The notes beneath the pieces were generated by a model. That model did not search any database, was not told the DNA's origin, and saw nothing but the letters and a program-made list of their open reading frames with translations. From the NCBI GenBank assembly GCA_021774795.1, contig JAJFIR010000006.1:1-64000 (forward strand): DNA of 64,000 bases, written 5' to 3'. A program made the position numbers and the translations under genes. This document shows positions 1 through 64,000 of the stretch, piece after piece (the stretch's first letter is position 1; each line of letters opens with the position of its first letter). This DNA comes from Emcibacteraceae bacterium (GTDB lineage: Bacteria; Pseudomonadota; Alphaproteobacteria; Sphingomonadales; Emcibacteraceae).

Positions 1-399
1 GGGAACCTTGGGCCATGACAGGATCGTCCCTTCGGCTTTATAACGCCGTCTTTTTCGGCGCTTGACAAGGCCATTGCGATCGAGAACAGCATGAACCGTG
101 CTGGTGGCCGGGCTGTGAATATCCGGATATAATCTGCGTAGCTTCTCGCGGATTTTGGCCGCGCCCCATGTCGGCCATTCTTTCTTCAGGCTGACAATTA
201 AAGTCTCAATCTGAAAGGGGAGCTGGTTGGCATGACGATAAGGTCGTCTGCTGCGATCAGAGAGCCCATGCAAGCCACATTCTTTATAACGGCCAAATAT
301 CTTGTAGCCGGTTTTGCGTGATATGCCGAACTCTCGGCACAGGCCAGCCATCTTCTCCCCTTCAAGCAATCTTGCGACAAATTTTACACGTTCATCCAT
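1..399 (-). CDS. IS481-family transposase, N-terminal part (cut by window edge)
   Basis: The reverse strand reads open for 133 codons from an ATG at 399 to base 1 without a stop, so the gene continues outside the window. The product begins MDERVKFVARLLEG and carries an early helix-turn-helix (GISRKTGYKIFGRY), a basic SDRSRRPYR stretch and a second DNA-binding segment ending in the motif STVHAVLDRNGLV, as expected ahead of the DDE integrase core of IS481-type transposases. The catalytic core lies beyond the edge. An AGGAG ribosome-binding site sits 9 bases before the ATG. Family identity rests on pattern recognition of this very typical N-terminus. Whether the element is intact cannot be judged. 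Confidence 0.88.
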   Translation of the reverse strand, partial: MDERVKFVARLLEGEKMAGLCREFGISRKTGYKIFGRYKECGLHGLSDRSRRPYRHANQLPFQIETLIVSLKKEWPTWGAAKIREKLRRLYPDIHSPATSTVHAVLDRNGLVKRRKRRRYKAEGTILSWPKVP

Positions 400-420
400 A
401 ATATTACACTCCTGCCATGG

Positions 421-445
421 CATCTTTGCTCTCCTCGCAAAGATG
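421..445 (-). promoter_or_regulatory. Perfect 9-bp hairpin in transposase leader
   Basis: CATCTTTGC and GCAAAGATG form a perfect 9-bp inverted repeat around a 7-base spacer, between the IS end and the ribosome-binding site of the transposase. A leader hairpin could limit read-through or translation of the transposase; this role is inference from position only. Confidence 0.4.
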
Positions 446-500
446 ATTAGTGTAACCTATGTCTCCGGGTTAAAGTGTTACCCATCTCTCAGGTAAGACA

Positions 501-827
501 AAAGAGCCCCCAACGGAGCTTTTTTGTTAATGGCTGCGAAAAAATCAATTGAACCCGAAGAAGAGGGTTCGGTGAAGCGCAAAGCGCGTAACGACGTTGA
601 GTGAAACGAAACGGTCGCGTAGGGACGGGCGCAGCGAGCAATCCCTTCCTGGTGCTTTTGAAACAAGCTATTAATACAATCTCAAAAAAATAAACTACTC
701 TGACCCCATTGATCCTCTAAATATTTTGAGCGTCATAATGGGGTTTCCTTAAAGCTAGTTTATAGAAAATCCTAACAATAAAAATGGCCCTTTTACGGAG
801 GAAAAGTCATGTCCCCTAATTATATTC
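501..827. other. Non-coding stretch with a GC-shifted patch
   Basis: No gene is supported here. Bases about 540-660 are clearly richer in G+C than the flanks and contain GAACCC (550-555 region) pairing with GGGTTC 8 bases later. ACCCCATT (703-710) and AATGGGGT (737-744) form a second, widely spaced inverted repeat. The 62-codon reading frame across the patch on the minus strand has low-complexity composition and no recognisable family, so it is left out. The patch may be the scar of an integration or IS event next to the transposase. Confidence 0.35.
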
Positions 828-1520
828 CTATCGTTCAAATTTTAAATAATTTAATAGCGAAAGTGTATGAAAGAAAATTGCACAGGGGACCAGAAATAAT
901 GGGATCATACCAGTCGGGAAAAGCCGAACGACATTGGCGATATCAGGGTAGAACAACTGAAAAGGCCCCTCTGCCGATGTGGCGGCAAAAAAGAATGCGC
1001 TTACGAAATCCAAAATCCCCAAAGTGATTACCAGAAATATGACGGTCTTTGTAATATGATTATTTTTTCGATGAGTTAACAGAACACCCATGGCCACAAA
1101 ACCCACAAACATATCACCGAGGCCTGCGGGGTAAGCAAAAATTCCGGGTACATTCTCCATCATCATTTCTATCAGGAATACACCGCCAATTACTCTAAAG
1201 GCCTGATAACCGATTAACCACTTCTGTGGTATTTTTTCACCAAGGAACCAATTTTTTTTCCAGTAAAGGATCAAGCTTGGTAAAAACCATAAGATGGGAA
1301 CGATAAGTGCACCTAGTGGTGCAAGCTTTCTTTGTGCATCAATGAGACAAATCCAAAAAGTTAATGCCCCCCATAGCAAAAAAACAAATCCGATCTGAAT
1401 AGCTTTTTGTGATGACTTTCCATTAAATACATATATACCAAAAATATAAAGTGGTGTTCCCATCACCGACGTTATAATGATGACCAGGGTTAAGAAATGG
1501 GCTTCTAATATCTGGTACAT
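828..1520 (-). CDS. Multi-pass membrane protein of unknown function
   Basis: A 230-residue, very hydrophobic protein with roughly six or seven membrane segments, starting at residue 8 (LTLVIIITSVMG) and ending near residue 225. I do not recognise a characterised family. Conserved-looking polar spots are PGIFAYPAGLGDMFVG near the middle and FQLFYPDIANVVRLFPTG near the end, which resemble a widespread hypothetical inner-membrane family. It lies 39 bases downstream of the HxlR-type regulator on the same strand, so the two are probably co-transcribed and the regulator may control it. No enzymatic motif is visible. Confidence 0.7.
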   Translation of the reverse strand: MYQILEAHFLTLVIIITSVMGTPLYIFGIYVFNGKSSQKAIQIGFVFLLWGALTFWICLIDAQRKLAPLGALIVPILWFLPSLILYWKKNWFLGEKIPQKWLIGYQAFRVIGGVFLIEMMMENVPGIFAYPAGLGDMFVGFVAMGVLLTHRKNNHITKTVIFLVITLGILDFVSAFFFAATSAEGPFQLFYPDIANVVRLFPTGMIPLFLVPCAIFFHTLSLLNYLKFER

Positions 1521-1559
1521 GTCAGATATTCTTTTTTATAGAAACCCTGCAAAATAAGA

Positions 1560-1886
1560 TCACAGCTCATATTTTATCCCCCATTTACGCATTGCGTCAA
1601 TTATAGGGCCGAGACTACAGCCCTTTTCTGTGAGAATATACTCAGCACGAGGCGGGTGTTGCGTATAAAAATGTCGCATAATAATGCCGTGTTGTTCCAG
1701 TGTTTTCAAGCGCGCCGATAACATTGCGGGCGTGATGTTTGTCAATGAATCCTGAAAATCCTGAAAACGCCGCGCCCCATGAATGAGCAAGTCACGCAGA
1801 ATCAAAGGCGTCCACCGACCGTTCATAATATCCATAGTGCTTGCAACCGGGCATTTTGGTGAAGATTTATTGGACATGGCTTTCAT
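1560..1886 (-). CDS. HxlR-family winged-helix transcriptional regulator
   Basis: The 108-residue product matches the HxlR family in length and layout: a conserved early cysteine (SPKCPVASTMDIMNGRW), then the helix-turn-helix region (LRDLLIHGARRFQDFQDSL, TPAMLSARLKTLEQHGII) and the wing (RAEYILTEKGCSLGPII), ending with a short dimerisation helix. HxlR proteins usually respond to reactive electrophiles or redox stress and regulate neighbouring genes. The likely target is the membrane protein 39 bases downstream. Two starts are possible, ATG at 1886 or ATG at 1877 (MSNKSS); neither has a strong ribosome-binding site. Confidence 0.88.
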   Translation of the reverse strand: MKAMSNKSSPKCPVASTMDIMNGRWTPLILRDLLIHGARRFQDFQDSLTNITPAMLSARLKTLEQHGIIMRHFYTQHPPRAEYILTEKGCSLGPIIDAMRKWGIKYEL

Positions 1887-2201
1887 ATACCGTACTAAGT
1901 TTAATTTTGTTAAAGACTCTAAATATTATAGTTACTATTATAAATATAGCAAGTATAATTTAATTTATGAAGTGGAGCGGAGAGAAAGTGGTTAGGGTGC
2001 GAAGAAGAGGACACAGTCCGAACAGCCTTTGTACCCAACCATTAATTATTGCAAAGCCATCCTGAACGTCATCTAAACTCACCGATATTTGGATTTTTAA
2101 ATATGGGAATAATTGTTGTTAAAATGATTTATTAATGAATTTTTATTAAAATTGTACCATTAACATTCTTTTTTGACGCTAATTTTGCCAGTTCTTTATG
2201 C
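1887..2201. other. AT-rich intergenic stretch, nothing recognised
   Basis: This 315-base gap holds the promoter region of the HxlR-type gene and strongly AT-rich sequence. No RNA gene, terminator or protein-coding region could be supported. Confidence 0.5.
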
Positions 2202-2408
2202 TCAATTTGCGATTATCGCTGGCCCAAGGCCTTCATTAGATAGGGTTATTGTTATTTGGCCGTCAATTGTATAACGGAAGAAAGTTAAAATTGGTTTGGC
2301 AGACAATTTGTTATACTTTCTGTTTTGGAATCCTTCTACATAAGCAAGGATTAAAGCCGCTAGTGTGATGACTGTTGCTGATACAGAAATCCAATTTGAA
2401 ACATCCAT
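2202..2408 (-). pseudogene. Truncated membrane-anchored hypothetical protein
   Basis: The 68-residue frame begins MDVSNWISVSATVITLAALI, one membrane helix followed by EGFQNRKYNKLSAKPIL and then ITITLSNEGLGPAIIAN before a stop. Proteins with this architecture (one N-terminal helix, a charged linker, then the LSN-GLGPAII segment) are normally two to three times longer, and the frame stops just where the soluble domain should begin. No continuation was found in other frames downstream. I read it as a 3'-truncated remnant, although a genuine short protein cannot be excluded. It sits in the accessory region next to candidate attachment-site repeats. Confidence 0.5.
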
Positions 2409-2480
2409 ACAAGTTCCCCAATGCCAGTTAGTTTTCTAGTTAAGTTAATTACTTAATTCATCCTATCACAAACGTAAATA

Positions 2481-2518
2481 TGTGCCAAACTCACGCAGAG
2501 TGTGCCAAAAGTGTGCCA
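2481..2518 (+). repeat. Three spaced TGTGCCA repeats
   Basis: TGTGCCA occurs at 2481-2487, 2501-2507 and 2512-2518 in the same orientation. Short spaced repeats of this kind are found as integrase arm-type or excisionase sites near the ends of integrative elements. The repeat is directly visible; the recombination role is inference. Confidence 0.45.
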
Positions 2519-2620
2519 TATCGACAAGTTATGATAATTGAATGTGTCATACTACATTACACCTTGCCCAGAGAGAATTGATACAACCTATTGATATATA
2601 AGGTAAAACAGAGAAATTCA

Positions 2621-2638
2621 TTTGCATCCTCTCCGCCA
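2621..2638 (+). other. Candidate attachment-site core resembling a tRNA 3' end
   Basis: TTTGCATCCTCTCCGCCA resembles the TPsiC-arm-to-CCA end of tRNA-Ser or tmRNA genes, but the 70 bases before it do not fold as a tRNA. A tRNA 3' end without the tRNA is what the distal att site of an integrative element looks like. It lies about 100 bases after the TGTGCCA repeats. The intact tRNA gene would be outside the window. The rest of the 2409-2719 gap shows nothing else recognisable. Confidence 0.35.
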
Positions 2639-2719
2639 TTAAGCAAATAAGGGCGCAAGGTGCTGTTTTTTTGTGATCGACATGGTGCTGGTTTGAGTAA
2701 TCAAAATTTCTGAATAGTT

Positions 2720-3886
2720 TTAAGATATCGAGTTGTTATACATCTTATAAAAAATGCGCCAGACGAAAGGTATTCTCTCCGTAGGGTACAGGAACCTGAG
2801 AAGAGCGGAACGGCGCATACATTTTCTAATACCATTTGCCAGTTCTGTCTTGCCTTGACTTTGAGCCAGTTTCGCCATTTTTATATAGTCATCAGTATAA
2901 TGGGGTGTATTTAAAAAAACATTCTGTACTTCGCTATAGTTATATCTAGAAAGATCAAATTGTTCCGTTTTGTCGAGGGCACCCACCAAATCCAGCGCAA
3001 TCATGGTCCTGTAACATTTCTCACAATGCGAACAATTAATTTCGTCCTGGCCTTTTCCATCTCTACCGCGAATGCAGACGTGCATGTGCCGAAGTGCCAA
3101 ATTATGCTGAGCCAGATATTTTATTTTCTCAAATCGGCTAACGCCATCGGCGTTGTGAATAATATTAGTGCGTGATGTTGAAAAAAGTGGATCAGAGAGA
3201 GGATGAGAACCGCCGGGTGATAAGTGTGCATAGTCGTTATGAGATGAGGCGATAAAGGCTTCATGAAAATATCTTTCAAATAATAGAGAGATAGACGCCA
3301 AAAGTGATCCATGTGATACTGCCTGCCATCGGGTTGCGCTCCATTTTGTCTTCCTGATATTACTTGCAACGGGAATAAAAACACCTCCTAACTCATCAGT
3401 TACCTTTGAAATTCTCTCCTGATGGGCCTCGAACTCATCCTTTTTATCGATATTAATATCCATGCCATGGATCAATATTTTATATTTGGCACGAGGGCGC
3501 TTATAGGCCGTATAAAACGCATCTACCCCCGACGAGAAGAACACCGCCGATTCTGTTGGCTGGTCTTCGATTGTGGCGAATCCACCTTCGGCATGTATCG
3601 AAATTATTGAAGTACCTGTTTCCCAGCTTTTCCAAATCCTGAGAATATCTTCTGAGCCTTCAACGAGTCTCTGATCAAGAGGCAATGAAATATGAATATC
3701 TTCTCCAATCGTCGCCGCCATCGGTAGCATTATCACCAGCCAAGGGTTCCCGGATTCTGAAATATCGTACCCAGCAGGATATTCGAACCAATATTCATCT
3801 TCGGACCCATCATCATATTTAATATAGCCTGTAATACGATTAGTGTCTTCAGATACACCGGTAACATCAGTTCCGAGCAACTTCAT
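2720..3886 (-). CDS. QueC-like PP-loop ATPase-fold protein with degenerate ATP loop
   Basis: The 388-residue product has an N-terminal beta-rich segment (1-100), then a QueC-like region: AVFFSSGVDAFYTA at about 114-127 where the PP-loop SGGxDS is expected, ILIHGMDI at 137-144, and a cysteine cluster C271, C285, C288, C291 (NCSHCEKCYRTM) matching the zinc site of 7-cyano-7-deazaguanine synthases. The loop reads SSGVDA, so one glycine and the final serine of the consensus are replaced. Related QueC-like proteins of unknown role occur in polysaccharide and defence islands. An AAGGA ribosome-binding site precedes the ATG. It stands alone between non-coding stretches in the accessory region. Family placement is fairly secure, substrate unknown. 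Confidence 0.72.
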   Translation of the reverse strand: MKLLGTDVTGVSEDTNRITGYIKYDDGSEDEYWFEYPAGYDISESGNPWLVIMLPMAATIGEDIHISLPLDQRLVEGSEDILRIWKSWETGTSIISIHAEGGFATIEDQPTESAVFFSSGVDAFYTAYKRPRAKYKILIHGMDINIDKKDEFEAHQERISKVTDELGGVFIPVASNIRKTKWSATRWQAVSHGSLLASISLLFERYFHEAFIASSHNDYAHLSPGGSHPLSDPLFSTSRTNIIHNADGVSRFEKIKYLAQHNLALRHMHVCIRGRDGKGQDEINCSHCEKCYRTMIALDLVGALDKTEQFDLSRYNYSEVQNVFLNTPHYTDDYIKMAKLAQSQGKTELANGIRKCMRRSALLRFLYPTERIPFVWRIFYKMYNNSIS

Positions 3887-4321
3887 TATTTTTTTCCTTT
3901 TTCCATCGGATAAGATGTTTTTTACATTTGATATTTAATGCGACGCTAACATTAAATAGTTACCGAATTACCTATTTAACTAATTATTACAAAAATTAAT
4001 TAAGTTATTTCTCTCATATATCGATTTTTTCTTTATATATTGCCTCTGTCATGAAACTTGCAAGACCTTGGATGCATCGGGACTAACTAGAATATAAAGT
4101 TTGACAGTTGGCCCAGTGGCGGAAATCTATTCCGATCAGGCTATATTCTCATACTAGGCTCAACTCCCCCTCAAGAGAGTATTCCAACATCAAACCCAGA
4201 ATGTATTGCAGCTTTCAGTGCGTTCTTTCACAACCACCTAGACTAAATTTTCATAGGAAACTACACTGTTTGAACTTATGGATTTCAAACATAAAATTAA
4301 TTTTTTAAACGGAGAATGACG
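3887..4321. other. Intergenic stretch, nothing recognised
   Basis: The 435 bases between the divergent QueC-like gene and the small exported protein are AT-rich, especially 3950-4060. They must contain both promoters, but I could not single out convincing elements. A 66-codon frame at 4108-4308 has no family resemblance and no ribosome-binding site, and is not supported. Confidence 0.4.
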
Positions 4322-4579
4322 ATGAAAATGAATAAAATAACTTTAGGTTTTGCAATGTTATCGGCTTTTTTGATTGGAATAATCCTTGCGGGTACCAATC
4401 AATCATTCATCACACCGGCTCATGCTGCAACAGACGGTGTGGATGCAGAAAGATACGAACTTTCGAGCTTTGCTTTAATTCCTTTTGGTCGCTCCCAAAT
4501 TTTTGATACAGCAACGGGTGCGTTTTTAGAATGTACAATTGACGAATGTATAGTTTTAATCGCCGGCAATAATAACTAA
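4322..4579 (+). CDS. Small exported hypothetical protein
   Basis: The product is about 85 residues. It starts MKMNKITLGFAML, has a hydrophobic stretch to about residue 25 and a likely signal-peptidase site after THPAHA-type residues (TPAHAATDG), leaving a mature peptide of roughly 48 residues ending AGNNN. The mature part has two cysteines four residues apart (ECTIDECI), which could form a disulfide in the periplasm. The ATG at 4322 is preferred to the ATG at 4316 because the GGAG ribosome-binding site at 4311-4314 is then 7 bases away. No family recognised. Confidence 0.6.
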   Translation: MKMNKITLGFAMLSAFLIGIILAGTNQSFITPAHAATDGVDAERYELSSFALIPFGRSQIFDTATGAFLECTIDECIVLIAGNNN

Positions 4580-4626
4580 ATGTCTACATACTATAACTCT
4601 CTAAAATCAGCGTCTGCTTTGCGTTG

Positions 4627-4938
4627 TTAGGAGTAGTTATTTTCCACATCGCTCAAATACCGGGCGCAGTCTTCCTGAAGCTTTTCGAGAAACTCTCGGT
4701 AATTTTCCTGTTCTTCGTGTGACAGAAAACCATATGCGGTGGTGAGTTGCTCGTCTTCCTGATTAAGCAGGCTTTCGATTTGCTCTTTTATTACCGTGAT
4801 ATGATTATCAAGGGCTTTGGCCTTACCATATGCCAAATTTTCTTGTTTTAATTTGTCAAAAAGGGGCGTATCGCCAAAGATATTAAAATCCACAGGTGAA
4901 AATTCATTAAAATGATGATCTATTTTTTCATTAATCAT
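4627..4938 (-). CDS. Hypothetical small acidic helical protein
   Basis: A 103-residue soluble protein, acidic and largely helical, with probable coiled-coil character across residues 40-95 (VIKEQIESLLNQEDEQL, EEQENYREFLEKLQEDCARYL). No signal peptide, membrane segment or known domain is visible. It is transcribed toward the small exported protein and stands alone. The start is the only ATG giving this length; the upstream GGTAG is a weak ribosome-binding site. No function can be assigned. Confidence 0.5.
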   Translation of the reverse strand: MINEKIDHHFNEFSPVDFNIFGDTPLFDKLKQENLAYGKAKALDNHITVIKEQIESLLNQEDEQLTTAYGFLSHEEQENYREFLEKLQEDCARYLSDVENNYS

Positions 4939-5098
4939 TGCCAGCTACCCGTATGTTAAAGTCATCTATATTACCATTTATCACATATGTAAACTATGCA
5001 GCGTTTAGATATTTTTCTTTCTATAGACGGGATTCCCTGTTAAACAAATCGTTCAAATTGAGACGCTAATCTTATAATAAAACGTTAGTGAAATAGCC

Positions 5099-5626
5099 AT
5101 GATAACAACCCGGTTTGCAAACGCAAATGACCAGGCCGAAACAACAATCGAAAGACTTTGTGATCTTATAAATGAAGTTTATGGTGTTGCTGAATCCGGT
5201 ATGTGGAAACCTTCTGCCCGGCGTGTTTATAAAACCGAAGTCGAGAATTTAATAAAGGAAGCATTGTTGATTTTAGCGGAAATCAATGGCGAAATCGTCG
5301 GATCAATAAAATATCAGATAATTAATGATACGACTTCTGAATTTGGCATTCTGGTTGCGGATAAAGACTATCGGGGTAAAGGAATAGGAACCGCCCTTGT
5401 TGACGCCGCCGAACAACAGGCGCGGTCAGATAATAGTAAAAACATGAGACTGGAACTGCTTACTCCGCGCCACTGGCAGCATCCCAGTAAAGAATTTTTA
5501 AAAGGTTGGTATTCCAGACTTGGATATAAGCCGAGCTTTAGTGAACCATTTGAAAAAACGAACCCCGAAAAAATTGACATGCTGGCGACCGAGTGTGATT
5601 TTACTGTTTGGCTAAAAGAGCTATAA
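5099..5626 (+). CDS. GNAT-family N-acetyltransferase
   Basis: The 175-residue protein shows the GNAT fold: an N-terminal helix with NEVYGVAESGMWKPSARR, the beta4 strand region (EFGILVADKDYRGKGIGTALVDAAEQQA, about residues 80-108) containing the acetyl-CoA pyrophosphate loop R/Q-x-x-G-x-G as YRGKGIGTALV, and a C-terminal strand region (GWYSRLGYKPSF). The substrate cannot be deduced; related small GNATs act on amines, antibiotics or amino acids. It stands alone, with flanking genes of unrelated function and no overlap. Confidence 0.88.
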   Translation: MITTRFANANDQAETTIERLCDLINEVYGVAESGMWKPSARRVYKTEVENLIKEALLILAEINGEIVGSIKYQIINDTTSEFGILVADKDYRGKGIGTALVDAAEQQARSDNSKNMRLELLTPRHWQHPSKEFLKGWYSRLGYKPSFSEPFEKTNPEKIDMLATECDFTVWLKEL

Positions 5627-5754
5627 ATTATAGCATCGCTTCAATTTCAGGTTTTTGTTAATTTTTGGCAGGGTCATTTTTCTTTTTTTAAATTTGAGAT
5701 GATTTTCAAATCATGTTGTAATAAGGTCGTCAAAATTTTAATTTAAGGAGCAGC

Positions 5755-6471
5755 ATGGATAATATAATTCAAGTAATTTCGCTAAATCACTTGGCGCTCG
5801 CATTTATCCCTGTTGTAGTCGTTATAATCATACTTCATAAATGGAGCCATGAAGGCCAGGAAGCACTGCTTGGCATTTCCCGAATGCTGGCTCAACTTCT
5901 TATCGTCGGATATTTTCTCGCTTATTTGTTCGAAGCCCGTAACGCGTGGATCGTCGTCGCAGTGCTGGCAGTGATGTTGTTTGTTTCAAGCTGGATTTCA
6001 CTTCGGACCATAAAAATTCACAGAAAAGCCCGCTACCCCTATGCCTTATTTTCCATTTTTATCGGCGGGGGGCTGGTGTTAATTTTTATCACACAAGGGG
6101 TGCTTGAACTTGAACCATGGTATGCGCCGCGTTATTTGATACCGCTCGCCGGGATGATCTTCTCAAGCTCTATGAATAGTATCAGCCTCGCCGCTGAGCG
6201 TATCGAGGCGGAAATGGGGCGTGGCCTGGAATATGAAAAGGCGCGTAGCATCGCTCTAAGGGCGTCGCTTATCCCGATAATCAATGCGTTGTTTGGTGTA
6301 GGGCTGGTATCATTGCCGGGTATGATGACAGGGCAAATATTGTCAGGCGTATCGCCGTTGATTGCCGTGCGTTATCAGATCATGGTCATGTGTATGTTGT
6401 TTTCGGCATCGGGGATTTCAGCAGCATTATTTCTGATGCTGATAAAATCCCATTTAGGTAAGAAAGCCTAG
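5755..6471 (+). CDS. fetB: FetB/YbbM-type ABC transporter permease (iron export family), orphan
   Basis: The 238-residue membrane protein has about seven hydrophobic segments and the hallmark UPF0014/FetB sequence in its second half: ARYLIPLAGMIFSSSMN around residues 125-141, AERIEAEMGRG, and the segment SLPGMMTGQILSGVSPL near 184-200. FetAB exports iron in E. coli and protects against oxidative stress. The partner ATPase gene fetA, normally adjacent, is not present on either side. GGAG lies 7 bases before the ATG. The gene converges with the aminotransferase-like gene, the two stops being 7 bases apart. Confidence 0.9.
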   Translation: MDNIIQVISLNHLALAFIPVVVVIIILHKWSHEGQEALLGISRMLAQLLIVGYFLAYLFEARNAWIVVAVLAVMLFVSSWISLRTIKIHRKARYPYALFSIFIGGGLVLIFITQGVLELEPWYAPRYLIPLAGMIFSSSMNSISLAAERIEAEMGRGLEYEKARSIALRASLIPIINALFGVGLVSLPGMMTGQILSGVSPLIAVRYQIMVMCMLFSASGISAALFLMLIKSHLGKKA

Positions 6472-6478
6472 AACTTCG

Positions 6479-7774
6479 TTATATTGAAGCGGCAATATAA
6501 TCCGCAGTTTTTTCAATTTGATCCATCGTAATATAGACATGCGGGCAAAGCCGCGTTCTTAACACGTCGCCGTTTCCGCCTATGGCACCGGAAATACGGT
6601 ATTTGTCATATATTGTTTTCGCTGCTTTTGCCGCGTCCGTATTCGGCGTTAACCCCACCAATACACCGCTGTGATAACCGGGTGCCTGCTCCGTTAGAAA
6701 TGTTATGCCCGGTACTTTTTCAGTTAATCGTGCCCTAAGCGTATTAGCAAGATGATTAATACGTGCCTCAATCCGTTCCTGACCGATCATATTATGAAAC
6801 TCAACTGCCCGGCCAAGTGCCCAAAGGCGGCCGTCGTCACGTTGACCAAGACTTTCATATTTTTGCGCGCCATTTTCTTTTGATCTTTCCCATCCCACAG
6901 TGACAATGTTGGGCCAAAGAGCCGCCTGCGCGTCTCTCTTAACATAAACAAAGCTAGCTTCACGGGGGCCAAGAATCCACTTTTGACCACTAGATGTATA
7001 AAAATCGCAACCGATATCATGCAGGTCAATATCCAAATATCCAAATGTCTGCGCACCGTCGCAGAGTACCTGCGCACCGTTTGAATGCGCCATTTCGGTT
7101 AGCTTCTTTTCTGGCAAGGTTGTGCCGGTTACGTTGGAAACATGGCTGAAGGCTAAAATTTTGGTATTTGCCGTCATGGCTTGCTCGAACGGCTCGATTA
7201 AATCTGCCTCTGATGTTATCTTTTCGGGAAGCGTAATTGTTTTGACGGTAAAGCCTAATCTTTCGGCGCGCTGATGCCAGGCGACGTTATTGCAGGGGTG
7301 GTTTTGATTCCATATAACCACTTCATCGCCGGGCTTAAGGTCAAGTCCGTTGATAATTGTATTATTTGCTTCCGACGTATTTCTTACAAAACCAATTTCA
7401 TCGGCATCGGCCCCAAGAAAGCCGGCGATGAGCTCTCGTGAGTTCTGTGTTAATTCGCGGTATTTAGCCCTGTTTTGAAATGATGGGTTTGCTTCCATAT
7501 CCCGCGTGTGCTCTATAAGCGTTTCATGGACAATTTTTGGGGTCGGCGTCATGTTAGCAGCATTTAGCATAATTAAATCTTTTTCAATGACAAATTCGCC
7601 CTGAACTGCTTTCCAGAATGCTTCATCATCCTGCATTAACCCTTGACCGGACATCGCCATTGAACGTACGTCCTGCGCGGCAAGTGCGAAGGTCGATGTG
7701 CTCGAAGTGACAAGAGCACTCATTCCCGCAGTGGCGCCCACTTTCTTTAAAAAATTGCGTCTTGAGTTACTCAT
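6479..7774 (-). CDS. Tat-exported class V PLP enzyme (isopenicillin-N-epimerase-like), copy 1
   Basis: The 431-residue product opens with a Tat signal: SRRNFLKK at residues 4-11 then a hydrophobic stretch ending near TFALAAQ. The rest is a fold-type I class V aminotransferase-like enzyme: RNTSEANN at 131-138 binds the cofactor phosphate, D239 in LCDGAQTF pairs with the pyridine nitrogen, and K265 in SSGQKWILGP is the Schiff-base lysine. Export with a folded, cofactor-loaded enzyme is what Tat is for. Substrate unknown; relatives include epimerases, cysteine desulfurases and C-S lyases. It is the most divergent of the paralogues in this window and stands apart from the tandem group about 20 kb away. 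GGGAGA is a good ribosome-binding site. Confidence 0.88.
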   Translation of the reverse strand: MSNSRRNFLKKVGATAGMSALVTSSTSTFALAAQDVRSMAMSGQGLMQDDEAFWKAVQGEFVIEKDLIMLNAANMTPTPKIVHETLIEHTRDMEANPSFQNRAKYRELTQNSRELIAGFLGADADEIGFVRNTSEANNTIINGLDLKPGDEVVIWNQNHPCNNVAWHQRAERLGFTVKTITLPEKITSEADLIEPFEQAMTANTKILAFSHVSNVTGTTLPEKKLTEMAHSNGAQVLCDGAQTFGYLDIDLHDIGCDFYTSSGQKWILGPREASFVYVKRDAQAALWPNIVTVGWERSKENGAQKYESLGQRDDGRLWALGRAVEFHNMIGQERIEARINHLANTLRARLTEKVPGITFLTEQAPGYHSGVLVGLTPNTDAAKAAKTIYDKYRISGAIGGNGDVLRTRLCPHVYITMDQIEKTADYIAASI

Positions 7775-7920
7775 TGTATCTCTCCCAAAATGATTTCCAT
7801 GTATTTTCCGTTTATTCTAATACTATGGGCTCGGGTTAAGCAATGATTATATTATAATGCTATTCATCTTGATTTCTGCATTTTTCCATGCGAGCTTGAA
7901 GAAAAAGCGGGACCGGAAAT

Positions 7921-9114
7921 ATGATGAACAGAATATTAATAATAGTCGCAGGCACCTTCTTAATCGCGAAATCCTACGCTGTGGAGATTGAAAGGCCGCG
8001 CGCAAGAGATATTGGTCTTGAGGTTGGGACTATGCAAACAGGTACTAATAATGCGATAACCGATGTTGCCGGAGTAAGTGTTGGCCATCACACGGTAATG
8101 ATAGGCGATGATATAAGGACCGGGGTAACCGCTATCATTCCGGCAGATCATAATTTATATCTCAATCCCATTCCTGCGTGGATACATGTTGGCAACGGTT
8201 ACGGCAAAGCCGTGGGTGAAACGCAGGTCCGTGAATTTGGCGAAATTGAAACACCTATTATATTAACCTGTACTTTATGTGTCTGGACCGCGGCTGATGC
8301 TTTAAAAGAATGGCAGCTTTCAAAATCAGGAGAAGGCCAACATACTTTAAACCCCATCGTTGGTGAAACAAATGACAGTCGCGTTAACAATATGTGGTCG
8401 GGTGAAAGCATAAAGAAAGAATATGTTTATGCAGCACTGAATAGTGCGAAAACGGGTCCCGTAGAAGAAGGTAGTGTAGGTGCGGGTCATGGTACACAGG
8501 CGTTCGCTTGGAAAGGTGGAATTGGCACAAGTTCGCGAGTGCTACCCCAGTCACTCGGAGGATACACTATTGGCGTGCTGGTACAGACTAATTTTGGCGG
8601 CGAACTGATCATGAACGGTGCACCGGTCGGGCGAGAGTTAAATCAATATTCGTTTAAATCGCAACTGGAAGAAGCGAGGCGCGGGGAAATACCGACGGAC
8701 GGCGGTTCAATTATGATGGTTGTGGCTACTGACGCGCCTATTTTATCTCGTAACCTTGACCGTCTTTCAAAACGTGCCATGATGGGCCTGGCCAGAACCG
8801 GTTCAGTTGCTCATAACAGTTCCGGCGATTATGTCATTGCTTTTTCCACCAGTGAAGAAGTGCGAAGAGACAGAAGTAGTAGAGACCCTGTGCCGTCCAA
8901 AACGTTAACCAATGCTGCGATGTCGCCACTATTTTCTGCGGTCGTTGAAGCAACACAGGAAGCCATTTATAACGCTATTCTAAAGGCGACGACCGTTTCC
9001 AGTAGCCGTGGGAAACTTGAAGCAATAGATATCGGTAAAGTGAAAGCCATCCTCGAAAAATATAATGTGACAGATTTTGAAAGCAAGTTATCCCCCGGCA
9101 ATGTTGAAAAATGA
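7921..9114 (+). CDS. Exported P1-family peptidase (DmpA/BapA-like N-terminal nucleophile hydrolase)
   Basis: The 397-residue protein has a short signal peptide (MMNRILIIVAGTFLIAKSYA) and the P1/S58 family layout: RARDIGLEVGTMQTG, NAITDVAGVSVGH at 43-56, GSVGAGHGTQAFAWKGGIGTSSR near 184-206, and the self-cleavage segment DGGSIMMVVATDAP with the likely nucleophile S263. Family members self-process before this serine and then remove N-terminal amino acids, including D- and beta-amino acids, from peptides or amides. The signal peptide puts it in the periplasm. It is followed at 20 bases by the PLP dehydratase-like gene, suggesting a two-gene operon that releases and deaminates amino acids. Confidence 0.9.
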   Translation: MMNRILIIVAGTFLIAKSYAVEIERPRARDIGLEVGTMQTGTNNAITDVAGVSVGHHTVMIGDDIRTGVTAIIPADHNLYLNPIPAWIHVGNGYGKAVGETQVREFGEIETPIILTCTLCVWTAADALKEWQLSKSGEGQHTLNPIVGETNDSRVNNMWSGESIKKEYVYAALNSAKTGPVEEGSVGAGHGTQAFAWKGGIGTSSRVLPQSLGGYTIGVLVQTNFGGELIMNGAPVGRELNQYSFKSQLEEARRGEIPTDGGSIMMVVATDAPILSRNLDRLSKRAMMGLARTGSVAHNSSGDYVIAFSTSEEVRRDRSSRDPVPSKTLTNAAMSPLFSAVVEATQEAIYNAILKATTVSSSRGKLEAIDIGKVKAILEKYNVTDFESKLSPGNVEK

Positions 9115-9134
9115 TATGCAGATGAGAAAAGTAA

Positions 9135-10100
9135 ATGAATAAAGAAACCGGAACGCGACAGTTTATCGAGATAGCCAAAGCAACTGCGCGGATTTCGAAA
9201 GTTGTGTCACCCACGCCACTTCGCTTAAGTAAGAAATTAAGCATTGATGGTACGCAAGTCTATTATAAGCACGAAAATTTGAACCCTACCGGTTCGTTTA
9301 AACTAAGGGGTGCTGCTAACAAAATTCTTTCCATGTCCGATGAGGAACGCGAGCAGGGTGTCGTCACTGCATCAACCGGAAATCACGGTGCCGGCATCGG
9401 TTATATGTGTCATAAAATCGGCTGCAAGGGCACAGTCTTCGCGCCGGAAGATGTATCACAGTCCAAATATGAAGGCATGATTTCATATGGTCTGGAGGTT
9501 GTTAAAACGCCCGGTGATCCAATTAATGGTGAGAATGCGGCTCGTACACACGCAGAGGAAAATAATATCCCGTTTGTGTCACCATATAACGATGTAGATA
9601 TCATAGCGGGTCAAGGAACTATAGGCTTTGAACTATTCGCGCAACACCAAGACCTTGACGCTGTGTTTATTGCTCTTGGTGGTGGTGGCTTAATGTCCGG
9701 TATTTCGATTGCGTTAGCTAATTTGTCGCCAAATACAAAAATTATTGCCTGTTCACCAACGAACTCAAAAGTGATGATGGATTCCATACCTGCTGGCGAA
9801 GTCCTTGATTTGCCTTCCAGGCCGACACTTTCCGATGGAACAGCAGGCGGTGTTGAGATGGGGTCGATCACTTTTGAATATTGCCGGGATTATGTTGATG
9901 AATATATCGACGTAAGTGAAGAAGAATTAATTACCGGACTACAACTCTTTATAGACGATACAAAAATGATCGGCGAGGGAGCTGTTGGGGTTGCCGTGGC
10001 AGGCTATTTAAAGCAACAACCAAAATGGCGGGGTAAAAAAGTCGCCATAATTGTATGCGGCGGTAATATTGCCAGGGAAACGCTGAGAGAAATTTTATAA
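9135..10100 (+). CDS. Threonine/serine dehydratase-like PLP enzyme (fold type II)
   Basis: The 321-residue protein is a full-length short threonine dehydratase / serine racemase relative. The Schiff-base lysine is K56 in NPTGSFKLRG, the substrate loop is STGNHGAG at 80-87 and the phosphate-binding glycine loop is GGGGLMSG at 182-189. There is no C-terminal ACT domain, which argues for a catabolic enzyme or racemase and not biosynthetic IlvA. No signal peptide, so cytoplasmic. It lies 20 bases after the exported P1 peptidase, consistent with use of released amino acids. A ureidoglycine/hydroxyectoine-type dehydratase is an alternative within the same family. Confidence 0.88.
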   Translation: MNKETGTRQFIEIAKATARISKVVSPTPLRLSKKLSIDGTQVYYKHENLNPTGSFKLRGAANKILSMSDEEREQGVVTASTGNHGAGIGYMCHKIGCKGTVFAPEDVSQSKYEGMISYGLEVVKTPGDPINGENAARTHAEENNIPFVSPYNDVDIIAGQGTIGFELFAQHQDLDAVFIALGGGGLMSGISIALANLSPNTKIIACSPTNSKVMMDSIPAGEVLDLPSRPTLSDGTAGGVEMGSITFEYCRDYVDEYIDVSEEELITGLQLFIDDTKMIGEGAVGVAVAGYLKQQPKWRGKKVAIIVCGGNIARETLREIL

Positions 10101-10131
10101 AAATGCCCGAAAACAAATGTGCGTGATGTGA

Positions 10132-10392
10132 TTAATGTAACTTGTTTGCGTTATTGGATGCTGCGTTTTCGATCGCGGCGGCGGCCTCACCATAAATACG
10201 ACCTTCTAAGGAAAGTTCTAAAAACCGAATATAATCATTTTTGTCGTTGATTTTTTCACGCGCCATTTCTATCACGTCTAATTGCGAAGTCGCTGTTAAA
10301 TCATACTTTTTTATTAGAGCCAGCATATCTTGACTGATAATTTCTAACTCCTTGCGGATGTTATTAATATTTAATTGATTTGCTTTGAGCAT
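10132..10392 (-). CDS. Hypothetical small helical protein
   Basis: An 86-residue, predominantly helical soluble protein beginning MLKANQLNINNIRKEL and ending AAAIENAASNNANKLH. AGGAC lies 9 bases before the ATG, supporting translation. No domain recognised. It converges with the dehydratase-like gene (31 bases between stops) and is divergent from the GGDEF-EAL gene. It is probably monocistronic. Confidence 0.55.
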   Translation of the reverse strand: MLKANQLNINNIRKELEIISQDMLALIKKYDLTATSQLDVIEMAREKINDKNDYIRFLELSLEGRIYGEAAAAIENAASNNANKLH

Positions 10393-10491
10393 CTGTTTGT
10401 CCTGATTGCGATCTCGTAATTATATATTAACAAATTGTATATATTTTTCGTGCTACTTGAATGGTTAATTTAAATTTTGATTTTAACGTGA

Positions 10492-10506
10492 TTAACTTTT
10501 TGTTAT
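10492..10506 (+). promoter_or_regulatory. CtrA-like box, one mismatch, upstream of GGDEF-EAL gene
   Basis: TTAACTTTTTGTTAT matches the CtrA consensus TTAA-N7-TTAA except for the last base, and 14 of its 15 bases are identical to the perfect box before the first flagellin at 48665. It lies about 115-130 bases before the GGDEF-EAL start within a run rich in TTAA. Binding is inference. Confidence 0.35.
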
Positions 10507-10620
10507 TAAAGTATTATTTATGTATAGTGTATTTTTGCTGTGATGAGTGAAATAGTTTTTGAAACCAATTAATTCGTTAAAAGCCATTCATTATATAGTT
10601 AGTATTAATTTTCGTGATAT

Positions 10621-13020
10621 GTGTATTTTGGAGGAGTGAATATAATAGACAATGAAAGATTTCATGAAAGAGTAGAAGATCAGAGCTATTACGGCCAAAT
10701 TCTATTTGATCAGTTAAGAATTCTTTTTTCCCATATTGTTCCAAATATTGTGGGAAGTGTCTTGATAGTGCTTATCTACTATTGGGTTTTTAGAGATTCC
10801 TTCACGACAAATTTACAATATTACTGGTTTGGTGTTTTAATATCCCTGTTCATAATTCGACTATATTTATATTCTCGGTTTATCAAGGGTACGATAGAGC
10901 ATGACCCAAAAAAATGTTTAATAATATATACCGTGATCATGTTTTTAACCGGGGCAACTTGGGGCGGAATTATATTCATTCCCACTGATTTGATGGACAA
11001 TCAGCTCATTGCATTGACATTAGTGACGCTACTTTTGGCTTTATCTTGTATTTCTTCCATCAGCAGTAGTGCTCATCCTGCTGTGATATGGTCATTTTTA
11101 ATTCCGGTTGGTATATCGGCGTCATATTACTTGATGAATTCGGCCTCAGAAGAATACGGCCTTATAATAGGGCTTGGGGCAATCGCGTTTTGTGGTGCTG
11201 CCGGATTTGTCGGTCATACAATTCATAATATGATCGTTAGTGCGCTTTATTTGCAAAATAGAAATATGTCTTTGATGGACGAGGTCGTTAAAATTGCCAA
11301 ACAAAATCAAAAATCATATGAAAGTTTTCAGATATTACTTGATAATTTAGGTGCCGGCGCGGCTATGTTTGATAAGGATGATAAGGTTATTTCCTGGAAT
11401 AAATCTTTTGAAGGTATTTTTAGTATGCCCAAGGGATTAATAAAGCAAGGCATGAGCATGCGGGAATTGGTTAGAAAGATTATTAAACAATCCTGGAAGG
11501 ATGCAATAGATGTTTCTCAAGCGGCAGAGGCCCATATTAAGGAGTTGATGTTACCTTCTGAAGAGAAAACCATGGTGAAACTAGTTCTAGCGGATGGTCG
11601 TAACCTCTATAGCAAGGTAATGCGCATTAATGATGAGCAAACGGTTCTTAACTATACGGATGTCACCACATTAGAGCAGGCGCGGACTGATGATATTATT
11701 CACGTATTGCAGCACGATAGTCTCACCGGACTACCTAATCAAATTCTTCTTAAAAAAATTATAGATAGTCGAATAAGCGAATTCGATGGAACCACCAGAA
11801 GTAAAAAAAATAAGCAAAAAAAACCGTTTATGGGCCTTGTTCATTTTGGCTTAAATTCATTAAATGAAATATATGAATTTTTAGGCCTGGGTGCAGGTGA
11901 CATGGTAGTCACGGAAGTTGCAAATCGTTGCGCAGAATTCCTTGGCGACGGTGTTCAATTATATCATACCGCTTACGATGAATTCCACATAATCACAGAA
12001 GTTGAGCAAGACCGGAAGCAGGCAATGTCGCTTGTTGATGAATTGATTAAATATGTTGGTGAACCAATAGATGTTAATGGAAACTCTATAACAATGACAG
12101 TCTCAGTCGGGATTAGTGTTTACCCGGACCATGCAGATAAGACTGATATGTTGATAAGAAATGCTAAAATTGCATACAATAAGGCGAAGTTACCGAATGA
12201 AGATAATATTGTTATTTATAATCATGGAATGCACTCAGAAATAATGGAGCGTTCAAATATTTTGTTTGACATCCATGACAGTATGAAAAAGAGTCAATTT
12301 TCGCTTCATTATCAACCACAAATAGATATTAAGTCGCGCAATATTTGCGGTGTTGAAGCTTTATTGCGCTGGCAGCACCCGGACAAAGGCTGGATATCCC
12401 CCAGCGACTTTATCCCACTGGCGGAACATACAAAACAAATTATTCCGCTTACCGAACAATTCTTGCCGGAAGCATGTCTACAAGCCAAAAAATGGCAGGA
12501 TATGGGACTACCTCCTATAAGAATGTCTGTCAATATTTCACCCTTTCATTTCCATGAAAGAGGGTTTACCAAGTTCATTAAAACCTGTTTGGAAAATGCA
12601 AATTTGGACCCCGAACTACTTGAGTTGGAAATAACGGAAGGCGTAATTATGAATCAAACTGAAGAGATCATAAACACCCTCCACGAGTTAACAAAGTTGG
12701 GTGTTCAATTATCTATTGACGATTTTGGTACCGGGTATTCTTCGTTATCTTATCTAAGGAGGTTACCCGTAGATAAATTGAAAATTGATCAGGCATTTAT
12801 AAAAGATATGGCTAATGATGAAAGTGCGCTCTCTTTGGTAGAGGCGGTTATAAGGCTAGGCCATAGTTTTAATTTAAATGTTATTGCTGAAGGTGTGGAA
12901 ACAGAAGAACAGCTTAACAAGCTGTTCGCGATGAATTGTGATCAGGCACAAGGATATTTTATAAAAAAACCTGATTCAGCTGATGTTATTTCACAATGGC
13001 TTCAAGGCAACCATATGTAG
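10621..13020 (+). CDS. Membrane PAS-GGDEF-EAL protein, probable c-di-GMP phosphodiesterase
   Basis: The roughly 799-residue protein has about six membrane segments (residues 35-210), a PAS-like sensor region (235-350), a GGDEF domain (365-535) and an EAL domain (545-795). The GGDEF signature is AYDEF at 451-455, so cyclase activity is unlikely. The EAL side looks intact: EALLR at 579-583, NISPFHF, ELEITEG at 669-674, IDDFGTGYSS and AEGVETEEQ. It should therefore degrade c-di-GMP, perhaps with the degenerate GGDEF as a GTP sensor. The start is uncertain: GTG at 10621 lacks a ribosome-binding site and GTG at 10636 directly follows GGAGGA. A CtrA-like box lies upstream. Confidence 0.88.
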   Translation: MYFGGVNIIDNERFHERVEDQSYYGQILFDQLRILFSHIVPNIVGSVLIVLIYYWVFRDSFTTNLQYYWFGVLISLFIIRLYLYSRFIKGTIEHDPKKCLIIYTVIMFLTGATWGGIIFIPTDLMDNQLIALTLVTLLLALSCISSISSSAHPAVIWSFLIPVGISASYYLMNSASEEYGLIIGLGAIAFCGAAGFVGHTIHNMIVSALYLQNRNMSLMDEVVKIAKQNQKSYESFQILLDNLGAGAAMFDKDDKVISWNKSFEGIFSMPKGLIKQGMSMRELVRKIIKQSWKDAIDVSQAAEAHIKELMLPSEEKTMVKLVLADGRNLYSKVMRINDEQTVLNYTDVTTLEQARTDDIIHVLQHDSLTGLPNQILLKKIIDSRISEFDGTTRSKKNKQKKPFMGLVHFGLNSLNEIYEFLGLGAGDMVVTEVANRCAEFLGDGVQLYHTAYDEFHIITEVEQDRKQAMSLVDELIKYVGEPIDVNGNSITMTVSVGISVYPDHADKTDMLIRNAKIAYNKAKLPNEDNIVIYNHGMHSEIMERSNILFDIHDSMKKSQFSLHYQPQIDIKSRNICGVEALLRWQHPDKGWISPSDFIPLAEHTKQIIPLTEQFLPEACLQAKKWQDMGLPPIRMSVNISPFHFHERGFTKFIKTCLENANLDPELLELEITEGVIMNQTEEIINTLHELTKLGVQLSIDDFGTGYSSLSYLRRLPVDKLKIDQAFIKDMANDESALSLVEAVIRLGHSFNLNVIAEGVETEEQLNKLFAMNCDQAQGYFIKKPDSADVISQWLQGNHM

Positions 13021-13131
13021 TTATGCGTTGATATCGCTCAGACGCGGTAGTATTGACAAACGAGGTTATTTATCCGTATAAAATGGATCAAATTTCCATC
13101 CGTTTTTCAATCCTAATATACAGGCATTATT

Positions 13132-14082
13132 ATGTTTAAGAAATATTTCTACATCCCTGCAACGTTAGCTCTTTTGGCGTTTGGCCCCATTTCATCTGGT
13201 TTAGCGCAGGATAGTATTTTGTCGAATGTCCCGGAAGGTGCGCAAGCCGTTTCATTGACCGGTAAAGTGCTCACCATGCCTGAGGCCACAAATGAAACAG
13301 TGCTCGATAATTTATCGAATGCGCGGGTAAAGTATATGGATTACCCGATGATCGCTGATAATGCGGTTTGGTACGGCAGAAGACTTGCCTACGCTGGCAA
13401 ATACCGCGAAGCAATTAAAGTTTTCTCAGAAGGCATGATTGATAATCCTGATGATGCGCAATTTTATCGCCACCGCGGGCATCGCTATATCACAATACGT
13501 GAATTTGATCGTGCTATTGCCGATCTGGAAAAGGCAGCAGAACTTATAAAAGGCAAAGCAAATATTGTAGAACAGGACGGTGCGCCAAATGAATTTGGCA
13601 TTCCCGTAAGCACATTACATCATAATATTTATTATCATCTTGGTCTTGCTTATTACCTTAAACAAGACTTTGAGAATGCAAGAATTGCTTATGATAAAGC
13701 ATTTAACGTGGGTCGAAATGATGATAACAAAGTGTCGGTTACGCATTGGCGTTACATGATTTTACGCCGTCTTGGCAAAAGCCATGATGAAGCCAAAGAA
13801 GTGCTTGCGCCAATTTCAAAAGATATGAACATTCTTGAAAACATGACGTATCATAAACTTGATCTTTTTTATAAGGGCGACATTTCAGAAGCAGAGATAT
13901 CTGAAGGTATAGATATGGAAGATTCAGCGGATGCTGCGATGGCTTATGGCCTTGCAAACTGGTACCATTATAATGGTGAAGAAGCAAAAGCGAGGGACAT
14001 GATGGAAAAAATGTTAAATGCCAGGGCATGGGGATCATTTGGCTATATTGCCGCAGAAGCCGATTTAGCGGCAATGAAGTAA
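13132..14082 (+). CDS. Exported TPR protein, paralogue A
   Basis: The 316-residue protein has a signal peptide (to about SGLAQ, residue 25) followed by a conserved block VPEGAQAVSLTGKVL and tetratricopeptide-like helices: YGRRLAYAGKYREAIKVFSEG, FYRHRGHRYITIREFDRAI and YYHLGLAYYLKQDFENAR. It ends in a segment with ANWYHYNGEEAKARDMMEK. Two close paralogues lie at 19865 and 20824. Exported TPR proteins usually act as protein-binding scaffolds; no partner is known. It begins the tightly packed plus-strand run that continues with the ABC importer, 35 bases downstream, so a role at the periplasmic side of that pathway is likely but inferred. Confidence 0.78.
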   Translation: MFKKYFYIPATLALLAFGPISSGLAQDSILSNVPEGAQAVSLTGKVLTMPEATNETVLDNLSNARVKYMDYPMIADNAVWYGRRLAYAGKYREAIKVFSEGMIDNPDDAQFYRHRGHRYITIREFDRAIADLEKAAELIKGKANIVEQDGAPNEFGIPVSTLHHNIYYHLGLAYYLKQDFENARIAYDKAFNVGRNDDNKVSVTHWRYMILRRLGKSHDEAKEVLAPISKDMNILENMTYHKLDLFYKGDISEAEISEGIDMEDSADAAMAYGLANWYHYNGEEAKARDMMEKMLNARAWGSFGYIAAEADLAAMK

Positions 14083-14117
14083 TTTGTGTTTTAATTCCTT
14101 TAGCTGGTTGCATTTAA

Positions 14118-14780
14118 ATGTTTGATTTATCATCGATGACAGAATATGTGCCGGCTTTTGTTGAAGGCTTTATTGTCACTGCACAAGTGAGCATTGTTTC
14201 GATAATCGGTAGTTTTCTGATTGGTGTGATCGTCGCGTTGATGAGAGTGTCGACTAATAAAGCTCTGCAATTCATCTCTTTATGTTATGTAGACCTATTT
14301 AGAAATATACCTTTTATCGTTTTAATCTTTTTCTCATTTTATGGATTGCCGGAAATAGGTGTTTATATCGACGCCTTTTGGACCGGCTGCCTAACACTAA
14401 GTGTCGCTGTCGGTGCATATGTTGCAGAAACTTTGCGCGCGGGGATCATTAACATTGATAAAGGGATAATTGAAGCTTCTAAATCATTTGGCCTTTCGAA
14501 ATTCAGGATATATCAAAAAGTTATTATGCCAATTGCGCTTACCACCTCTGTAAGACCGTTGGGGTCCGTATTTATCAATCTTATCCTGACAACATCCATT
14601 TTGTCTGCAATAACTTTAAATGAGCTTACAGGTGCAAGCAAAATAATTGCTTCAACAACATTTAGACCGTTCGAAGTTTACGTGTTTTTAGTGATTTTTT
14701 ATGGCATTCTCACTTTTATTTTATCAGGTATAATTGCCGTGTGGCACCGCCATCTTAATAAATATAACGGGGTGGCCTAA
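14118..14780 (+). CDS. Polar amino-acid ABC transporter permease 1 (HisM/GlnP type)
   Basis: The 220-residue protein is a typical His/Glu/Gln/Arg-family inner-membrane permease with about five membrane helices. YVDLFRNIPFIVLIFF at 58-73 matches the RGTP-like conserved region of the family, and the EAA loop appears as AYVAETLRAGIINIDKGIIEASKSFGLS in the middle. It is separated from the second permease by one base and must form a heterodimer with it, energised by the ATPase at 15477 and supplied by the two binding proteins at 17311 and 18127. Ligand probably a polar or acidic amino acid. Confidence 0.9.
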   Translation: MFDLSSMTEYVPAFVEGFIVTAQVSIVSIIGSFLIGVIVALMRVSTNKALQFISLCYVDLFRNIPFIVLIFFSFYGLPEIGVYIDAFWTGCLTLSVAVGAYVAETLRAGIINIDKGIIEASKSFGLSKFRIYQKVIMPIALTTSVRPLGSVFINLILTTSILSAITLNELTGASKIIASTTFRPFEVYVFLVIFYGILTFILSGIIAVWHRHLNKYNGVA

Positions 14781-14781
14781 A

Positions 14782-15456
14782 ATGTACGGATCAGACGGAT
14801 TTACCATCTATGATATCCAACTTTGGGCGGAAGGCCTTAGCGTCACACTATCAATATTTCTAATTTCGTCTTTCTTGGGCCTTTTGCTTGGGTGTATTGT
14901 CGGTTTGGTAAGATACTACCGCGTACCGATTATTGGAAAAATTTTAATGATGATCAGCGAGTTTTTAAAAAATTCGCCTGTTTTGGTTCAGCTTTTTCTT
15001 GTCTATTTTGGTGTTCCAGCCTTAATTGCATTTGACATGACCCCTAATCTCGCGGCGATTATCACTTTAACCGGTAACACTACGGCATTTATCGCTGTTA
15101 TTGTCATTTCATCTATTGAAGCCATTGATTTTAAACAACTTGAGGCAGCCCGAAGCTTCGCCCTTAGTGAACGTTTGATTTTGAGTAAAATTATTTTTCC
15201 ACAAAGTCTGGCTATTGCGATGCCGCTTCTCGTTGGCCTTGCGATAAATCAACTTCAGGTTACATCGCTTATTTCGGTTATTGGTGTTATTGATTTAACG
15301 CGGGTAGGTGACATAATAAATCAAAGAACATTTGAGCCGTTTCTGGTCTGGCCGATAATTGGTGCGACCTATTTTATAATGGCAAAATCTATAGAAAGAA
15401 TAGGTGCGCGCCTCGAACGCCGGTTCAGCGCATATCATATTAGCAATCAAATATAG
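14782..15456 (+). CDS. Polar amino-acid ABC transporter permease 2 (HisQ/GltK type)
   Basis: The 224-residue protein starts at ATG 14782 (MYGSDGFTIYDIQLW), one base after the stop of the first permease, in preference to an in-frame ATG 48 bases upstream inside that gene. It has the same His/Glu/Gln/Arg permease architecture: EFLKNSPVLVQLFLVYFG (RGTP-like region) and an EAA loop SSIEAIDFKQLEAARSFALS. With its neighbour it forms the transmembrane pathway of the importer. Family length and helix count are normal. Confidence 0.9.
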   Translation: MYGSDGFTIYDIQLWAEGLSVTLSIFLISSFLGLLLGCIVGLVRYYRVPIIGKILMMISEFLKNSPVLVQLFLVYFGVPALIAFDMTPNLAAIITLTGNTTAFIAVIVISSIEAIDFKQLEAARSFALSERLILSKIIFPQSLAIAMPLLVGLAINQLQVTSLISVIGVIDLTRVGDIINQRTFEPFLVWPIIGATYFIMAKSIERIGARLERRFSAYHISNQI

Positions 15457-15476
15457 ATGAAATATGGGAGCACATT

Positions 15477-16211
15477 ATGATCGAAATACAGAATCTACAT
15501 AAAGATTTTGGCGATCTAAAAGTATTAAAAGGCGTGGACCTTTCTATCAAGCCTGGTGAGGTTGTTTCTATATTGGGGGGCAGTGGTTCCGGTAAAAGTA
15601 CAATGATGCGCTGCATTAATGGGCTTGAAAGCATTACTAAAGGAAAAATTATCGTAGATGATTTTGATGTTTCAAAATCAAATGATCTTCGAGAAGTAAG
15701 AAAAAGATGCTCGACCGTTTTTCAACAATTTGACCTCTATCCGCACCTACGTGTTATTGACAATATAACGCTTGCACCCATTGCCGTCCTTGGTCAAAGT
15801 AAAGAAGAGGCAAACGATAAAGCGATGGAACTTCTTAACAGTGTTGCTCTTGGTGACCGTGCTTCTGCTTACCCGTCTCAACTTTCGGGGGGACAAAAAC
15901 AGCGAATTGGAATTTGTCGTGCTTTGGCCATGAATCCAAGTTATCTTTTGTTGGATGAAGTGACCAGCTCGCTAGATCCGGAAATGACAGCCGAGGTTTT
16001 GGATATTTTAAAAATACTGTCAAAACAAGGTATTACAATGATTTCTGTTACTCATGAAATCGAGTTCGCCCGGGAGATTTCGGACCGTATCGTATTCCTT
16101 GATGAAGGCCGTATTTTGAAAGATTTGCCAAAAGACGATTTCTTTTCTGAATCTGGCGGTAAATCGGACCCAAGAATTGCCAGATTTCTATCAAAAATGG
16201 GTAATGTTTAA
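15477..16211 (+). CDS. Polar amino-acid ABC transporter ATPase (GlnQ/HisP type)
   Basis: The 244-residue protein has all ABC ATPase motifs: Walker A GGSGSGKST at 34-42, Q-loop around VFQQFDLYPHL at 81-91, signature LSGGQKQR at 136-143, Walker B YLLLDE at 156-161, D-loop SSLDPE and H193 of the H-loop. The FDLYPHLRVIDN segment is characteristic of the amino-acid importer branch (FNLFPHL-like). It follows the two permeases by 20 bases and precedes the glycosylasparaginase by 54 bases. A GGGAG ribosome-binding site precedes the ATG. Confidence 0.93.
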   Translation: MIEIQNLHKDFGDLKVLKGVDLSIKPGEVVSILGGSGSGKSTMMRCINGLESITKGKIIVDDFDVSKSNDLREVRKRCSTVFQQFDLYPHLRVIDNITLAPIAVLGQSKEEANDKAMELLNSVALGDRASAYPSQLSGGQKQRIGICRALAMNPSYLLLDEVTSSLDPEMTAEVLDILKILSKQGITMISVTHEIEFAREISDRIVFLDEGRILKDLPKDDFFSESGGKSDPRIARFLSKMGNV

Positions 16212-16265
16212 TATCATTTTGACCATAGTGTGCTTATGTGACAAAATGTTCAAAAAGGGATAGAA

Positions 16266-17303
16266 ATGAACCGACGTAAATTTTTACAGTCAACAGCAGC
16301 GATTGCGACAGTATCAATAGCGGCAGGGGCGGCATTTAATAAGACCGTAGCTCAAATTAACCAAAATAATAATTCAGAGGACAATATGATACTTTTAACC
16401 AATGGGACCGGTTGGGCTGGTGTTAATAAAACTGCGGAAGAATTAACAAAAGGCATATATGGTATAGATGCTATGATTGAGGGTATCAATATGGTGGAGT
16501 TGGAGCCAAAAATTCGCAGCGTAGGATATGGTGGCTGGCCAAATATTCTTGGTGTCATGGAATTCGATGGTGGCGTTATGGATGGGACTACACGCCGGGT
16601 CGGGTCGGTGGGTGCTTTAAAGCATACATACCACGCCGCGCAACTGGCCAAAGCGGTTATGACGGAACTAAACCACGTGATGGTAACCGGTGACGGAGCC
16701 GACCGATTGGCGGCTGAAATTGGCCTTCCCAAAGTTGACACTTTGATGGAAAATTCAAAAGAAGTATGGCTTCAAAAAATCAAAGACCTACTCTCGCCCG
16801 AAGAATTTGAAAAGTTTCCAGATATTCCTCTTGCGCCGTTGAATAGCCTAATTACGGACCCTGAAAAGGTCCGCGATACAACCGTATTTATGTGTAAAGA
16901 TAATAATCAGGGTATTCATGCGGCGACAAGCACGTCCGGTTGGGGATGGAAATATCCGGGGCGTCTAGGCGATAGCCCAATCGCTGGTGCTGGGTTTTAT
17001 GCAGATAGCCGTTACGGAGCAGCGGCGTGCACACATACCGGTGAAATGGCAATTCGCGCCAGCACATCGCGAACCATTATTCTTGCAATGAAACTTGGTT
17101 ATTCACTCGACGATGCTGTGAAGCTCGCCATTGAAGAAGTTTCTGAACTTGAGACCGGCTTCATTGGACCATTGGTCATTCATGCTATTGATAATAAAGG
17201 TGGTCACAAGGTTGTTTCCTACAATCTTGATAAGCCGGGTAATTACTGGTTCTGGAAACCATCAATGAGCAAGCCGGAGCAACGTGAATCGGAAATGGTA
17301 TAA
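16266..17303 (+). CDS. Tat-exported glycosylasparaginase (N4-(beta-N-acetylglucosaminyl)-L-asparaginase)
   Basis: The 345-residue Ntn-hydrolase has a Tat signal (NRRKFLQST then a hydrophobic run ending TVAQ, about residue 30). The self-cleavage site is RDTTVFM, giving T205 as the N-terminal nucleophile of the beta chain, followed by AATSTSGWGWKYPGR and GDSPIAGAGFYAD, the hallmark substrate-binding region of this family. The enzyme hydrolyses the bond between asparagine and GlcNAc, yielding aspartate and a glycosylamine. The Tat signal implies periplasmic action, so products could be taken up by the adjacent amino-acid importer. CutC and a broken ROK kinase lie in the same run, a combination fitting glyco-asparagine use. 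Confidence 0.92.
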   Translation: MNRRKFLQSTAAIATVSIAAGAAFNKTVAQINQNNNSEDNMILLTNGTGWAGVNKTAEELTKGIYGIDAMIEGINMVELEPKIRSVGYGGWPNILGVMEFDGGVMDGTTRRVGSVGALKHTYHAAQLAKAVMTELNHVMVTGDGADRLAAEIGLPKVDTLMENSKEVWLQKIKDLLSPEEFEKFPDIPLAPLNSLITDPEKVRDTTVFMCKDNNQGIHAATSTSGWGWKYPGRLGDSPIAGAGFYADSRYGAAACTHTGEMAIRASTSRTIILAMKLGYSLDDAVKLAIEEVSELETGFIGPLVIHAIDNKGGHKVVSYNLDKPGNYWFWKPSMSKPEQRESEMV

Positions 17304-17310
17304 AAAGAAA

Positions 17311-18108
17311 ATGATTAAGTGTGGCCAGTTTTGCATATGTTTATTGATGTTTTCTTATCTGGGGGTTTCCGCTTCGCAGGCTGGAAAGCTAGACGATATT
17401 AAAATGCGCGGCTTCATCAAAATTGGCGTCGCTTTGGGCGGCGAGCCCGTTGGGTTTTGGGACGAGAAAAATAATCCTATCGGCTATGACGTAGATTTTG
17501 CAAATAGACTAGCCAACAACTTGGGTGTCGAACTAAGAATGATTAATATCCACGGTGATGCCAGAATTAGCATGTTGGTGTCAGAACAATTGGATGTTGT
17601 CGTTGGCAATCTCACTGTTACAGAAGATAGAGAGAAAATAATCGATTTTTCTGATGCTTATTTTCGTACAGGATTAAGAATAGCTGTTCAATCTGGCTCT
17701 GGTATTAAAACAATTCATGATTTGGCCGGTAAGAAAGTCGTCGTCGGCCGCGGTACAAGCGGCGTTGTTTTTCTGGAAGAAATGGTACCAGATGCTGAAT
17801 TGGTCTACACTGATAAATTCGCACCTGATGGCTTACTTCTTATGCGCCAAAGGCGGGTTGATGCCGGTATAGAAGACGGCTCCTTCATTGAATATATGAT
17901 TGGTAAGCTTGGTGATATGGAACTGCTTCCAGAAAGCTACGAAAGTGGTGACATCGCGGTTGGCATAAAAAAAGACCAGCCTGACTTAGTGAGCTGGGTA
18001 AATAAGGTTATTGAAAATTATGTAAGTTCAGGCGACTATGAAAAAAGTTATAAAAAATGGTGGGGCGACAACGCGATTGCGCCAGATATTACTCACCCCA
18101 ACTCGTAA
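17311..18108 (+). CDS. Amino-acid ABC transporter periplasmic binding protein, paralogue 1
   Basis: A family-3 solute-binding protein (PBPb). The ATG at 17311 (MIKCGQFCICLL) is preferred: it gives a normal signal peptide ending near SASQA, starts 8 bases after the glycosylasparaginase stop, and follows a purine-rich stretch. The mature part shows GFIKIGVALGGEPVGFWDEKN, IGYDVDFANRLANNLGVEL and the hinge region VVVGRGTSGVVFLEE. The second binding protein, 18 bases after its end, is clearly a paralogue with near-identical motifs. It feeds the permeases at 14118 and 14782. The strand run implies co-transcription with the ABC genes. Confidence 0.9.
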   Translation: MIKCGQFCICLLMFSYLGVSASQAGKLDDIKMRGFIKIGVALGGEPVGFWDEKNNPIGYDVDFANRLANNLGVELRMINIHGDARISMLVSEQLDVVVGNLTVTEDREKIIDFSDAYFRTGLRIAVQSGSGIKTIHDLAGKKVVVGRGTSGVVFLEEMVPDAELVYTDKFAPDGLLLMRQRRVDAGIEDGSFIEYMIGKLGDMELLPESYESGDIAVGIKKDQPDLVSWVNKVIENYVSSGDYEKSYKKWWGDNAIAPDITHPNS

Positions 18109-18126
18109 AATTACACTGGAAATAAT

Positions 18127-18906
18127 ATGAAGCACATATTCTTATCGATATTGATAATGGTTCTTTCAAGCATCGGGGCTCAAGCAAATATTTTAAAGGA
18201 TATTAAAGAGCGCGGTTATATAAAAGTCGGTGTTTCGCTTGGTGGTATGCCTATGGGAGGGCGTGATGGGCGTAATAACCCAGTAGGTTATGATGTTGAT
18301 GTCGCAAACCGTATTGCCGAAGCACTGGGCGTCGAGCTTCGCATTATTGATGTTTATGGTGATGCGCGTGTCAGTATGCTGGTTTCAAAACAGCTTGATA
18401 TGGTGATTGGAAATATGACGATAACTGAAGCACGGGAGAAGATTGTTGATTTTTCGGACGCGTATTTCAGAACTGGCCTCAAAATTGCTGTTCAGCGCGG
18501 CTCAGGTATTAACAGTTTAGATGGGCTTAAGGGGAAAAAGATAGTCGTGGGTAGGGGTACGAGTGGTGCCGTCTTTCTACAGGAGGAAGTTCCGGACGCT
18601 GAAATCGTTTATGCGGATAATTTTGCACCCAATGGAATATTACTTCTTCGCCAAAGGCGGGTTGATGCAGGGATAGAAGATGGTTCACTGATTGATTTTG
18701 TAGTTCGCGATATTAAAAGTTTAGAAGCCATGCCCGGGGAATTTTTAAGCGGTGATATCGGTATGGGGATCAGCAAAGGAGAGCCGGAATTCCTTACTTG
18801 GGTCAATCAGCATATTGCCAATTATATCAATTCCGGTGACTTCGAAAAATATTATCATAAATGGTGGGGTGAAGATGCTGTCGCTCCTGATCTTTCCGCG
18901 AAATAA
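18127..18906 (+). CDS. Amino-acid ABC transporter periplasmic binding protein, paralogue 2
   Basis: A 259-residue family-3 binding protein with a signal peptide ending near GAQA (residue 20). It matches its upstream neighbour along its whole length: GYIKVGVSLGGMPMGGRDGRN, VGYDVDVANRIAEALGVEL, DARVSMLVSKQLDMVIGN, KKIVVGRGTSGAVFLQEE, RQRRVDAGIEDGS. The tandem pair must come from a duplication, and differences in the first ligand-contact strand (EPVGFWDEK against MPMGGRDGR) suggest altered ligand range for a single membrane complex. GGAAAT precedes the ATG as a weak ribosome-binding site. Confidence 0.9.
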   Translation: MKHIFLSILIMVLSSIGAQANILKDIKERGYIKVGVSLGGMPMGGRDGRNNPVGYDVDVANRIAEALGVELRIIDVYGDARVSMLVSKQLDMVIGNMTITEAREKIVDFSDAYFRTGLKIAVQRGSGINSLDGLKGKKIVVGRGTSGAVFLQEEVPDAEIVYADNFAPNGILLLRQRRVDAGIEDGSLIDFVVRDIKSLEAMPGEFLSGDIGMGISKGEPEFLTWVNQHIANYINSGDFEKYYHKWWGEDAVAPDLSAK

Positions 18907-18924
18907 AGCTATAAGGCTCATTTT

Positions 18925-19062
18925 ATGAAATTTTACGCGATTGATGTAGGCGGCACCAAAACGGATTTTGCTAGAATTGATGTTCATGTGCGTAAGAATT
19001 GTATAGCTGATTATGAAAACTCTCTTATCGTGCCGGGAAATATATCAAGGATGGTTGCTTAA
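18925..19062 (+). pseudogene. Truncated ROK-family sugar kinase remnant
   Basis: A 45-codon frame begins MKFYAIDVGGTKTDFARID, the phosphate-1 ATP-binding motif (D-x-GGTK) that starts ROK-type glucokinase or N-acetylglucosamine kinase proteins, and stops after SLIVPGNISRMVA. A working enzyme needs about 300 residues. The next 59 bases up to cutC hold no continuation in any frame, so most of the gene has been deleted. A GlcNAc kinase would fit beside glycosylasparaginase, so its loss suggests GlcNAc phosphorylation has moved elsewhere or been abandoned. The fragment identification rests on one motif and on context. Confidence 0.6.
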
Positions 19063-19121
19063 GGGGAGCAATGTTGCTTAATCCTGATGCAAAATAGTGA
19101 AAATGAAAATAAGAAAGAATT

Positions 19122-19853
19122 ATGAGAAAAATTACATTAGAAATTTGCATCGACACCATTACAGGTGCCAATGATGCAATAAAAAACGGGGCAGACCGTA
19201 TCGAATTATGTGACGCATTGGGTATTGGTGGTACGACGCCGCCTGCGGGGTTAATGAAGGCGGCGGCAAAGCTTGATAAACCAGTATACGCAATGATTAG
19301 ACCCAGAGGTGGCGATTTTATCTTCAATTTCGAAGATATGGATATAATGCTGCATGATATTGACAGATGCAGACATTATGGCCTTGCAGGGATAGTGATT
19401 GGTATTACCCATGAAAATGGGGCATTGGATCATAAAAAGTTGGAACGATTGATGGAACAAGCGGAAGGTATGGGTGTAACGCTCCATAGAGCATTTGATG
19501 TTACACCGGATACTTCAGAAGCATTGGAATTGGCCATTGATCTTGGGATAGAAAGAATACTGACATCTGGGCAACGGGAAACTGCTTTGGAAGGGGCTCT
19601 TAATATTCGAAACGTAATCGAACAGGCAGCGGGCCGCATTTCAATTATGCCATGCTCAAATGTAAACCCAGCTTCGGTAGACAGCTTATTTAAAATATTT
19701 ACTGTCAATGAAATACATTCTTCGTGCCGAACAAAAATAATAAGTCCTTATGTCGCATCTGCCCCTTCTATGGCACCGGGGGATGATTTTTCCAGGAATA
19801 TAACTGATCCTGTAAAGGTAAAGGCGTTGGTTGAAAAATTAGCAACTTATTAG
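19122..19853 (+). CDS. cutC: CutC family TIM-barrel protein
   Basis: The 243-residue protein has the CutC hallmarks: EICIDTITGANDAIKNGADRIELC at the start, GGTTPPAGLMKAA, the strand VYAMIRPRGGDFIF, GIVIGITHENGALD, LHRAFDVTPDT and ERILTSGQRETALEG. CutC was named for copper homeostasis, but later work ties the family to other roles, and it frequently occurs beside sugar and glycosylasparaginase genes. Here it sits between the ROK remnant and TPR paralogue B, 11 bases before the latter. Cytoplasmic. Full length for the family. Confidence 0.92.
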   Translation: MRKITLEICIDTITGANDAIKNGADRIELCDALGIGGTTPPAGLMKAAAKLDKPVYAMIRPRGGDFIFNFEDMDIMLHDIDRCRHYGLAGIVIGITHENGALDHKKLERLMEQAEGMGVTLHRAFDVTPDTSEALELAIDLGIERILTSGQRETALEGALNIRNVIEQAAGRISIMPCSNVNPASVDSLFKIFTVNEIHSSCRTKIISPYVASAPSMAPGDDFSRNITDPVKVKALVEKLATY

Positions 19854-19864
19854 AGAGAAAAACT

Positions 19865-20800
19865 ATGAAAATTTATAATTTGACTATTAGCATCCTAATT
19901 TTACTGACATTTGGTATATCCGCGAATGCGCAAGATAAATTATTCGCTGACGTGCCGGAAGGTGCGCAAGCAGTTTCATTTTTGGGGAAAACCTTATCAA
20001 TGCTGGCGCCAAGTCAAAAACTTCTCGATAATTTAATATTTGCAAAAGCAGATTATGCTAAAGACCCTGATAATGCAGAAAATATCTTGTGGTATGGTCG
20101 CCGTGTGGCATATACCGGGGAATTCAGAAATGCTATCGAAATTTTTACAGAAGGTATAAAAAAACATCCAAATGATGCGCGCTTTTATCGCCATAGAGGG
20201 CATCGTTACATAACCATTCGTGAAATTGATCGCGCAATTTCTGACCTTGAATTAGCCGCAAGTTTAATTGTTGGCAAAGCGGATAAAATTGAACCCGATG
20301 GTGCGCCAAACGCGGCCAACATTCCCGTAACAAGTACTCATAGCAATATATATTATCATCTTGGACTTGCTTATTATCTTAAGCATGATTTCGAGAATTC
20401 GTTGCGTGTTTATAGAATGGGCCAAAACCTAAATTTAAATGACGACAATATCGCCTCAACCGCCCATTGGATATATATGAACCTTCGCAGGCTTGGCAGA
20501 GACGAAGAAGCCAGACAGTCTCTGAATAATATCACGAAAGATATGGATATTATCGAAGTTCACAATTATCATACCCTCGATCTTTTTTATAAAGGAGAAG
20601 TTCCGGCGGAAGAAGTTCTGAATGCAGATCCAAATGTTCCGGCTGGAGCAAGCATTACATATGGCGTTGCCAACTGGTATCTTTATAATGAGGATATTGT
20701 AAAGGCCTATGAATTGATGGAAAAATTCATGAATACAAATTCGTGGGGAGCTTTCGGCTTCATTGCTGCCGAAGTTGATCTAAAACAACGAAATAGATAG
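19865..20800 (+). CDS. Exported TPR protein, paralogue B
   Basis: The 311-residue protein has a signal peptide ending near SANAQ (residue 22), then DVPEGAQAVSFLGKTL and the same TPR blocks as paralogues A and C: YGRRVAYTGEFRNAIEIF, FYRHRGHRYITIREIDRAI, IYYHLGLAYYLKHDFENSL and STAHWIYMNLRRLGRDEEA. The C-terminal segment GVANWYLYNEDIVKAYELMEK also matches. It is soluble-periplasmic, whereas the next gene encodes a lipoprotein version. AGAGAG before the ATG acts as ribosome-binding site. The motif RGHRYITIR is invariant in all three and may mark a binding surface. Confidence 0.78.
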   Translation: MKIYNLTISILILLTFGISANAQDKLFADVPEGAQAVSFLGKTLSMLAPSQKLLDNLIFAKADYAKDPDNAENILWYGRRVAYTGEFRNAIEIFTEGIKKHPNDARFYRHRGHRYITIREIDRAISDLELAASLIVGKADKIEPDGAPNAANIPVTSTHSNIYYHLGLAYYLKHDFENSLRVYRMGQNLNLNDDNIASTAHWIYMNLRRLGRDEEARQSLNNITKDMDIIEVHNYHTLDLFYKGEVPAEEVLNADPNVPAGASITYGVANWYLYNEDIVKAYELMEKFMNTNSWGAFGFIAAEVDLKQRNR

Positions 20801-20823
20801 ATTAAGAAAAAGAGGGAAAAACT

Positions 20824-21843
20824 ATGAAATTATATAAGAAGGTTTTATTGTCATCAGCGGCTTTAATGATTGCGTCATGTGCGGCAGAAAATACGGATAA
20901 TACAGACCAAGATGAAATGGCTATGGCTGATCAAGCGGCGGTTGTTGCGCCCGATATGGCTGAAGATATGCCGGCAAGGATGACTAATATCTTACCCGAT
21001 GTTCCGGAAGGCGCGCAGGCAGTTTCTCTGCTTGGAAAAACTCTGGTGAGCGGGGCGCCAAGTCAAAAAATCCTGGATAATTTAGCCACCGCAAAAGCAA
21101 ATTATGATGCTGACCCAATGGACGCTCAAAATATAATCTGGTATGGCCGCCGTACGGCTTATACAGGTGATTATCGCCGGGCGATCGAGATATTCTCAGA
21201 AGGTATTGAAAAGCATCCTGATGATTCTCGCCTTTATCGTCACAGGGGACATCGCTACATAACCATTCGTCAATTCGATAAGGCAATTGCCGATTATGAA
21301 ATCGCCGCAAAACTTATTGAAGGGCAAGAGGACAGTATAGAAGAAGACGGCGCGCCCGGACCTTCCGGTATTCCGGTGTCAAGCAAACATAGTAATATAT
21401 GGTACCATCTTGGCCTTTCATATTATTTGGTACATGACTGGGAAAATGCACTTCGCGCTTACCAAACAGGACATGATTTAAAAGTTAATGACGATAATAT
21501 TGTTTCAACGGCTCACTGGCTTTATATGATTTTAAATAGAATGGGTCGCCCCGAAGATGCCAAAAAAGCCATCGAAGGCGTCACTGCCGACATGAATGTG
21601 CTTGAAAATTTCTCATATCATAATCTGGTACTTTTTTATAAAGGTGAGATTCCGGCCGAAGAAATGTTAAATGTTGATCCCAATGATCCAAGTGGTGCGG
21701 CTGTTGCGTACGGTGTTGCCAACTGGTACCTGTATAATGATCAACCAGAAAAAGCTTATGATCTAATGCAACAGTTCGTAGAAACTGACAGTTGGGCTTC
21801 ATTCGGGTTTATCGCCGCCGAAGTCGAACTTATGATGAAGTGA
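20824..21843 (+). CDS. TPR lipoprotein, paralogue C
   Basis: The 339-residue protein begins MKLYKKVLLSSAALMIASC, a lipoprotein signal with the lipidated cysteine at residue 19, then an acidic low-complexity linker (about 20-55) before DVPEGAQAVSLLGKTL. The TPR body repeats the blocks seen in A and B (YGRRTAYTGDYRRAIEIF, LYRHRGHRYITIRQFDKAI, IWYHLGLSYYL, STAHWLYMILNRMGRPEDA). It is therefore a membrane-anchored member of the family, next to the soluble one. It ends 4 bases before the rhodanese gene, so co-expression is expected. Function unknown. Confidence 0.8.
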   Translation: MKLYKKVLLSSAALMIASCAAENTDNTDQDEMAMADQAAVVAPDMAEDMPARMTNILPDVPEGAQAVSLLGKTLVSGAPSQKILDNLATAKANYDADPMDAQNIIWYGRRTAYTGDYRRAIEIFSEGIEKHPDDSRLYRHRGHRYITIRQFDKAIADYEIAAKLIEGQEDSIEEDGAPGPSGIPVSSKHSNIWYHLGLSYYLVHDWENALRAYQTGHDLKVNDDNIVSTAHWLYMILNRMGRPEDAKKAIEGVTADMNVLENFSYHNLVLFYKGEIPAEEMLNVDPNDPSGAAVAYGVANWYLYNDQPEKAYDLMQQFVETDSWASFGFIAAEVELMMK

Positions 21844-21847
21844 TTTT

Positions 21848-23395
21848 ATGGAATTTAGATCACCTCAATATATAAAGCAGCTTCTTGGTGAAAAACAGGA
21901 AGTTGCTTTTATCGATGTACGTGAAGCTGCTGAATATGGAAGCGGCCATCCATTTTTTGTATCGCACATTCCATATAGTGTTTTAGAAGCAAAAATATGG
22001 AACTTTGTTCCTTGTAGGGTAACGACAGTAATATTGATAGATGGCGCCAACGGTATATCTGAAAAAGCGGCACACCATCTTGAAGCGGAGGGATACGAAA
22101 ATATCGTTATTACAGAAGGAGGCATAAAAGCGTGGTCCGATGCGGGGTATGCTCTTTATGAAGGGATTAGTGCGCCGTCTAAATCGTTTGGCGAAATAGT
22201 CGAACATGAATTGGGAACGGTTTCTATATCAGCCCCCGATCTTAAAGCCCGAATGGATACCGGTGATAATAATTTCATTATCTTAGATGGCCGCACACCG
22301 GCGGAATATAATAAAATGACGATCCCGGGCTCAACATCTTGTCCAAATGCTGAATTAGTGCTGCGGTATAAAGCGATGGTGCCAAACTCCAGCACTGACA
22401 TAATTATCAATTGCGCGGGAAGAACCCGTAGTTTAATCGGCGCTCAATCACTTCGAATGTTAGGCCTTCCTAACAAAGTTTATGCGCTTGAAAATGGCAC
22501 GATGGGTTGGAAATTAGCGGGATTGGAGCTCGAATATGGTGCGAAACGAAGCTTTCCCATCGAGCTTGATGAGGAAATAATAATTGATACAGAAATCAAA
22601 GCGAATGAATTGATTGATGAATATTCGGTTGATGTGATTGAACACGAGTGTTTTCAGGAATGGCGTTCAGATCGCAGCAGAACTACCTACCTTTTTGATG
22701 TAAGAACCGAAGAAGAATATAAGAAAGGCTATCTCAAAGAAGCGGTACATGCGCCCGGCGGGCAACTTATTCAGGCAACCGACCAATGGTTTGCAACAAG
22801 GAATGCCCGAATAGTTGTTTACGATGATTTACGTATTCGGGCAGTTATGACCGTCATATGGCTTAAAGGGATGGGGCATGATGCATATGTATTAAATGAA
22901 CAAACAACCCTGCCTTTGATCCTGAATAGAGTGACGAAGAAACGCTGTGGCAATGCTGAATTTATAGGTCCTGATGAAATTGATATTTTAAATTCAACTA
23001 TTATTGATGTTCGAAGTAGCCAAGAGTATCGCGACAGCCATATAGTTGGCGCAATATGGTCGATTAGACCAAATTTGGGCGAGCAAAAGGTAAAAGAAGA
23101 AGTTGTAATAATCGCTTCCGATCTTGGCACCGCAGATCTTGCGGCAAAAGAATTTCCAGATAAGAATACATACTTCTCTCTTAGTACTCCCGAGCAATGG
23201 CAAAAGGAAGGAATAGAAACAGCCTCAACGCCAAACGATCCACCTGACGAAGATCGCATTGATTTTCTTTTTCATACTCATGGTCGACATTCGGGTAATC
23301 TGGATCATGCCAGAGAATATCTTCGCTGGGAGATCGGATTGCTCGCACAACTTGATGAGCAAGAAAAATCAGTACTTAGACCGTTAAAAGCTTAA
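21848..23395 (+). CDS. Four-domain rhodanese-like sulfurtransferase with a single active-site cysteine
   Basis: The 515-residue cytoplasmic protein contains four rhodanese-like repeats: about 1-105 (AFIDVREAAEYGSGH), 115-230 (FIILDGRTPAEYNKM), 250-370 (YLFDVRTEEEYKKGY) and 375-460 (TIIDVRSSQEYRDSH). Only the second has the catalytic loop, INCAGRTRSLIG with C189; the matching loops of the others read DGANGIS, DDLRIR and SDLGTA. One domain should carry persulfide and the rest be structural. It ends the plus-strand run and overlaps the SLC13 gene tail by 4 bases. Beside several class V PLP enzymes, some of whose relatives release sulfur, it could accept sulfane sulfur; that link is inference. 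Confidence 0.85.
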   Translation: MEFRSPQYIKQLLGEKQEVAFIDVREAAEYGSGHPFFVSHIPYSVLEAKIWNFVPCRVTTVILIDGANGISEKAAHHLEAEGYENIVITEGGIKAWSDAGYALYEGISAPSKSFGEIVEHELGTVSISAPDLKARMDTGDNNFIILDGRTPAEYNKMTIPGSTSCPNAELVLRYKAMVPNSSTDIIINCAGRTRSLIGAQSLRMLGLPNKVYALENGTMGWKLAGLELEYGAKRSFPIELDEEIIIDTEIKANELIDEYSVDVIEHECFQEWRSDRSRTTYLFDVRTEEEYKKGYLKEAVHAPGGQLIQATDQWFATRNARIVVYDDLRIRAVMTVIWLKGMGHDAYVLNEQTTLPLILNRVTKKRCGNAEFIGPDEIDILNSTIIDVRSSQEYRDSHIVGAIWSIRPNLGEQKVKEEVVIIASDLGTADLAAKEFPDKNTYFSLSTPEQWQKEGIETASTPNDPPDEDRIDFLFHTHGRHSGNLDHAREYLRWEIGLLAQLDEQEKSVLRPLKA

Positions 23396-25170
23396 AGGGG
23401 CCATACCCAAACAATCATCGGCAACGCAACGAGAGTAATTATAATCTCTAGCGGTAATCCCATACGCCAATAATCCCCAAATTTATACCCGCCGGGACCC
23501 ATTATCAGTGCGTTATTTTTATGCCCTATGGGGGTAAGAAATGCACATGATGATGAGACCGCAACCGCCATCAGGAAGCTATCTGAATTAACGCTCAGCG
23601 TGTTTGCCATACTAACAGCGATCGGGGCCATCATGACTGCCGTGGCGACATTATTCATCAAGTCCGATAAGGTCATAGTGACAATGAAAAGAAGAGCCAA
23701 AACGAAAAAGACGGAATAGCCCTCGGAAACTTGTAATATCCCCTCGGCGATAAGGTCTGTTGTTCCTGTGGTTTCCAGAGCACCGCCAATCGGTATCATT
23801 GATCCAACCAGCACAATAACCGGCCAGTCGATCGTATTATATAAATCACGCAGAGGTATAATAGAAAACAGAACCATACCAAGCGCCGCAATGGCAAGAG
23901 CAACGGTTAAACTGGTAAGTCCAGTGGCAGCGGCACCAATTGCACCGGCGAGAAGCAATATGGCGATGCCGGCGTGACGCCGCTTGCCCATGTTAAAGCC
24001 GCGTTCTGCCAAGGGGAGCAATCCTAATCTATCCATAGATTTTGACATGCTGTCGTTATCACCTTGAAGGAGCAACACATCGCCAGCCTGGAATATAAGT
24101 TGATGCAGTCTATTCTTTATATTCTCACCTTGTCGCGATACACCCATTAAATTTAATGCGGATCTCGATTTTAGTCTTATTTCGCCAATCTTTCTGCCGA
24201 TAACGCGGCTATCGGCGGAAACAACGGCTTCTTGCAACGTCACATCATCGTTGGAAAAAATTGATTTATCAAGATCTCCCCCTTTTATTTCAAGGCCCAA
24301 TTTATGCGCGAAGGTATCCAGTTCTTTTGGTCCTGCCTTTAAAATAAGAATATCTTTTTCTGCAATAATTCTAGACCGGGTAAGCCGTAAAGTTCGCTTA
24401 TTTCCACGAATAAGACCCGCTATTCTTACATCACAGCTATCGGCAATTTCGTCTATTTCTTTTATGGATTTTCCAATTGCATCAGATTTCTCGATCACGA
24501 TACATTCCGCAGCATAATCATCGATATCGAATAATTCGTCCGTGGCGGATTTAGCTTGCCTGTCTTTTGGTAATAATCTCCATCCTATGGTGCTTAGAAA
24601 AAATACACCTACAATTGCTACCACCAGACCTACAGGTGAAAAATCAAACATTGAAAAAGGCTCACCTGCTACTGTTTCTCTATAATGTGCAATAACGATA
24701 TTGGGCGGGGTGCCAATTAAAGTAATCAGTCCACCGAGGATTGACCCGAACGAAAGCGGCATAAGCAGCAAAGCAGGTGATCTTTTAACTTTCCGGGCAC
24801 TATCAATTGTTGCGGGCATTAAGAGGGCCAGTGCGGCAACGTTGTTCATCATCGCAGAAAGTATTGCTGAAAAACTGGACATTACAGAAATTTGTAAAAA
24901 CAGGCTTTTAAGCGGCGGAACAACGATATGGGCGATACGGTCTATTACACCGGATACAGCCAAGCCGGCACTAATGACCAGCACGGCGGCTACGGTTATG
25001 ACTGCGGGATGTGAGAAACCATCAAAAGCACTTTCTGGTGTTATAACACCGGCTATTACGCTGATCATTAAAGCACTGAAGGCGACGACATCATAACGCC
25101 ACCTCCCCCAAAGGAAAAATACGAAAACACCAATTAAGATTAATACAATACTATACTGGTCATTGGTCAA
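23392..25170 (-). CDS. SLC13-family permease with two TrkA-C (RCK_C) domains
   Basis: An anion-transporter (divalent anion:sodium symporter, SLC13/ArsB-like) of about 592 residues. Two halves of membrane helices flank a soluble middle with two RCK_C-like domains (ECIVIEKSDAIGKSIKEID and LQEAVVSADSRVIGRKIGE). Signature helix ends are IGTPPNIVIAHY and, in the second half, VLVGSMIPIGGALETTG and FLTPIGHKNNALIMGPGGY. Substrates of the family include sulfate, dicarboxylates and related anions. The start is taken as TTG at 25170 because AAGGAAG lies 7 bases before it; a GTG 42 bases upstream lacks a ribosome-binding site. The rhodanese partner next door makes sulfate or another sulfur anion attractive. 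Confidence 0.88.
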   Translation of the reverse strand: MTNDQYSIVLILIGVFVFFLWGRWRYDVVAFSALMISVIAGVITPESAFDGFSHPAVITVAAVLVISAGLAVSGVIDRIAHIVVPPLKSLFLQISVMSSFSAILSAMMNNVAALALLMPATIDSARKVKRSPALLLMPLSFGSILGGLITLIGTPPNIVIAHYRETVAGEPFSMFDFSPVGLVVAIVGVFFLSTIGWRLLPKDRQAKSATDELFDIDDYAAECIVIEKSDAIGKSIKEIDEIADSCDVRIAGLIRGNKRTLRLTRSRIIAEKDILILKAGPKELDTFAHKLGLEIKGGDLDKSIFSNDDVTLQEAVVSADSRVIGRKIGEIRLKSRSALNLMGVSRQGENIKNRLHQLIFQAGDVLLLQGDNDSMSKSMDRLGLLPLAERGFNMGKRRHAGIAILLLAGAIGAAATGLTSLTVALAIAALGMVLFSIIPLRDLYNTIDWPVIVLVGSMIPIGGALETTGTTDLIAEGILQVSEGYSVFFVLALLFIVTMTLSDLMNNVATAVMMAPIAVSMANTLSVNSDSFLMAVAVSSSCAFLTPIGHKNNALIMGPGGYKFGDYWRMGLPLEIIITLVALPMIVWVWPL

Positions 25171-25312
25171 TTTGTGACTTCCTTTTTTATCTTCATTTTC
25201 ACTAAGATACACAGATTTTTATAAATGATAACAATTTTTTACATTTGCGTGGAAATGATGTTAGGGTAAGAAAAATATAAAAACACTAAGATTAAAATAA
25301 GGAAATGAGGCC

Positions 25313-26830
25313 ATGATAGAAAAGTATTTAATGCTTTTTCTTTATCTTTCCATATTGGTTTTTTTAAGTTTTATCGCCTCCAAAAGAGTTAAGAATATAA
25401 AAGATTATGTTACCGGGAATAAAACTCTTGGATTTTGGGTTGCTGCATTTTCCGCGCAAGCAACGGGTGAAAGTGCTTGGCTTCTTTTAGGGCTAACAGG
25501 CGCGGGGGCCATTGCAGGGGTCAGCGCATACTGGGTAGTAGTCGGTGAAATGATTGGCGTTTATGTTGCGTGGTTTCTCATGGCTGAACGTTTTAAGAAA
25601 CTGACAGATCATTATGACAGTCTAACAATGACAGATTATTTAGTCAGTCGCTTTAAAGCTAAAACCCATTTATTAAGAGTGGTTGCCTCTGGAACATTAG
25701 CCGTTTTTATCTTGATATATATTAGTGCGCAAATCGACGCGACGGGTTCCGCTTTTGAAAGATTTCTCAATTGGGATTACCATACGGGAGCGGTAGTAGG
25801 GTTCATTATCGTTGTTTTTTACAGTGTGGTCGGTGGTTTCTTGGCCGTCGCATGGACGGATATGTTTCAGGGTGCCGTAATGGTAGGTAGCCTTTTTATT
25901 CTTCCGGTTGTGGCCTTTTTTATGCTTGGTGAAAGTGATCATCTTTACGAAGGGTTAAAGAATATTGACCCCAGCCTGATAAGTCTTTCCGGTACCGGAG
26001 GGTTAATGGGCATTGCAACTATACTTGGTATGATGCTGATAGGCCTCGGTTTTATGGGGTCGCCGCAGGTATTTGCCCGTTTCATTGCTGTTAAAAACCT
26101 TGGAGAAATCAAACGGGGAAGATGGGTCGCACTTGGTTTTACGTTTTTGGTGGATGCGTCTGCTGTCAGTATAGGGTTGCTTGGCAGATATTTGTTCACA
26201 GAGGTTGGTTCAGACCCCGCTGCTACATTGGGTAACGGCGCGCAAAATGTATTACCAACGCTTGTTGAGTATGTATTCCCTGTTTTAATTGTTGGACTTT
26301 ATGTGGCAGCAGTACTTTCTGCGATCATGTCAACAGTATCTTCATTGCTAATCGTCGCGGCAGGCTCCATCACACATGATATATATAGGAAAATTTATAA
26401 TGCGGATTTGGGCGGCATAAAATCAGCTAAACTGTCGCGAATTCTTACTGTAATATTTGCTGTCCTTGCATTGGCGATAGCACTAATAGTTTCATTTGTC
26501 TCACCGAGTAGAACTATTTTTTGGTTTGTAATATTTGGCTGGTCCGGTATTGCTGCAACATTTTGCCCGATGGTGATTATGTCGCTTTTTTGGCGCGGGT
26601 TTACTGCGAGAGGAGCCATATCTGCTATGATAGCTGGTTTTCTATCAATCCCAATATTTAGGTTTGTGATGCCCTTGGTACCAGAACTGGGCGATTATTT
26701 TGTGGCGCTGGAATCATTGCCACCCGCGTTTTTAATGTCCTTCATTGCCGGATATATTGTTAGTAAATTAAAGCCGGATAGTGAACTTTCAAAGACATAT
26801 CAAAGTGAAATTGAGGCCATAGAACAATAA
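25313..26830 (+). CDS. Sodium:solute symporter (SSS family, PutP-like)
   Basis: The 505-residue protein has about 13 membrane segments and SSS family motifs: IASKRVKNIKDYVTGNKTLG early, AFSAQATGESAWLLLGLTG at about 42-60 (the sodium and substrate helix), SVVGGFLAVAWTDMFQG near 165-180, GSPQVFARFIAVKN, and ADLGG... before the late helices. This layout is closest to proline/sodium symporters, so an amino-acid substrate is likely but not proven. It is transcribed divergently from the SLC13 gene and immediately precedes the PLP enzyme array, with 16 bases to the broken first copy. Confidence 0.9.
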   Translation: MIEKYLMLFLYLSILVFLSFIASKRVKNIKDYVTGNKTLGFWVAAFSAQATGESAWLLLGLTGAGAIAGVSAYWVVVGEMIGVYVAWFLMAERFKKLTDHYDSLTMTDYLVSRFKAKTHLLRVVASGTLAVFILIYISAQIDATGSAFERFLNWDYHTGAVVGFIIVVFYSVVGGFLAVAWTDMFQGAVMVGSLFILPVVAFFMLGESDHLYEGLKNIDPSLISLSGTGGLMGIATILGMMLIGLGFMGSPQVFARFIAVKNLGEIKRGRWVALGFTFLVDASAVSIGLLGRYLFTEVGSDPAATLGNGAQNVLPTLVEYVFPVLIVGLYVAAVLSAIMSTVSSLLIVAAGSITHDIYRKIYNADLGGIKSAKLSRILTVIFAVLALAIALIVSFVSPSRTIFWFVIFGWSGIAATFCPMVIMSLFWRGFTARGAISAMIAGFLSIPIFRFVMPLVPELGDYFVALESLPPAFLMSFIAGYIVSKLKPDSELSKTYQSEIEAIEQ

Positions 26831-26846
26831 CTATAATAGGTGACGT

Positions 26847-27650
26847 ATAGATAGGCGTCATTTTTTAAAGTCAATCGGGGCATTAGCCGCCACTTCGCTT
26901 GCGATGAAGACAACAGCCGTAAAAGCATTAGCAGCCGAAGATGCTTTTTGGGAAAACATCATTTCACAACATGATGTATCAAAAGATTATATTAATATGG
27001 ATGCTGGCCGCTGGGGAATTATGGCCAATCCGGCACTTGAAGAATTTATAAGGCGAACGCGCCATATCACGCAGAATAGTTCATATTATGCGCGAAATTT
27101 GAATATTTCGCCAGAACTGGGCGGACAATACAGGGAGGAAAACCAAATCATTCCCAAAGTTATCGCAGGTAGTTTAGGTGCTGATGAAGACGAGGTGGCC
27201 TTGACCCGAAATGCCACCGAAGCCTTGCAACATTTAATAAGCGGCTATAATAAAATTAATCCTGGTGACACCGTAATTTATTCGGATTTGGATTATGGCA
27301 GTATTTGTAGGGAAATGGATTATCTTGCAAAAAATAACGGCGGAAATGTCGTCACATTTAATATTTCGGAGCCGGCGACGTACGAGAACATAATTGATGC
27401 TTACGAGAGCGTACTGACGCCACAAGATGAACGCATGCATGCGGGGATTACATCTTTTAGGATAAAAGGGGCTACTAGTCGCGCGGTAAATGACACATTG
27501 TGTAACACTTTGCTAAGTAAATATAACATTAACACAAACCCGATAAGTGGTATAAATATGGGTTCTGTAGTTCGTATTGTTCCCGGGCTATATAATAACA
27601 TGGCTGATATGGATAAATTTAGTGCGGCACTAAAAGATATTCTGGGATAA
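26847..27650 (+). pseudogene. Broken Tat-exported class V PLP enzyme, copy 2
   Basis: The frame is open from 26847 and reads I-DRRHFLKSIGALAATSLA, the Tat signal of the paralogues, but the initiator is ATA where the others have ATG; AGGTGA sits 4 bases before it. The next ATG (26904) would remove the signal. Compared with the copy at 30437, residues about 182-341 are missing in frame: IDAYE is joined directly to a segment matching LTPSDERMHAG. That deletion takes out the cofactor aspartate and the Schiff-base lysine. The remainder aligns well, ending in a normal KDILG terminus. It cannot be an active PLP enzyme. Confidence 0.85.
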
Positions 27651-27769
27651 TTCTTGTGTGAAATGTTGCAAGTTTGAGTAAGGGTGGTACAGTATTACAT
27701 GATCACGCTGGCAAAAGCCAAGTAGCGTACAATAATATAAAAAAATAGCGAAAACCGGGAGGTTTATTC

Positions 27770-29047
27770 ATGGATAGACGTAAATTTTTACAATCAACTG
27801 CTGCACTGGCATCTGTTTCTATGGCAGGCAGCACTATTGCCGCAAATGCGCAAGCGATGATGGATAAAGATAGTGATGAATATTGGAAGACCATTATGGC
27901 ACAATATAAAGTCACAGACGAATTTATAAACTTGAACGCCGGGCATTGGGGCATTATGTCTGAACCCGTATTGGAAGCATTTGTGAAACACACTCGTTTC
28001 ATTAACGCCTATAGCTCATATTTCGTGGGACACGGCAGGGCCGCAATCCCAACGGCCAGAAATTACGGTCTTGAACGCGCGGAAGTTATCAGCATGCTTG
28101 CCGATAAACTAGGCGTAGGAGCCGATGAACTTGTTTTAACCAGGGGCGCGACTGAATCGCTGCAATTGTTAATCAGCGGATATAATAATATTGAACCGGG
28201 TGATACGGTACTTTTCGGTGACGCTGCATATTTCAGCATGGAAGCGGAAATGCGCCATCTTAAAGTTCATCGCGGCGCAAATGTAGTCGAATTAAAAGTT
28301 CCCGATCCGGCCTCTCATGATAACATAATTGCACTATTTGAGCAGGGTATTAAAGATCATCCAAAAACCAAGCTAATATTACTTACACATATGGCAAACC
28401 GCACAGGAGTAATTATTCCATTGAAAGAGATAACGGCAATGGCACGTTCGCACGGTGTGGATGTTATCGTTGATATGGCACATTCGTGGGGTCAAGCCGA
28501 TTTTGATTTCGCGGATCAAGGTGTCGATTTTGTTGGATTTAATCTTCATAAATGGATCGGTGCGCCACTCGGTGTTGGCCTTATGTATATAAAAAAAGAA
28601 CGCATGCTGGATATAGATACAAAAAGCAGCAAAGGTCCGCCGGGTAATGACGACATCAATAACCGTGCACAGACGGGTACGATGAATTTGGCGGCAGTTA
28701 TGGCAGTTAAAGACGCTTTAATTTTCCTTGATAAAATTGGAATAGAACATATTGACCGCCGATTTAAAGCGCTGCGTAATCAATGGACGAAAGAATTTCT
28801 TGATGATGACCGCGTTGATATCCTTAATCCGGAAGATGAAAGAATGCATGCAGGATTAACATCTTTCCGTATTAACGCGCACAAAGATCCGCGTGAACTG
28901 GGCAAAACTTTGCTGCGGGATTATGGAATTAATACCGCGCCTATTCCTGCGTTAAATGGTATTCGGGTTGCGCCGGGGCTTTATAGTTCTAAGGCCGACA
29001 TGGACGCGCTTGCAGTTGCGATTAAAGATATCGTGAATAAAATGTAA
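27770..29047 (+). CDS. Tat-exported class V PLP enzyme, copy 3
   Basis: The 425-residue protein has a Tat signal (DRRKFLQST, cleavage near ANAQA, residue 29). Catalytic features are LTRGATESLQ at 123-132 (cofactor phosphate), D235 in VDMAHSWGQ and K261 in FNLHKWIGAPLGVG. The C-terminal small domain includes DERMHAGLTSFRI and GIRVAPGLY, typical of the isopenicillin-N-epimerase-like branch. Its reaction is not deducible. It differs from copies 4 and 5 by having RGATES where they have RNISES or RNATES. A GGGAGG ribosome-binding site lies before the ATG. It is the first intact gene of the tandem array. Confidence 0.9.
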   Translation: MDRRKFLQSTAALASVSMAGSTIAANAQAMMDKDSDEYWKTIMAQYKVTDEFINLNAGHWGIMSEPVLEAFVKHTRFINAYSSYFVGHGRAAIPTARNYGLERAEVISMLADKLGVGADELVLTRGATESLQLLISGYNNIEPGDTVLFGDAAYFSMEAEMRHLKVHRGANVVELKVPDPASHDNIIALFEQGIKDHPKTKLILLTHMANRTGVIIPLKEITAMARSHGVDVIVDMAHSWGQADFDFADQGVDFVGFNLHKWIGAPLGVGLMYIKKERMLDIDTKSSKGPPGNDDINNRAQTGTMNLAAVMAVKDALIFLDKIGIEHIDRRFKALRNQWTKEFLDDDRVDILNPEDERMHAGLTSFRINAHKDPRELGKTLLRDYGINTAPIPALNGIRVAPGLYSSKADMDALAVAIKDIVNKM

Positions 29048-29125
29048 TTTATTTGATTGATCACGATCATAGTTGATCAGTCGAATTTGAAATTCTAAAT
29101 ATTTTCAAATGGGAAAATTTGAATT

Positions 29126-30418
29126 ATGAACAGACGTAAATTTTTACAATCGACGGCGGCTCTTGCCCCTTTCCCGGTAGTTGCGCAAACCGGTATAACC
29201 AAAGCACAGGTAGCCTTGGACAAAACAAGTGAGGCTTACTGGCAAACAATTATTGATCAATATGATGTTGCCGAAGGTTATAATAATTTAAACGCAGGTC
29301 ATTGGGGGCTTATGTCAATACCGGTAATGGACGCGTACCTAGAGAATACCCGCAAAGTAAATAGGGATTATTCTCTTTATGTCGGTAGCGGCAAAGCGGT
29401 TGATCCCGACAGGTTTGACAATTATTGGCAAGAAGCGGACGAAGTCATTGCGTTTCTGGCTAATAAGCTAAATGTCGGTGCGGACGAGCTTGTATTAACG
29501 CGAAATATTTCAGAATCGATGCAATTATTATTTGCCGGCTATAATAAATTAAGGCCGGGCGATAGCGTTGTCTTTACCGATACTGATTACGGAAGCATGC
29601 AGGCTGAGGTAAGGTATTTGGAAGAACGTCGTGGAGCCAACGTTATTTCAGTTAGCGTTCCGGATCCCGCGTCTTATCAAGGGTTTATCGATTTTTACGA
29701 AAAAGTGATCAAAGATAATCCGACTATAAAATTGATGTTGTTAACACATATGAGTTCACGGACAGGCGTCATTGCACCTGTAAAAGAGATTATAGCGATG
29801 GCAAAATCACATGGTGTTACCGTAATTTTAGATGTTGCCCATTCGTGGGGACAGTTTGATTTCGATTTCGGTGATTTTGGTGCCGATTTTGCGGGCTTTA
29901 ATCTTCACAAATGGATCGGTGCACCGCTTGGCCTTGGGCTAATGTATATTCGCAAAGACAGGATTTTGGATATTGATCCAAAAAGTGGAAAAGGCGGCAA
30001 AGGCAATACCGAAATTAAAAACCGTATACAAACAGGAACAGTAAATATGCCGGCAGTGATTACGGTTCCAAAAGCAATAGAATTTCAAGATAGCATTGGC
30101 ATAAAACATATCGGAAGACGGTTCAGAGACTTGCGTAATCAATGGGTTAATCAGATGATTGATGATGACCGTTTTGAAGCTTTAACGCCGCAAGATGAGC
30201 GTATGTATGCTGGCATAACATCATTCCGGTTTAGGGCGATAACTTCTGATGAGGATTACGGAAAATTACACCGCACATTGCTATCAAAATATAAAATTAA
30301 TGCCTCCCCTTACGGTGGTATGAGAAGAGGTGGTGCTATTCGGGTTAGCCCAGCGCTATATAGCTCAAAAGCAGATATGGACGCACTGGCATTAGCGTTA
30401 AAAGACATTTTAGGATAA
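29126..30418 (+). CDS. Tat-exported class V PLP enzyme, copy 4
   Basis: The 430-residue protein begins NRRKFLQST with a Tat-type hydrophobic stretch to about residue 27. Its key residues are in register with copy 3: LTRNISESMQ at 124-133, D236 in ILDVAHSWGQ, K262 in FNLHKWIGAPLGLG. Sequence conservation with copies 3 and 5 is high through the active site (THMSSRTGVIAPVKE) and weaker in residues 70-105, which lie where substrate access is expected in this fold. That pattern suggests similar chemistry on different substrates. It follows copy 3 by 78 bases and precedes copy 5 by 18. Confidence 0.9.
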   Translation: MNRRKFLQSTAALAPFPVVAQTGITKAQVALDKTSEAYWQTIIDQYDVAEGYNNLNAGHWGLMSIPVMDAYLENTRKVNRDYSLYVGSGKAVDPDRFDNYWQEADEVIAFLANKLNVGADELVLTRNISESMQLLFAGYNKLRPGDSVVFTDTDYGSMQAEVRYLEERRGANVISVSVPDPASYQGFIDFYEKVIKDNPTIKLMLLTHMSSRTGVIAPVKEIIAMAKSHGVTVILDVAHSWGQFDFDFGDFGADFAGFNLHKWIGAPLGLGLMYIRKDRILDIDPKSGKGGKGNTEIKNRIQTGTVNMPAVITVPKAIEFQDSIGIKHIGRRFRDLRNQWVNQMIDDDRFEALTPQDERMYAGITSFRFRAITSDEDYGKLHRTLLSKYKINASPYGGMRRGGAIRVSPALYSSKADMDALALALKDILG

Positions 30419-30436
30419 TTATAGGAAAAAATTATT

Positions 30437-31699
30437 ATGGATCGACGTCAATTTTTACAATCATCTGCGGCTCTTGCCACAATATCAATGGCGGGTATTC
30501 CCGTAATTGGGCAATCTCAGGAAATAAGAGATGCTCATGATGAAAATTTTTGGGATATTATAAGAGCACAATATGAAGTAACTGACGAAGTTACGAATTT
30601 GGAAGCTGGTTACTGGGGAATTATGTCGATACCGACGACACAAGCCTATATTCAACATACGCATTTTGTGAACCAATTTAATACTTATTATGTGCGCCGC
30701 CAGTATTTCAAAGATTATGATATTATTATTAAGCGGCTTGCTGAGAAGCTGGGTGTTGGTGATGATGAAATCGTATTGACGCGCAATGCCACTGAATCGT
30801 TAGTCAGCTTAATAAGCGGTTATAATAAATTAAGCGAAGGTGACACGGTGGTATATGCCGACACTGATTACGGAAGCATGCAGGCAGAAATTCGTTATCT
30901 CGAAAAATATCGTGGGGTCAAAACAGTAAAAATTGATATGCCGGAACCCGCTTCATATCAAGAAACCATTGACGCATACGTAAAAGGGCTTGATGAAAAC
31001 CCAAAATGCAAAATGATGTTGGTTACACACGTGAGTAACCGCACAGGATTAATCACTCCGGTGAAAGAAGTGACGGCAATGGCGCGCGCACGCGGTGTTG
31101 ATGTCATACTTGATGCGGCTCATTCGTGGGGTCAGTTTGATTTTGATTTTCAGGATCTCGGCGTTGATTTCTGCGGGTTTAATTTACATAAATGGATGGG
31201 TGTTCCACTTGGTGTTGGCATGCTCTATATCCGAAAAAACCGCATACTGGATATTGATCCTCTGCGAGGTGAAGCAGGACCGGACAACGATAACGTCAGA
31301 ACAAGAGTTCATACTGGAACTGTTAATTTCGCTTCTGTATTAAGTATACCGGCGGCTCTCGATTTTCAGGAAAATATAGGCATTAAGAATATCTCAGCAC
31401 GACTACGAAGTTTGCGAAACGAGTGGGTAGATGGACTTAAAGACAATAAAAATATAGAGATTTTAACGCCAAGTGACGAACGAATGCATGCAGGGATTAC
31501 ATCGTTTCGCATTAAGGGGAAAACAAGCGCGCAGGACAATGCTGACCTCATGAAACTATTGACGGACAAATATAAAATTTTCACAGTGGCTATTGGTGGA
31601 TTAGCCAATGGTGGTGCAATACGGGTTAGTCCGGCACTTTATAATTCAAGAGATGACGTTAGGAAATTAGTAGCAGCGCTAAATGATATAACGGGCTAA
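30437..31699 (+). CDS. Tat-exported class V PLP enzyme, copy 5
   Basis: The 420-residue protein carries the Tat signal DRRQFLQSS with a hydrophobic core to about residue 26. Cofactor residues are LTRNATESLV at 114-123, D226 in ILDAAHSWGQ and K252 in FNLHKWMGVPLGVG. An eleven-residue shortening near 85-100 relative to copy 4 again falls in the region around the substrate entrance. It precedes the M14 carboxypeptidase gene by 25 bases on the same strand, so the array and the peptidase are probably one transcript. AGGAAAA before the ATG is a modest ribosome-binding site. Confidence 0.9.
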   Translation: MDRRQFLQSSAALATISMAGIPVIGQSQEIRDAHDENFWDIIRAQYEVTDEVTNLEAGYWGIMSIPTTQAYIQHTHFVNQFNTYYVRRQYFKDYDIIIKRLAEKLGVGDDEIVLTRNATESLVSLISGYNKLSEGDTVVYADTDYGSMQAEIRYLEKYRGVKTVKIDMPEPASYQETIDAYVKGLDENPKCKMMLVTHVSNRTGLITPVKEVTAMARARGVDVILDAAHSWGQFDFDFQDLGVDFCGFNLHKWMGVPLGVGMLYIRKNRILDIDPLRGEAGPDNDNVRTRVHTGTVNFASVLSIPAALDFQENIGIKNISARLRSLRNEWVDGLKDNKNIEILTPSDERMHAGITSFRIKGKTSAQDNADLMKLLTDKYKIFTVAIGGLANGGAIRVSPALYNSRDDVRKLVAALNDITG

Positions 31700-31724
31700 C
31701 ATTAAATATATCTGAGGGGATTGA

Positions 31725-34301
31725 ATGATGAAATTTAGATTTTTGCGAACTGTATTATTGGTACTCGCGGTGACGTTGCCGACTGTGGCGATAGCTCAGG
31801 ATAACCAAATAACGACACCTGAAGAATTTTTTGGCTTCCAAATGGGCGAAGATCGGAAGCTCGCGAATTGGCATAAGCTGGTGGAGTATTATGAACTTGT
31901 TGGTAGTCAGAGTCCGCGTATGCAGGTGGTTGATATGGGCGAAACTGCAATGGGCAACCCATTTTTAGCCCTTTATATTTCGACCCCGGAAAATCTTGCC
32001 AACTTAAATCAAATCAAAGCCTATAATAATAAACTCACCGATCCACGTGGTATCGCGAAGGCAGAAATTGATGATGCCGTTGAAAATGGTAAGGCGATCG
32101 TCGTTCAATCGTTCGGTATTCATTCTAATGAAGTTGCTGCCCCGCAAACTGCGGCGGAACTGGTTTACGATATGTTGACGCGCGATGACGAAGACATGAT
32201 GCGTATATTAAATAACACATTGTCAATTTTAATGCCTGCCTTCAATCCGGATGGTCAAATCATGGTCGCCGACTGGTATAATAAAAATGTAGGTACGGAA
32301 TATGAAACGTCGCCACTGCCCTGGCTCTATCATAAATATATTGGCCATGATACAAACCGCGACGCATTCATGCGTAATATGCCATCATCACGTTACGGCG
32401 CAGATATAATTTTTACAGACTGGAAGCCGCAATCATATATCGACCATCATCAGATGGGTGCGTATAGTGCACGTCTTTATGTACCGCCATATTCAGAACC
32501 CATTCGCCCTGCGGGTGATCCATTGGTTTGGCGAGAAATGTCCTGGTATGGTGCACATATTGCACAAGATGAAGAAATTCATGGCAAGTCAGGTGTATTA
32601 AATGCATCCATGTATTCTGGCTGGGGGCATTTCGGCTTTCACTGGATTACACCGTTTCACAATATTGCCGGAATGTTAACAGAATCAGCTTCAACGCGTC
32701 TTGGAACACCAATATATATTCATCCAGATCAATTGACCGGGGCCAGATACGGTTTCCCGGAATATGAAGAACAAATTTCCTTTCCTAACCCGTGGAAAGG
32801 GGGATGGTGGCGTGTGCGCGACATTGTGGAACAACAGAAAATCGCCGCACTAGCTTTATTGGATATAAGCGCAAAAAACCGAAAAATGATTTTAAAAAAC
32901 TCATATATTAAAGCGTCGCGTCAAATTGAACGTGGCGCAAACGGGGAAACAAAAGCTTACATTATACCCGCCGATCAGCATGATAGCTTGACCAAAGATA
33001 AAATGATTAATGTTCTTCTCGGCCAGGGGATAGAGGTCCATAAAGCACCAAATGATTTTACACACGAAGATCATAATTATGCCGCAGGTTCATACGTCGT
33101 ATCAATGGAACAGCCGAAGCAGGGACTTGTACGTTGGCTTTTGGGACGGACTTTTTACCCGGATAACAGCTACACTCGGGAAAGAGACGGCTCACCCAAA
33201 CGGCCTTACGATATGTCGACGGATAATGTAGCAGAATATATGGGAGTTGACGTGACGCCTGTCGCGACAAAAGTAACGGCGCGGTTAAATGTTATCACTG
33301 ACAAGCAGTTAACCTGGGTTGGTAATGTTGTAACTAATTCCAATGGATATGTGGTTGACGGACGGCTAAACGATAGCTTCAGTGCCGTAAACTTGCTGTG
33401 GAATGCGAATATTGATGTGAAACGCATAGACAAAAATGGTGCCGGGTTACGCGCCGGGGACTTTATCGTCTCGGCCGATGTATCTGCGGAAATATTGAAT
33501 GATATTGCGAATTCTACCGGTGTTAGTTTTAACGCTCTTTCAGTGAGCGCGGACGATATTGGCCGACCTATTGAAAGGCTTCGCATCGGAATGTATAGAA
33601 GGTATCTTGCCGGAAATATGGATGAAGGCTGGACCAGGTTTTTGCTGGAAGAGTTTAAATTTCCTTTTGATCAGCTTTATGACAAAGATATTACCACTTC
33701 GAACTTGAATAAATACGATGTTGTGATCATACCAAATGACGGTATGGAGCGCCTAACCGGAAGCAATGAAGAGTATGCGGAGCAATTTCCGCCGGAATAT
33801 AGAAGCGGTCTCAAAGATGACGAGGCTGAGGCACTTGAAGAATTTGTTAAGAAAGGGGGTTCTCTCATTATGTTAGGTGACGCAGGCGAATTTGCCATAG
33901 ACAAATTCAATCTTCCCATCACTAACGCGGTTGAGGATTTGAGCACAAAAGAGTTCTGGGCCCCTGGTACGACGCTTCGTATGAAATTTAACAACCAAGA
34001 ACCTTTTGCGTACGGTATGCCGGATGTTGGAGTAGCGTTATTTCTTAGATCCAATGATGTCTATCAAGTTCGTAATAACACCAGAAATTATCGAGTTAGC
34101 CGAATTGCGTCTTATGTAGATCGTGATATCATGGAAAGTGGCTGGTTGCTGGGTGAAGACCATATCGCGAGTAAGGCCGTAGCTGTTTCTGTTCAGCACG
34201 GTAATGGAAAGGTAATTCTTACTGGCATAAGGCCCCAATTCAGGGCTCAAACACATGGGACTTTTAAATTGCTGTTTAATACTCTTGTGGACTTCGAATA
34301 A
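31725..34301 (+). CDS. Exported M14-family zinc carboxypeptidase with C-terminal extension
   Basis: The 858-residue protein has a signal peptide ending near VAIAQ (residue 25). The M14 peptidase domain (about 35-400) shows zinc ligands H133 and E136 in GIHSNEVAAP, the DTNRDAF motif at 209-215, the third histidine in SYIDHHQMG at 237-244 and the catalytic glutamate E320 in GMLTESAS. About 450 further residues form beta-rich and GATase/ThuA-like regions (YDVVIIPNDGMERL, LEEFVKKGGSLIMLGDAG). Such large secreted M14 proteins trim amino acids or modified peptides at the C-terminus. Location in the periplasm beside exported PLP enzymes suggests it supplies their substrates. Confidence 0.9.
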   Translation: MMKFRFLRTVLLVLAVTLPTVAIAQDNQITTPEEFFGFQMGEDRKLANWHKLVEYYELVGSQSPRMQVVDMGETAMGNPFLALYISTPENLANLNQIKAYNNKLTDPRGIAKAEIDDAVENGKAIVVQSFGIHSNEVAAPQTAAELVYDMLTRDDEDMMRILNNTLSILMPAFNPDGQIMVADWYNKNVGTEYETSPLPWLYHKYIGHDTNRDAFMRNMPSSRYGADIIFTDWKPQSYIDHHQMGAYSARLYVPPYSEPIRPAGDPLVWREMSWYGAHIAQDEEIHGKSGVLNASMYSGWGHFGFHWITPFHNIAGMLTESASTRLGTPIYIHPDQLTGARYGFPEYEEQISFPNPWKGGWWRVRDIVEQQKIAALALLDISAKNRKMILKNSYIKASRQIERGANGETKAYIIPADQHDSLTKDKMINVLLGQGIEVHKAPNDFTHEDHNYAAGSYVVSMEQPKQGLVRWLLGRTFYPDNSYTRERDGSPKRPYDMSTDNVAEYMGVDVTPVATKVTARLNVITDKQLTWVGNVVTNSNGYVVDGRLNDSFSAVNLLWNANIDVKRIDKNGAGLRAGDFIVSADVSAEILNDIANSTGVSFNALSVSADDIGRPIERLRIGMYRRYLAGNMDEGWTRFLLEEFKFPFDQLYDKDITTSNLNKYDVVIIPNDGMERLTGSNEEYAEQFPPEYRSGLKDDEAEALEEFVKKGGSLIMLGDAGEFAIDKFNLPITNAVEDLSTKEFWAPGTTLRMKFNNQEPFAYGMPDVGVALFLRSNDVYQVRNNTRNYRVSRIASYVDRDIMESGWLLGEDHIASKAVAVSVQHGNGKVILTGIRPQFRAQTHGTFKLLFNTLVDFE

Positions 34302-34305
34302 GAAT

Positions 34306-34896
34306 ATGCAAATGATGGAAAAATGCGGCATCGTGAATATAATGAATATATTATTGTCGTTTGGGTTTACGCTGCTGATTTGGGTGTCTTCCCTGATATC
34401 AATTCCAATTGAGCCCGTACCACTTACCTTCCAATCTGCTGCCGTATTTTTAACAGCCCTTTTGTTGCCAATGGGATATGCGGTATTTTCAGTGGGTTTA
34501 TATATTTTACTTGGAATATTGGGACTACCAGTATTTGCTAACGGCAATTCCGGCTTAGAGACTTTAATGGGTCCCACCGGAGGATTTATAGGTGGTTTTC
34601 TGCTTGTGACCATATTCATTGCCTTTTTTACCAGAGATGTCAGGCATAGGGCATTGAAGATAAAAAGAAATGTTTTATATTTTCAAGTTTTGTGGCACTG
34701 CATTTTGGGTACTATACTATTGCAACTTTGTGGCATTTTGTGGGGAAAATATACTACCGGGTTGTCCTGGGATCGGATAATCGATTTATGGGTGCAGCCT
34801 TTTTATATCAATATGGTTCTTAAGATCCTTATCACAGTGGTGATTTGTGTTCATGTGTGGAAAGAGACGGCAGGTCGAACCCGACTAGTCGGGTAA
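34306..34896 (+). CDS. bioY: BioY-type biotin transporter (ECF S component)
   Basis: The membrane protein of about 196 residues matches BioY: ISIPIEPVPLTFQSAAVFL near the start, LPMGYAVFSVGLYILLGILGLPVF, and GPTGGFIGGFLL, the family's signature. The C-terminal helices follow with WVQPFYINMVLKI. BioY binds biotin, alone or with the EcfAT module; no Ecf genes are in view. The ATG at 34306 is preferred, five bases after the peptidase stop; an in-frame ATG inside that gene would add 17 hydrophobic but unlikely residues. Its tail overlaps the convergent glycerate-kinase tail by 12 bases. Confidence 0.85.
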   Translation: MQMMEKCGIVNIMNILLSFGFTLLIWVSSLISIPIEPVPLTFQSAAVFLTALLLPMGYAVFSVGLYILLGILGLPVFANGNSGLETLMGPTGGFIGGFLLVTIFIAFFTRDVRHRALKIKRNVLYFQVLWHCILGTILLQLCGILWGKYTTGLSWDRIIDLWVQPFYINMVLKILITVVICVHVWKETAGRTRLVG

Positions 34897-36135
34897 AATA
34901 AGAATTGCCCGAAAATCATTTACGTTCGTTCTGGTAGGTCCGGTATTGATTAGATCACCCAAATTATGAAATGCCGTGTAACTATCATTATTATCCAACT
35001 TTTCCACCAAATCCATATTTTGTGATGCCGCTCTTTTTAATGTTGTGAAATCTATGTATGCTCCGGCATTATCTTCACTGCCGTCAATGCCATCCGTGTC
35101 TGCAGAAATTGCATAAACATTTCTGGCCCCATTTAAAGTTAGCACTAGACTTAGTAAATATTCGGTATTTCTCCCTCCTTTGCCATCTCCTTTAACTGTT
35201 ACTGTCGTTTCGCCGCCTGACAGAATTAAGGTTGGCTCAATCGGCTTCATATTTAGAACCAAATTGCCATGATCGTTTCCCAGTTTTCGTGAATCACAAC
35301 CTTGTTCGCCAAGATTAATACACTCAATGTCCAACTTTTCACTATAATTTACCACCGCTGCCAGCGCATCTTTCGCTGTGGCTACGATAGTATATTTCGA
35401 ATTTTCCAGCATTGGGTTATTCGGCTTTATCGATTCTGAAAGCGGGTCATTAAGCCAGTTAACGATCGAATTCGGCACCGCAATGTTATATTTATTGATG
35501 ATCGCCGCAGCGTCCTTCGATGTTGTCGGGTCAGCAACTGTTGGGCCCGACGCCACGACAGCCGGATCATCCCCCATTACGTCGGAAATTATGTAAGTAT
35601 GGATATTCGAGGGATAACAATGTGCGGCAAGACGTCCGCCTTTTATTTGCGACAAATGCTTTCGTACCGTATTTATTTCGTTTATAGAAGCCCCTGATTT
35701 AAGCAGTGCATTGTTAACGACTTTCTTGTCGTCAAATTCGATACCCGAAGCGGGCAGGCTTAACAACGACGATCCTCCGCCGGAAAGAAGTACATAGACA
35801 TGGTCGTCTTCTGTTAAATTTTTTGTTAAATTCAACACGTTTTTAGCAAAAGTTCTGGATACATTATCGGGGGTAGGGTGGGCAGCTTCAACGACGTCAA
35901 TATAGTTACAGTTTTCGTTATGCCCATACGGTGTAACCACCATGCCGGATACAGGGCCATTCCAACTTTTTTCAAAACTAGCCGCCATAGAAGCAGCAGC
36001 TTTCCCTGCGCCGATTATAATAGCGGAGTGTGACTTATCTATTGGCAGGTGAGGGGGTAAAGCCTCACCGGGTTGCGCTGCACCGACCGCAATCTTAAAG
36101 CTTTCAATTAAGATCTTTTTTGGCTTGATTTGCAT
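34885..36135 (-). CDS. Glycerate 2-kinase (MOFRL/TtuD-GckA family)
   Basis: The 416-residue protein matches class-II glycerate 2-kinases: AIIIGAGKAAASMAASFE near residue 40, the loop LLSGGGSSLLSLPASGI, KHLSQIKGGRLAAHCYPS, and the late motifs LILSGGETTVTVKGDGKGGRN and AISADTDGIDGSEDNAGAY (MOFRL domain). It phosphorylates D-glycerate to 2-phosphoglycerate, the last step when serine or hydroxypyruvate is degraded. Together with the dehydratase-like and PLP enzymes it would drain amino-acid carbon into glycolysis. ATACCT and AGGTAT (36134-36139 and 36149-36154) form a small palindrome overlapping the start codon, a possible operator. Confidence 0.9.
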   Translation of the reverse strand: MQIKPKKILIESFKIAVGAAQPGEALPPHLPIDKSHSAIIIGAGKAAASMAASFEKSWNGPVSGMVVTPYGHNENCNYIDVVEAAHPTPDNVSRTFAKNVLNLTKNLTEDDHVYVLLSGGGSSLLSLPASGIEFDDKKVVNNALLKSGASINEINTVRKHLSQIKGGRLAAHCYPSNIHTYIISDVMGDDPAVVASGPTVADPTTSKDAAAIINKYNIAVPNSIVNWLNDPLSESIKPNNPMLENSKYTIVATAKDALAAVVNYSEKLDIECINLGEQGCDSRKLGNDHGNLVLNMKPIEPTLILSGGETTVTVKGDGKGGRNTEYLLSLVLTLNGARNVYAISADTDGIDGSEDNAGAYIDFTTLKRAASQNMDLVEKLDNNDSYTAFHNLGDLINTGPTRTNVNDFRAILILPD

Positions 36136-36212
36136 ACCTTATTATATCAGGTATTTGACAAAAAATAAGACATCAATTTATGGCATCTTACATACAGTGG
36201 GTTAATGGTGTT

Positions 36213-36434
36213 TCAATCTTCTTCCGGGTCTAGCAACTTATCCAAGCACACAACGACATATTTTGTCATAGCGTCATCAACTTTTGATTGGCTGGCACCC
36301 CTCCAGGCATTTTTGGCTTCTTCGTAAGAAGAATATATTCCAACAGTATCAAGTGCGTCAGTGTCGACATAATCCGTGGTACGCGGGTCGGATACTTTTC
36401 CGCCAAATACCAAATATAATTGACCGTCAGTCAT
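36213..36434 (-). CDS. DUF4170 family protein
   Basis: The true start is ATG 36434, giving 73 residues (MTDGQLYLVFGGKVSDP); AAGGA lies 8 bases before it, and the 29 codons upstream in frame look unrelated and reach into mlaC. The sequence VFGGKVSDPRTTDYVDTDALDTVGIY and VVVCLDKLLDPEED match the small alphaproteobacterial DUF4170 family, whose function is unknown. It follows the MlaC-like gene by 43 bases on the same strand, suggesting co-transcription. Confidence 0.85.
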   Translation of the reverse strand: MTDGQLYLVFGGKVSDPRTTDYVDTDALDTVGIYSSYEEAKNAWRGASQSKVDDAMTKYVVVCLDKLLDPEED

Positions 36435-36477
36435 TGTTAGTCCTTTTATGAATTTTTTAGAAAATAGAGTGTCTAAA

Positions 36478-37197
36478 TTATGTTGATGGGCTGTTGTTTT
36501 GCGCGAATGTGGTGCCGTCAATAATGTCTTTCATATATTGATTAAGTCCTTCAACACCACTGCTGGTAATTCGGGCTGTGAAGTCGTCACGCTGGGTCGC
36601 TACCATGCTGATGCCTTCAATTTTAACATCAATAATTTTCACCTTGCCGTTTTTGTCAGTTCTTACGCGCCAATCCACGTCCAACGCTTTATTATCAGAA
36701 TTATAAGCTTTAGTGCGGATAAAGATGTCGGCTTTGGCATGAGGTGTGACCTTATCCACAACCATCTTAGTAGTGTCCAATTTTTTCAATCGAGAAGAAT
36801 TTACTGTCAAAATAAATTCGGGGAAGAGATGATAATAAAGATCCAGTTCTTCTTTACTGGCTTTTTTTCTGTGGCGGCTCAAACTAATTCTTGCAATATA
36901 ATCGAGCGCGAAAGCATCATTTAAGATAGATCTATACTCGCCAAAAGCCGCTTCTTCAGTTAATTCCTTATTATTAAGAACGCTAATCGCTTTTTCAGAG
37001 AAAGCTTCAATAAATGCTCTGGCTTTTTCCTGTTCCGCAGGGTCCTTATTATCGGCAAACGTGTTTCCGCCAAATAAGACAAGAGCAATAAACAGTGTTG
37101 TTGCCGTAAGACCTAATATAGTTTTTTTGAGAAAAGTTGCTTTCTCATCTATAACTTTCGCTTTTGCATTTAGCCTTTTGAGTTGAGCCTGTTTCAT
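36478..37197 (-). CDS. MlaC/Ttg2D-like phospholipid-binding ABC transporter component
   Basis: The 239-residue protein has a basic N-terminus and one hydrophobic helix (about 25-48, ILGLTATTLFIALVLFGGN) acting as signal or anchor. The rest matches the MlaC (toluene-tolerance Ttg2) fold: AFSEKAISVLNNKELTEEAAFGEYR, FALDYIARISLSRHRKKAS, LFPEFILTVNSSRLK, and KVKIIDVKIEGISMVATQRDDF. MlaC ferries phospholipids between the outer-membrane Mla complex and MlaFEDB. No other mla genes are in the window. The long basic N-terminus before the helix is unusual for a periplasmic protein and a later start is possible. Confidence 0.82.
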   Translation of the reverse strand: MKQAQLKRLNAKAKVIDEKATFLKKTILGLTATTLFIALVLFGGNTFADNKDPAEQEKARAFIEAFSEKAISVLNNKELTEEAAFGEYRSILNDAFALDYIARISLSRHRKKASKEELDLYYHLFPEFILTVNSSRLKKLDTTKMVVDKVTPHAKADIFIRTKAYNSDNKALDVDWRVRTDKNGKVKIIDVKIEGISMVATQRDDFTARITSSGVEGLNQYMKDIIDGTTFAQNNSPST

Positions 37198-37279
37198 GTT
37201 CTTGACCTTCGATTTGGTATCTGCCGTATGTTTAAAGCATAGTATTTATGATTAAATAATTAACATTTGGAATAATTTT

Positions 37280-37666
37280 TTAATCTTTTAAAGTTTTTAA
37301 ATAAGCGATGACGTCATTACGGTCGGTTTCTTTTTTAAATCCAACAAAAATCATTTTACCTCTTTTGACGACATCTTTTGGCTTCAATAGGTATGCATCC
37401 AAAGTTGCATCATCCCACGTTAAATCTGCCGCAATTATACCTTTCGAATATTTATAACCTTCAAATTGGGCTGCTTTTGTATTATGTACACCATACAGGT
37501 TTGGTCCGATTTTCGCCTTATCGCCTTTCGCAGTCGTATGGCAAATTTTACATTTCTTCTTAAATGTGTTCTCACCCTTTACTGCGTCACCTTCTGCCAA
37601 TGACGTCATTGGCAAAAGTAAGCTACTCAATATTACTATACTGAAAAATTTTATAACACTCTTCAT
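37280..37666 (-). CDS. Small class I cytochrome c
   Basis: Starting at ATG 37666 (AGGGAC ribosome-binding site) the product is 128 residues: signal peptide to about TSLAE, heme site CKICH at 39-43, and the axial methionine M104 in RGKMIFVGF. The pattern KIGPNLYGVHNTKAAQFEGYKYS is typical of the cytochrome c2/c550 family that shuttles electrons between the bc1 complex and oxidases. The longer frame upstream (16 codons) lacks a ribosome-binding site. It stands alone, upstream of the mlaC-like gene. Confidence 0.9.
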   Translation of the reverse strand: MKSVIKFFSIVILSSLLLPMTSLAEGDAVKGENTFKKKCKICHTTAKGDKAKIGPNLYGVHNTKAAQFEGYKYSKGIIAADLTWDDATLDAYLLKPKDVVKRGKMIFVGFKKETDRNDVIAYLKTLKD

Positions 37667-37917
37667 TTTAAGTCCCTTTAGTTCCTTTAATACCTCTTGC
37701 GAATGCCATAGCACAAAAAAACAACAGTCGACAATTTAATTCTTCTCAAAACGCTTAAAACACGTACAAATTAACCTATTTTTCAAATAATTTAATCACA
37801 CTTTTATAAGGCAAAAATATGACAATTCTCTTTTAAAATACCCACTTTCGGGAAAACTCAAATATATCAACATGTTATAATATATCATTGTTAATTATAG
37901 CCTATTAATCTTATAAA

Positions 37918-37932
37918 TTAACGAGAGTTTAA
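37918..37932 (+). promoter_or_regulatory. Perfect CtrA-type box before the DUF2336 gene
   Basis: TTAACGAGAGTTTAA is an exact TTAA-N7-TTAA, 46 bases before the chosen start at 37979. CtrA is the master cell-cycle regulator of Alphaproteobacteria. The match is seen; binding is inferred. The other 300 bases between the cytochrome gene and this gene hold AT-rich sequence with nothing else recognised. Confidence 0.55.
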
Positions 37933-37978
37933 CTTTTCTTATTCAATATAATGGCAAATAGGTTTGAATCAAATAAGT

Positions 37979-39136
37979 ATGGATTCGAATGACAAAAAAC
38001 GCATTCAACCAAAGGCACATTTATTTATGGCGGAAAATCTGAATAGTTCTGATGTTGCAAGATTATTGTCTGAACCAACAGCAGAAAATCGCGCAGTAGC
38101 TGCAACCAAAGTGAGCGAGCAATTCGTTGCGGGTAGCTTAAGCGAAGAAGAAAGAGAAATTGCCGAAGAAATATTTAAGATTATGGTCAAGGACGCTGAG
38201 GTCAGGGTTCGTGAAGCACTTTCTGAAAGTTTAAAAAGTTCTGACGCTATTTCTCACGATGTTGCTGTAGCACTTGCAAACGACGTCGACGAAGTGTCAA
38301 TGCCTATGCTTGAATTTTCGGAAGTTCTAACTGATGAAGATTTGGTCGAAATCATTAAAAGTCAAGGCAGTGAAGTTCAGCAAGCCGTAGCGAAGCGATC
38401 AAATGTTTCCGCTGATCTTGCGGATTCAATCGTTGAAAATAGCCAAGACGCTAATGTGGTTGCAACATTGATGAAGAACGAAGGTGCGGAACTTCAAGAA
38501 GGCACAATGGATAAAGTTCTTGATAAATATGGTGAAGACGAAACTGTAAATGTTCCCATGGCGCAAAGAGCACAAATTCCCATCAAGGTTGCAGAGCGTT
38601 TGGTGAATTTGGTATCCGAACAGGTAAGAGATCATTTGGTAACCCACCATGAGATGTCGCCAAATACTGTGATGGATCTTTTCTTTAATGCCCGTGAAAG
38701 AGCAACTGCTAACCTTATTCATGATGATGATAATGAAATGGGATTTGGTGATCTGGTTGATCAGCTTTTTGAAAATGGTCGCTTAACTGAAACATTAATT
38801 TTCCGAGCTCTTTGTCTTGGTGATGTTATTTTCTTTGAAATGGCTTTAGCGAAGCTCGCCGATATTCCGATTGGAAATGCATACCAACTTATTCATGATC
38901 GTGGTGATTTAGGTTTGAAAGCAATATATGAAAAATGCGAATTCTCACCTGATTTATTAACCGTTGTCACCGTTGCCCTCGACGTTGCCAAAGAAATGGC
39001 AACCTCCGCATCTGACGATCCATTACGGTATAAAAGCCGTATGGTGGAGCGGATCCTTACGCGTTGTGAGAAAACTGTAGATGCGGAGAGCTTCGAATAT
39101 TTCATCACCCAAATTGTTGGCTCGCAAGCCGCTTAA
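37979..39136 (+). CDS. DUF2336 protein
   Basis: The product is about 385 residues, all-helical, with no signal peptide. SDVARLLSEPTAENRAVAATKVSEQF and EREIAEEIFKIMVKDAEVRVREALSE are the diagnostic start of DUF2336, a HEAT-like alphaproteobacterial family often found near motility and cell-cycle genes; function unsettled. ATG 37979 is chosen; TTG 37964 and ATG 38029 (preceded by AAAGG) are alternatives. A perfect CtrA box lies just upstream. The stop overlaps the dctM stop by 4 bases on the opposite strand. Confidence 0.87.
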   Translation: MDSNDKKRIQPKAHLFMAENLNSSDVARLLSEPTAENRAVAATKVSEQFVAGSLSEEEREIAEEIFKIMVKDAEVRVREALSESLKSSDAISHDVAVALANDVDEVSMPMLEFSEVLTDEDLVEIIKSQGSEVQQAVAKRSNVSADLADSIVENSQDANVVATLMKNEGAELQEGTMDKVLDKYGEDETVNVPMAQRAQIPIKVAERLVNLVSEQVRDHLVTHHEMSPNTVMDLFFNARERATANLIHDDDNEMGFGDLVDQLFENGRLTETLIFRALCLGDVIFFEMALAKLADIPIGNAYQLIHDRGDLGLKAIYEKCEFSPDLLTVVTVALDVAKEMATSASDDPLRYKSRMVERILTRCEKTVDAESFEYFITQIVGSQAA

Positions 39137-40488
39137 TTTAGAGTGCTCGGTAGCCAGAGTGCGATTGCAGGAAAAACCATTACCAGAATAAGACCGATTA
39201 GCTGGATGATAATATAGGGTATTACGCCTTTATATATATCACTCATTCTTAACGACTTCGGGGCTACTCCTTTCATATAAAATAGCGCGAAACCGAACGG
39301 CGGCGTTAAAAAAGACGTTTGCAGGTTAATTGCGACAAGTACTGCAAACCAAGGTAATATTTGCGCCGTATCAACATGGCCTGCGAATTCCAACCCGTTT
39401 AAAATTGGTGCAAATATCGGCAATATAATCAGCGTAATTTCGATCCAGTCGAAGAAGAAGCCAAGCAAAAAAACGATTACCATTAAAATGCTTAAAATGA
39501 GCCAGGGGCCTCCTGAAAAATTATTCATAAAATTGATGATCAGATCGTCACCCCCAAGGGATCGAAAGACATATGAAAATGCCGTAGCACCAACAAAAAT
39601 ACCGAAAATCATGCCTGATGTTTTTATGGTTTCATCGCACATACCGCCAAAATTTTTATATGTTATCTTTCCCTTTAAGAACGCAAGAAGAAATGCACCA
39701 AATGCGCCGACGCCTGCGGCTTCTGTTGGTGTCGCATAACCACCAAACACTGATCCGAGTACCAGCAGAATTAATAAAATTGCCGGCAAAAAACCCTGCA
39801 AGATCACAATTAATATATCACTTTCATCATCAGTTTTGATATCGCGTGCCGTGTGATGGCGATGAGAAACAAGGATATAGATCAAATAAAATAGTGCCAA
39901 CATAAGCCCGGGAATCAGGGAAGTCATAAATAAATCTGTGACTGAAATTGACAACAAGTCTCCCATAATTACGAGCATTATGCTTGGCGGAATTAAGATA
40001 CCAAGCGTGCCTGCTGCGGCGATGGTGCCGCTGGTAAAAGGTTTTGCATAATTTGCGGCGAGCATCGCCGGAAATGCCATTAAAGTTATCATGACGACGC
40101 TAGCACCAATGATTCCCGTAGTTGCTGCCATGATTGTACCCAGCAAGGTAACTGACATAGCGAGACCACCTGGAGTTTTTCTGGTCATTATCTGAAGGCT
40201 CCGCAGTAATTCGTGTGCAACGCCGCTGCGCTCCAGAATAAGGCCCATAAAAACAAACATTGGAATTGAAATTAATACAAGATTCTCAACCACCCCACCA
40301 AAAATACGTGAATTAATGAGAAAAAATTCCTTAAAATTAAAAACATCAAAACCAATTCCAATTAAACCAAACAATAAACCAACACCGCCCAATATAAAGG
40401 CCACCGGATAGCCCGAAAAAAGACCCAGCGCAAGAACAGGAAACATCAATAAGGGCAACAAGTTTATGACGCTATCCATCAATATCAT
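39133..40488 (-). CDS. dctM: TRAP transporter large permease (DctM)
   Basis: The 451-residue protein has about 12 membrane helices and family landmarks: IPMFVFMGLILERSGVAHELL near 75-95, PGGLAMSVTLLGTIMAATTGIIGASV, LGILIPPSIMLVIMG and PTEAAGVGAFGAFLLAF. It forms the sodium-driven channel of a TRAP importer. Start ATG 40488 overlaps dctQ by 17 bases, so the two are translationally coupled. Typical length. Substrates of this family are usually organic acids; the partner binding protein below belongs to the group often associated with 2-oxo acids or other carboxylates. Confidence 0.92.
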   Translation of the reverse strand: MILMDSVINLLPLLMFPVLALGLFSGYPVAFILGGVGLLFGLIGIGFDVFNFKEFFLINSRIFGGVVENLVLISIPMFVFMGLILERSGVAHELLRSLQIMTRKTPGGLAMSVTLLGTIMAATTGIIGASVVMITLMAFPAMLAANYAKPFTSGTIAAAGTLGILIPPSIMLVIMGDLLSISVTDLFMTSLIPGLMLALFYLIYILVSHRHHTARDIKTDDESDILIVILQGFLPAILLILLVLGSVFGGYATPTEAAGVGAFGAFLLAFLKGKITYKNFGGMCDETIKTSGMIFGIFVGATAFSYVFRSLGGDDLIINFMNNFSGGPWLILSILMVIVFLLGFFFDWIEITLIILPIFAPILNGLEFAGHVDTAQILPWFAVLVAINLQTSFLTPPFGFALFYMKGVAPKSLRMSDIYKGVIPYIIIQLIGLILVMVFPAIALWLPSTLN

Positions 40489-40888
40489 CTTTCGACCTTA
40501 ATATTACGGAAATCGCGGATAAACCCAATAGGAAAAAGCCAAATGGAAGTAATGATTTTATAATCCAACGCATAGGCAGGCCGTTGGCCGCTGCCGAGAC
40601 TTCGGCACTTAAATAAGACCTTAAGGTGAACTCAATGCCGAAATAAATTACAATTGCGCAATAGGGCAGTAGCAAAAACAGACAACCTGATATCTCTATT
40701 ATATGGTGTGTTTTATTTGAGAAGTTTTCTCGAAATAAATCAACACGAACATGAGCATCTTTAATGTAAGTAAATCCAAGGCAAAGTAGAAATAGTGCAC
40801 CATGAAAATGCCACTCGAGCTCTTGAATTGCGACAGACCCGGTTGTGATGAACCGCCTGGAAATTACGTCAAACAGAATTGTGAGCAT
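40472..40888 (-). CDS. dctQ: TRAP transporter small permease (DctQ); start anomalous
   Basis: From the first ATG (40888) the product has 138 residues: MLTILFDVISRRFITTGSV, then helices around AFLLLCLGFTYIKDAHVRVDLF, LFLLLPYCAIVIYFG and SLLPFGFFLLGLSAISVIL. The motif VISRRF and AHVRVDLF identify DctQ. But the ATG cuts into the first helix: the frame stays open upstream through LKWSAYLGRFFLVAL and back to an ATT at 40943-40945, overlapping the dctP stop, with no ATG, GTG or TTG in between. Either a rare ATT start is used, giving 157 residues, or an indel in the T7 run at 40901-40907 separates an ATG at about 40927 from the body. Confidence 0.82.
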   Translation of the reverse strand: MLTILFDVISRRFITTGSVAIQELEWHFHGALFLLCLGFTYIKDAHVRVDLFRENFSNKTHHIIEISGCLFLLLPYCAIVIYFGIEFTLRSYLSAEVSAAANGLPMRWIIKSLLPFGFFLLGLSAISVILRSKDDIDG

Positions 40889-40940
40889 TAGGGCGACAAG
40901 AAAAAAACGCCCTAAATACGCTGACCATTTTAAGATGTGA

Positions 40941-42020
40941 TCAATTGCCCGCTTTAATATAACCTAGATCTTTCCACGTTTTATAAGACTGTCTGAAATT
41001 CTGTAAAGATTGCCAAGACTTTTTAAAGTCTGCATCTTTTTCTGCTTCCTCATCAGCGACTTCATACCAGGCCTTTTCAAATGCATCTAAAAATTCTCTA
41101 GGCCATTGATGAAAAATGGTACCTCTTTGCTTCAATATTTCTATCGCTTCTACTTGAAGCGCTTCACCTTCTGCGATACCAAAGCGCACGTTATCACCAC
41201 ATGTTATGTTTATTTGGGTCTGTTGTTGCGCTGATAAATCATTCCATCTATCAAGATTAATCATGAGTTCAAAAAATGTGGATTGCTGGTGCCAACCGGG
41301 GAAATAATAATGGCGCGCGATCTTATCAAAACCTAGCTTCTGATCCACTGCTGGAACAGAGAATTCTGTTGCGTCAATTGTACCTAATTCTAACGCGGGA
41401 AATATATCGCCCGTAGCAAGTAGTTGTGTTGAAACGCCCATTTTTGCCATGACTATTGCGCCAAGACCAAAAAATCTCATTCTGATCCCTTTTAAGTCAT
41501 CTAAGGTTTTTATTTCGTTTTTAAACCAACCTGATGCTTCCGGTGGGCTGATACCACACACAATACTATGGATATTATGTTCATGATAAATTTCTTCAAA
41601 CAATTCTTTACCGCCCCCATTATAAAACCATGCCATATATTCCGGGCTATCGGGCCCAAATGGAACTGCGGCAAATATTTGAAGTGCTGGTACTTTACCG
41701 CTCCAATAACCCGGAGTTGACCATGCCGAATCCAAGGCACCATATGAAACGGCATCAAATGTTTCCAGGGCAGGGGAAAGTGCGCCGGGTTCGAAAAAGC
41801 GAAACTTAATATTTCCGCCTGAAACAATAGCGATTTGCGCTTCGAATCTTTTGGCCATAGTACCCAGAATATCCAGACTACCGGGATAAGTACTGGCCAT
41901 TTTAAATTTTGCGGGTTTATTTGAAGAGTTGGCATCAATCGAATTATCAGATGGGTTGGCGCAAGACGATAAAAGAAACAAAATAAGAAAACTCATCAAA
42001 TATTTCTTTTTATTCGGCAT
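40941..42020 (-). CDS. dctP: TRAP transporter substrate-binding lipoprotein (DctP)
   Basis: The 359-residue protein has a lipobox LLSSC with lipidated cysteine at 20, then the TRAP SBP layout: KFMASTYPGS-type start (KMASTYPGSLDILGTM), RFFEPGALSPALETFDAVSYG, WYNGGGKELFEEI, IKTLDDLKGIRMRFFGLG and ALELGTIDATEFSVPAVDQKLGF. It captures substrate for DctQM in the periplasm; most TRAP binding proteins are soluble, so lipid anchoring is a variant. The SVPAVDQ and YPGS features are those of the monomeric carboxylate-binding clade. Its start overlaps the stop of the coiled-coil gene (TAATG). Confidence 0.9.
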   Translation of the reverse strand: MPNKKKYLMSFLILFLLSSCANPSDNSIDANSSNKPAKFKMASTYPGSLDILGTMAKRFEAQIAIVSGGNIKFRFFEPGALSPALETFDAVSYGALDSAWSTPGYWSGKVPALQIFAAVPFGPDSPEYMAWFYNGGGKELFEEIYHEHNIHSIVCGISPPEASGWFKNEIKTLDDLKGIRMRFFGLGAIVMAKMGVSTQLLATGDIFPALELGTIDATEFSVPAVDQKLGFDKIARHYYFPGWHQQSTFFELMINLDRWNDLSAQQQTQINITCGDNVRFGIAEGEALQVEAIEILKQRGTIFHQWPREFLDAFEKAWYEVADEEAEKDADFKKSWQSLQNFRQSYKTWKDLGYIKAGN

Positions 42021-44593
42021 TATGATTTTAATCTTCCGGTCGCTTCGGCGAGGGCAAAGTAAACTTTCCCAACGTCCGAGGATACTAATGTCTCGCGATA
42101 TACGGATTGCTTCGAATACTCTAACGTCTCCAATAAGCCTTCAAAAGTTTGAATATAGCTGTCTGAATTATGCCTAAATTCAGTTTGAGTTTTATAGTGT
42201 TCTGAAATGGCTGATATTGTTTTCTTTCCAATAAATTTCTTAATTTTGCGTATAAAAACGCTTTTATCACCGGAAATGTAGTTGTCCCATAAATCCTTGG
42301 GAATTTCACCTTCAAGATATTGATTAATATCGATCGAAATAGAGTGAAGTTGTTCCATAATTCCTGCGGCAACGGTTGAGAAGTCGTCGGTGTTTATCTT
42401 TTTTAGCTTGTCTTCCATTGCATTGGCGTTTTGGGCGAGACTCTGACTGGAAAGTTGGATAGCGTTTATCATCTGTTGATATTTTTCGGAATTTTTATCA
42501 AGCGCGCGATTGGTTTCTTCCACTGCTTCTACAGCGCTATTGGATGCCAAATGAACTCGATCGGTGCTATGCAATAATTCGTTTGAAATACGTTTTATAT
42601 TTTCCTCGGATGTTGAAATTGTTTTATCAGATGCTTTTTCCAGTGACGACAGTTTTGAAACCAACATTTCAATTTTTTGCATGCTGTCGCTATGTTTATC
42701 GTTTATGTCACCCGCCACTTCAAGCCATTTGCCGATCACCTCGTTGGTCTCTGTGTCTTTGGAAAGTATATTGTCATTGGCTTGTAAACAGGCATTTTGG
42801 ATTTCAACAATACTATTTTTACTGCGGTTCTGAATTTCAGCAATTTGATTAGTCAGTTCATTAGTTTGCGACAAGATGCTTTCTATAACTTTTTGACCAT
42901 GGGTTCCAAGACTAGTGGAGTTTCTCTTGATTTTTTCTATGGCAACACCCAGACCGTCTTCAATAATTGTTACACAGGCAAGCATATTATTATGCTGTTT
43001 TCGGATGGCTTTTTCCGTATCTATCATTTTATGCTGGAAACTGTCGGCGTATTTTTCAAGCGATTGATGTTCGTCCTGGATGATGGTTGTGCGATCAATC
43101 ATGTTAATGCGGGTGTCTGCAAGCGATTTTTCTATTTGTTCGGAGTGGCTTTCAATGCTTGACAATATTTCACTTAAGACAGATTGAGTGTCGAGTTTAT
43201 TTTGACTCACAAGCGAACTGACACCTTCTATATTGGTGGATAGCATTTCTTCAATACTGGCATTCGCTCTATCAATTTCTGACTCAATCGCCTGAAACTG
43301 AATTGTAATATCCTCACCAAGTGAATGTGATTTATCGGTAATGATATCGGTGATTTCATCAAAATTTTGCTTAATATTTGTCTCAAGGCCACTCGACACC
43401 CTATTTAAATCATTAGCTTTTTCTGCGAAAAAGTCACTGGCTTTAGCTATATTAATTTTTCCGTGTTCAGTCGCCTCAGAAATTGATAACCCCATAGATT
43501 TTGCTTGTTCTTCAATAGCTGATCCGCTTGTTTTAATGTCGGATTTGACTTTTTCAGCTATAGTTGACAGTTCTTCCGCCTGCATTTTTATGGTACTTGT
43601 GAGTATTTCACTGTCATGTGATGATTGTGATGTCAACTGACTTACTGTTGATGTTTGTTGATCAAGCTTTTCACAGATTGATGTGACTTCTTCCATCATA
43701 GTAGTCATAAAATTGTTTAGAACTGCTTTACGTTCATCAAAGCCGTCTACAATTTCACTTAAGTTATGATAGGAATGAGAAGACTGGTCGGATATATCCT
43801 CGGTTATCTTACCAAGACGCAATGCAATATTACCTAAACTTTCCTCAATTTGTTTTGAATGGCTATCCAAAGTTTCGTTTTGAACATTCATTTCACTGTT
43901 CAGTTTTTCAGAATGCTTAAGTGTTGCATCACCAGCCGCTTGGGTGTCTTCTTTAAATTTTTCAAACTGTTTGGTAATTTTATCTGTATGCTTTTCTATA
44001 TCATTTGCTAAAATCTTAATAGCATCTCGTTCTTCGCTCAGCTTGTTTTTCATTTCGTTGGTTTTTTGATCAGCGTCCAAAGTTGCTTTAAATAACTCTG
44101 ATATTTGTTCCTGGAAGTTATTTTCGAGATTCTTAAATCGTTTGGATGCGACGTCCGCAGCGGCGTCAATATTGTCAATTTCAGATTTTAAGTGTTCGAT
44201 GATTTTTACGACACGGTCTTGTGCTATATCAACAGGTGTTAAAAGTTGATCTAAGCTGGATTCGAGCAAACGTTGATTTTCTGAAGCTGGATTAATTCTT
44301 GTGAGTACTAAACAAATTAACCACACCACGACCATTGGCAATACCACGCCAGATAACATCGTTGATAGTTCTATGAGCGAAAATGATGCAATATCAATAG
44401 CGTTTTTGTTTGTGAAATATGCGATAAAACTTACCCATCCTACGCTCAATAGAATTGCTAATGTAAGATGCCAATTACCAGTTAATTTGGACCATAGGCT
44501 TTTTGGTTCGGCCAAGTTTGAATTTGAATGTTTTAAGGATGAAGGGTGTGTCGTAACCACTTGTCTTTTTTTTACGTTTTTCTTTTCACTCAT
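42020..44593 (-). CDS. Large membrane-anchored coiled-coil protein of unknown function
   Basis: The 857-residue protein has a basic cytoplasmic N-terminus (EKKNVKKRQVV), two membrane helices at about 40-62 and 73-98, then more than 600 residues of almost continuous coiled coil, with many SIEEQ, ISDQS and ENIKRIS-type heptads, and a compact C-terminal domain from about 745 (AAGIMEQLHSISIDINQYLEGEIPK then DLWDNYISGDKSVFIRKIKKFIG). Similar two-helix coiled-coil proteins with this C-terminal SGD-SVF-RR-type domain occur in other Alphaproteobacteria. It resembles a chemoreceptor signalling rod but has no recognised MA hairpin motif. It overlaps dctP and is divergent from the response regulator. 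Confidence 0.7.
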   Translation of the reverse strand: MSEKKNVKKRQVVTTHPSSLKHSNSNLAEPKSLWSKLTGNWHLTLAILLSVGWVSFIAYFTNKNAIDIASFSLIELSTMLSGVVLPMVVVWLICLVLTRINPASENQRLLESSLDQLLTPVDIAQDRVVKIIEHLKSEIDNIDAAADVASKRFKNLENNFQEQISELFKATLDADQKTNEMKNKLSEERDAIKILANDIEKHTDKITKQFEKFKEDTQAAGDATLKHSEKLNSEMNVQNETLDSHSKQIEESLGNIALRLGKITEDISDQSSHSYHNLSEIVDGFDERKAVLNNFMTTMMEEVTSICEKLDQQTSTVSQLTSQSSHDSEILTSTIKMQAEELSTIAEKVKSDIKTSGSAIEEQAKSMGLSISEATEHGKINIAKASDFFAEKANDLNRVSSGLETNIKQNFDEITDIITDKSHSLGEDITIQFQAIESEIDRANASIEEMLSTNIEGVSSLVSQNKLDTQSVLSEILSSIESHSEQIEKSLADTRINMIDRTTIIQDEHQSLEKYADSFQHKMIDTEKAIRKQHNNMLACVTIIEDGLGVAIEKIKRNSTSLGTHGQKVIESILSQTNELTNQIAEIQNRSKNSIVEIQNACLQANDNILSKDTETNEVIGKWLEVAGDINDKHSDSMQKIEMLVSKLSSLEKASDKTISTSEENIKRISNELLHSTDRVHLASNSAVEAVEETNRALDKNSEKYQQMINAIQLSSQSLAQNANAMEDKLKKINTDDFSTVAAGIMEQLHSISIDINQYLEGEIPKDLWDNYISGDKSVFIRKIKKFIGKKTISAISEHYKTQTEFRHNSDSYIQTFEGLLETLEYSKQSVYRETLVSSDVGKVYFALAEATGRLKS

Positions 44594-44832
44594 TTACATC
44601 ATCCAAAATTTTACAATACATCGGCCGCTATTCTATCAGGGCTAAACCTTCACCGCAACTATGTGGTTATCAGTATCTTATAAAGCTACATTGCTTAGTC
44701 TTTATAGTGTTGAAATGATTATTATAATATTAAAGTTACTGAATTATTTTTTTCTATAATTTATCTTTTATTTACCATAATAGGGCATTTATAAGAATAG
44801 TAAGATTAAATAACAAAAAATTGGAATAATTT

Positions 44833-45384
44833 ATGAGCGGGATTGATTTAAGCCGTATCGGCGTTTTGGTTGTAGAAGACAGCCCCTTTATAAGGTCTTT
44901 GCTAATCAACAGTATTAGAATACTAGGTGTGACGGCTGTAAAGTCAGTTGATGACGGTGCAGAGGCGATTGAATTTCTAAAACTGGTCGAAGAAAACCCT
45001 ATGAAGGCGGGTATGATGTCCGTGGATTTGATAATTTGTGACTGGGAAATGAGGCCAGTTAACGGTTTAATGTTATTGCGTTGGATCAGACGACATAAAG
45101 ATAGTAAGGATAGATTTAAACCTTTCGTGATGTTAACAGGTTATTCGGAGCCAAAAAGAGTTCAAGAAGCCCGTGAAATGGGCGTCACTGAATTTATGTC
45201 AAAGCCGTTTTCAGTTAATGCACTTGCGGATAAATTAAAATCTGTCATTTTTAAACCCAGACAATTTGTTCATACGAATACTTATTTTGGTCCGGATAGG
45301 CGTCGCCAAGATATTCCTATCACAGGGGAAGACCAACGAGTGATGACATATGATAGTCCGGAAGTGGAGATCGTAAATGTCTAA
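44833..45384 (+). CDS. CheY-like response regulator with short C-terminal extension
   Basis: The 183-residue protein has a receiver domain with acidic pocket E15 D16, phosphoacceptor D70 in LIICDWEMRPVNG, T102 in VMLTGYSEP and K124 in FMSKPF. After about residue 138 a short tail follows with YFGPDRRRQD, a motif common in alphaproteobacterial receiver proteins of motility loci. There is no DNA-binding domain. The 8-base overlap with the Hpt gene implies a phosphorelay pair, and the setting suggests motility or development. Confidence 0.9.
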   Translation: MSGIDLSRIGVLVVEDSPFIRSLLINSIRILGVTAVKSVDDGAEAIEFLKLVEENPMKAGMMSVDLIICDWEMRPVNGLMLLRWIRRHKDSKDRFKPFVMLTGYSEPKRVQEAREMGVTEFMSKPFSVNALADKLKSVIFKPRQFVHTNTYFGPDRRRQDIPITGEDQRVMTYDSPEVEIVNV

Positions 45385-45889
45385 ATCAGGTATTAAGGTT
45401 CGTTTTTACCGGATAAAAAATAGATTAAAAGAAAAAACTGCCGGGTTAGGTAATTTGGACGGCGCGGAGATTGAGTTTGATGAAGACTTACTTTCGGATG
45501 CGCAGGATGCATTGGATGACCTAGCAGAAGATTATCCTGATTGGGTTATGGGCGTCATCGACGAGTTGTTTGAGGTGCACCGTCGCTGTGTTGATGATGA
45601 AATAAACCGTAAAGGTTACTTTGAGCGCATTAATTCAATAGCACATGATATGAAGGGGCAGGGTGGTACATTTGGCTATCAGCTCATCACAGATTTTTCA
45701 GAAGGTCTCTATAAATTTACATCGAAAGGGGCAGGGTTATCGGACAGTCATGTAGAAATCATCAAAGCACATATTGATGCAATGCGTGTCGTGATCCGTG
45801 ATCGTATTGAAGGTGACGGCGGCGAATTAGGCAGTGCGCTTAAAAAAGGTATGGAACAATCGGTGTTAAAATACAGCGGTAAAAAGTAA
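45377..45889 (+). CDS. Histidine-phosphotransfer (Hpt) protein
   Basis: The 170-residue protein contains an Hpt-like four-helix motif: NSIAHDMKGQGGTFGYQLI with H90 as the probable phosphorylated histidine (HDxKG), followed by the amphipathic helix KFTSKGAGLSDSHVEIIKAHIDAMRVVIRD. The first 45 residues are basic then acidic and may dock the receiver. Overlap with the response-regulator gene by 8 bases argues for stoichiometric expression. It would pass phosphate between a hybrid kinase elsewhere and the receiver upstream. Confidence 0.83.
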   Translation: MSKSGIKVRFYRIKNRLKEKTAGLGNLDGAEIEFDEDLLSDAQDALDDLAEDYPDWVMGVIDELFEVHRRCVDDEINRKGYFERINSIAHDMKGQGGTFGYQLITDFSEGLYKFTSKGAGLSDSHVEIIKAHIDAMRVVIRDRIEGDGGELGSALKKGMEQSVLKYSGKK

Positions 45890-45902
45890 ACAACTTTTTA
45901 GA

Positions 45903-47576
45903 TTATTTCTCTTTCAGCCACTTTTGTAATTTATCGGCGCAATAAGCCATGTGTTCCCCCCACGGGTCATTTCCGTTCTTTGCGAGGATAAGGGCATTTT
46001 GCCGCCATTTTGGGACTTCTTCGCCAAAACACCACCAAGGAGAACCCGAAAGCAGGAACCATGTTTCCACCCCGGCCATTTGCGATTGCATGGTTGGCGC
46101 GGAGGCAGGCCCGACCACCAGATCCAGAGATTTCATCAAAGCGGTCGTTCCTTCAAAATCATCCTTTAGATCAAGATTCTCAAAATTATGTATTTTGACG
46201 CCTGTTTTCTCTTCAAGTTCTTTAAGTTCAGCCACGCAATCACCATATTGAACATTAATTAGGTTGATATTAGGTTGCTTTAAAAGAGTTTCCCAGTTCA
46301 GAAGTTCAGTATAGTTTCGCGACCTGTTAGCAAATGCAATACCACTTCGCCACGCAACACCGATTGATACTTTATGCGGAAGTTTATCCAGCTCTTTTTT
46401 CCAACGCTGTATTTGCTTTTCATCAGGTCGCATGGATGGTTCCGAACTTTGTTCCATATCGGTATAGTTTTTCCATTTATGACGGGCCAAATCACCGGCA
46501 GTGCATTGATAATCGTAATCATTAATGTCTAAATCTGGAAATATTAGAAACCTTAAATCGAGGTTATGATTTATTCTATGTTCGTAGCGGCTGACTTTTG
46601 CAGAAGGAAAACTGCTTTTGAAAAGCGGTACTAATCTTTGCTCGCACGCTAGTCCAACCTCATTTGCTTCTTCGATGATATCGTCATAAAGCCATGTGAA
46701 CATTATTTCATCACCAATACCTTGTTCACCAAAAACAAATATTTTTTTGCCTTCAAGATTTTGACCCTCCCAGTAAGGGATTTTGTTTTTTCGAACTGTG
46801 GTTACGATATAGTCATTATTAAATCGGTACGAATATTCTTCCCAAGCTTCTTCAAGGTTTTTTGCACTAAACATTAAGGAAGACAAAAACATATGAGGGC
46901 TTGTCTCATCAGGATCAATTTTGATGGCTTTCCTGATTGTGTCCTCGGCTTTCTGTGTTTCACCGACGGTGCGATATGCTTGCGCAACATTATTAAGCGC
47001 GTATGTATTGGTCGGGTTGAGTTTTAAACACTCTTCATAAAATATAATGGCATTACCGGGGCCATCGCGAAAAGCTACAATGGCGCCTAACGTATTCCAC
47101 AACATTTCTGATTGCGGGAAAATGGGTAGTACATCTTGAAGAAACACAACTGCTTCATCAAGTTTGCCGTCTTCACGCATAGCGGAAGCATAATTATTAT
47201 AGCCGATCGGGTCATCAGGCTTAAGATTGATATAATGTTGATAAAATTTTTGTGCGAGCTCAAATGCGTTCATTTCCATAGCTGCACTACCTAAAGTTCC
47301 AGCAATATTGGCATCATTTGGCCTTGCTTCAAGTGCATGAACCATCAAATCTATGGCGGCATTTTTATTACCCATATTAAATAGGCAATCGGAAACGAGT
47401 ATCATAACTTCCGGGTCGGTTGCATCGAATTCCCACGCCTTGGTAAGGTGTTTTAACGCTTCGGCATGTCTTTTTCGCACACGCAACGATTGGCCTTTTT
47501 TTATGAGTTTCAGATATTGAGATTTATTTCTAGGTGCTGCGATTTCTTTTGATGAATTTTTATTGCGAGACGCCAT
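45903..47576 (-). CDS. FlmG-like TPR glycosyltransferase, probable flagellin glycosyltransferase
   Basis: The 557-residue protein has an N-terminal TPR array (about 25-245, repeats such as AEALKHLTKAWEFDATDPEV and EAVVFLQDVLPIFPQSEMLW) and a C-terminal GT-B half: FVFGEQGIGDEIMFTWLYDDI near 281-301, IGVAWRSGIAFANRSRNYTELL and LVVGPASAPTMQSQMAG. The same modular layout is found in Caulobacter FlmG, which attaches pseudaminic acid to flagellins. It stands here immediately beside flbT, flaF, flagellins and pse genes, so the same role is likely. No signal peptide. It converges with the Hpt gene (13 bases between stops). Confidence 0.82.
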   Translation of the reverse strand: MASRNKNSSKEIAAPRNKSQYLKLIKKGQSLRVRKRHAEALKHLTKAWEFDATDPEVMILVSDCLFNMGNKNAAIDLMVHALEARPNDANIAGTLGSAAMEMNAFELAQKFYQHYINLKPDDPIGYNNYASAMREDGKLDEAVVFLQDVLPIFPQSEMLWNTLGAIVAFRDGPGNAIIFYEECLKLNPTNTYALNNVAQAYRTVGETQKAEDTIRKAIKIDPDETSPHMFLSSLMFSAKNLEEAWEEYSYRFNNDYIVTTVRKNKIPYWEGQNLEGKKIFVFGEQGIGDEIMFTWLYDDIIEEANEVGLACEQRLVPLFKSSFPSAKVSRYEHRINHNLDLRFLIFPDLDINDYDYQCTAGDLARHKWKNYTDMEQSSEPSMRPDEKQIQRWKKELDKLPHKVSIGVAWRSGIAFANRSRNYTELLNWETLLKQPNINLINVQYGDCVAELKELEEKTGVKIHNFENLDLKDDFEGTTALMKSLDLVVGPASAPTMQSQMAGVETWFLLSGSPWWCFGEEVPKWRQNALILAKNGNDPWGEHMAYCADKLQKWLKEK

Positions 47577-47739
47577 TTAATTGCCTTTTTAGACGGTGAT
47601 TTAAAGCTATTTTACATTAGTTTATTAATTTTTAGACAATATTAACTATTTTTTAGGTAAAATTAACCAATTAATTGTGAAAAAGTTAAATGAAGTCTAT
47701 TATCTTTTTATACAATAATAAATATAGGAAGAAAATAAA

Positions 47740-48135
47740 ATGGCGCTGAAGTTATCGCTGAAACCGGGAGAGAAGTTTGTAGTCAATGGGGCTGTCATTG
47801 TTAACGGCGATCGACGGACTACTGTTGTCCTTCAAAATAAAGCTTCGTTATTACGCGAAAAGGATATTCTGCCAGCCGAAGAGGTAGATACGCCTGTTAA
47901 ACATGTCTATTTCCCGATCATGCTAATGTATATGGATCCCGCTGGTTTTAATAAATATCATGAGCAATTTGTTCTTCGCATGACTGAATTTATGGGTGTC
48001 GTTGAAGATGCAGAAACAAAACTGCATTGTGTTGCGATTAGTAAGGAAGTCATGGATGGTGAGTTTTACAAAGCACTCATGAAATGTAAAAAATTATTTG
48101 AATATGAAAGTGCGAGATTAACGAATGTCCCTTAA
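47740..48135 (+). CDS. flbT: Flagellar biosynthesis regulator FlbT
   Basis: The 131-residue protein matches FlbT over its length: LKLSLKPGEKFVVNGAVIVNGDRRTTVVL at the start, then KASLLREKDILP, a PVKHVYFPIMLMYMD block and a C-terminal helix. FlbT binds flagellin mRNA leaders and represses their translation until hooks are finished (Caulobacter). It overlaps flaF by 11 bases. The order flbT-flaF here is the reverse of the flaF-flbT order familiar from Caulobacter. The ribosome-binding site is a plain AGGAAGAAAA. Confidence 0.93.
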   Translation: MALKLSLKPGEKFVVNGAVIVNGDRRTTVVLQNKASLLREKDILPAEEVDTPVKHVYFPIMLMYMDPAGFNKYHEQFVLRMTEFMGVVEDAETKLHCVAISKEVMDGEFYKALMKCKKLFEYESARLTNVP

Positions 48136-48571
48136 CGCGTACGAAAACGCAAGAAAAACGACTGAGAAACCTCAACAAACTGAATATAGGTTATTTGTAG
48201 AAGTCACGCGCGCACTTATGGAAGCACAAGACCTTTTAAAAACAGATACAAAACTACATGATGCTTTACATTGGAATAGACGCATGTGGTCAACATTTGC
48301 AACTGATTGCGCCATTGAAGGCAACCAACTTCCCAAAATGTTACGGGCGCAGATCATTTCGCTTTCGATTTGGGTAGGCAAGCATAGTTCCAAAGTGATC
48401 CGCGAAGATGAAGAGATCCAGGCGTTAATAGACGTTAATAAAAGCGTTATGGAAGGCCTAGCTATGCAGGAAAGAAATGCCACTACGCAACAATCACAAA
48501 ATCCGGAACAGAATCAGGCGGCTCAACCGACTTCATATACCCCCACAACAAACACTTCCATAAAAGTATAA
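48125..48571 (+). CDS. flaF: Flagellar biosynthesis regulator FlaF
   Basis: The 148-residue protein begins LNAYENARKTTEKPQQTEYRLF and contains the FlaF core ALHWNRRMWSTFATDCAIEGNQLP and SLSIWVGKHSSKVIR. FlaF is needed for flagellin secretion and counteracts FlbT. The tail from about 125 is a Gln/Asn/Thr-rich extension. Its ATG lies within the last codons of flbT, so the pair is coupled and the ratio of the two opposing regulators is set in one message. Confidence 0.92.
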   Translation: MSLNAYENARKTTEKPQQTEYRLFVEVTRALMEAQDLLKTDTKLHDALHWNRRMWSTFATDCAIEGNQLPKMLRAQIISLSIWVGKHSSKVIREDEEIQALIDVNKSVMEGLAMQERNATTQQSQNPEQNQAAQPTSYTPTTNTSIKV

Positions 48572-48664
48572 TATGGTTAATTTTTGTTAACTATATTCTT
48601 TTTTTCATTGTAAGCTCCTATAATATATGGTTTATTGGATTTATTAACGAAAAGGTTAATTCAA

Positions 48665-48679
48665 TTAACTTTTTGTTAA
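48665..48679 (+). promoter_or_regulatory. Perfect CtrA-type box before flagellin 1
   Basis: TTAACTTTTTGTTAA is an exact TTAA-N7-TTAA, 135 bases before the flagellin start. A near match with a 6-base spacer (48577-48590) precedes it. The match is direct; binding is inference from the known CtrA consensus and from the flagellar setting. Confidence 0.5.
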
Positions 48680-48770
48680 TAGGTATCGCATAAATTTATA
48701 CGGTTAGTAGATGTCAGAAAGACATTTTTGTTAACATATTTAACGCGCTGAAATAAATTCAGCTCTAACT

Positions 48771-48785
48771 GGAGCAAAATGCTCC
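48771..48785 (+). promoter_or_regulatory. Palindrome in flagellin 1 leader
   Basis: GGAGCA-AAA-TGCTCC, a perfect 6-bp inverted repeat with a 3-base loop, lies 28 bases before the start codon and probably in the leader RNA. Caulobacter FlbT acts on the flagellin leader, so a hairpin here is a plausible target. This link is inference. Confidence 0.35.
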
Positions 48786-48813
48786 TAAACATACTCTAGA
48801 ATGGAGATATATT

Positions 48814-49635
48814 ATGGGTTTTTCCGTAAATACAAATGCAGGTGCTCTTATTGCTCTGCAAAATCTAAATAAAACAAATTCACAGTTGAATATAGTACAA
48901 AGTCGTATTAACACTGGTTTAAAAGTATCCGGTGCTAAAGACGACGCGTCTATTTTCGCTATTGCGCAAAAACAACGTGCTGAATTAGGCGGATTATCTG
49001 CTGTTACAGCAAGTCTTGACCGTGCAACTGGTGCTCTTGATGTTGCGATCGCTGGTGCTGAAGCTATTTCAGATCTTTTGATTCAATTGAAAGAAAAAGC
49101 CGTTGCTGCTAAGGATAGTGGTAATGACAATGCATCACGTGTATTGTTGAATAACGACTTCCAACAGCTTACAGCTCAAATTAACACAATCGCAAACAAT
49201 GCTACTTTCAACGGTAAAAACGCATTGAGTTCTGCAGGTAATGATGACATCGTCGCTATTGTTGACGGTGGAGCTACATCTACAATCTCGATTGCCGCTG
49301 TTACTCTTGATGCTACAGCATTGAGCCTTAACGCGTCTGTGATTACAACTTCAAACGCTGCTTCAACGGCGCTAAGTAAAATTGAAGCTGCTATTTCAAC
49401 AGTTAACTCACAACTATCAGTACTTGGTGCTGGTGCGAAACGTGTTGAGATCGTTGGTGCATTCGTGCAAAAACTTTCTGATGCGATCGAAGTTGGTATT
49501 GGTAAACTGGTTGATGCCGATCTAGCGCGTGAAAGTGCGAACTTACAGTCACTGCAGGTGAAACAGCAATTGGGCCTACAAGCCTTGTCAATTGCGAACC
49601 AAGCACCTGGAACTGTACTCTCACTATTCCGTTAA
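48814..49635 (+). CDS. Flagellin 1
   Basis: The 273-residue protein is a short alphaproteobacterial flagellin: FSVNTNAGALIALQNLNKTNSQL and RINTGLKVSGAKDDASIFAIAQKQR at the N-terminus (D0/D1), a small variable domain around 140-190 and the C-terminal D0 helix ending GIGKLVDADLARESANLQ, VKQQLGLQALSIANQAPGTVLSLFR. Short variable domains with Ser/Thr runs are where pseudaminic acid is added. Of the three copies here, this one has a CtrA box upstream and no sigma-54 site. AATGGAG precedes the start. Confidence 0.95.
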   Translation: MGFSVNTNAGALIALQNLNKTNSQLNIVQSRINTGLKVSGAKDDASIFAIAQKQRAELGGLSAVTASLDRATGALDVAIAGAEAISDLLIQLKEKAVAAKDSGNDNASRVLLNNDFQQLTAQINTIANNATFNGKNALSSAGNDDIVAIVDGGATSTISIAAVTLDATALSLNASVITTSNAASTALSKIEAAISTVNSQLSVLGAGAKRVEIVGAFVQKLSDAIEVGIGKLVDADLARESANLQSLQVKQQLGLQALSIANQAPGTVLSLFR

Positions 49636-49652
49636 TAGGTTCTAATAGATTT

Positions 49653-49680
49653 TGGTGGGGCTTAAATTCCCCACCATTTT
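49653..49680 (+). terminator. Rho-independent terminator after flagellin 1
   Basis: TGGTGGGG (49653-49660) and CCCCACCA (49669-49676) form a perfect 8-bp stem with an 8-base loop, followed by TTTT. The T-run is short, so partial read-through into flaG is possible. Confidence 0.7.
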
Positions 49681-49713
49681 CTACCTTAATGGTAAGGATG
49701 AAAAGAGGATATT

Positions 49714-50118
49714 ATGGTTGATGGAATTAACACATATGGTGCGGGAAATACCGTAGCTCGTGTTGTTCAGCAAGCGGCTCCCCCTCCGAAAAGAGAAGGT
49801 GGCGCTGCCACTGAAAATACTAAAGCTACCAGTAATGCGGAACAGTCCCAAACCATAACAAATCTGCTAAAAAAAGAAACTAAAGAAAGCGGTGATTTTG
49901 TTAGTCAGGCAGAAGCTATACTAAACAAAGCACTTTCTTTAAAATCAGCAAATACCAAGTTGAGTATTGATGTTGATGATGATTCAGGTCATTTTGTGTA
50001 TAAAAGCGTGGATAAAAACTCTGGCGAAGTAATCTCTCAGTTTCCAGCGAAAGAAGTTTTGGCCTTGCTCGCATATTATCGTGAGACAGAAGGCATCGTA
50101 GTTGACGAAACAGTTTAA
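49714..50118 (+). CDS. flaG: FlaG family flagellar protein
   Basis: The 134-residue protein has a disordered polar N-terminus (Ala/Thr/Gln-rich to about residue 60) and the FlaG C-terminal domain: AEAILNKALSLKSANTKLSIDVDDDSGHFVYKSVD and NSGEVISQFPAKEVLALLAYYRE. FlaG proteins affect filament length and occur next to flagellin or fliD genes. It lies 78 bases after flagellin 1 and is closed by a strong terminator. AAGAGG is the ribosome-binding site. Confidence 0.88.
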   Translation: MVDGINTYGAGNTVARVVQQAAPPPKREGGAATENTKATSNAEQSQTITNLLKKETKESGDFVSQAEAILNKALSLKSANTKLSIDVDDDSGHFVYKSVDKNSGEVISQFPAKEVLALLAYYRETEGIVVDETV

Positions 50119-50152
50119 AGTTTAGAAAGAAATTAAATGTGTAGTTATTTCT

Positions 50153-50189
50153 AAAAAGCCTGCTTCAGTCATTGAACAGGCTTTTTTTA
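50153..50189 (+). terminator. Rho-independent terminator after flaG
   Basis: AAAAAGCCTG (50153-50162) pairs with CAGGCTTTTT (50177-50186), with a 14-base loop and seven T at the end. Confidence 0.9.
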
Positions 50190-50248
50190 ATACCACTCAA
50201 TTTTATCGGGGATATACCCTCCCTAAATAATCACTAAATGGAGATTTT

Positions 50249-51067
50249 ATGGGTTTTTCCATAAACACAAATGCCGGCGCACTTGTTGCTCTGCAGAACC
50301 TAGGTACGACAAACCGTAGGCTTAACGTGGTGCAAAATCGTATTAACACGGGACTAAAGGTATCTGGAGCAAAAGATGACGCGTCGATTTTTGCCATTGC
50401 ACAAAAACAGCGTGCGGTGCTGGGTGGCTTTTCTGCGGTAAAAGATAGTCTTAATAGGGCGGTTGGCGGTGTCGATGTTGCATTAGCGGGTGCCGAAGCG
50501 ATATCTGATCTTATCATTCAAATGAAAGAAAAGGCAGTCAGTGCTGCAGATCCGGGAAATGACGATCCCGCGCGAGCCATTTTAAACGAAGACTACCAAC
50601 AACTGGCACTACAGGTTCAGACAATTGTACTTAATGCGCAATTTAACGGCAAAAATGCCCTTCGCAATGATGATATAAATGCGATCGTCGGTGCAGAAGG
50701 AAGCGCGACAAATGCAATTATAATTCCGGCCGCAGATTTGTTGCCTTTTGCAAATGGATTGACGATTTTATCTCTCACTTCTCAACCTGTAGCCGCCATA
50801 ACGGCGAATTCATTAGGTGGATTTACAGATATTGTGAATGGAGTTCTTTCGAAGTTTGGTGCTGGAGCCAAACGGCTGGAAATAGCAGGAACATTTGTTG
50901 AAAAAATATCTGACGCAGTTGAAGTGGGTATAGGTAATCTCGTAGATGCGGATCTAGCGAGAGAAAGCGCAAACCTACAATCTTTTCAAGTCAAGCAACA
51001 ATTGGGTATACAAGCTCTGGCGATTGCCAATCAGGCACCGCAGACTGTCTTATCTTTATTTGGGTAA
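50249..51067 (+). CDS. Flagellin 2
   Basis: The 272-residue protein is closely related to flagellin 1 in both conserved ends (FSINTNAGALVALQNL, RINTGLKVSGAKDDASIFAIAQ, GIGNLVDADLARESANLQSF, ALAIANQAPQTVLSLFG) and differs in the variable domain (about 135-195). The 3' end overlaps the convergent methylase gene by 12 bases, so no terminator lies between. Its leader shares AATGGAGAT just before the start with flagellin 1. Spacing from the flaG terminator implies a separate promoter. Confidence 0.95.
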   Translation: MGFSINTNAGALVALQNLGTTNRRLNVVQNRINTGLKVSGAKDDASIFAIAQKQRAVLGGFSAVKDSLNRAVGGVDVALAGAEAISDLIIQMKEKAVSAADPGNDDPARAILNEDYQQLALQVQTIVLNAQFNGKNALRNDDINAIVGAEGSATNAIIIPAADLLPFANGLTILSLTSQPVAAITANSLGGFTDIVNGVLSKFGAGAKRLEIAGTFVEKISDAVEVGIGNLVDADLARESANLQSFQVKQQLGIQALAIANQAPQTVLSLFG

Positions 51068-51688
51068 CTTATTCTTTTCAAGTAAGAACCAGTTGACATC
51101 ATCTTGAGGAAATGCGTTATCTCGATGGTATACAAAGCCGTAGTCAACCATTTTTAAGTTTTCAAATCTATCGAGCATATCACCTGCAAAGTCTCGTTTA
51201 TATAATTTATCTGAATGCCCCCTGTAGCTTATTGTAACAGGTGCTGGGTTATAATATTCGCAAATGAGTATGTATTTGTTAGATGCTTGATAAAGTTTAT
51301 CATATACATTTGGCAACATTTTTGGATTGATGTGAATTAATACACCCTTTATCAATGAAAGCATTGACGGTCTATTCGGTTGGAAATCGAAAATAGAGCC
51401 ATTAAATACGTTTTCTTCGCCAATCTTAGAACCAACCAATGTAGCTGCTTTCTTATTGATTTCTATCGCAAACTGGTTCTGTAACGGGTAGAGTATTTTC
51501 ATAGCTTCTAAGTTTAATCCGATATTTGTGCCAAATTCCACCACGGATTCAATTTTTTCTGCACTATTTAGTGCTTTCGTAAAGAGATTTATATTTGATG
51601 CAATTAGCTCATCACCGTTATTACGGTCAACATATTCGTTACCAAATTCCCCTGCCCAAAATTCTTCCTGCTCAGTTGAGAAATCCAT
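51056..51688 (-). CDS. Pseudaminic-acid-biosynthesis-associated methyltransferase
   Basis: The 210-residue protein matches the SAM-dependent methylases that travel with pse genes: EQEEFWAGEFGNEYVDRN at the start, the SAM-binding segment SVVEFGTNIGLNLEAM at about 47-62, the LIKGVLIHINPKMLPNVY motif and CEYYNPAPVTISYRGHSDKLYKRDFAGDM. It probably adds a methyl group during or after Pse synthesis. It is divergent from pseG, and both start codons are about 105 bases apart. GAGGAGG is a strong ribosome-binding site. Confidence 0.88.
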   Translation of the reverse strand: MDFSTEQEEFWAGEFGNEYVDRNNGDELIASNINLFTKALNSAEKIESVVEFGTNIGLNLEAMKILYPLQNQFAIEINKKAATLVGSKIGEENVFNGSIFDFQPNRPSMLSLIKGVLIHINPKMLPNVYDKLYQASNKYILICEYYNPAPVTISYRGHSDKLYKRDFAGDMLDRFENLKMVDYGFVYHRDNAFPQDDVNWFLLEKNKLPK

Positions 51689-51794
51689 TTTAAACCTCCT
51701 CTATAAAAAGTGTTTTTCAACTTTAATCCACTTCTTCGGATGAAAGCAATTTTATTATCTTTAATTTCTTGTCTTTGTTGAATATTATGGTTCA

Positions 51795-52832
51795 ATGAAT
51801 TTTTTAATACGCGTTGATAGCAATAAGAAAATGGGTTCGGGCCATGCGATGCGAATGATTGCGTTAGCAGAAGTGCTTGTTGCAGAAGGGCACAAAGTAT
51901 TTTTCTGCTATAATCAAATGCTCCCGGAAATCGAAAATAAAATAGTGGAAATAGGTGCTAGTTATCAATTCATTGATGCGGAGATATCTAGCGATCAGGA
52001 TTTGAAGTTAACATGTGCATTGGTAGTTGAAAAAGAAGTAAGTGCAATTATTGTAGATGGATATATTTTCAATCAGTCTTACTTACAATCATTAGGTCAA
52101 AATAATGTATTAGTATATATGGATGATTTAGCTTCAGTTACAAATAGTTACGTTGATATAATCATTAACAGTAGTCCTGCAGCATCTAATATAAATTATG
52201 AAAAGCTTGCTCCAAATGCATTACGTTTAATAGGGCCTGACTTTGTCCCTATAAGGAGTGAGTTTCGGGAAGAAAAGCAACGATTGTTACCGTTAAATAG
52301 GCGAGAAAATATATTGGTAACATTTGGCGGAACTGATCCAATGAGCCTTACTATACCAACAATAAATGCACTCATAGGAACTTTTCCCTCAACACAAAAT
52401 ATTGATGTTGTTGTAATGACTGATAAAATGCCGTGTTTCCCAACGCAAATTAAAGTTCACAATAACTGCAATTACATGGCAGAGTTAATGGCAAAATCAA
52501 GACTTGCTATTTCTGCCGGCGGGAGTACAGTTTTCGAGCTTGCTGCAATGAATGTTCCAACAATTATTGCAGTTGTCGCCGATAACCAAGAAAAGCATGC
52601 TCAATGGTCGCAGAAGAATGAAATGAGCATGGTGGTGGATTTACGTTTAGAGAATAGTAACCATGCTGCTGATATAATTGCGAATGCTGCAAAGGACCTA
52701 ATGTTTAATTTTGAAAGAAGAACAAAATACATCAATAATAATAAAAAATTAGTGGATGGAATGGGAACTATTCGAATTGCAGAAGAAATAATTGAAATGT
52801 GTATTCAGGAACAAAATAAACGTGAAGATTAA
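51795..52832 (+). CDS. pseG: UDP-2,4-diacetamido-2,4,6-trideoxy-beta-L-altropyranose hydrolase (PseG)
   Basis: The 345-residue GT-B-fold protein starts FLIRVDSNKKMGSGHAMRM, containing the GxGHxxR nucleotide-sugar loop, and continues with LVTFGGTDP-like VTFGGTDPMSL and SRLAISAGGSTVFELAAMNVP. PseG removes UDP from the diacetamido sugar to give the free hexose for PseI. It is the fourth of six steps to CMP-pseudaminic acid. Its end overlaps pseI by 11 bases. It starts the plus-strand run pseG-pseI-pseF-pseH. Confidence 0.93.
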   Translation: MNFLIRVDSNKKMGSGHAMRMIALAEVLVAEGHKVFFCYNQMLPEIENKIVEIGASYQFIDAEISSDQDLKLTCALVVEKEVSAIIVDGYIFNQSYLQSLGQNNVLVYMDDLASVTNSYVDIIINSSPAASNINYEKLAPNALRLIGPDFVPIRSEFREEKQRLLPLNRRENILVTFGGTDPMSLTIPTINALIGTFPSTQNIDVVVMTDKMPCFPTQIKVHNNCNYMAELMAKSRLAISAGGSTVFELAAMNVPTIIAVVADNQEKHAQWSQKNEMSMVVDLRLENSNHAADIIANAAKDLMFNFERRTKYINNNKKLVDGMGTIRIAEEIIEMCIQEQNKRED

Positions 52833-53856
52833 CGGACGTAAAATAGGTGACGGAGCGACGCCATACATAATTGCCGAAATGTCAGGTAATCACAATATGG
52901 ACATTAAACGAGCTTTTAAAATTATTGCTCAAGCTAAGAGTTCAGGGGCGGATGCTGTAAAATTACAAACTTATAAACCTGAGACGATTACCTTAGATCA
53001 CGATAGTGAAGAGTTTATTATTAAAAGCGGTTTGTGGGCAGGAAGAAAGTTTTTTGACCTGTATGCAGAGGCGATGACACCATGGGCGTGGCATAAAGAT
53101 CTATTCGAATATGCAAAAGATATTGATATAACAATTTTCAGTTCTCCATTTGATTTTACGGCCGTAGATTTACTTGAACAACTAGGTGCGCCGGCGTACA
53201 AGATTGCGTCTTTTGAAATAATCGATATTCCACTCATAAAATATGTAGCACAAACAGGTAAACCAATCATAATTTCTACAGGGTTGGCAAACGAAGAAGA
53301 AATATCAGAAGCGTTGGATGCAGCTGGCGAAGGCTCGCGTGCCTTATTGCATTGTGTGAGCGGATATCCGTCACCATATAAAGATATGAACTTGGCAACT
53401 ATGATTGATATGAAGGATAGATATTCGGTGGTTACTGGTTTATCGGATCACTCTATGGGGATCGCGGTGCCTGTGGCTGCAACAGTTATGGGAGCGTCGA
53501 TAATTGAAAAACATATGACGTTATCGCGCGCGGACGGTGGAATAGATAGCGATTTTTCTCTGGAAGCTTTAGAGTTTAAACAAATGGTTGATGGATGTCG
53601 TCATGCATTTGATGCTATTGGCTATGTAAATTACGACCTTAAAGAAAGTGAAGCTAATAGTAGGGAATATCGCAGATCAATATATATTTGTGAAGATATG
53701 AAGAAGGGGGATAAATTCACTCGTCAAAACGTTCGTTCTATTAGGCCCGGTTATGGTCTACATCCAAGATATTTAGATAAGATACTTGGAAGGAAATCCA
53801 CCATTGGATTGAAAAAGGGCTCTCCATTAAGTTGGGAGATGATAGAAGATGAGTAA
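52822..53856 (+). CDS. pseI: Pseudaminic acid synthase (PseI)
   Basis: From GTG 52822 (AGGA nine bases upstream) the product has 344 residues: KINGRKIGDGATPYIIAEMSGNHN, KLQTYKPETITLDHD, SSPFDFTAVDLLEQLGAPAYKIAS and HCVSGYPSPYKDMNLATM, all NeuB-type barrel motifs, then a C-terminal SAF-like domain (YRRSIYICEDMKKGDKFTR). It condenses the hexose with phosphoenolpyruvate. The longer frame beginning ten codons upstream overlaps pseG by 41 bases and lacks a better ribosome-binding site. It overlaps pseF by 8 bases. Confidence 0.94.
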   Translation: MKINGRKIGDGATPYIIAEMSGNHNMDIKRAFKIIAQAKSSGADAVKLQTYKPETITLDHDSEEFIIKSGLWAGRKFFDLYAEAMTPWAWHKDLFEYAKDIDITIFSSPFDFTAVDLLEQLGAPAYKIASFEIIDIPLIKYVAQTGKPIIISTGLANEEEISEALDAAGEGSRALLHCVSGYPSPYKDMNLATMIDMKDRYSVVTGLSDHSMGIAVPVAATVMGASIIEKHMTLSRADGGIDSDFSLEALEFKQMVDGCRHAFDAIGYVNYDLKESEANSREYRRSIYICEDMKKGDKFTRQNVRSIRPGYGLHPRYLDKILGRKSTIGLKKGSPLSWEMIEDE

Positions 53857-54589
53857 AACCGTTGCGATTTCTATGGCGAGAATGACTTCGAGCCGTTTAC
53901 GTGGTAAGCCGCTGATGGAAATTGAAGGTATACCACTTCTAAAATATCATGTTGAAAGGCTGAAAAAAGCCACCAAAATAGACCAGATTGTTATTGCGAC
54001 GACGACTAACAAAGAAGATGATGAAATAGAACAGTTTTGCAATAAAAATTTAATCAAGTGCTTTCGCGGATCTGAAGAGGATGTTTTGTCGCGCTATTAC
54101 TTGTGCGCGATTGAGAGTGAGGCGGATGTAATTATACGTATTACCGGAGATTGCCCGTTAATCGATCCAGTTTTAATTGATCAATTGATAGAATATTGCT
54201 GCGGAAACAAGGATCTAGACTATGCGTCATTAGATGTGGCAAAATACCCCCGTGGATTTGACTGTGAATTTTTTTCACGTGCTATTCTCGAAGAAGTGCA
54301 GAAAGAAGCCGTATTGGATTATCATAGGGAACATGTTACTAATTTTATTTACAGCCAACCGGAGCGTTACAATATAGGCAAGTTAACTATGGTTGATGAC
54401 TACTCCCATTTACGTTTTTGTGTAGATGAAAAAGATGATTTTGTATTTATAAGTAAAGTTATTAAACAATTTGGTGAAAGAATATACAATATTGGTTGGC
54501 AAGAGATTGTAAATTTAGTCTTATCAAGACCGGACATTGCAATGATTAACGAGAATGTAACTCAGCACGTTCCTGGAGGTACTAAATGA
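53849..54589 (+). CDS. pseF: Pseudaminic acid cytidylyltransferase (PseF, SpsF-like)
   Basis: The 246-residue protein is a nucleotidyltransferase: AISMARMTSSRLRGKPLMEIEG at the start (CMP-sugar synthetase loop with SxRLxGKP), QIVIATTTNKEDDEIEQFC, GSEEDVLSRYYLCA and IIRITGDCPLIDPVLID. This SpsF-type version takes the place of the NeuA-like PseF in many Alphaproteobacteria. It activates Pse with CTP. It starts inside pseI and overlaps pseH by 4 bases. Confidence 0.88.
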   Translation: MSKTVAISMARMTSSRLRGKPLMEIEGIPLLKYHVERLKKATKIDQIVIATTTNKEDDEIEQFCNKNLIKCFRGSEEDVLSRYYLCAIESEADVIIRITGDCPLIDPVLIDQLIEYCCGNKDLDYASLDVAKYPRGFDCEFFSRAILEEVQKEAVLDYHREHVTNFIYSQPERYNIGKLTMVDDYSHLRFCVDEKDDFVFISKVIKQFGERIYNIGWQEIVNLVLSRPDIAMINENVTQHVPGGTK

Positions 54590-55176
54590 TAAAGGCAAGA
54601 AAAATAATTTTGAAAGAAATTTTAAAATGTTCGAAAACCCTGCAAATTAATGTACTTTCAATTAGGAATGAAAAAAATATTCGTGCAGCAATGTATACGG
54701 ATCATGAGATATCGGAAGAGGAGCATTTTTCTTGGTTAGAGAATTTAAAAAGCGATGATCGCCAAAAGGTATTTGCAGTATTGGGAGAGAATGATAGTCC
54801 ACTTGGTGTAGTCAGCGTTAACGATATTGACCTAAAGCATAGTAAAGCCGATTGGGCATATTATTTAAGCGCAACTGAACGGGGAGGGTTAGGCGCCGCA
54901 TTGGAATGGATGTTAATTGAATATGTGTTTGATGAACTAAAGCTTGAGAAACTAAACTGCGAGGTGATTGATACTAATACCGCAGTAGTCAAGATGCATT
55001 GTAAATTTGCATTTGAGAAAGAAGGCTTTAGACGAAGTAATATTATAAAAAACAGCGAGAGAATTGGGGTCCACTTTCTAGGATTAACAAGTGAGGATTG
55101 GTTTGCTAAAAGAGAAGATATTTATGCTAAATATACTAAAATACTTTCAAGGTTTGATGTTTCTTTTGCGAAGTGA
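54586..55176 (+). CDS. pseH: Pse-pathway N-acetyltransferase (PseH)
   Basis: The 196-residue GNAT protein shows LKEILKCSKTLQINVLSIRN, a middle block HEISEEEHFSWLENLKSD, then AYYLSATERGGLGAALEWMLIEYVF, in which the acetyl-CoA loop differs from the R/Q-GxG consensus, and KLNCEVIDTNTAVVKMHCKFAFEKEGF, which is the PseH signature. It acetylates the 4-amino sugar made by PseC. It follows pseF with a 4-base overlap (ATGA) and is followed by 87 bases before pseB. Confidence 0.88.
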   Translation: MIKARKIILKEILKCSKTLQINVLSIRNEKNIRAAMYTDHEISEEEHFSWLENLKSDDRQKVFAVLGENDSPLGVVSVNDIDLKHSKADWAYYLSATERGGLGAALEWMLIEYVFDELKLEKLNCEVIDTNTAVVKMHCKFAFEKEGFRRSNIIKNSERIGVHFLGLTSEDWFAKREDIYAKYTKILSRFDVSFAK

Positions 55177-55263
55177 ATTGTTGATCATATCGGATTAGTA
55201 TATTAAGTATTATGGGTATTAATAAAGTATAACTTTCAATCAGTTTTAGTTGGGAAATAAAAT

Positions 55264-56283
55264 ATGAGGGACTTTGCAACAGATCTTTCTTTTTTAGATG
55301 GTGCGTCGGTGTTAATAACTGGTGGAACAGGATCGTTAGGCAAAAAGCTTGTGGAAAAATTCCTCAATGACGTGAATTTGCACCGTTGTATAATTTTTTC
55401 TCGCGATGAACTCAAACAGTTTGAAATGGAGCAAAACCTAAAAAATCATCCGAAATTCTCTATGCTTCGGTTTTTTATTGGCGATGTTCGCGATAAAAAC
55501 AGACTTTTGATGGCACTTCGTGGTGTCGATTACGTTATTCATGCTGCTGCACTTAAGCAAGTTATGACAGCTGAATATAACCCGTTTGAATGCATAAAAA
55601 CCAATGTTCTGGGGGCGCAAAATCTCGCGGAAGCTTCGATAAGATGTGGTGTTAAAAAAATAGTAGCGCTCTCTACTGATAAAGCGGCAAGCCCGCTTAA
55701 TTTATATGGCGCTTCAAAACTTGCTTCCGATAAAATATTTGTTGCGGCTAATAGCCTTGGTGGCGCGCAGGATTTTTCATGTTCCGTAGTACGTTACGGA
55801 AATGTATTTGGCTCGCGCGGTTCTGTCATTCCTTTTTTTAGAAATTTAATTGCTGAAGGAAGCGATTTTCTTCCCATAACCGACAACCGTATGACACGGT
55901 TCTGGATCACGATTGAGCATGGTGTAAATTTTGTACTAAGTAGCTTGAAAATGATGCGAGGCGGTGAAATTTATATCCCGAAAATTCCAAGTATGAAAAT
56001 TACCGATATGGCACGGAATATTGCGCCGGATATGGAACTAAGGGAAGTTGGCATTCGGCCAGGTGAAAAGCTTCATGAATTGATGATCACGAAAGATGAT
56101 GGACGTTTAACATTTGAACTTGACGACCGCTACGTCATAGCACCGCAATTCACTTTTTGGAAAAGTGATGCTTACGAAGTTCTGGGGGCCAAAACAGTTG
56201 GCGAAGGTTTTGAATATACCAGTGATAATAATGCTGAGTGGATTGATGACCAAACCTTCCAGAAATTATTATCTCAGATATAA
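55264..56283 (+). CDS. pseB: UDP-GlcNAc 4,6-dehydratase, inverting (PseB)
   Basis: The 339-residue short-chain dehydrogenase/epimerase-fold enzyme has NAD loop LITGGTGSLGKKLVEKF at about 17-33, FSRDELKQFEMEQNL, HAAALKQVMTAEYNPFE and the catalytic YGASKLASDKIF; RYGNVFGSRGSVIPFF and GIRPGEKLHELMI complete the family pattern. It starts the Pse pathway by 4,6-dehydration with 5-epimerisation. It comes last in the cluster and after an 87-base gap, so it may have its own promoter. A strong bidirectional terminator follows. Confidence 0.93.
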   Translation: MRDFATDLSFLDGASVLITGGTGSLGKKLVEKFLNDVNLHRCIIFSRDELKQFEMEQNLKNHPKFSMLRFFIGDVRDKNRLLMALRGVDYVIHAAALKQVMTAEYNPFECIKTNVLGAQNLAEASIRCGVKKIVALSTDKAASPLNLYGASKLASDKIFVAANSLGGAQDFSCSVVRYGNVFGSRGSVIPFFRNLIAEGSDFLPITDNRMTRFWITIEHGVNFVLSSLKMMRGGEIYIPKIPSMKITDMARNIAPDMELREVGIRPGEKLHELMITKDDGRLTFELDDRYVIAPQFTFWKSDAYEVLGAKTVGEGFEYTSDNNAEWIDDQTFQKLLSQI

Positions 56284-56354
56284 ATATTCGGATATAGCCA
56301 TAATGGCCGGCTTAAATATCTTTAGACTTTTGATAAAGAGTTTCCGATAAAGAT

Positions 56355-56388
56355 CAGAAGGTTGATTTTTATATCAACCTTCTGTCTT
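56355..56388 (+). terminator. Terminator between convergent pseB and flagellin 3
   Basis: CAGAAGGTTGAT (56355-56366) and ATCAACCTTCTG (56373-56384) form a perfect 12-bp stem. On the minus strand the hairpin is followed by a T/A-rich stretch, on the plus strand by TCTTT. It probably serves both genes. Confidence 0.75.
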
Positions 56389-56412
56389 TCGTCAGAATGC
56401 CCTTTTATGGTA

Positions 56413-57243
56413 CTAACCACCAAAGAGATTCAGAATTGATTGAGGTGCAGAGTTAGCGATCGATAAGGCCTGCACGCCAAGTTGTTGTTTCACCTGTAAC
56501 GACTGTAATCGCGCACTCTCTCTCGCGAGGTCTGCATCCACCAGATTACCAATACCGACTTCAATAGTATCAGATATCTTTGTAGCGAAAACTCTTTGGG
56601 CTTCGAGTGACTTGCCGCCCGCACCTAGTCTAGTTAATACCGCGTTTACGTTTGCAAGCGATGTTGTAACGTCGGTAACAGCAGAAGCTGCATCTGCCAA
56701 CGTACCAACACTTTGGGTTGCCGTAATAACAATGTTACCACCGCCTAAAGTTAGATTTTCGTGAACGATGGTAATTTTCTGTAGTGCATCCGGGCTGGTA
56801 ATTGCGACGATTTGATCAGTACCCGCATCAATAAGGTTTGTACCGTTAAATGAAGCGTTATTTGTAATAATCGTGATCTGTGCCCGAAGAGCATCAAAAT
56901 CTTGTGCGAGTGCGACCCGGCTTGTTGCGTCGAGACCTTCATCGGCGGCTGCAACAGCTTTTTCTTTCATTTCAATTAGTAAGTCTGAGATACTACTTGC
57001 AGCAGCAAGCGCAATATCAACAGTACTAATTGATCTGTCCAGGCTCTGTTTTACAGCGTTGTACCCGCGTAAGTCGGCGCGTAATTGTTGGGCGATAGAA
57101 TAGACAGCTGCATTATCTTTAGCACTTGATATTCTAAGACCTGTGTTAATTCTGGTTTGGACACCATCCAAACTCTTTGTAGTATTGTTTAAATTTTGTA
57201 GTGCGCTTAATGCGCTGGCATTTGTATTAACTGAAAAGCCCAT
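56413..57243 (-). CDS. Flagellin 3
   Basis: The 276-residue protein shares both conserved ends with the other two flagellins (FSVNTNASALSALQNLNNTTKSL, RINTGLRISSAKDNAAVYSIAQQLR, GIGNLVDADLARESARLQ, VKQQLGVQALSIANSAPQSILNLFGG) but diverges more and has its own variable region with Thr/Ser/Val runs (150-190). A consensus-perfect sigma-54 promoter lies about 70-85 bases upstream, unlike flagellin 1. AAGGAG is a strong ribosome-binding site. Different promoter classes suggest ordered production of filament subunits. Confidence 0.95.
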   Translation of the reverse strand: MGFSVNTNASALSALQNLNNTTKSLDGVQTRINTGLRISSAKDNAAVYSIAQQLRADLRGYNAVKQSLDRSISTVDIALAAASSISDLLIEMKEKAVAAADEGLDATSRVALAQDFDALRAQITIITNNASFNGTNLIDAGTDQIVAITSPDALQKITIVHENLTLGGGNIVITATQSVGTLADAASAVTDVTTSLANVNAVLTRLGAGGKSLEAQRVFATKISDTIEVGIGNLVDADLARESARLQSLQVKQQLGVQALSIANSAPQSILNLFGG

Positions 57244-57313
57244 TTTTGCTCTCCTTTATGGTTTTCATTCTGACAAATTAAATATCCTTAATAGATATTC
57301 GTACTGATAGAAA

Positions 57314-57329
57314 AGCAATAAACGTGCCA
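57314..57329 (-). promoter_or_regulatory. Consensus sigma-54 promoter of flagellin 3
   Basis: On the minus strand the sequence reads TGGCACG-TTTA-TTGCT, matching the sigma-54 -24/-12 consensus at every defined position. The expected start of transcription is near 57302, giving a leader of about 60 bases to the flagellin at 57243. Confidence 0.82.
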
Positions 57330-57465
57330 GATTCTGAGCTAGGGTAAGGTGTTGAATTATAACGATAAAATTTAATACTGTTGAAATTAATGTAGGCCTT
57401 GGGAAATATATACCTCGGCATATGGCAATGATTGCAGGGTGCATAAATAATGACTCATAGGTTGT

Positions 57466-57503
57466 AAAAAAAATACCCCCAGAAATTCAAAATTTCTCGG
57501 GGG
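57466..57503 (-). terminator. Terminator of the flgI-flgJ-flgN operon
   Basis: On the minus strand CCCCC(G)AGAAATT and AATTTCTGGGGG form a stem with one bulge and a 3-base loop, followed by TATTTTTTTT (A-run at 57466-57473 on the plus strand). It lies 33 bases after the flgN-like stop and before the flagellin 3 promoter, so it separates the two units. Confidence 0.85.
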
Positions 57504-57535
57504 CTAATTTAGAGGGCCTTTATTAGATATACGGT

Positions 57536-57988
57536 TTAAATTGTTTTATTTACTGCAAGGAAAGTGGTGTTATTTGCGAGTGATTTATTTGCCATTTTCG
57601 CATTCGGACCATATTTACTGCTCATGCCATTCTGATTGGCTACTTCGTCACTAATATCTTTTATCATTTGCTCGGAAAGTGTCTTTTTTGCTTTGATGAA
57701 ACGCGTATGTTTTTGCAACGTATCTTGAAATTGCCTGCTTTCCATTTTTAATATTCTTACAATTTCCCCGTTACCGGCAGAAGCGAGACCGCCATTCAAT
57801 TTAATATCGTTTAATTCTTTGTGATAAGAAGCCGTCAGAATATTTTTCCTTTTTTGAAATTTTTCAATTTCCTGAGGGCGATCAGTTTTTAAACACGCCA
57901 TTTCTTCATTAATAATAGCAGTAAGCTGTTTAGTAATTTCGATAAGAGTGATGACGGGCGTTTCCTGGTGTTGTTCTAACTGTTTCAT
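57536..57988 (-). CDS. FlgN-like flagellar chaperone
   Basis: The 150-residue, all-helical soluble protein (ITLIEITKQLTAIINEEMACLKTDRPQEIEKFQKRKNI-type heptads, then a Ser/Asn-rich tail) has the features of FlgN family export chaperones, which guard hook-associated proteins FlgK and FlgL. The sequence itself is weakly diagnostic; the call relies on the gene order flgI-flgJ-flgN and the size. The ATG overlaps the flgJ stop by one base, so translation is coupled. The terminator follows. Confidence 0.65.
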   Translation of the reverse strand: MKQLEQHQETPVITLIEITKQLTAIINEEMACLKTDRPQEIEKFQKRKNILTASYHKELNDIKLNGGLASAGNGEIVRILKMESRQFQDTLQKHTRFIKAKKTLSEQMIKDISDEVANQNGMSSKYGPNAKMANKSLANNTTFLAVNKTI

Positions 57989-58320
57989 TATTTACCAACT
58001 TCCTGGGATTTTAGAATTTCCCTGTAGATTGCGTCAGACATGCCAATACCGCCTTGTCCGGAAATTGATTTACCTAACTGTTCATTCATTAGATCACGAT
58101 ATATTTCTTCACTTTGACCACCACCAAACGGACCGTCTGTTTTTACGCCTACAGACATACTTTTTAACATTTGAGAGATAAAGACAGCTTCGAATTCATC
58201 CGCAGCACGCCGAGCACTGATTTCCTCTGCGGTTTTGGGCTCGCCAATTGGTTTAGCTTTTAGTTTGTTAGCATTATTATCAGTCAGGCTCGCTTGAAGT
58301 TGTGAAAAGTTCGTATCCAT
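57988..58320 (-). CDS. flgJ: Rod-binding protein FlgJ, N-terminal type
   Basis: The 110-residue protein matches the short rod-binding FlgJ: RRAADEFEAVFISQMLKSMSVG near the middle, then FGGGQSEEIYRDLMNEQLGKSISGQGGIGMSDAIYREIL. It lacks the muramidase half found in enterobacterial FlgJ, as is usual in Alphaproteobacteria, where a separate lytic enzyme opens the wall. It follows flgI by one base, and overlaps the flgN-like start. Confidence 0.92.
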   Translation of the reverse strand: MDTNFSQLQASLTDNNANKLKAKPIGEPKTAEEISARRAADEFEAVFISQMLKSMSVGVKTDGPFGGGQSEEIYRDLMNEQLGKSISGQGGIGMSDAIYREILKSQEVGK

Positions 58321-58321
58321 T

Positions 58322-59452
58322 TTACATCACCTCAATATCAGCGTGTAAAGCACCGGATACTTTTAATGCTTGCAATATGGCGATCATATCTCTTGGTCCG
58401 ATACCAAGGGCATTTAAACCATCAACTAAATCTTGTAAATTGACACCCGAGTTCAGGATGGCAAATTCCTTGCCGGATTCGTCAACATCTACCGCTACCT
58501 CTACTTCAGTGCGCGGGACAATCTCTGTTGTTCCCTGGCCAAATGGTTCAGGTTGAGATACTTGCGGCGTCTCTGTCACCCGGATGGTCAGATTACCTTG
58601 GGCTATGGCCACTTCACTTACTTTTACTTCTTTACCTATAACAATGATGCCTGCTCGTTCGTCGATAACAACTTTTGCTGGCTGATCGGGGTTAACATTT
58701 AACAGCTCTATATCGGATAGGAAGGAAAACATAGTTCCTTGATAATTTTGTGGAACTGTAAGTTCGACAGTAGCGGGATCAAGAGGTGAAGCCACCATCT
58801 GTCCCATTGATTGATTAATAACTGAAGTTATCCGACGCGCGGTTGTGAAATCTGGGCTTCTTAATGAAAGTCGCAATGTTTCGTTGTTATTTAGCGCGTA
58901 ATTAACTTCTCGTTCAATGATGGCACCATTTGGAATTCTACCCGCTGTGGGTACACCTTGCGTAATTGTTTCAGCAGCACCGCCAGCCGTAAATCCTGAA
59001 ATTTGAACTGATCCTTGCGCAATGGCATATACTTCGCCGTCCGCACCAAGAAGGGAAGTGGCGATTAACGTTCCACCGCGCAGATCTTGTGCATCGCCTA
59101 TTGAACTAATGCTGACATCTACGCGCATACCTTGTCTTGCGAAAGCGCCGAGATCCGCGGTTACCATTACAGCAGCAGTGTTGACTGACTTCATATCTGT
59201 GCCGCGCGAATTAACACCCAGACGCTCTAACATCGCGATGATACTTTGTTGGGTAAATGGAGAATTACGTAACGTATCGCCAGTTCCGTTTAAGCCGACA
59301 ATCAAACCATAACCGACGAGTTGGTTTTCCCGCACACCTTCGAATGATACCAAGTCTTTGATACGCGACTCAGCGGCGGCGAACCCGGTTAAGACCAGTT
59401 GAGCCAGGATAAAAAGCAGTAATATTCTGAGGGTCTTTAATGTGTCATTCAT
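58322..59452 (-). CDS. flgI: Flagellar P-ring protein FlgI
   Basis: From ATG 59452 (MNDTLKTLRILLLFILAQLV) the product has 376 residues with a signal peptide ending near GFAAA. Landmarks are RIKDLVSFEGVRENQLVGYGLIVGLNGTGD, TSLLGADGEVYAIAQG, GRIPNGAIIEREV and ARITSVINQ-type segments, all FlgI. It assembles the periplasmic P ring with FlgA's help. The 21 codons upstream are in frame but would bury the signal peptide. A sigma-54 promoter lies about 110 bases upstream. Confidence 0.95.
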   Translation of the reverse strand: MNDTLKTLRILLLFILAQLVLTGFAAAESRIKDLVSFEGVRENQLVGYGLIVGLNGTGDTLRNSPFTQQSIIAMLERLGVNSRGTDMKSVNTAAVMVTADLGAFARQGMRVDVSISSIGDAQDLRGGTLIATSLLGADGEVYAIAQGSVQISGFTAGGAAETITQGVPTAGRIPNGAIIEREVNYALNNNETLRLSLRSPDFTTARRITSVINQSMGQMVASPLDPATVELTVPQNYQGTMFSFLSDIELLNVNPDQPAKVVIDERAGIIVIGKEVKVSEVAIAQGNLTIRVTETPQVSQPEPFGQGTTEIVPRTEVEVAVDVDESGKEFAILNSGVNLQDLVDGLNALGIGPRDMIAILQALKVSGALHADIEVM

Positions 59453-59561
59453 TTCACGCAATTTGTAAGATTTTAGTAAGAGCATTCTGCCAATTATTTT
59501 CGTAAGTGATAACATTTCTTTTCCACATCTAAAATTATTACAATTTAATATATTAACATAT

Positions 59562-59579
59562 ATGCGAAAAGTGTGCCAA
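59562..59579 (-). promoter_or_regulatory. Probable sigma-54 promoter of the flgI operon
   Basis: On the minus strand TTGGCACACTTTTCGCA has TGGCAC at -24 and GC at -12 with the exact 12-base GG-to-GC distance. One base of the -12 TTGC differs (TCGC). Expected start near 59553, leader about 100 bases. The rest of the 59453-59829 gap is AT-rich; a TTAA-N8-TTAA before fliX was noted but has the wrong spacing for CtrA. Confidence 0.62.
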
Positions 59580-59829
59580 TTTCGGAAAAATCAATAGGGA
59601 CATAACTATCTGAAAGATAACGATATTTTTTCATAGTTATTGGCTATTATTCACGACCAACACAAAGTAGTACATTATTGCCGCCTGACGCGGAATCCAT
59701 TGCCGAGTAGAATTTTGTTAAGAAATTGTCTATAAAATAATAGCTATGATCTAAAAAACAGCTTTCATAATCGTAATGGTTATGGTTACCTGTTAAAAGA
59801 ATAATTAAGTGTATTGGTCGAGATAATAA

Positions 59830-60252
59830 ATGAAAATTAAGGGTACAGATCGCGTTACAACAAGCGGCGTAAAACGGGCGAAAGGTAAAAAGTCCGCGGA
59901 CAAGGCTGCGTTTGGCGAAGCGTTATCGACGGATGAAGTGCAAACCTCCGGCACTATGAGCGGAACTGCGCCGTTGACGTCGGTAAATTCACTGTTATCA
60001 CTTCAAGAAATGCCTCCCGCAACAGACGGTAAATCAAAAACTGTTTTGCGGGCTGAGGGACTTATTGAACATTTAGAGGCCATTCGTCATGGATTACTGC
60101 TTGGGCAGATATCGAAAAAACGATTGAATGATATCGTTAAGGCGTTAGCTGCGCAGCGCGAAAAGAACCTGGATTCAGGGCTTGTTGAAATCATAAATGA
60201 CATAGAGTTACGAGCCAAAGTGGAGCTAGCAAAACTAGAAATGATAGGTTAA
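59830..60252 (+). CDS. fliX: Flagellar assembly regulator FliX
   Basis: The 140-residue protein matches FliX: a basic, disordered N-terminus (MKIKGTDRVTTSGVKRAKGKK) and the conserved helical C-terminus ALRHGLLLGQ-type EHLEAIRHGLLLGQISKKRLNDIVKAL and GLVEIINDIELRAKVELAKLE. In Caulobacter FliX couples basal-body assembly to the sigma-54 activator FlbD. Its presence beside the sigma-54 promoters found here supports the same circuit. It is divergent from flgI. Confidence 0.93.
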   Translation: MKIKGTDRVTTSGVKRAKGKKSADKAAFGEALSTDEVQTSGTMSGTAPLTSVNSLLSLQEMPPATDGKSKTVLRAEGLIEHLEAIRHGLLLGQISKKRLNDIVKALAAQREKNLDSGLVEIINDIELRAKVELAKLEMIG

Positions 60253-60373
60253 ATGCCGTCATTGCGGAGTATAAAATTACCCCGTTCACATCTTTAATAA
60301 AATAACTTGAATTTTGTATGCGAGTTAAGTAGGTTGTCCCCACTTTTGTAAGCAACAATTATTCGAGGTAACG

Positions 60374-60790
60374 ATGTCAGTGGAATTACCGGAAGGATAT
60401 GAACCTTCAGATAAAGAAGAGTTTATGTGTGACCAACATTTGGAATATTTCCGCCGAAAGCTTGTTGGGTGGAAACAATCCATTATAAATGATTCTCGCG
60501 AAACTTTAAGTCATCTTCAAGAAGATAGTCTTAAGGAGCCAGATATTGCTGATCGCGCTTCTGCTGAAACAGATTGGTCTGTTGAACTTAGAACGAGGGA
60601 TCGTCAACGCAAGTTGGTTATGAAAATTGATGCGGCAATAAACAGAATCGAACATAAAGAATATGGATATTGTGAAGTGAGTGGTGAACCTATTAGTCTC
60701 AAGAGACTGGAAGCGCGACCGATAGCTACCATGACAATTGAATCTCAGGAAATGCACGAGAACTATGAAAAAGTTCATAGAGATTCGTAA
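60374..60790 (+). CDS. dksA: DksA-family RNA polymerase-binding factor without zinc cysteines
   Basis: The 138-residue protein has the coiled-coil region (WKQSIINDSRETLSHLQEDSL, DRASAETDWSVELRTRDRQRKLVMKIDAAINRI) and the C-terminal globular segment YGYCEVSGEPISLKRLEARPIATMTIESQEMHE. Only one of the four zinc cysteines remains, which is the normal state of alphaproteobacterial DksA proteins of this type and makes them less sensitive to zinc and oxidation. It binds RNA polymerase with ppGpp to retune transcription. A strong terminator follows. Confidence 0.92.
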   Translation: MSVELPEGYEPSDKEEFMCDQHLEYFRRKLVGWKQSIINDSRETLSHLQEDSLKEPDIADRASAETDWSVELRTRDRQRKLVMKIDAAINRIEHKEYGYCEVSGEPISLKRLEARPIATMTIESQEMHENYEKVHRDS

Positions 60791-60810
60791 CAAAAAACAT
60801 CTGATAAAGT

Positions 60811-60846
60811 AAAAGGGCTGTAACTTTTTGTTACAGCCCTTTTTTG
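60811..60846 (+). terminator. Strong terminator after dksA
   Basis: AAAAGGGCTGTAAC (60811-60824) and GTTACAGCCCTTTT (60830-60843) form a perfect 14-bp stem with a TTTTT loop and a T-tract. On the minus strand it also ends in T, so it may stop the flgH operon as well, which finishes at 60926. Confidence 0.93.
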
Positions 60847-60925
60847 ATTGTGCAGGAACTTTGGCTATAGAAATGTATCTTTAACCGGACACAATACGTT
60901 AGGATTAAGATATCACCAAAAGTCC

Positions 60926-61675
60926 TTAAAACGGGAAGAGGATATCAAATAGTTGACTGCCGTAGCGTGGTTGCTGAACATCGGTAAGCTGTCCGCGTCC
61001 ACCGTATGAAATACGGGCTTCGGCAATTTGTGTGTGCTCAATGGTATTTGTGGATGTAATATCTTCTGGTCTGATAACGCCCATTATTGTCATCTCCCGT
61101 ACTTCAAAATTTACGCGAACTTCTTGTTTACCCTGAATGACCATATTTCCATTTGGAAGGGTTTGCGTAACGACAGCAGCAACGATGAAAGTTATGCTTT
61201 CACTACGGTCTACTTTACCGGTTCCCGCGTTGGAGGTCGACGACGTCGTATTTACCAAGTCACCAGGTGTAATAGAAGAAGGTAATAGCGTTTCCAGACC
61301 CGCCATTTTATTAAAATTAACGTCTTCGGCGTTGCTTCTGGTCCGGGTCGTGGCGTTATCTATGGAGGCCTGATCATTTATGGTGATGTTCACCGTAAGA
61401 ATGTCGCCAATTTTTGAGGCGCGTTGATCTTTAAAAAAAGCTCTTGAACCTGTTTTCCATAAGCTATTATTTTGATTTTCAATCATCACAGTATTTGTCG
61501 GCTGTATATCAAAAGGTCGAAACTGGGATTGCTGTGGCGCGACCCTGTTATCCTCAATGGGAGCAAGGTCCGGTGCACTCCCTATGTTGCCGATTTTGTT
61601 CAGGGTACCGCAGCCGGTAAGCAGAGATATCAAAGCCAAAACCATAGCTGTTTTACATGTTATAATTTTCATCAT
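60926..61675 (-). CDS. flgH: Flagellar L-ring protein FlgH
   Basis: The 249-residue lipoprotein has a lipobox LLTGC with C22, then the FlgH sequence: NSLWKTGSRAFFKDQRASKIGDILTVNI, NDQASIDNATTRTRS, GLETLLPSSITPGDLVNT and VRPEDITSTN-type (GVIRPEDITSTNTIEHTQIAEARISYGGRGQL). It forms the outer-membrane ring. Start may be ATG 61675 or 61672. It follows flgA by 15 bases and completes the operon flgF-flgG-flgA-flgH. Confidence 0.95.
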   Translation of the reverse strand: MMKIITCKTAMVLALISLLTGCGTLNKIGNIGSAPDLAPIEDNRVAPQQSQFRPFDIQPTNTVMIENQNNSLWKTGSRAFFKDQRASKIGDILTVNITINDQASIDNATTRTRSNAEDVNFNKMAGLETLLPSSITPGDLVNTTSSTSNAGTGKVDRSESITFIVAAVVTQTLPNGNMVIQGKQEVRVNFEVREMTIMGVIRPEDITSTNTIEHTQIAEARISYGGRGQLTDVQQPRYGSQLFDILFPF

Positions 61676-61690
61676 TTTTCCTTCTGTTAC

Positions 61691-62677
61691 CTATTGGCTC
61701 AGTAAAACAATATTGTTTGCAGGTGTATTAACCTGAACTTGGTTCGGGCCAGAAACAATTGCAGATATTATTTTTTTTGACGCGTTATTCTTTATCTGTA
61801 TAACATCGCCAATACCGCCACCTTCTATTGCTTTCCCGATTGTCGAGAGGCTTATACGCGCCGTATTAAACTGAATATTTACCAGTGATCCGCGTTTTAC
61901 GAGCACAGGTCTATTCACTTCGCTTAAACGAATTGCAGTGCCATCTTTAATTTGTGATCGTGGTGTCATGCCGATCAGTTTATTTTTGTCCCTGATAATA
62001 TTTCGACCAATTTGATTTTCGGGTAGGGATATCCATTTAATATCCGCAGCACTTATAATTTCACCGCTTCTGATGGTTCTAACTAGGGAAGGGACCGTGC
62101 TGACCCTCAAAGTCCGTCCATTTATCGTATGTTGTACTGAGTTTCCTTGGCCGGTTGGTGCGCTGACCAAAGCAGAGAATTTATCACTTTTTCGGTCCAG
62201 CATGATATTTGAAATTGTTAAATCATCCACATCGTACCCGGTGGGCAGATGAATTTTACCGTTCTTATTATAAAACCGTAATTCAATATTCTGTTCTGAT
62301 TGATAAAGATTTTTTAATTCATCAACCATCTTAGGCTTTAGGTCCGAATATGATATAAGCGTACTCATCCGGCTAACGGATACATTTTTAATGCCTGCAC
62401 TATTGCGCCAGCGGACATTGTTATTTCTGGTTAGCTTTAGAATATAACGTGCAGAAATAATTAGTTTTTTACCGGGTTCCGGTGCATTTCCAACGACAAG
62501 GTCTTCCCTTTCTGTTAGGTTAGTAAAAATATCACCAAGTGTAATAACGCTGTCTTCAACCACAGCAGTCGCTTTAATTTCCGGTAGATTATCTTGGGAA
62601 AATGCTACTGATATTTTAAAAATAATTCCTGATGATAACAATAAAAACAGTGCGAATTTGTATATTTTTTTGGTCAT
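61691..62677 (-). CDS. flgA: P-ring assembly chaperone FlgA
   Basis: The 328-residue protein has a signal peptide (to about FSQDN), an N-terminal part with VVEDSVITLGDIFTNL, and the SAF/ChapFlgA region: LVRTIRSGEIISAADIKWISLPENQIGRN, KLIGMTPRSQIKDGTAIRLSEVNRPVLVKRGSLV and KAIEGGGIGDVIQIKNNASKKIISAIVSGPNQVQV. The length is that of alphaproteobacterial FlgA, longer than the roughly 220 of enteric bacteria. Five bases separate it from flgG. Confidence 0.93.
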   Translation of the reverse strand: MTKKIYKFALFLLLSSGIIFKISVAFSQDNLPEIKATAVVEDSVITLGDIFTNLTEREDLVVGNAPEPGKKLIISARYILKLTRNNNVRWRNSAGIKNVSVSRMSTLISYSDLKPKMVDELKNLYQSEQNIELRFYNKNGKIHLPTGYDVDDLTISNIMLDRKSDKFSALVSAPTGQGNSVQHTINGRTLRVSTVPSLVRTIRSGEIISAADIKWISLPENQIGRNIIRDKNKLIGMTPRSQIKDGTAIRLSEVNRPVLVKRGSLVNIQFNTARISLSTIGKAIEGGGIGDVIQIKNNASKKIISAIVSGPNQVQVNTPANNIVLLSQ

Positions 62678-62682
62678 TTTCT

Positions 62683-63468
62683 TTACCTTAGGTTTGATGT
62701 GACGCTGAGCATTTCATCAGCTGTGCTAATAACCTTAGAATTCATTTCATATGCTCTCTGAGCTGCTATAAGCTGCGTTATTTCTGCGACAGAGTTTACG
62801 TTTGACCGTTCAAGATATCCTTGAACAATTGCGCCATAGCCGGGTGTGTTTGGCGCACCAACACTGGCCGCACCAGAAGCAGGTGTTTCAAGCAATAAGT
62901 TATCTCCAATTGCTTCCATTCCAGGTCCGTTGGGGAAAATAGCGAGCTCAAACTGTCCCACATTTTGTGGTTCCAGCTGGCCACTGATTTTTACAATCAC
63001 CTCGCCATTTGCGTTAATGGAGATGTCAACAGATTCTTGCGGTATCGTGATGCCGGGACTTACTGTGTAACCTTCAGAAGTTACAAGCTCGCCGGTAGGG
63101 CTTAATTGAAAGGACCCTGATCTGGTATATGCATCTTCCCCGTTCGGCAGCTGAATTCTAAAATAACCCCTACCGTTGACCGCCATATCGAGTGGAGTAT
63201 CTGAATTAATCAACTCTCCCTGCGATGTGATCCTGTAAACACCGGCGGTTCTTACACCGACACCAATTTGAATACCAGTGGGAACTATGGTTCCTGCATC
63301 TGATGACGCGGCACCGGCTCTTTCGATATTTTGGTAGAGCAGGTCCTGAAATTCAGCGCGCTGACGTTTATAGGCGGTGGTATTCATATTCGCGATATTA
63401 TTGGATATGACCTCAACATTTAACTGCTGGGCTAACATTCCTGTGGCTGCGATACTAAGTGCTTTCAT
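62683..63468 (-). CDS. flgG: Flagellar distal rod protein FlgG
   Basis: The 261-residue protein is full length: ALSIAATGMLAQQLNVEVISNNIANMNTTAYKRQRAEFQDLLYQ at the start, the DMAVNGRGYFRIQLPNGE block, RSGSFQLSPTGELVTSEGY, and the C-terminal helix INSVAEITQLIAAQRAYEMNSKVISTADEML. It polymerises as the distal rod after FlgF. It lies 45 bases after flgF, and is followed directly by flgA. Confidence 0.96.
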   Translation of the reverse strand: MKALSIAATGMLAQQLNVEVISNNIANMNTTAYKRQRAEFQDLLYQNIERAGAASSDAGTIVPTGIQIGVGVRTAGVYRITSQGELINSDTPLDMAVNGRGYFRIQLPNGEDAYTRSGSFQLSPTGELVTSEGYTVSPGITIPQESVDISINANGEVIVKISGQLEPQNVGQFELAIFPNGPGMEAIGDNLLLETPASGAASVGAPNTPGYGAIVQGYLERSNVNSVAEITQLIAAQRAYEMNSKVISTADEMLSVTSNLR

Positions 63469-63513
63469 AAACTTTTCCTTTATCTTCTATTCATCAAAAA
63501 CCTGGATGAGAAT

Positions 63514-64000
63514 CTAAGCAAACTTTGCAATACGGTTGATGGCGGATGACGTTGATTGCTGTACTTTGTCAATTAAATTGGCTGTTTGAGCGTAGGCTCG
63601 GCTGAGGTGTATCATGTTGGTGATCTCCAGCACGGGCGATACATTTGATGTTTCCAACATACCTTGTGCGAGACGGTAACCCGTTCCCGGTACGCCCACT
63701 TCCTCAGCAGAATATAAATTGTCGCCAATTTTCTTCATTGCACCATAATTTTCAAACTGAAGCACGCCAATTTTGCCAATTTGACCTGTTTCTTTCGTTG
63801 ACACGGTTCCATCCTCCGCTATCTTAAAAGTTGGCGAATTAGGGGGAAACTGTATCGTCTGATCCTCTTCATCCAGGATCAGATGTCCCGCTGCTGTAAT
63901 GAGCTCATTATCCTGAGAGAGGGCAAAATGGCCATTTCGTGTATAGGCAGTGTCGCCATTGGCCTTTCGAACCTTAAACATGCCACCGCCTTCCAAGGCA
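63514..64000 (-). CDS. flgF: Flagellar rod protein FlgF, C-terminal part (cut by window edge)
   Basis: About 162 residues are visible. The frame stays open to the last base, so its TTG at 63996 is not the start; the preceding codon reads alanine and AxEGGGMFKVRK is the expected mid-protein LEGGGMF region of FlgF. Then TAYTRNGHFALSQDNELITAAGH, QIGKIGVLQFENYGAMKKIGDNLYSAEE and VLEITNMIHLSRAYAQTANLIDKVQQ follow. The missing N-terminal part of about 80-90 residues lies beyond 64000. It is the first visible gene of the rod operon. Confidence 0.92.
   Translation of the reverse strand, partial: ALEGGGMFKVRKANGDTAYTRNGHFALSQDNELITAAGHLILDEEDQTIQFPPNSPTFKIAEDGTVSTKETGQIGKIGVLQFENYGAMKKIGDNLYSAEEVGVPGTGYRLAQGMLETSNVSPVLEITNMIHLSRAYAQTANLIDKVQQSTSSAINRIAKFA

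Follow-up and report, generated by a model that had tools for sequence, protein, structure and literature searches.

A tandem array of predicted Tat-exported, PvdN-related PLP enzymes in an Emcibacteraceae genome

Why would a single bacterial locus carry several PLP enzymes that all appear destined for export? The question is raised by the window analysed here, a 64,000-nucleotide stretch of an Emcibacteraceae genome (contig JAJFIR010000006.1), in which a class V PLP-enzyme array occupies positions 26847-31699. As the first-pass annotation had described, three intact open reading frames and one broken one lie head to tail, all on the forward strand: the broken paralogue (26847-27650), copy A (27770-29047; 425 aa), copy B (29126-30418; 430 aa) and copy C (30437-31699; 420 aa). 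The intact copies are 51-59% identical to one another, and each has a Schiff-base lysine at the residue originally named (K261 in A, K262 in B, K252 in C), a cofactor aspartate and a twin-arginine signal. Aminotran_5 (PF00266) matches the intact proteins with E-values of 3e-38 to 2e-52, which excludes chance matches, and its gathering cut-off of 21.5 bits is exceeded both by A-C and the separate protein D discussed below (132-179 bits) and by the broken copy (32.9 bits). AlphaFold models of A and C have pLDDT values of 88.6 and 91.7, respectively. An insertion of about 10 residues near residue 87 is found in A, B and the broken copy, and is missing from C.

Are these proteins exported? By reading, A, B and C start with RRxFL-type signals (that of A is MDRRKFLQSTAALA). 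Of 91 distinct long rows of the family, 84 have the motif RRx[FLVIM] close to the N-terminus, against a background of 12/130 among the remaining proteins encoded in the window and the genus loci and 172/985 among those of all loci. A TatC gene is present in the genome; no obvious signal cleavage site could be seen by eye in B and C. On sequence grounds, A-C are predicted to be Tat-exported to the periplasm. The idea of a tandem PLP family with export signals is upheld by the Tat motif, TatC, the catalytic residues and the constraint on the genes, with export itself being a prediction.

The annotation had assigned a twin-arginine signal to every copy, which is true of the intact ones; the broken copy keeps its RR codons and lacks a usual start. 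ATA stands before the RR codons, where a usual start codon would be expected, an in-frame TGA lies two codons upstream of this ATA, and the first ATG (26904) falls after the RR pair. Rare initiation at ATA may occur. An in-frame deletion of about 150 residues has removed the Schiff-base lysine, and the reading frame at 26904-27650 remains open. An orthologue in one relative, G003 (locus L082, 4299-5254), has the lysine, is 70% identical over 190 aa, is truncated at the contig end, and lies downstream of the same symporter as in the window. Over the first 186 residues, the broken copy is 71.0% identical to its G003 orthologue, close to the values for A (77.0%), B (77.7%) and C (72.3%). We therefore reject fast decay and, because none is seen in this sequence comparison, the loss looks recent.

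A further class V PLP protein, D (6479-7774, reverse strand), bears a Tat-type signal and does have its Schiff-base lysine at K265 as annotated. It had also been counted as a fifth, more divergent copy of the array, and this we reject: D shares 25.5-25.7% identity with A-C and carries DGAQ and QKW where A-C have DxAH and HKW. It is a PvdN-like protein of another subfamily, and is conserved within the genus.

How old, and how well maintained, is the array? The family is present in all 12 relatives within the genus and the A-C tandem in 11 of them (in the remaining genome, G004, there is only a contig edge). The annotation named the lack of a conserved neighbourhood as grounds for refutation, and on this point it stands. 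Orthologues of A and C occur throughout the genus; those of B and the broken copy were found in G003 only. The array is absent from 19 genomes belonging to other genera of the same family. Compared with G003, A, B and C show pS of 0.73-0.77 and pN of 0.13-0.15, and for most pairs dN/dS yields no usable ratio because synonymous sites are saturated. Both age and constraint thus mark the array. Further afield, at least 2 of the 211 other genomes in a class-wide sample gave matches at E <=1e-90 (best 8 candidates per genome scored), and relatives including looser kin number at least 571 (tblastn E <=1e-3), the best 80 loci of which were examined. At locus L066, the length of the large protein beside a divergent genus copy suggested another peptidase, but by eye its sequence is that of a MacB-type ABC permease, and this locus was thus rejected as a second PLP-peptidase pair.

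What chemistry might such proteins perform? Across 97 rows (A-C and 94 distinct ones that do not come from the window), K252, D226, H229 and W253 are kept in every one, and Y145 and R396 in 96/96. The family signature comprises a tyrosine at the PvdN histidine position, DxxH, HKW and a C-terminal arginine; a more distant row, L081 (G057), is without this arginine. Cysteines are lacking altogether in A and B, and the two in C (191 and 246) both precede the lysine. SufS/Csd cysteine desulfurases have their catalytic cysteine in a C-terminal loop. Because A and B contain no cysteine, we reject a cysteine desulfurase role for both, and the housekeeping identity against which the annotation had weighed its proposal falls away for these two. 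A-C score 109-141 bits and D 147 with the SufS model (TIGR01979; cut-off 475.1), so that membership is rejected, as it is for kynureninase (TIGR01814; 27.8 bits for A and 39.1 for C, cut-off 246.4, with the model absent from the 25 matches listed for B), the other activity that had been held up as an alternative.

By profile, the best solved relative is PvdN, which tailors pyoverdine in the periplasm (E 1.2e-38 and 2.2e-37), with an alignment that spans signal to C-terminus. PvdN is also the best structural match of the C model (Z 44.4, rmsd 2.2 Å over 371 residues), followed by SufS (Z 42.2), with the C-DES structure 1n31 at Z 41.9; Foldseek's E-value ranking places desulfurases ahead of PvdN (rank 44). 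Membership of PvdN itself (NF051467) is rejected, with 88.5-103.4 bits for A-C and 141.1 for D against a cut-off of 650. Could the array instead encode C-S lyases of the EgtE, Egt2 or C-DES type, with cysteine conjugates or sulfoxides as periplasmic substrates? The EgtE model matches 42/42 members (E <=1e-10, best 1.4e-30), C-DES is among the top structures, A and B are cysteine-free and the block includes a rhodanese-domain protein, but A-C reach only 57-68 bits (D 71) against the EgtE cut-off of 400 (TIGR04343), so that EgtE membership is rejected, and PvdN is ahead by both profile and structure; we regard this reading as unlikely.

As far as their sequences indicate, A-C form a distinct Tat-signal subfamily of fold-type I class V PLP enzymes related to PvdN. 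On balance, we lean towards A-C being periplasmic PvdN-like enzymes that process small peptides or conjugates at their free amino-acid end. From the computed fold, residues, Tat-type signals, orthology, constraint and neighbourhood, we infer a scheme of in vivo location, residue roles, substrate, reaction and physiology in which A-C would fold and take up PLP in the cytoplasm, and the folded proteins would then cross via Tat and act in the periplasm. Their substrates would carry free alpha-amino and alpha-carboxyl groups, for instance at the terminus of a conjugate or of a peptide that is small or linked through a side chain. The C-terminal arginine (R396 in C) would hold the substrate carboxylate, the cofactor would be held and tuned by the lysine, Asp226, His229 and Tyr145, and the chemistry would be PvdN/PtaA-like (a decarboxylating oxidation or deamination) and not sulfur transfer. 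The racemase or lyase activity proposed by the annotation may still apply, but PvdN-like oxidation or transamination is better precedented.

Why, then, several copies? The annotation held that the copies vary most where the substrate entrance should be and least in the active site, and this was only partly borne out. In a comparison of 10 A and 10 C orthologues, with partial copies left out and segments picked post hoc with the alignment already in view, 111/448 alignment columns are invariant and alike overall, as are 9/18 positions around the Schiff-base lysine, 2/23 in loop 78-100, which adjoins the insertion of A and B, and 4/23 in segment 380-402. The accompanying suggestion, that the copies share one chemistry and differ in substrate, agrees with the tree and with the insertion common to A, B and the broken copy. 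The copies probably arose by old duplications in the lineage of the genus and then split the substrate range, with the insertion-bearing loop perhaps behind this split.

The neighbouring genes suggest peptide and amino-acid scavenging. Just upstream lies an SSF sodium:solute symporter (25313-26830, forward; PutP model 327 bits, under the cut-off of 515.5), found there in all 9 of the 12 relatives whose contig extends that far. An M14 zinc carboxypeptidase-type gene (31725-34301, forward; N-terminal signal by eye) begins 25 bases past C. An amino-acid-type ABC importer (14118-18906, forward) comprises two permeases, an ATPase and two family-3 solute-binding proteins, between which sits an Asparaginase_2 protein of the isoaspartyl-peptidase type (16266-17303, forward) with a Tat-type signal closely resembling that of B. 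A Peptidase family S58 protein (7921-9114, forward; N-terminal signal by eye), which we take to be of the DmpA type, runs divergently from D, and next to it is a PALP-family PLP enzyme (9135-10100, forward) that is signal-free by eye. A rhodanese-domain protein also lies within the block. The annotation saw the exported peptidases as possible suppliers of substrate. As a general rule this idea is weak: only 5/13 genus genomes have the M14 gene, adjoining the array in each (in one, interrupted by stops). Asparaginase_2 is also a neighbour in G002, G010 (cut) and G011; the importer adjoins the array in one relative only (G002, with permeases and ATPase; they are not at that place in G011), and S58 with PALP in one only (G011, where the S58-D arrangement is repeated).

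Such surroundings would also suit exported racemases or epimerases akin to isopenicillin-N epimerase (CefD), which would invert D- or L-residues so that peptides can be taken up. The residue on which CefD acts is a terminal one whose alpha groups are free. The fold class is shared, the C-terminal arginine is present and peptidases and a PALP enzyme are close by, but the sequence gives no positive sign of epimerisation, and we consider this quite unlikely.

Outside the genus, the enzyme can be found with a different partner. An orthologous TonB-dependent receptor lies just upstream of the enzyme in 15/81 loci and is lacking in 66/81, these 81 being counted after genus loci (L095 among them) and their named duplicates were dropped. 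In L116 the best receptor piece stops 893 bases short of the match, and in the other loci the gap is at most 260; in L136, the one locus scanned for this, FecR and a sigma factor stand in front of the receptor. In these TonB-linked lineages the enzyme has an outer-membrane importer as its partner, and the link provides a handle on its substrate. For the array the link is indirect, because the receptor was found in 0/13 genus genomes at >=50% identity (best 12 candidates per genome scored) and the tree places the genus outside the TonB-linked clade. It is tempting to speculate that the family is a periplasmic 'editing' enzyme, an O2-using PvdN-like oxidase with no keto-acid partner, which acts on TonB-imported or peptidase-released molecules and removes the amino or carboxyl group of an amino-acid end by deamination or decarboxylation, and that the tandem of this genus represents paralogues with different substrates; we hold this broader idea to be possible, if rather doubtful. 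If true, periplasmic PLP chemistry would belong to everyday nutrient scavenging rather than being peculiar to pyoverdine.

A siderophore made by the bacterium itself is not the substrate we envisage. No NRPS Condensation domain was found in the genome (99.5% complete), in a search that found its targets in 4/14 control genomes; we therefore do not expect the bacterium to make a pyoverdine-like product, and tailoring of such a product is rejected. A foreign siderophore may be a substrate of the array enzymes.

How does the family compare with known systems? SufS/CsdA (TIGR01979) share with the array the fold, lysine, aspartate and C-terminal arginine; unlike them, the array proteins carry an export signal, and A and B have no cysteine. 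EgtE/Egt2 and the C-DES C-S lyases likewise share the fold and do not use a catalytic cysteine, and they too differ from the array proteins in the export signal of the latter. Closer parallels are found among Tat-exported enzymes. In one source, PvdN and periplasmic transaminase A (PtaA) are described as Tat-exported PLP enzymes whose substrate is a glutamate with free alpha groups, and PtaA is said to occur also in species without pyoverdine (PMC6206403). In a second source the aminotransferase PA2531 is among the identified Tat substrates of P. aeruginosa (PMC6085387). Both observations would agree with A-C being periplasmic transaminases of the PtaA type, with PLP regenerated by a keto acid in the periplasm, but the best PDB matches are PvdN and desulfurase- or lyase-type enzymes, and we find this reading distinctly improbable.

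The PvdN-like reading that we prefer rests on a comparison with Pseudomonas PvdN (PDB 5i90/5hh9), which like A-C combines a Tat signal with a class V PLP fold over its full length, and whose DxxH, HKW and C-terminal arginine line up with those of the array family. Identity is 18-19%, and PvdN has a histidine where the array family has a tyrosine, so that PvdN chemistry need not carry over. Among the top matches in a partial literature collection, no paper dealt with the array family or with the pairing of a TonB receptor and a PLP gene; the periplasmic PLP enzymes that these sources cover are PvdN and PtaA, each known from studies of pyoverdine, together with PA2531 as a Tat substrate. A separate family with export signals, related to PvdN, expanded in tandem in this genus and repeatedly linked to one TonB receptor in another clade, would make periplasmic PLP chemistry broader than siderophore tailoring.

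The array is genuine and conserved: a known type of enzyme, the class V PLP enzyme carrying a Tat signal, has been multiplied in tandem. Three intact genes, A (27770-29047), B (29126-30418) and C (30437-31699), follow a broken paralogue, the remnant (26847-27650); 78 bases lie after A, 18 after B, and 25 between C and an M14 peptidase gene (31725-34301; signal recognized by eye), while an SSF symporter gene (25313-26830) stands upstream of the remnant. A-C are 51-59% identical to one another and 43-48% identical to the remnant, and the Schiff-base lysine positions proposed in the first-pass annotation were borne out. That annotation had also counted D, a separate PvdN-like protein with a Tat-type signal encoded on the opposite strand (6479-7774), as a fifth copy, a reading that does not hold, as D is only 25.5-25.7% identical to A-C. 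The genome totals 3.93 Mb over 58 contigs (completeness 99.5%, contamination 3.9%), and the nearest named records among the matches listed, from which its own records may have been left out, are MAGs that carry the label Kordiimonadaceae, Emcibacteraceae or Alphaproteobacteria.

Scored at E up to 1e-60 across the 80 genomes of our relatives set, the family of A-C is present in this genome and in all 12 others of the genus, in none of 19 from other genera of Emcibacteraceae, and, as a single match each, in 12 of 48 from other families of the order. A search of other genomes for the same architecture, as had been proposed, recovered the A-C tandem in 11 of 12 relatives from the genus, with a contig edge falling within C in the twelfth (G004). 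A tree of 61 rows gives A, B, C and the remnant separate clades, of which those of A and C span the genus and those of B and the remnant each pair with G003 only, a relative in which one contig carries four consecutive intact copies and a further copy is truncated by a contig end. An insertion near residue 87 is common to A, B and the remnant and missing from C and from eight of nine outside rows, the locus L081 having a shorter version. Compared with their G003 orthologues, A, B and C show pN of 0.13-0.15 against pS of 0.73-0.77, where synonymous sites are saturated, and all three are therefore under constraint.

The remnant's frame retains the RR codons, preceded by ATA, and reading of the sequence places an in-frame TGA two codons upstream of that ATA; the first ATG (26904) lies downstream of the RR pair, and a start at ATA instead of a usual codon is rare. 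Alignment indicates that about 150 residues, including the lysine, were deleted in frame. Its G003 orthologue, which has the same symporter upstream and is 70% identical over 190 residues before ending at a contig edge (L082), retains the lysine, so the remnant decayed after the two species split. Since its remaining part is about as conserved as the neighbouring copies, that decay appears recent.

The symporter lies upstream of the array in all nine of the 12 relatives whose contig is long enough, and a rhodanese protein lies farther upstream in all six that reach that far (G002, G007, G009, G010, G011 and G012), five of which, G012 being the exception, also have CutC. The window's rhodanese protein (21848-23395; 515 aa) has four rhodanese stretches and no evident signal. 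An Asparaginase_2 neighbour occurs in G002, G010 (cut) and G011; ABC permeases and an ATPase sit beside the array in G002 and are absent from that place in G011, and the CitMHS-type transporter is missing from between in both. In G011 the row also includes the S58 and PALP genes; past these comes D, in the same divergent orientation as D of the window. Close full-length orthologues of D were found in nine of 11 relatives searched, with a contig-edge piece in G003 and nothing but a weaker paralogue in G006, and D and A share a contig in G002, G009, G010 and G011. The M14 peptidase, found in five of 80 genomes, all in the genus (the window's own, G001, G003, G005 and G008), is a partner of the array in some genomes and not a fixed one; the G001 gene (L181/L182, G001:C21) is broken by stop codons.

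Other features of the window deserve mention. The Asparaginase_2 protein (16266-17303) and B begin with a near-identical Tat-type signal (MNRRKFLQSTAA...), shared or convergent, on otherwise non-homologous proteins. Three TPR proteins in the block (13132-14082, 19865-20800 and 20824-21843) have N-terminal signals by eye, the first two with a similar start (...VPEGAQAVS...). Three flagellin-like genes (48814-49635, 50249-51067 and 56413-57243) have translations that start alike by eye, and flank candidate sugar-modification genes (51795-56283), also assigned by eye.

Loci of the family in other lineages offer a lead. Of 81 such loci from beyond the genus, 15 have an orthologous TonB-dependent receptor directly upstream in the same orientation, each receptor 54-94% identical to its best match within the set. 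The eight receptors scanned are Plug and beta-barrel proteins; in L136, from Hyphomonas jannaschiana and the one locus scanned with Pfam for further genes, the receptor is preceded by a sigma factor and a FecR protein. Eight of these 15 loci are in the tree, all within one 10-row clade whose other rows, L142 and L077, are without an upstream receptor, as are all 21 remaining outside rows. Among the 80 relatives, receptors of at least 50% identity occur only in G041, G078 and G079, all family-positive with the receptor adjoining, the next best reaching 42% over most of the length or 45% over a 413-residue piece. None of the 13 genomes of the window's genus has a receptor at that threshold and the genus falls outside the receptor-linked clade, so the link is informative about the family as a whole but not directly about A-C. 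In L115, L116, L132, L136, L139 and L140, the PLP gene is followed in the same orientation by a second TonB receptor-like stretch (48-51% identity).

In excerpts of one source, PvdN, a periplasmic pyoverdine-tailoring enzyme of Pseudomonas, converts pyoverdine glutamate to succinamide, periplasmic transaminase A (PtaA) converts it to alpha-ketoglutarate, Tat carries both with PLP already bound, and species without pyoverdine production also have PtaA (PMC6206403). Excerpts of others count both PvdN and an aminotransferase, PA2531, as Tat substrates (PMC6085387) and describe PvdN, CcbF and Cap15 as O2-using PLP enzymes (PMC7497351, PMC11794154). We infer that the exported enzymes act on substrate ends with free alpha-amino and alpha-carboxyl groups, which R396 would hold, and that O2 chemistry would free these enzymes from the need for a keto-acid partner in the periplasm; oxidase, transaminase, racemase and C-S lyase are candidate reactions. 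A search of the window's genome for NRPS condensation domains gave none, so a pyoverdine-like peptide of its own is unlikely; judging by the peptidases and amino-acid importers, peptide scavenging is the likeliest setting.

When A-C are counted together with 94 distinct rows from elsewhere (residues numbered as in C, gaps excluded), K252, D226, H229 and W253 are conserved in 97/97 and Y145 and R396 in 96/96; L081, an uncalled ORF outside this count, is without the C-terminal arginine, which in the superfamily binds the substrate carboxylate. Cysteines number zero in A and B and two in C, both before the lysine. Of 91 distinct long family rows, 84 have the motif RRx[FLVIM] in their first 90 residues, against 12/130 other proteins in the window and genus loci and 172/985 in all loci; a stricter twin-arginine pattern gives 75/114 (duplicates kept) against 3/130 and 16/985. 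By eye, four of the seven exceptions are apparent mis-called starts and three have RRxW, RRxT or RRxA.

AlphaFold predicts C (pLDDT 91.7) and A (pLDDT 88.6) with confidence except in the signal. In Foldseek with the C model, the one used for structural searches, cysteine desulfurases lead by E-value and PvdN ranks 44th, with the highest TM-scores among the matches listed (0.80/0.85); a second comparison places PvdN first (Z 44.4, 2.2 A, 371 residues), followed by SufS 4w91 (Z 42.2) and C-DES 1n31 (Z 41.9). A common fold is no proof of function. C falls below the cut-off of every NCBIfam model matched, the other 41 members should score in a similar range to judge by their best E-values, and no paper on the family was found in the literature searched. 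In a profile alignment, the DxxH, HKW and C-terminal arginine of PvdN, the closest solved relative, share columns with those of the family; at the position whose residue stacks on the cofactor in this superfamily, both PvdN and SufS have a histidine and the family a tyrosine.
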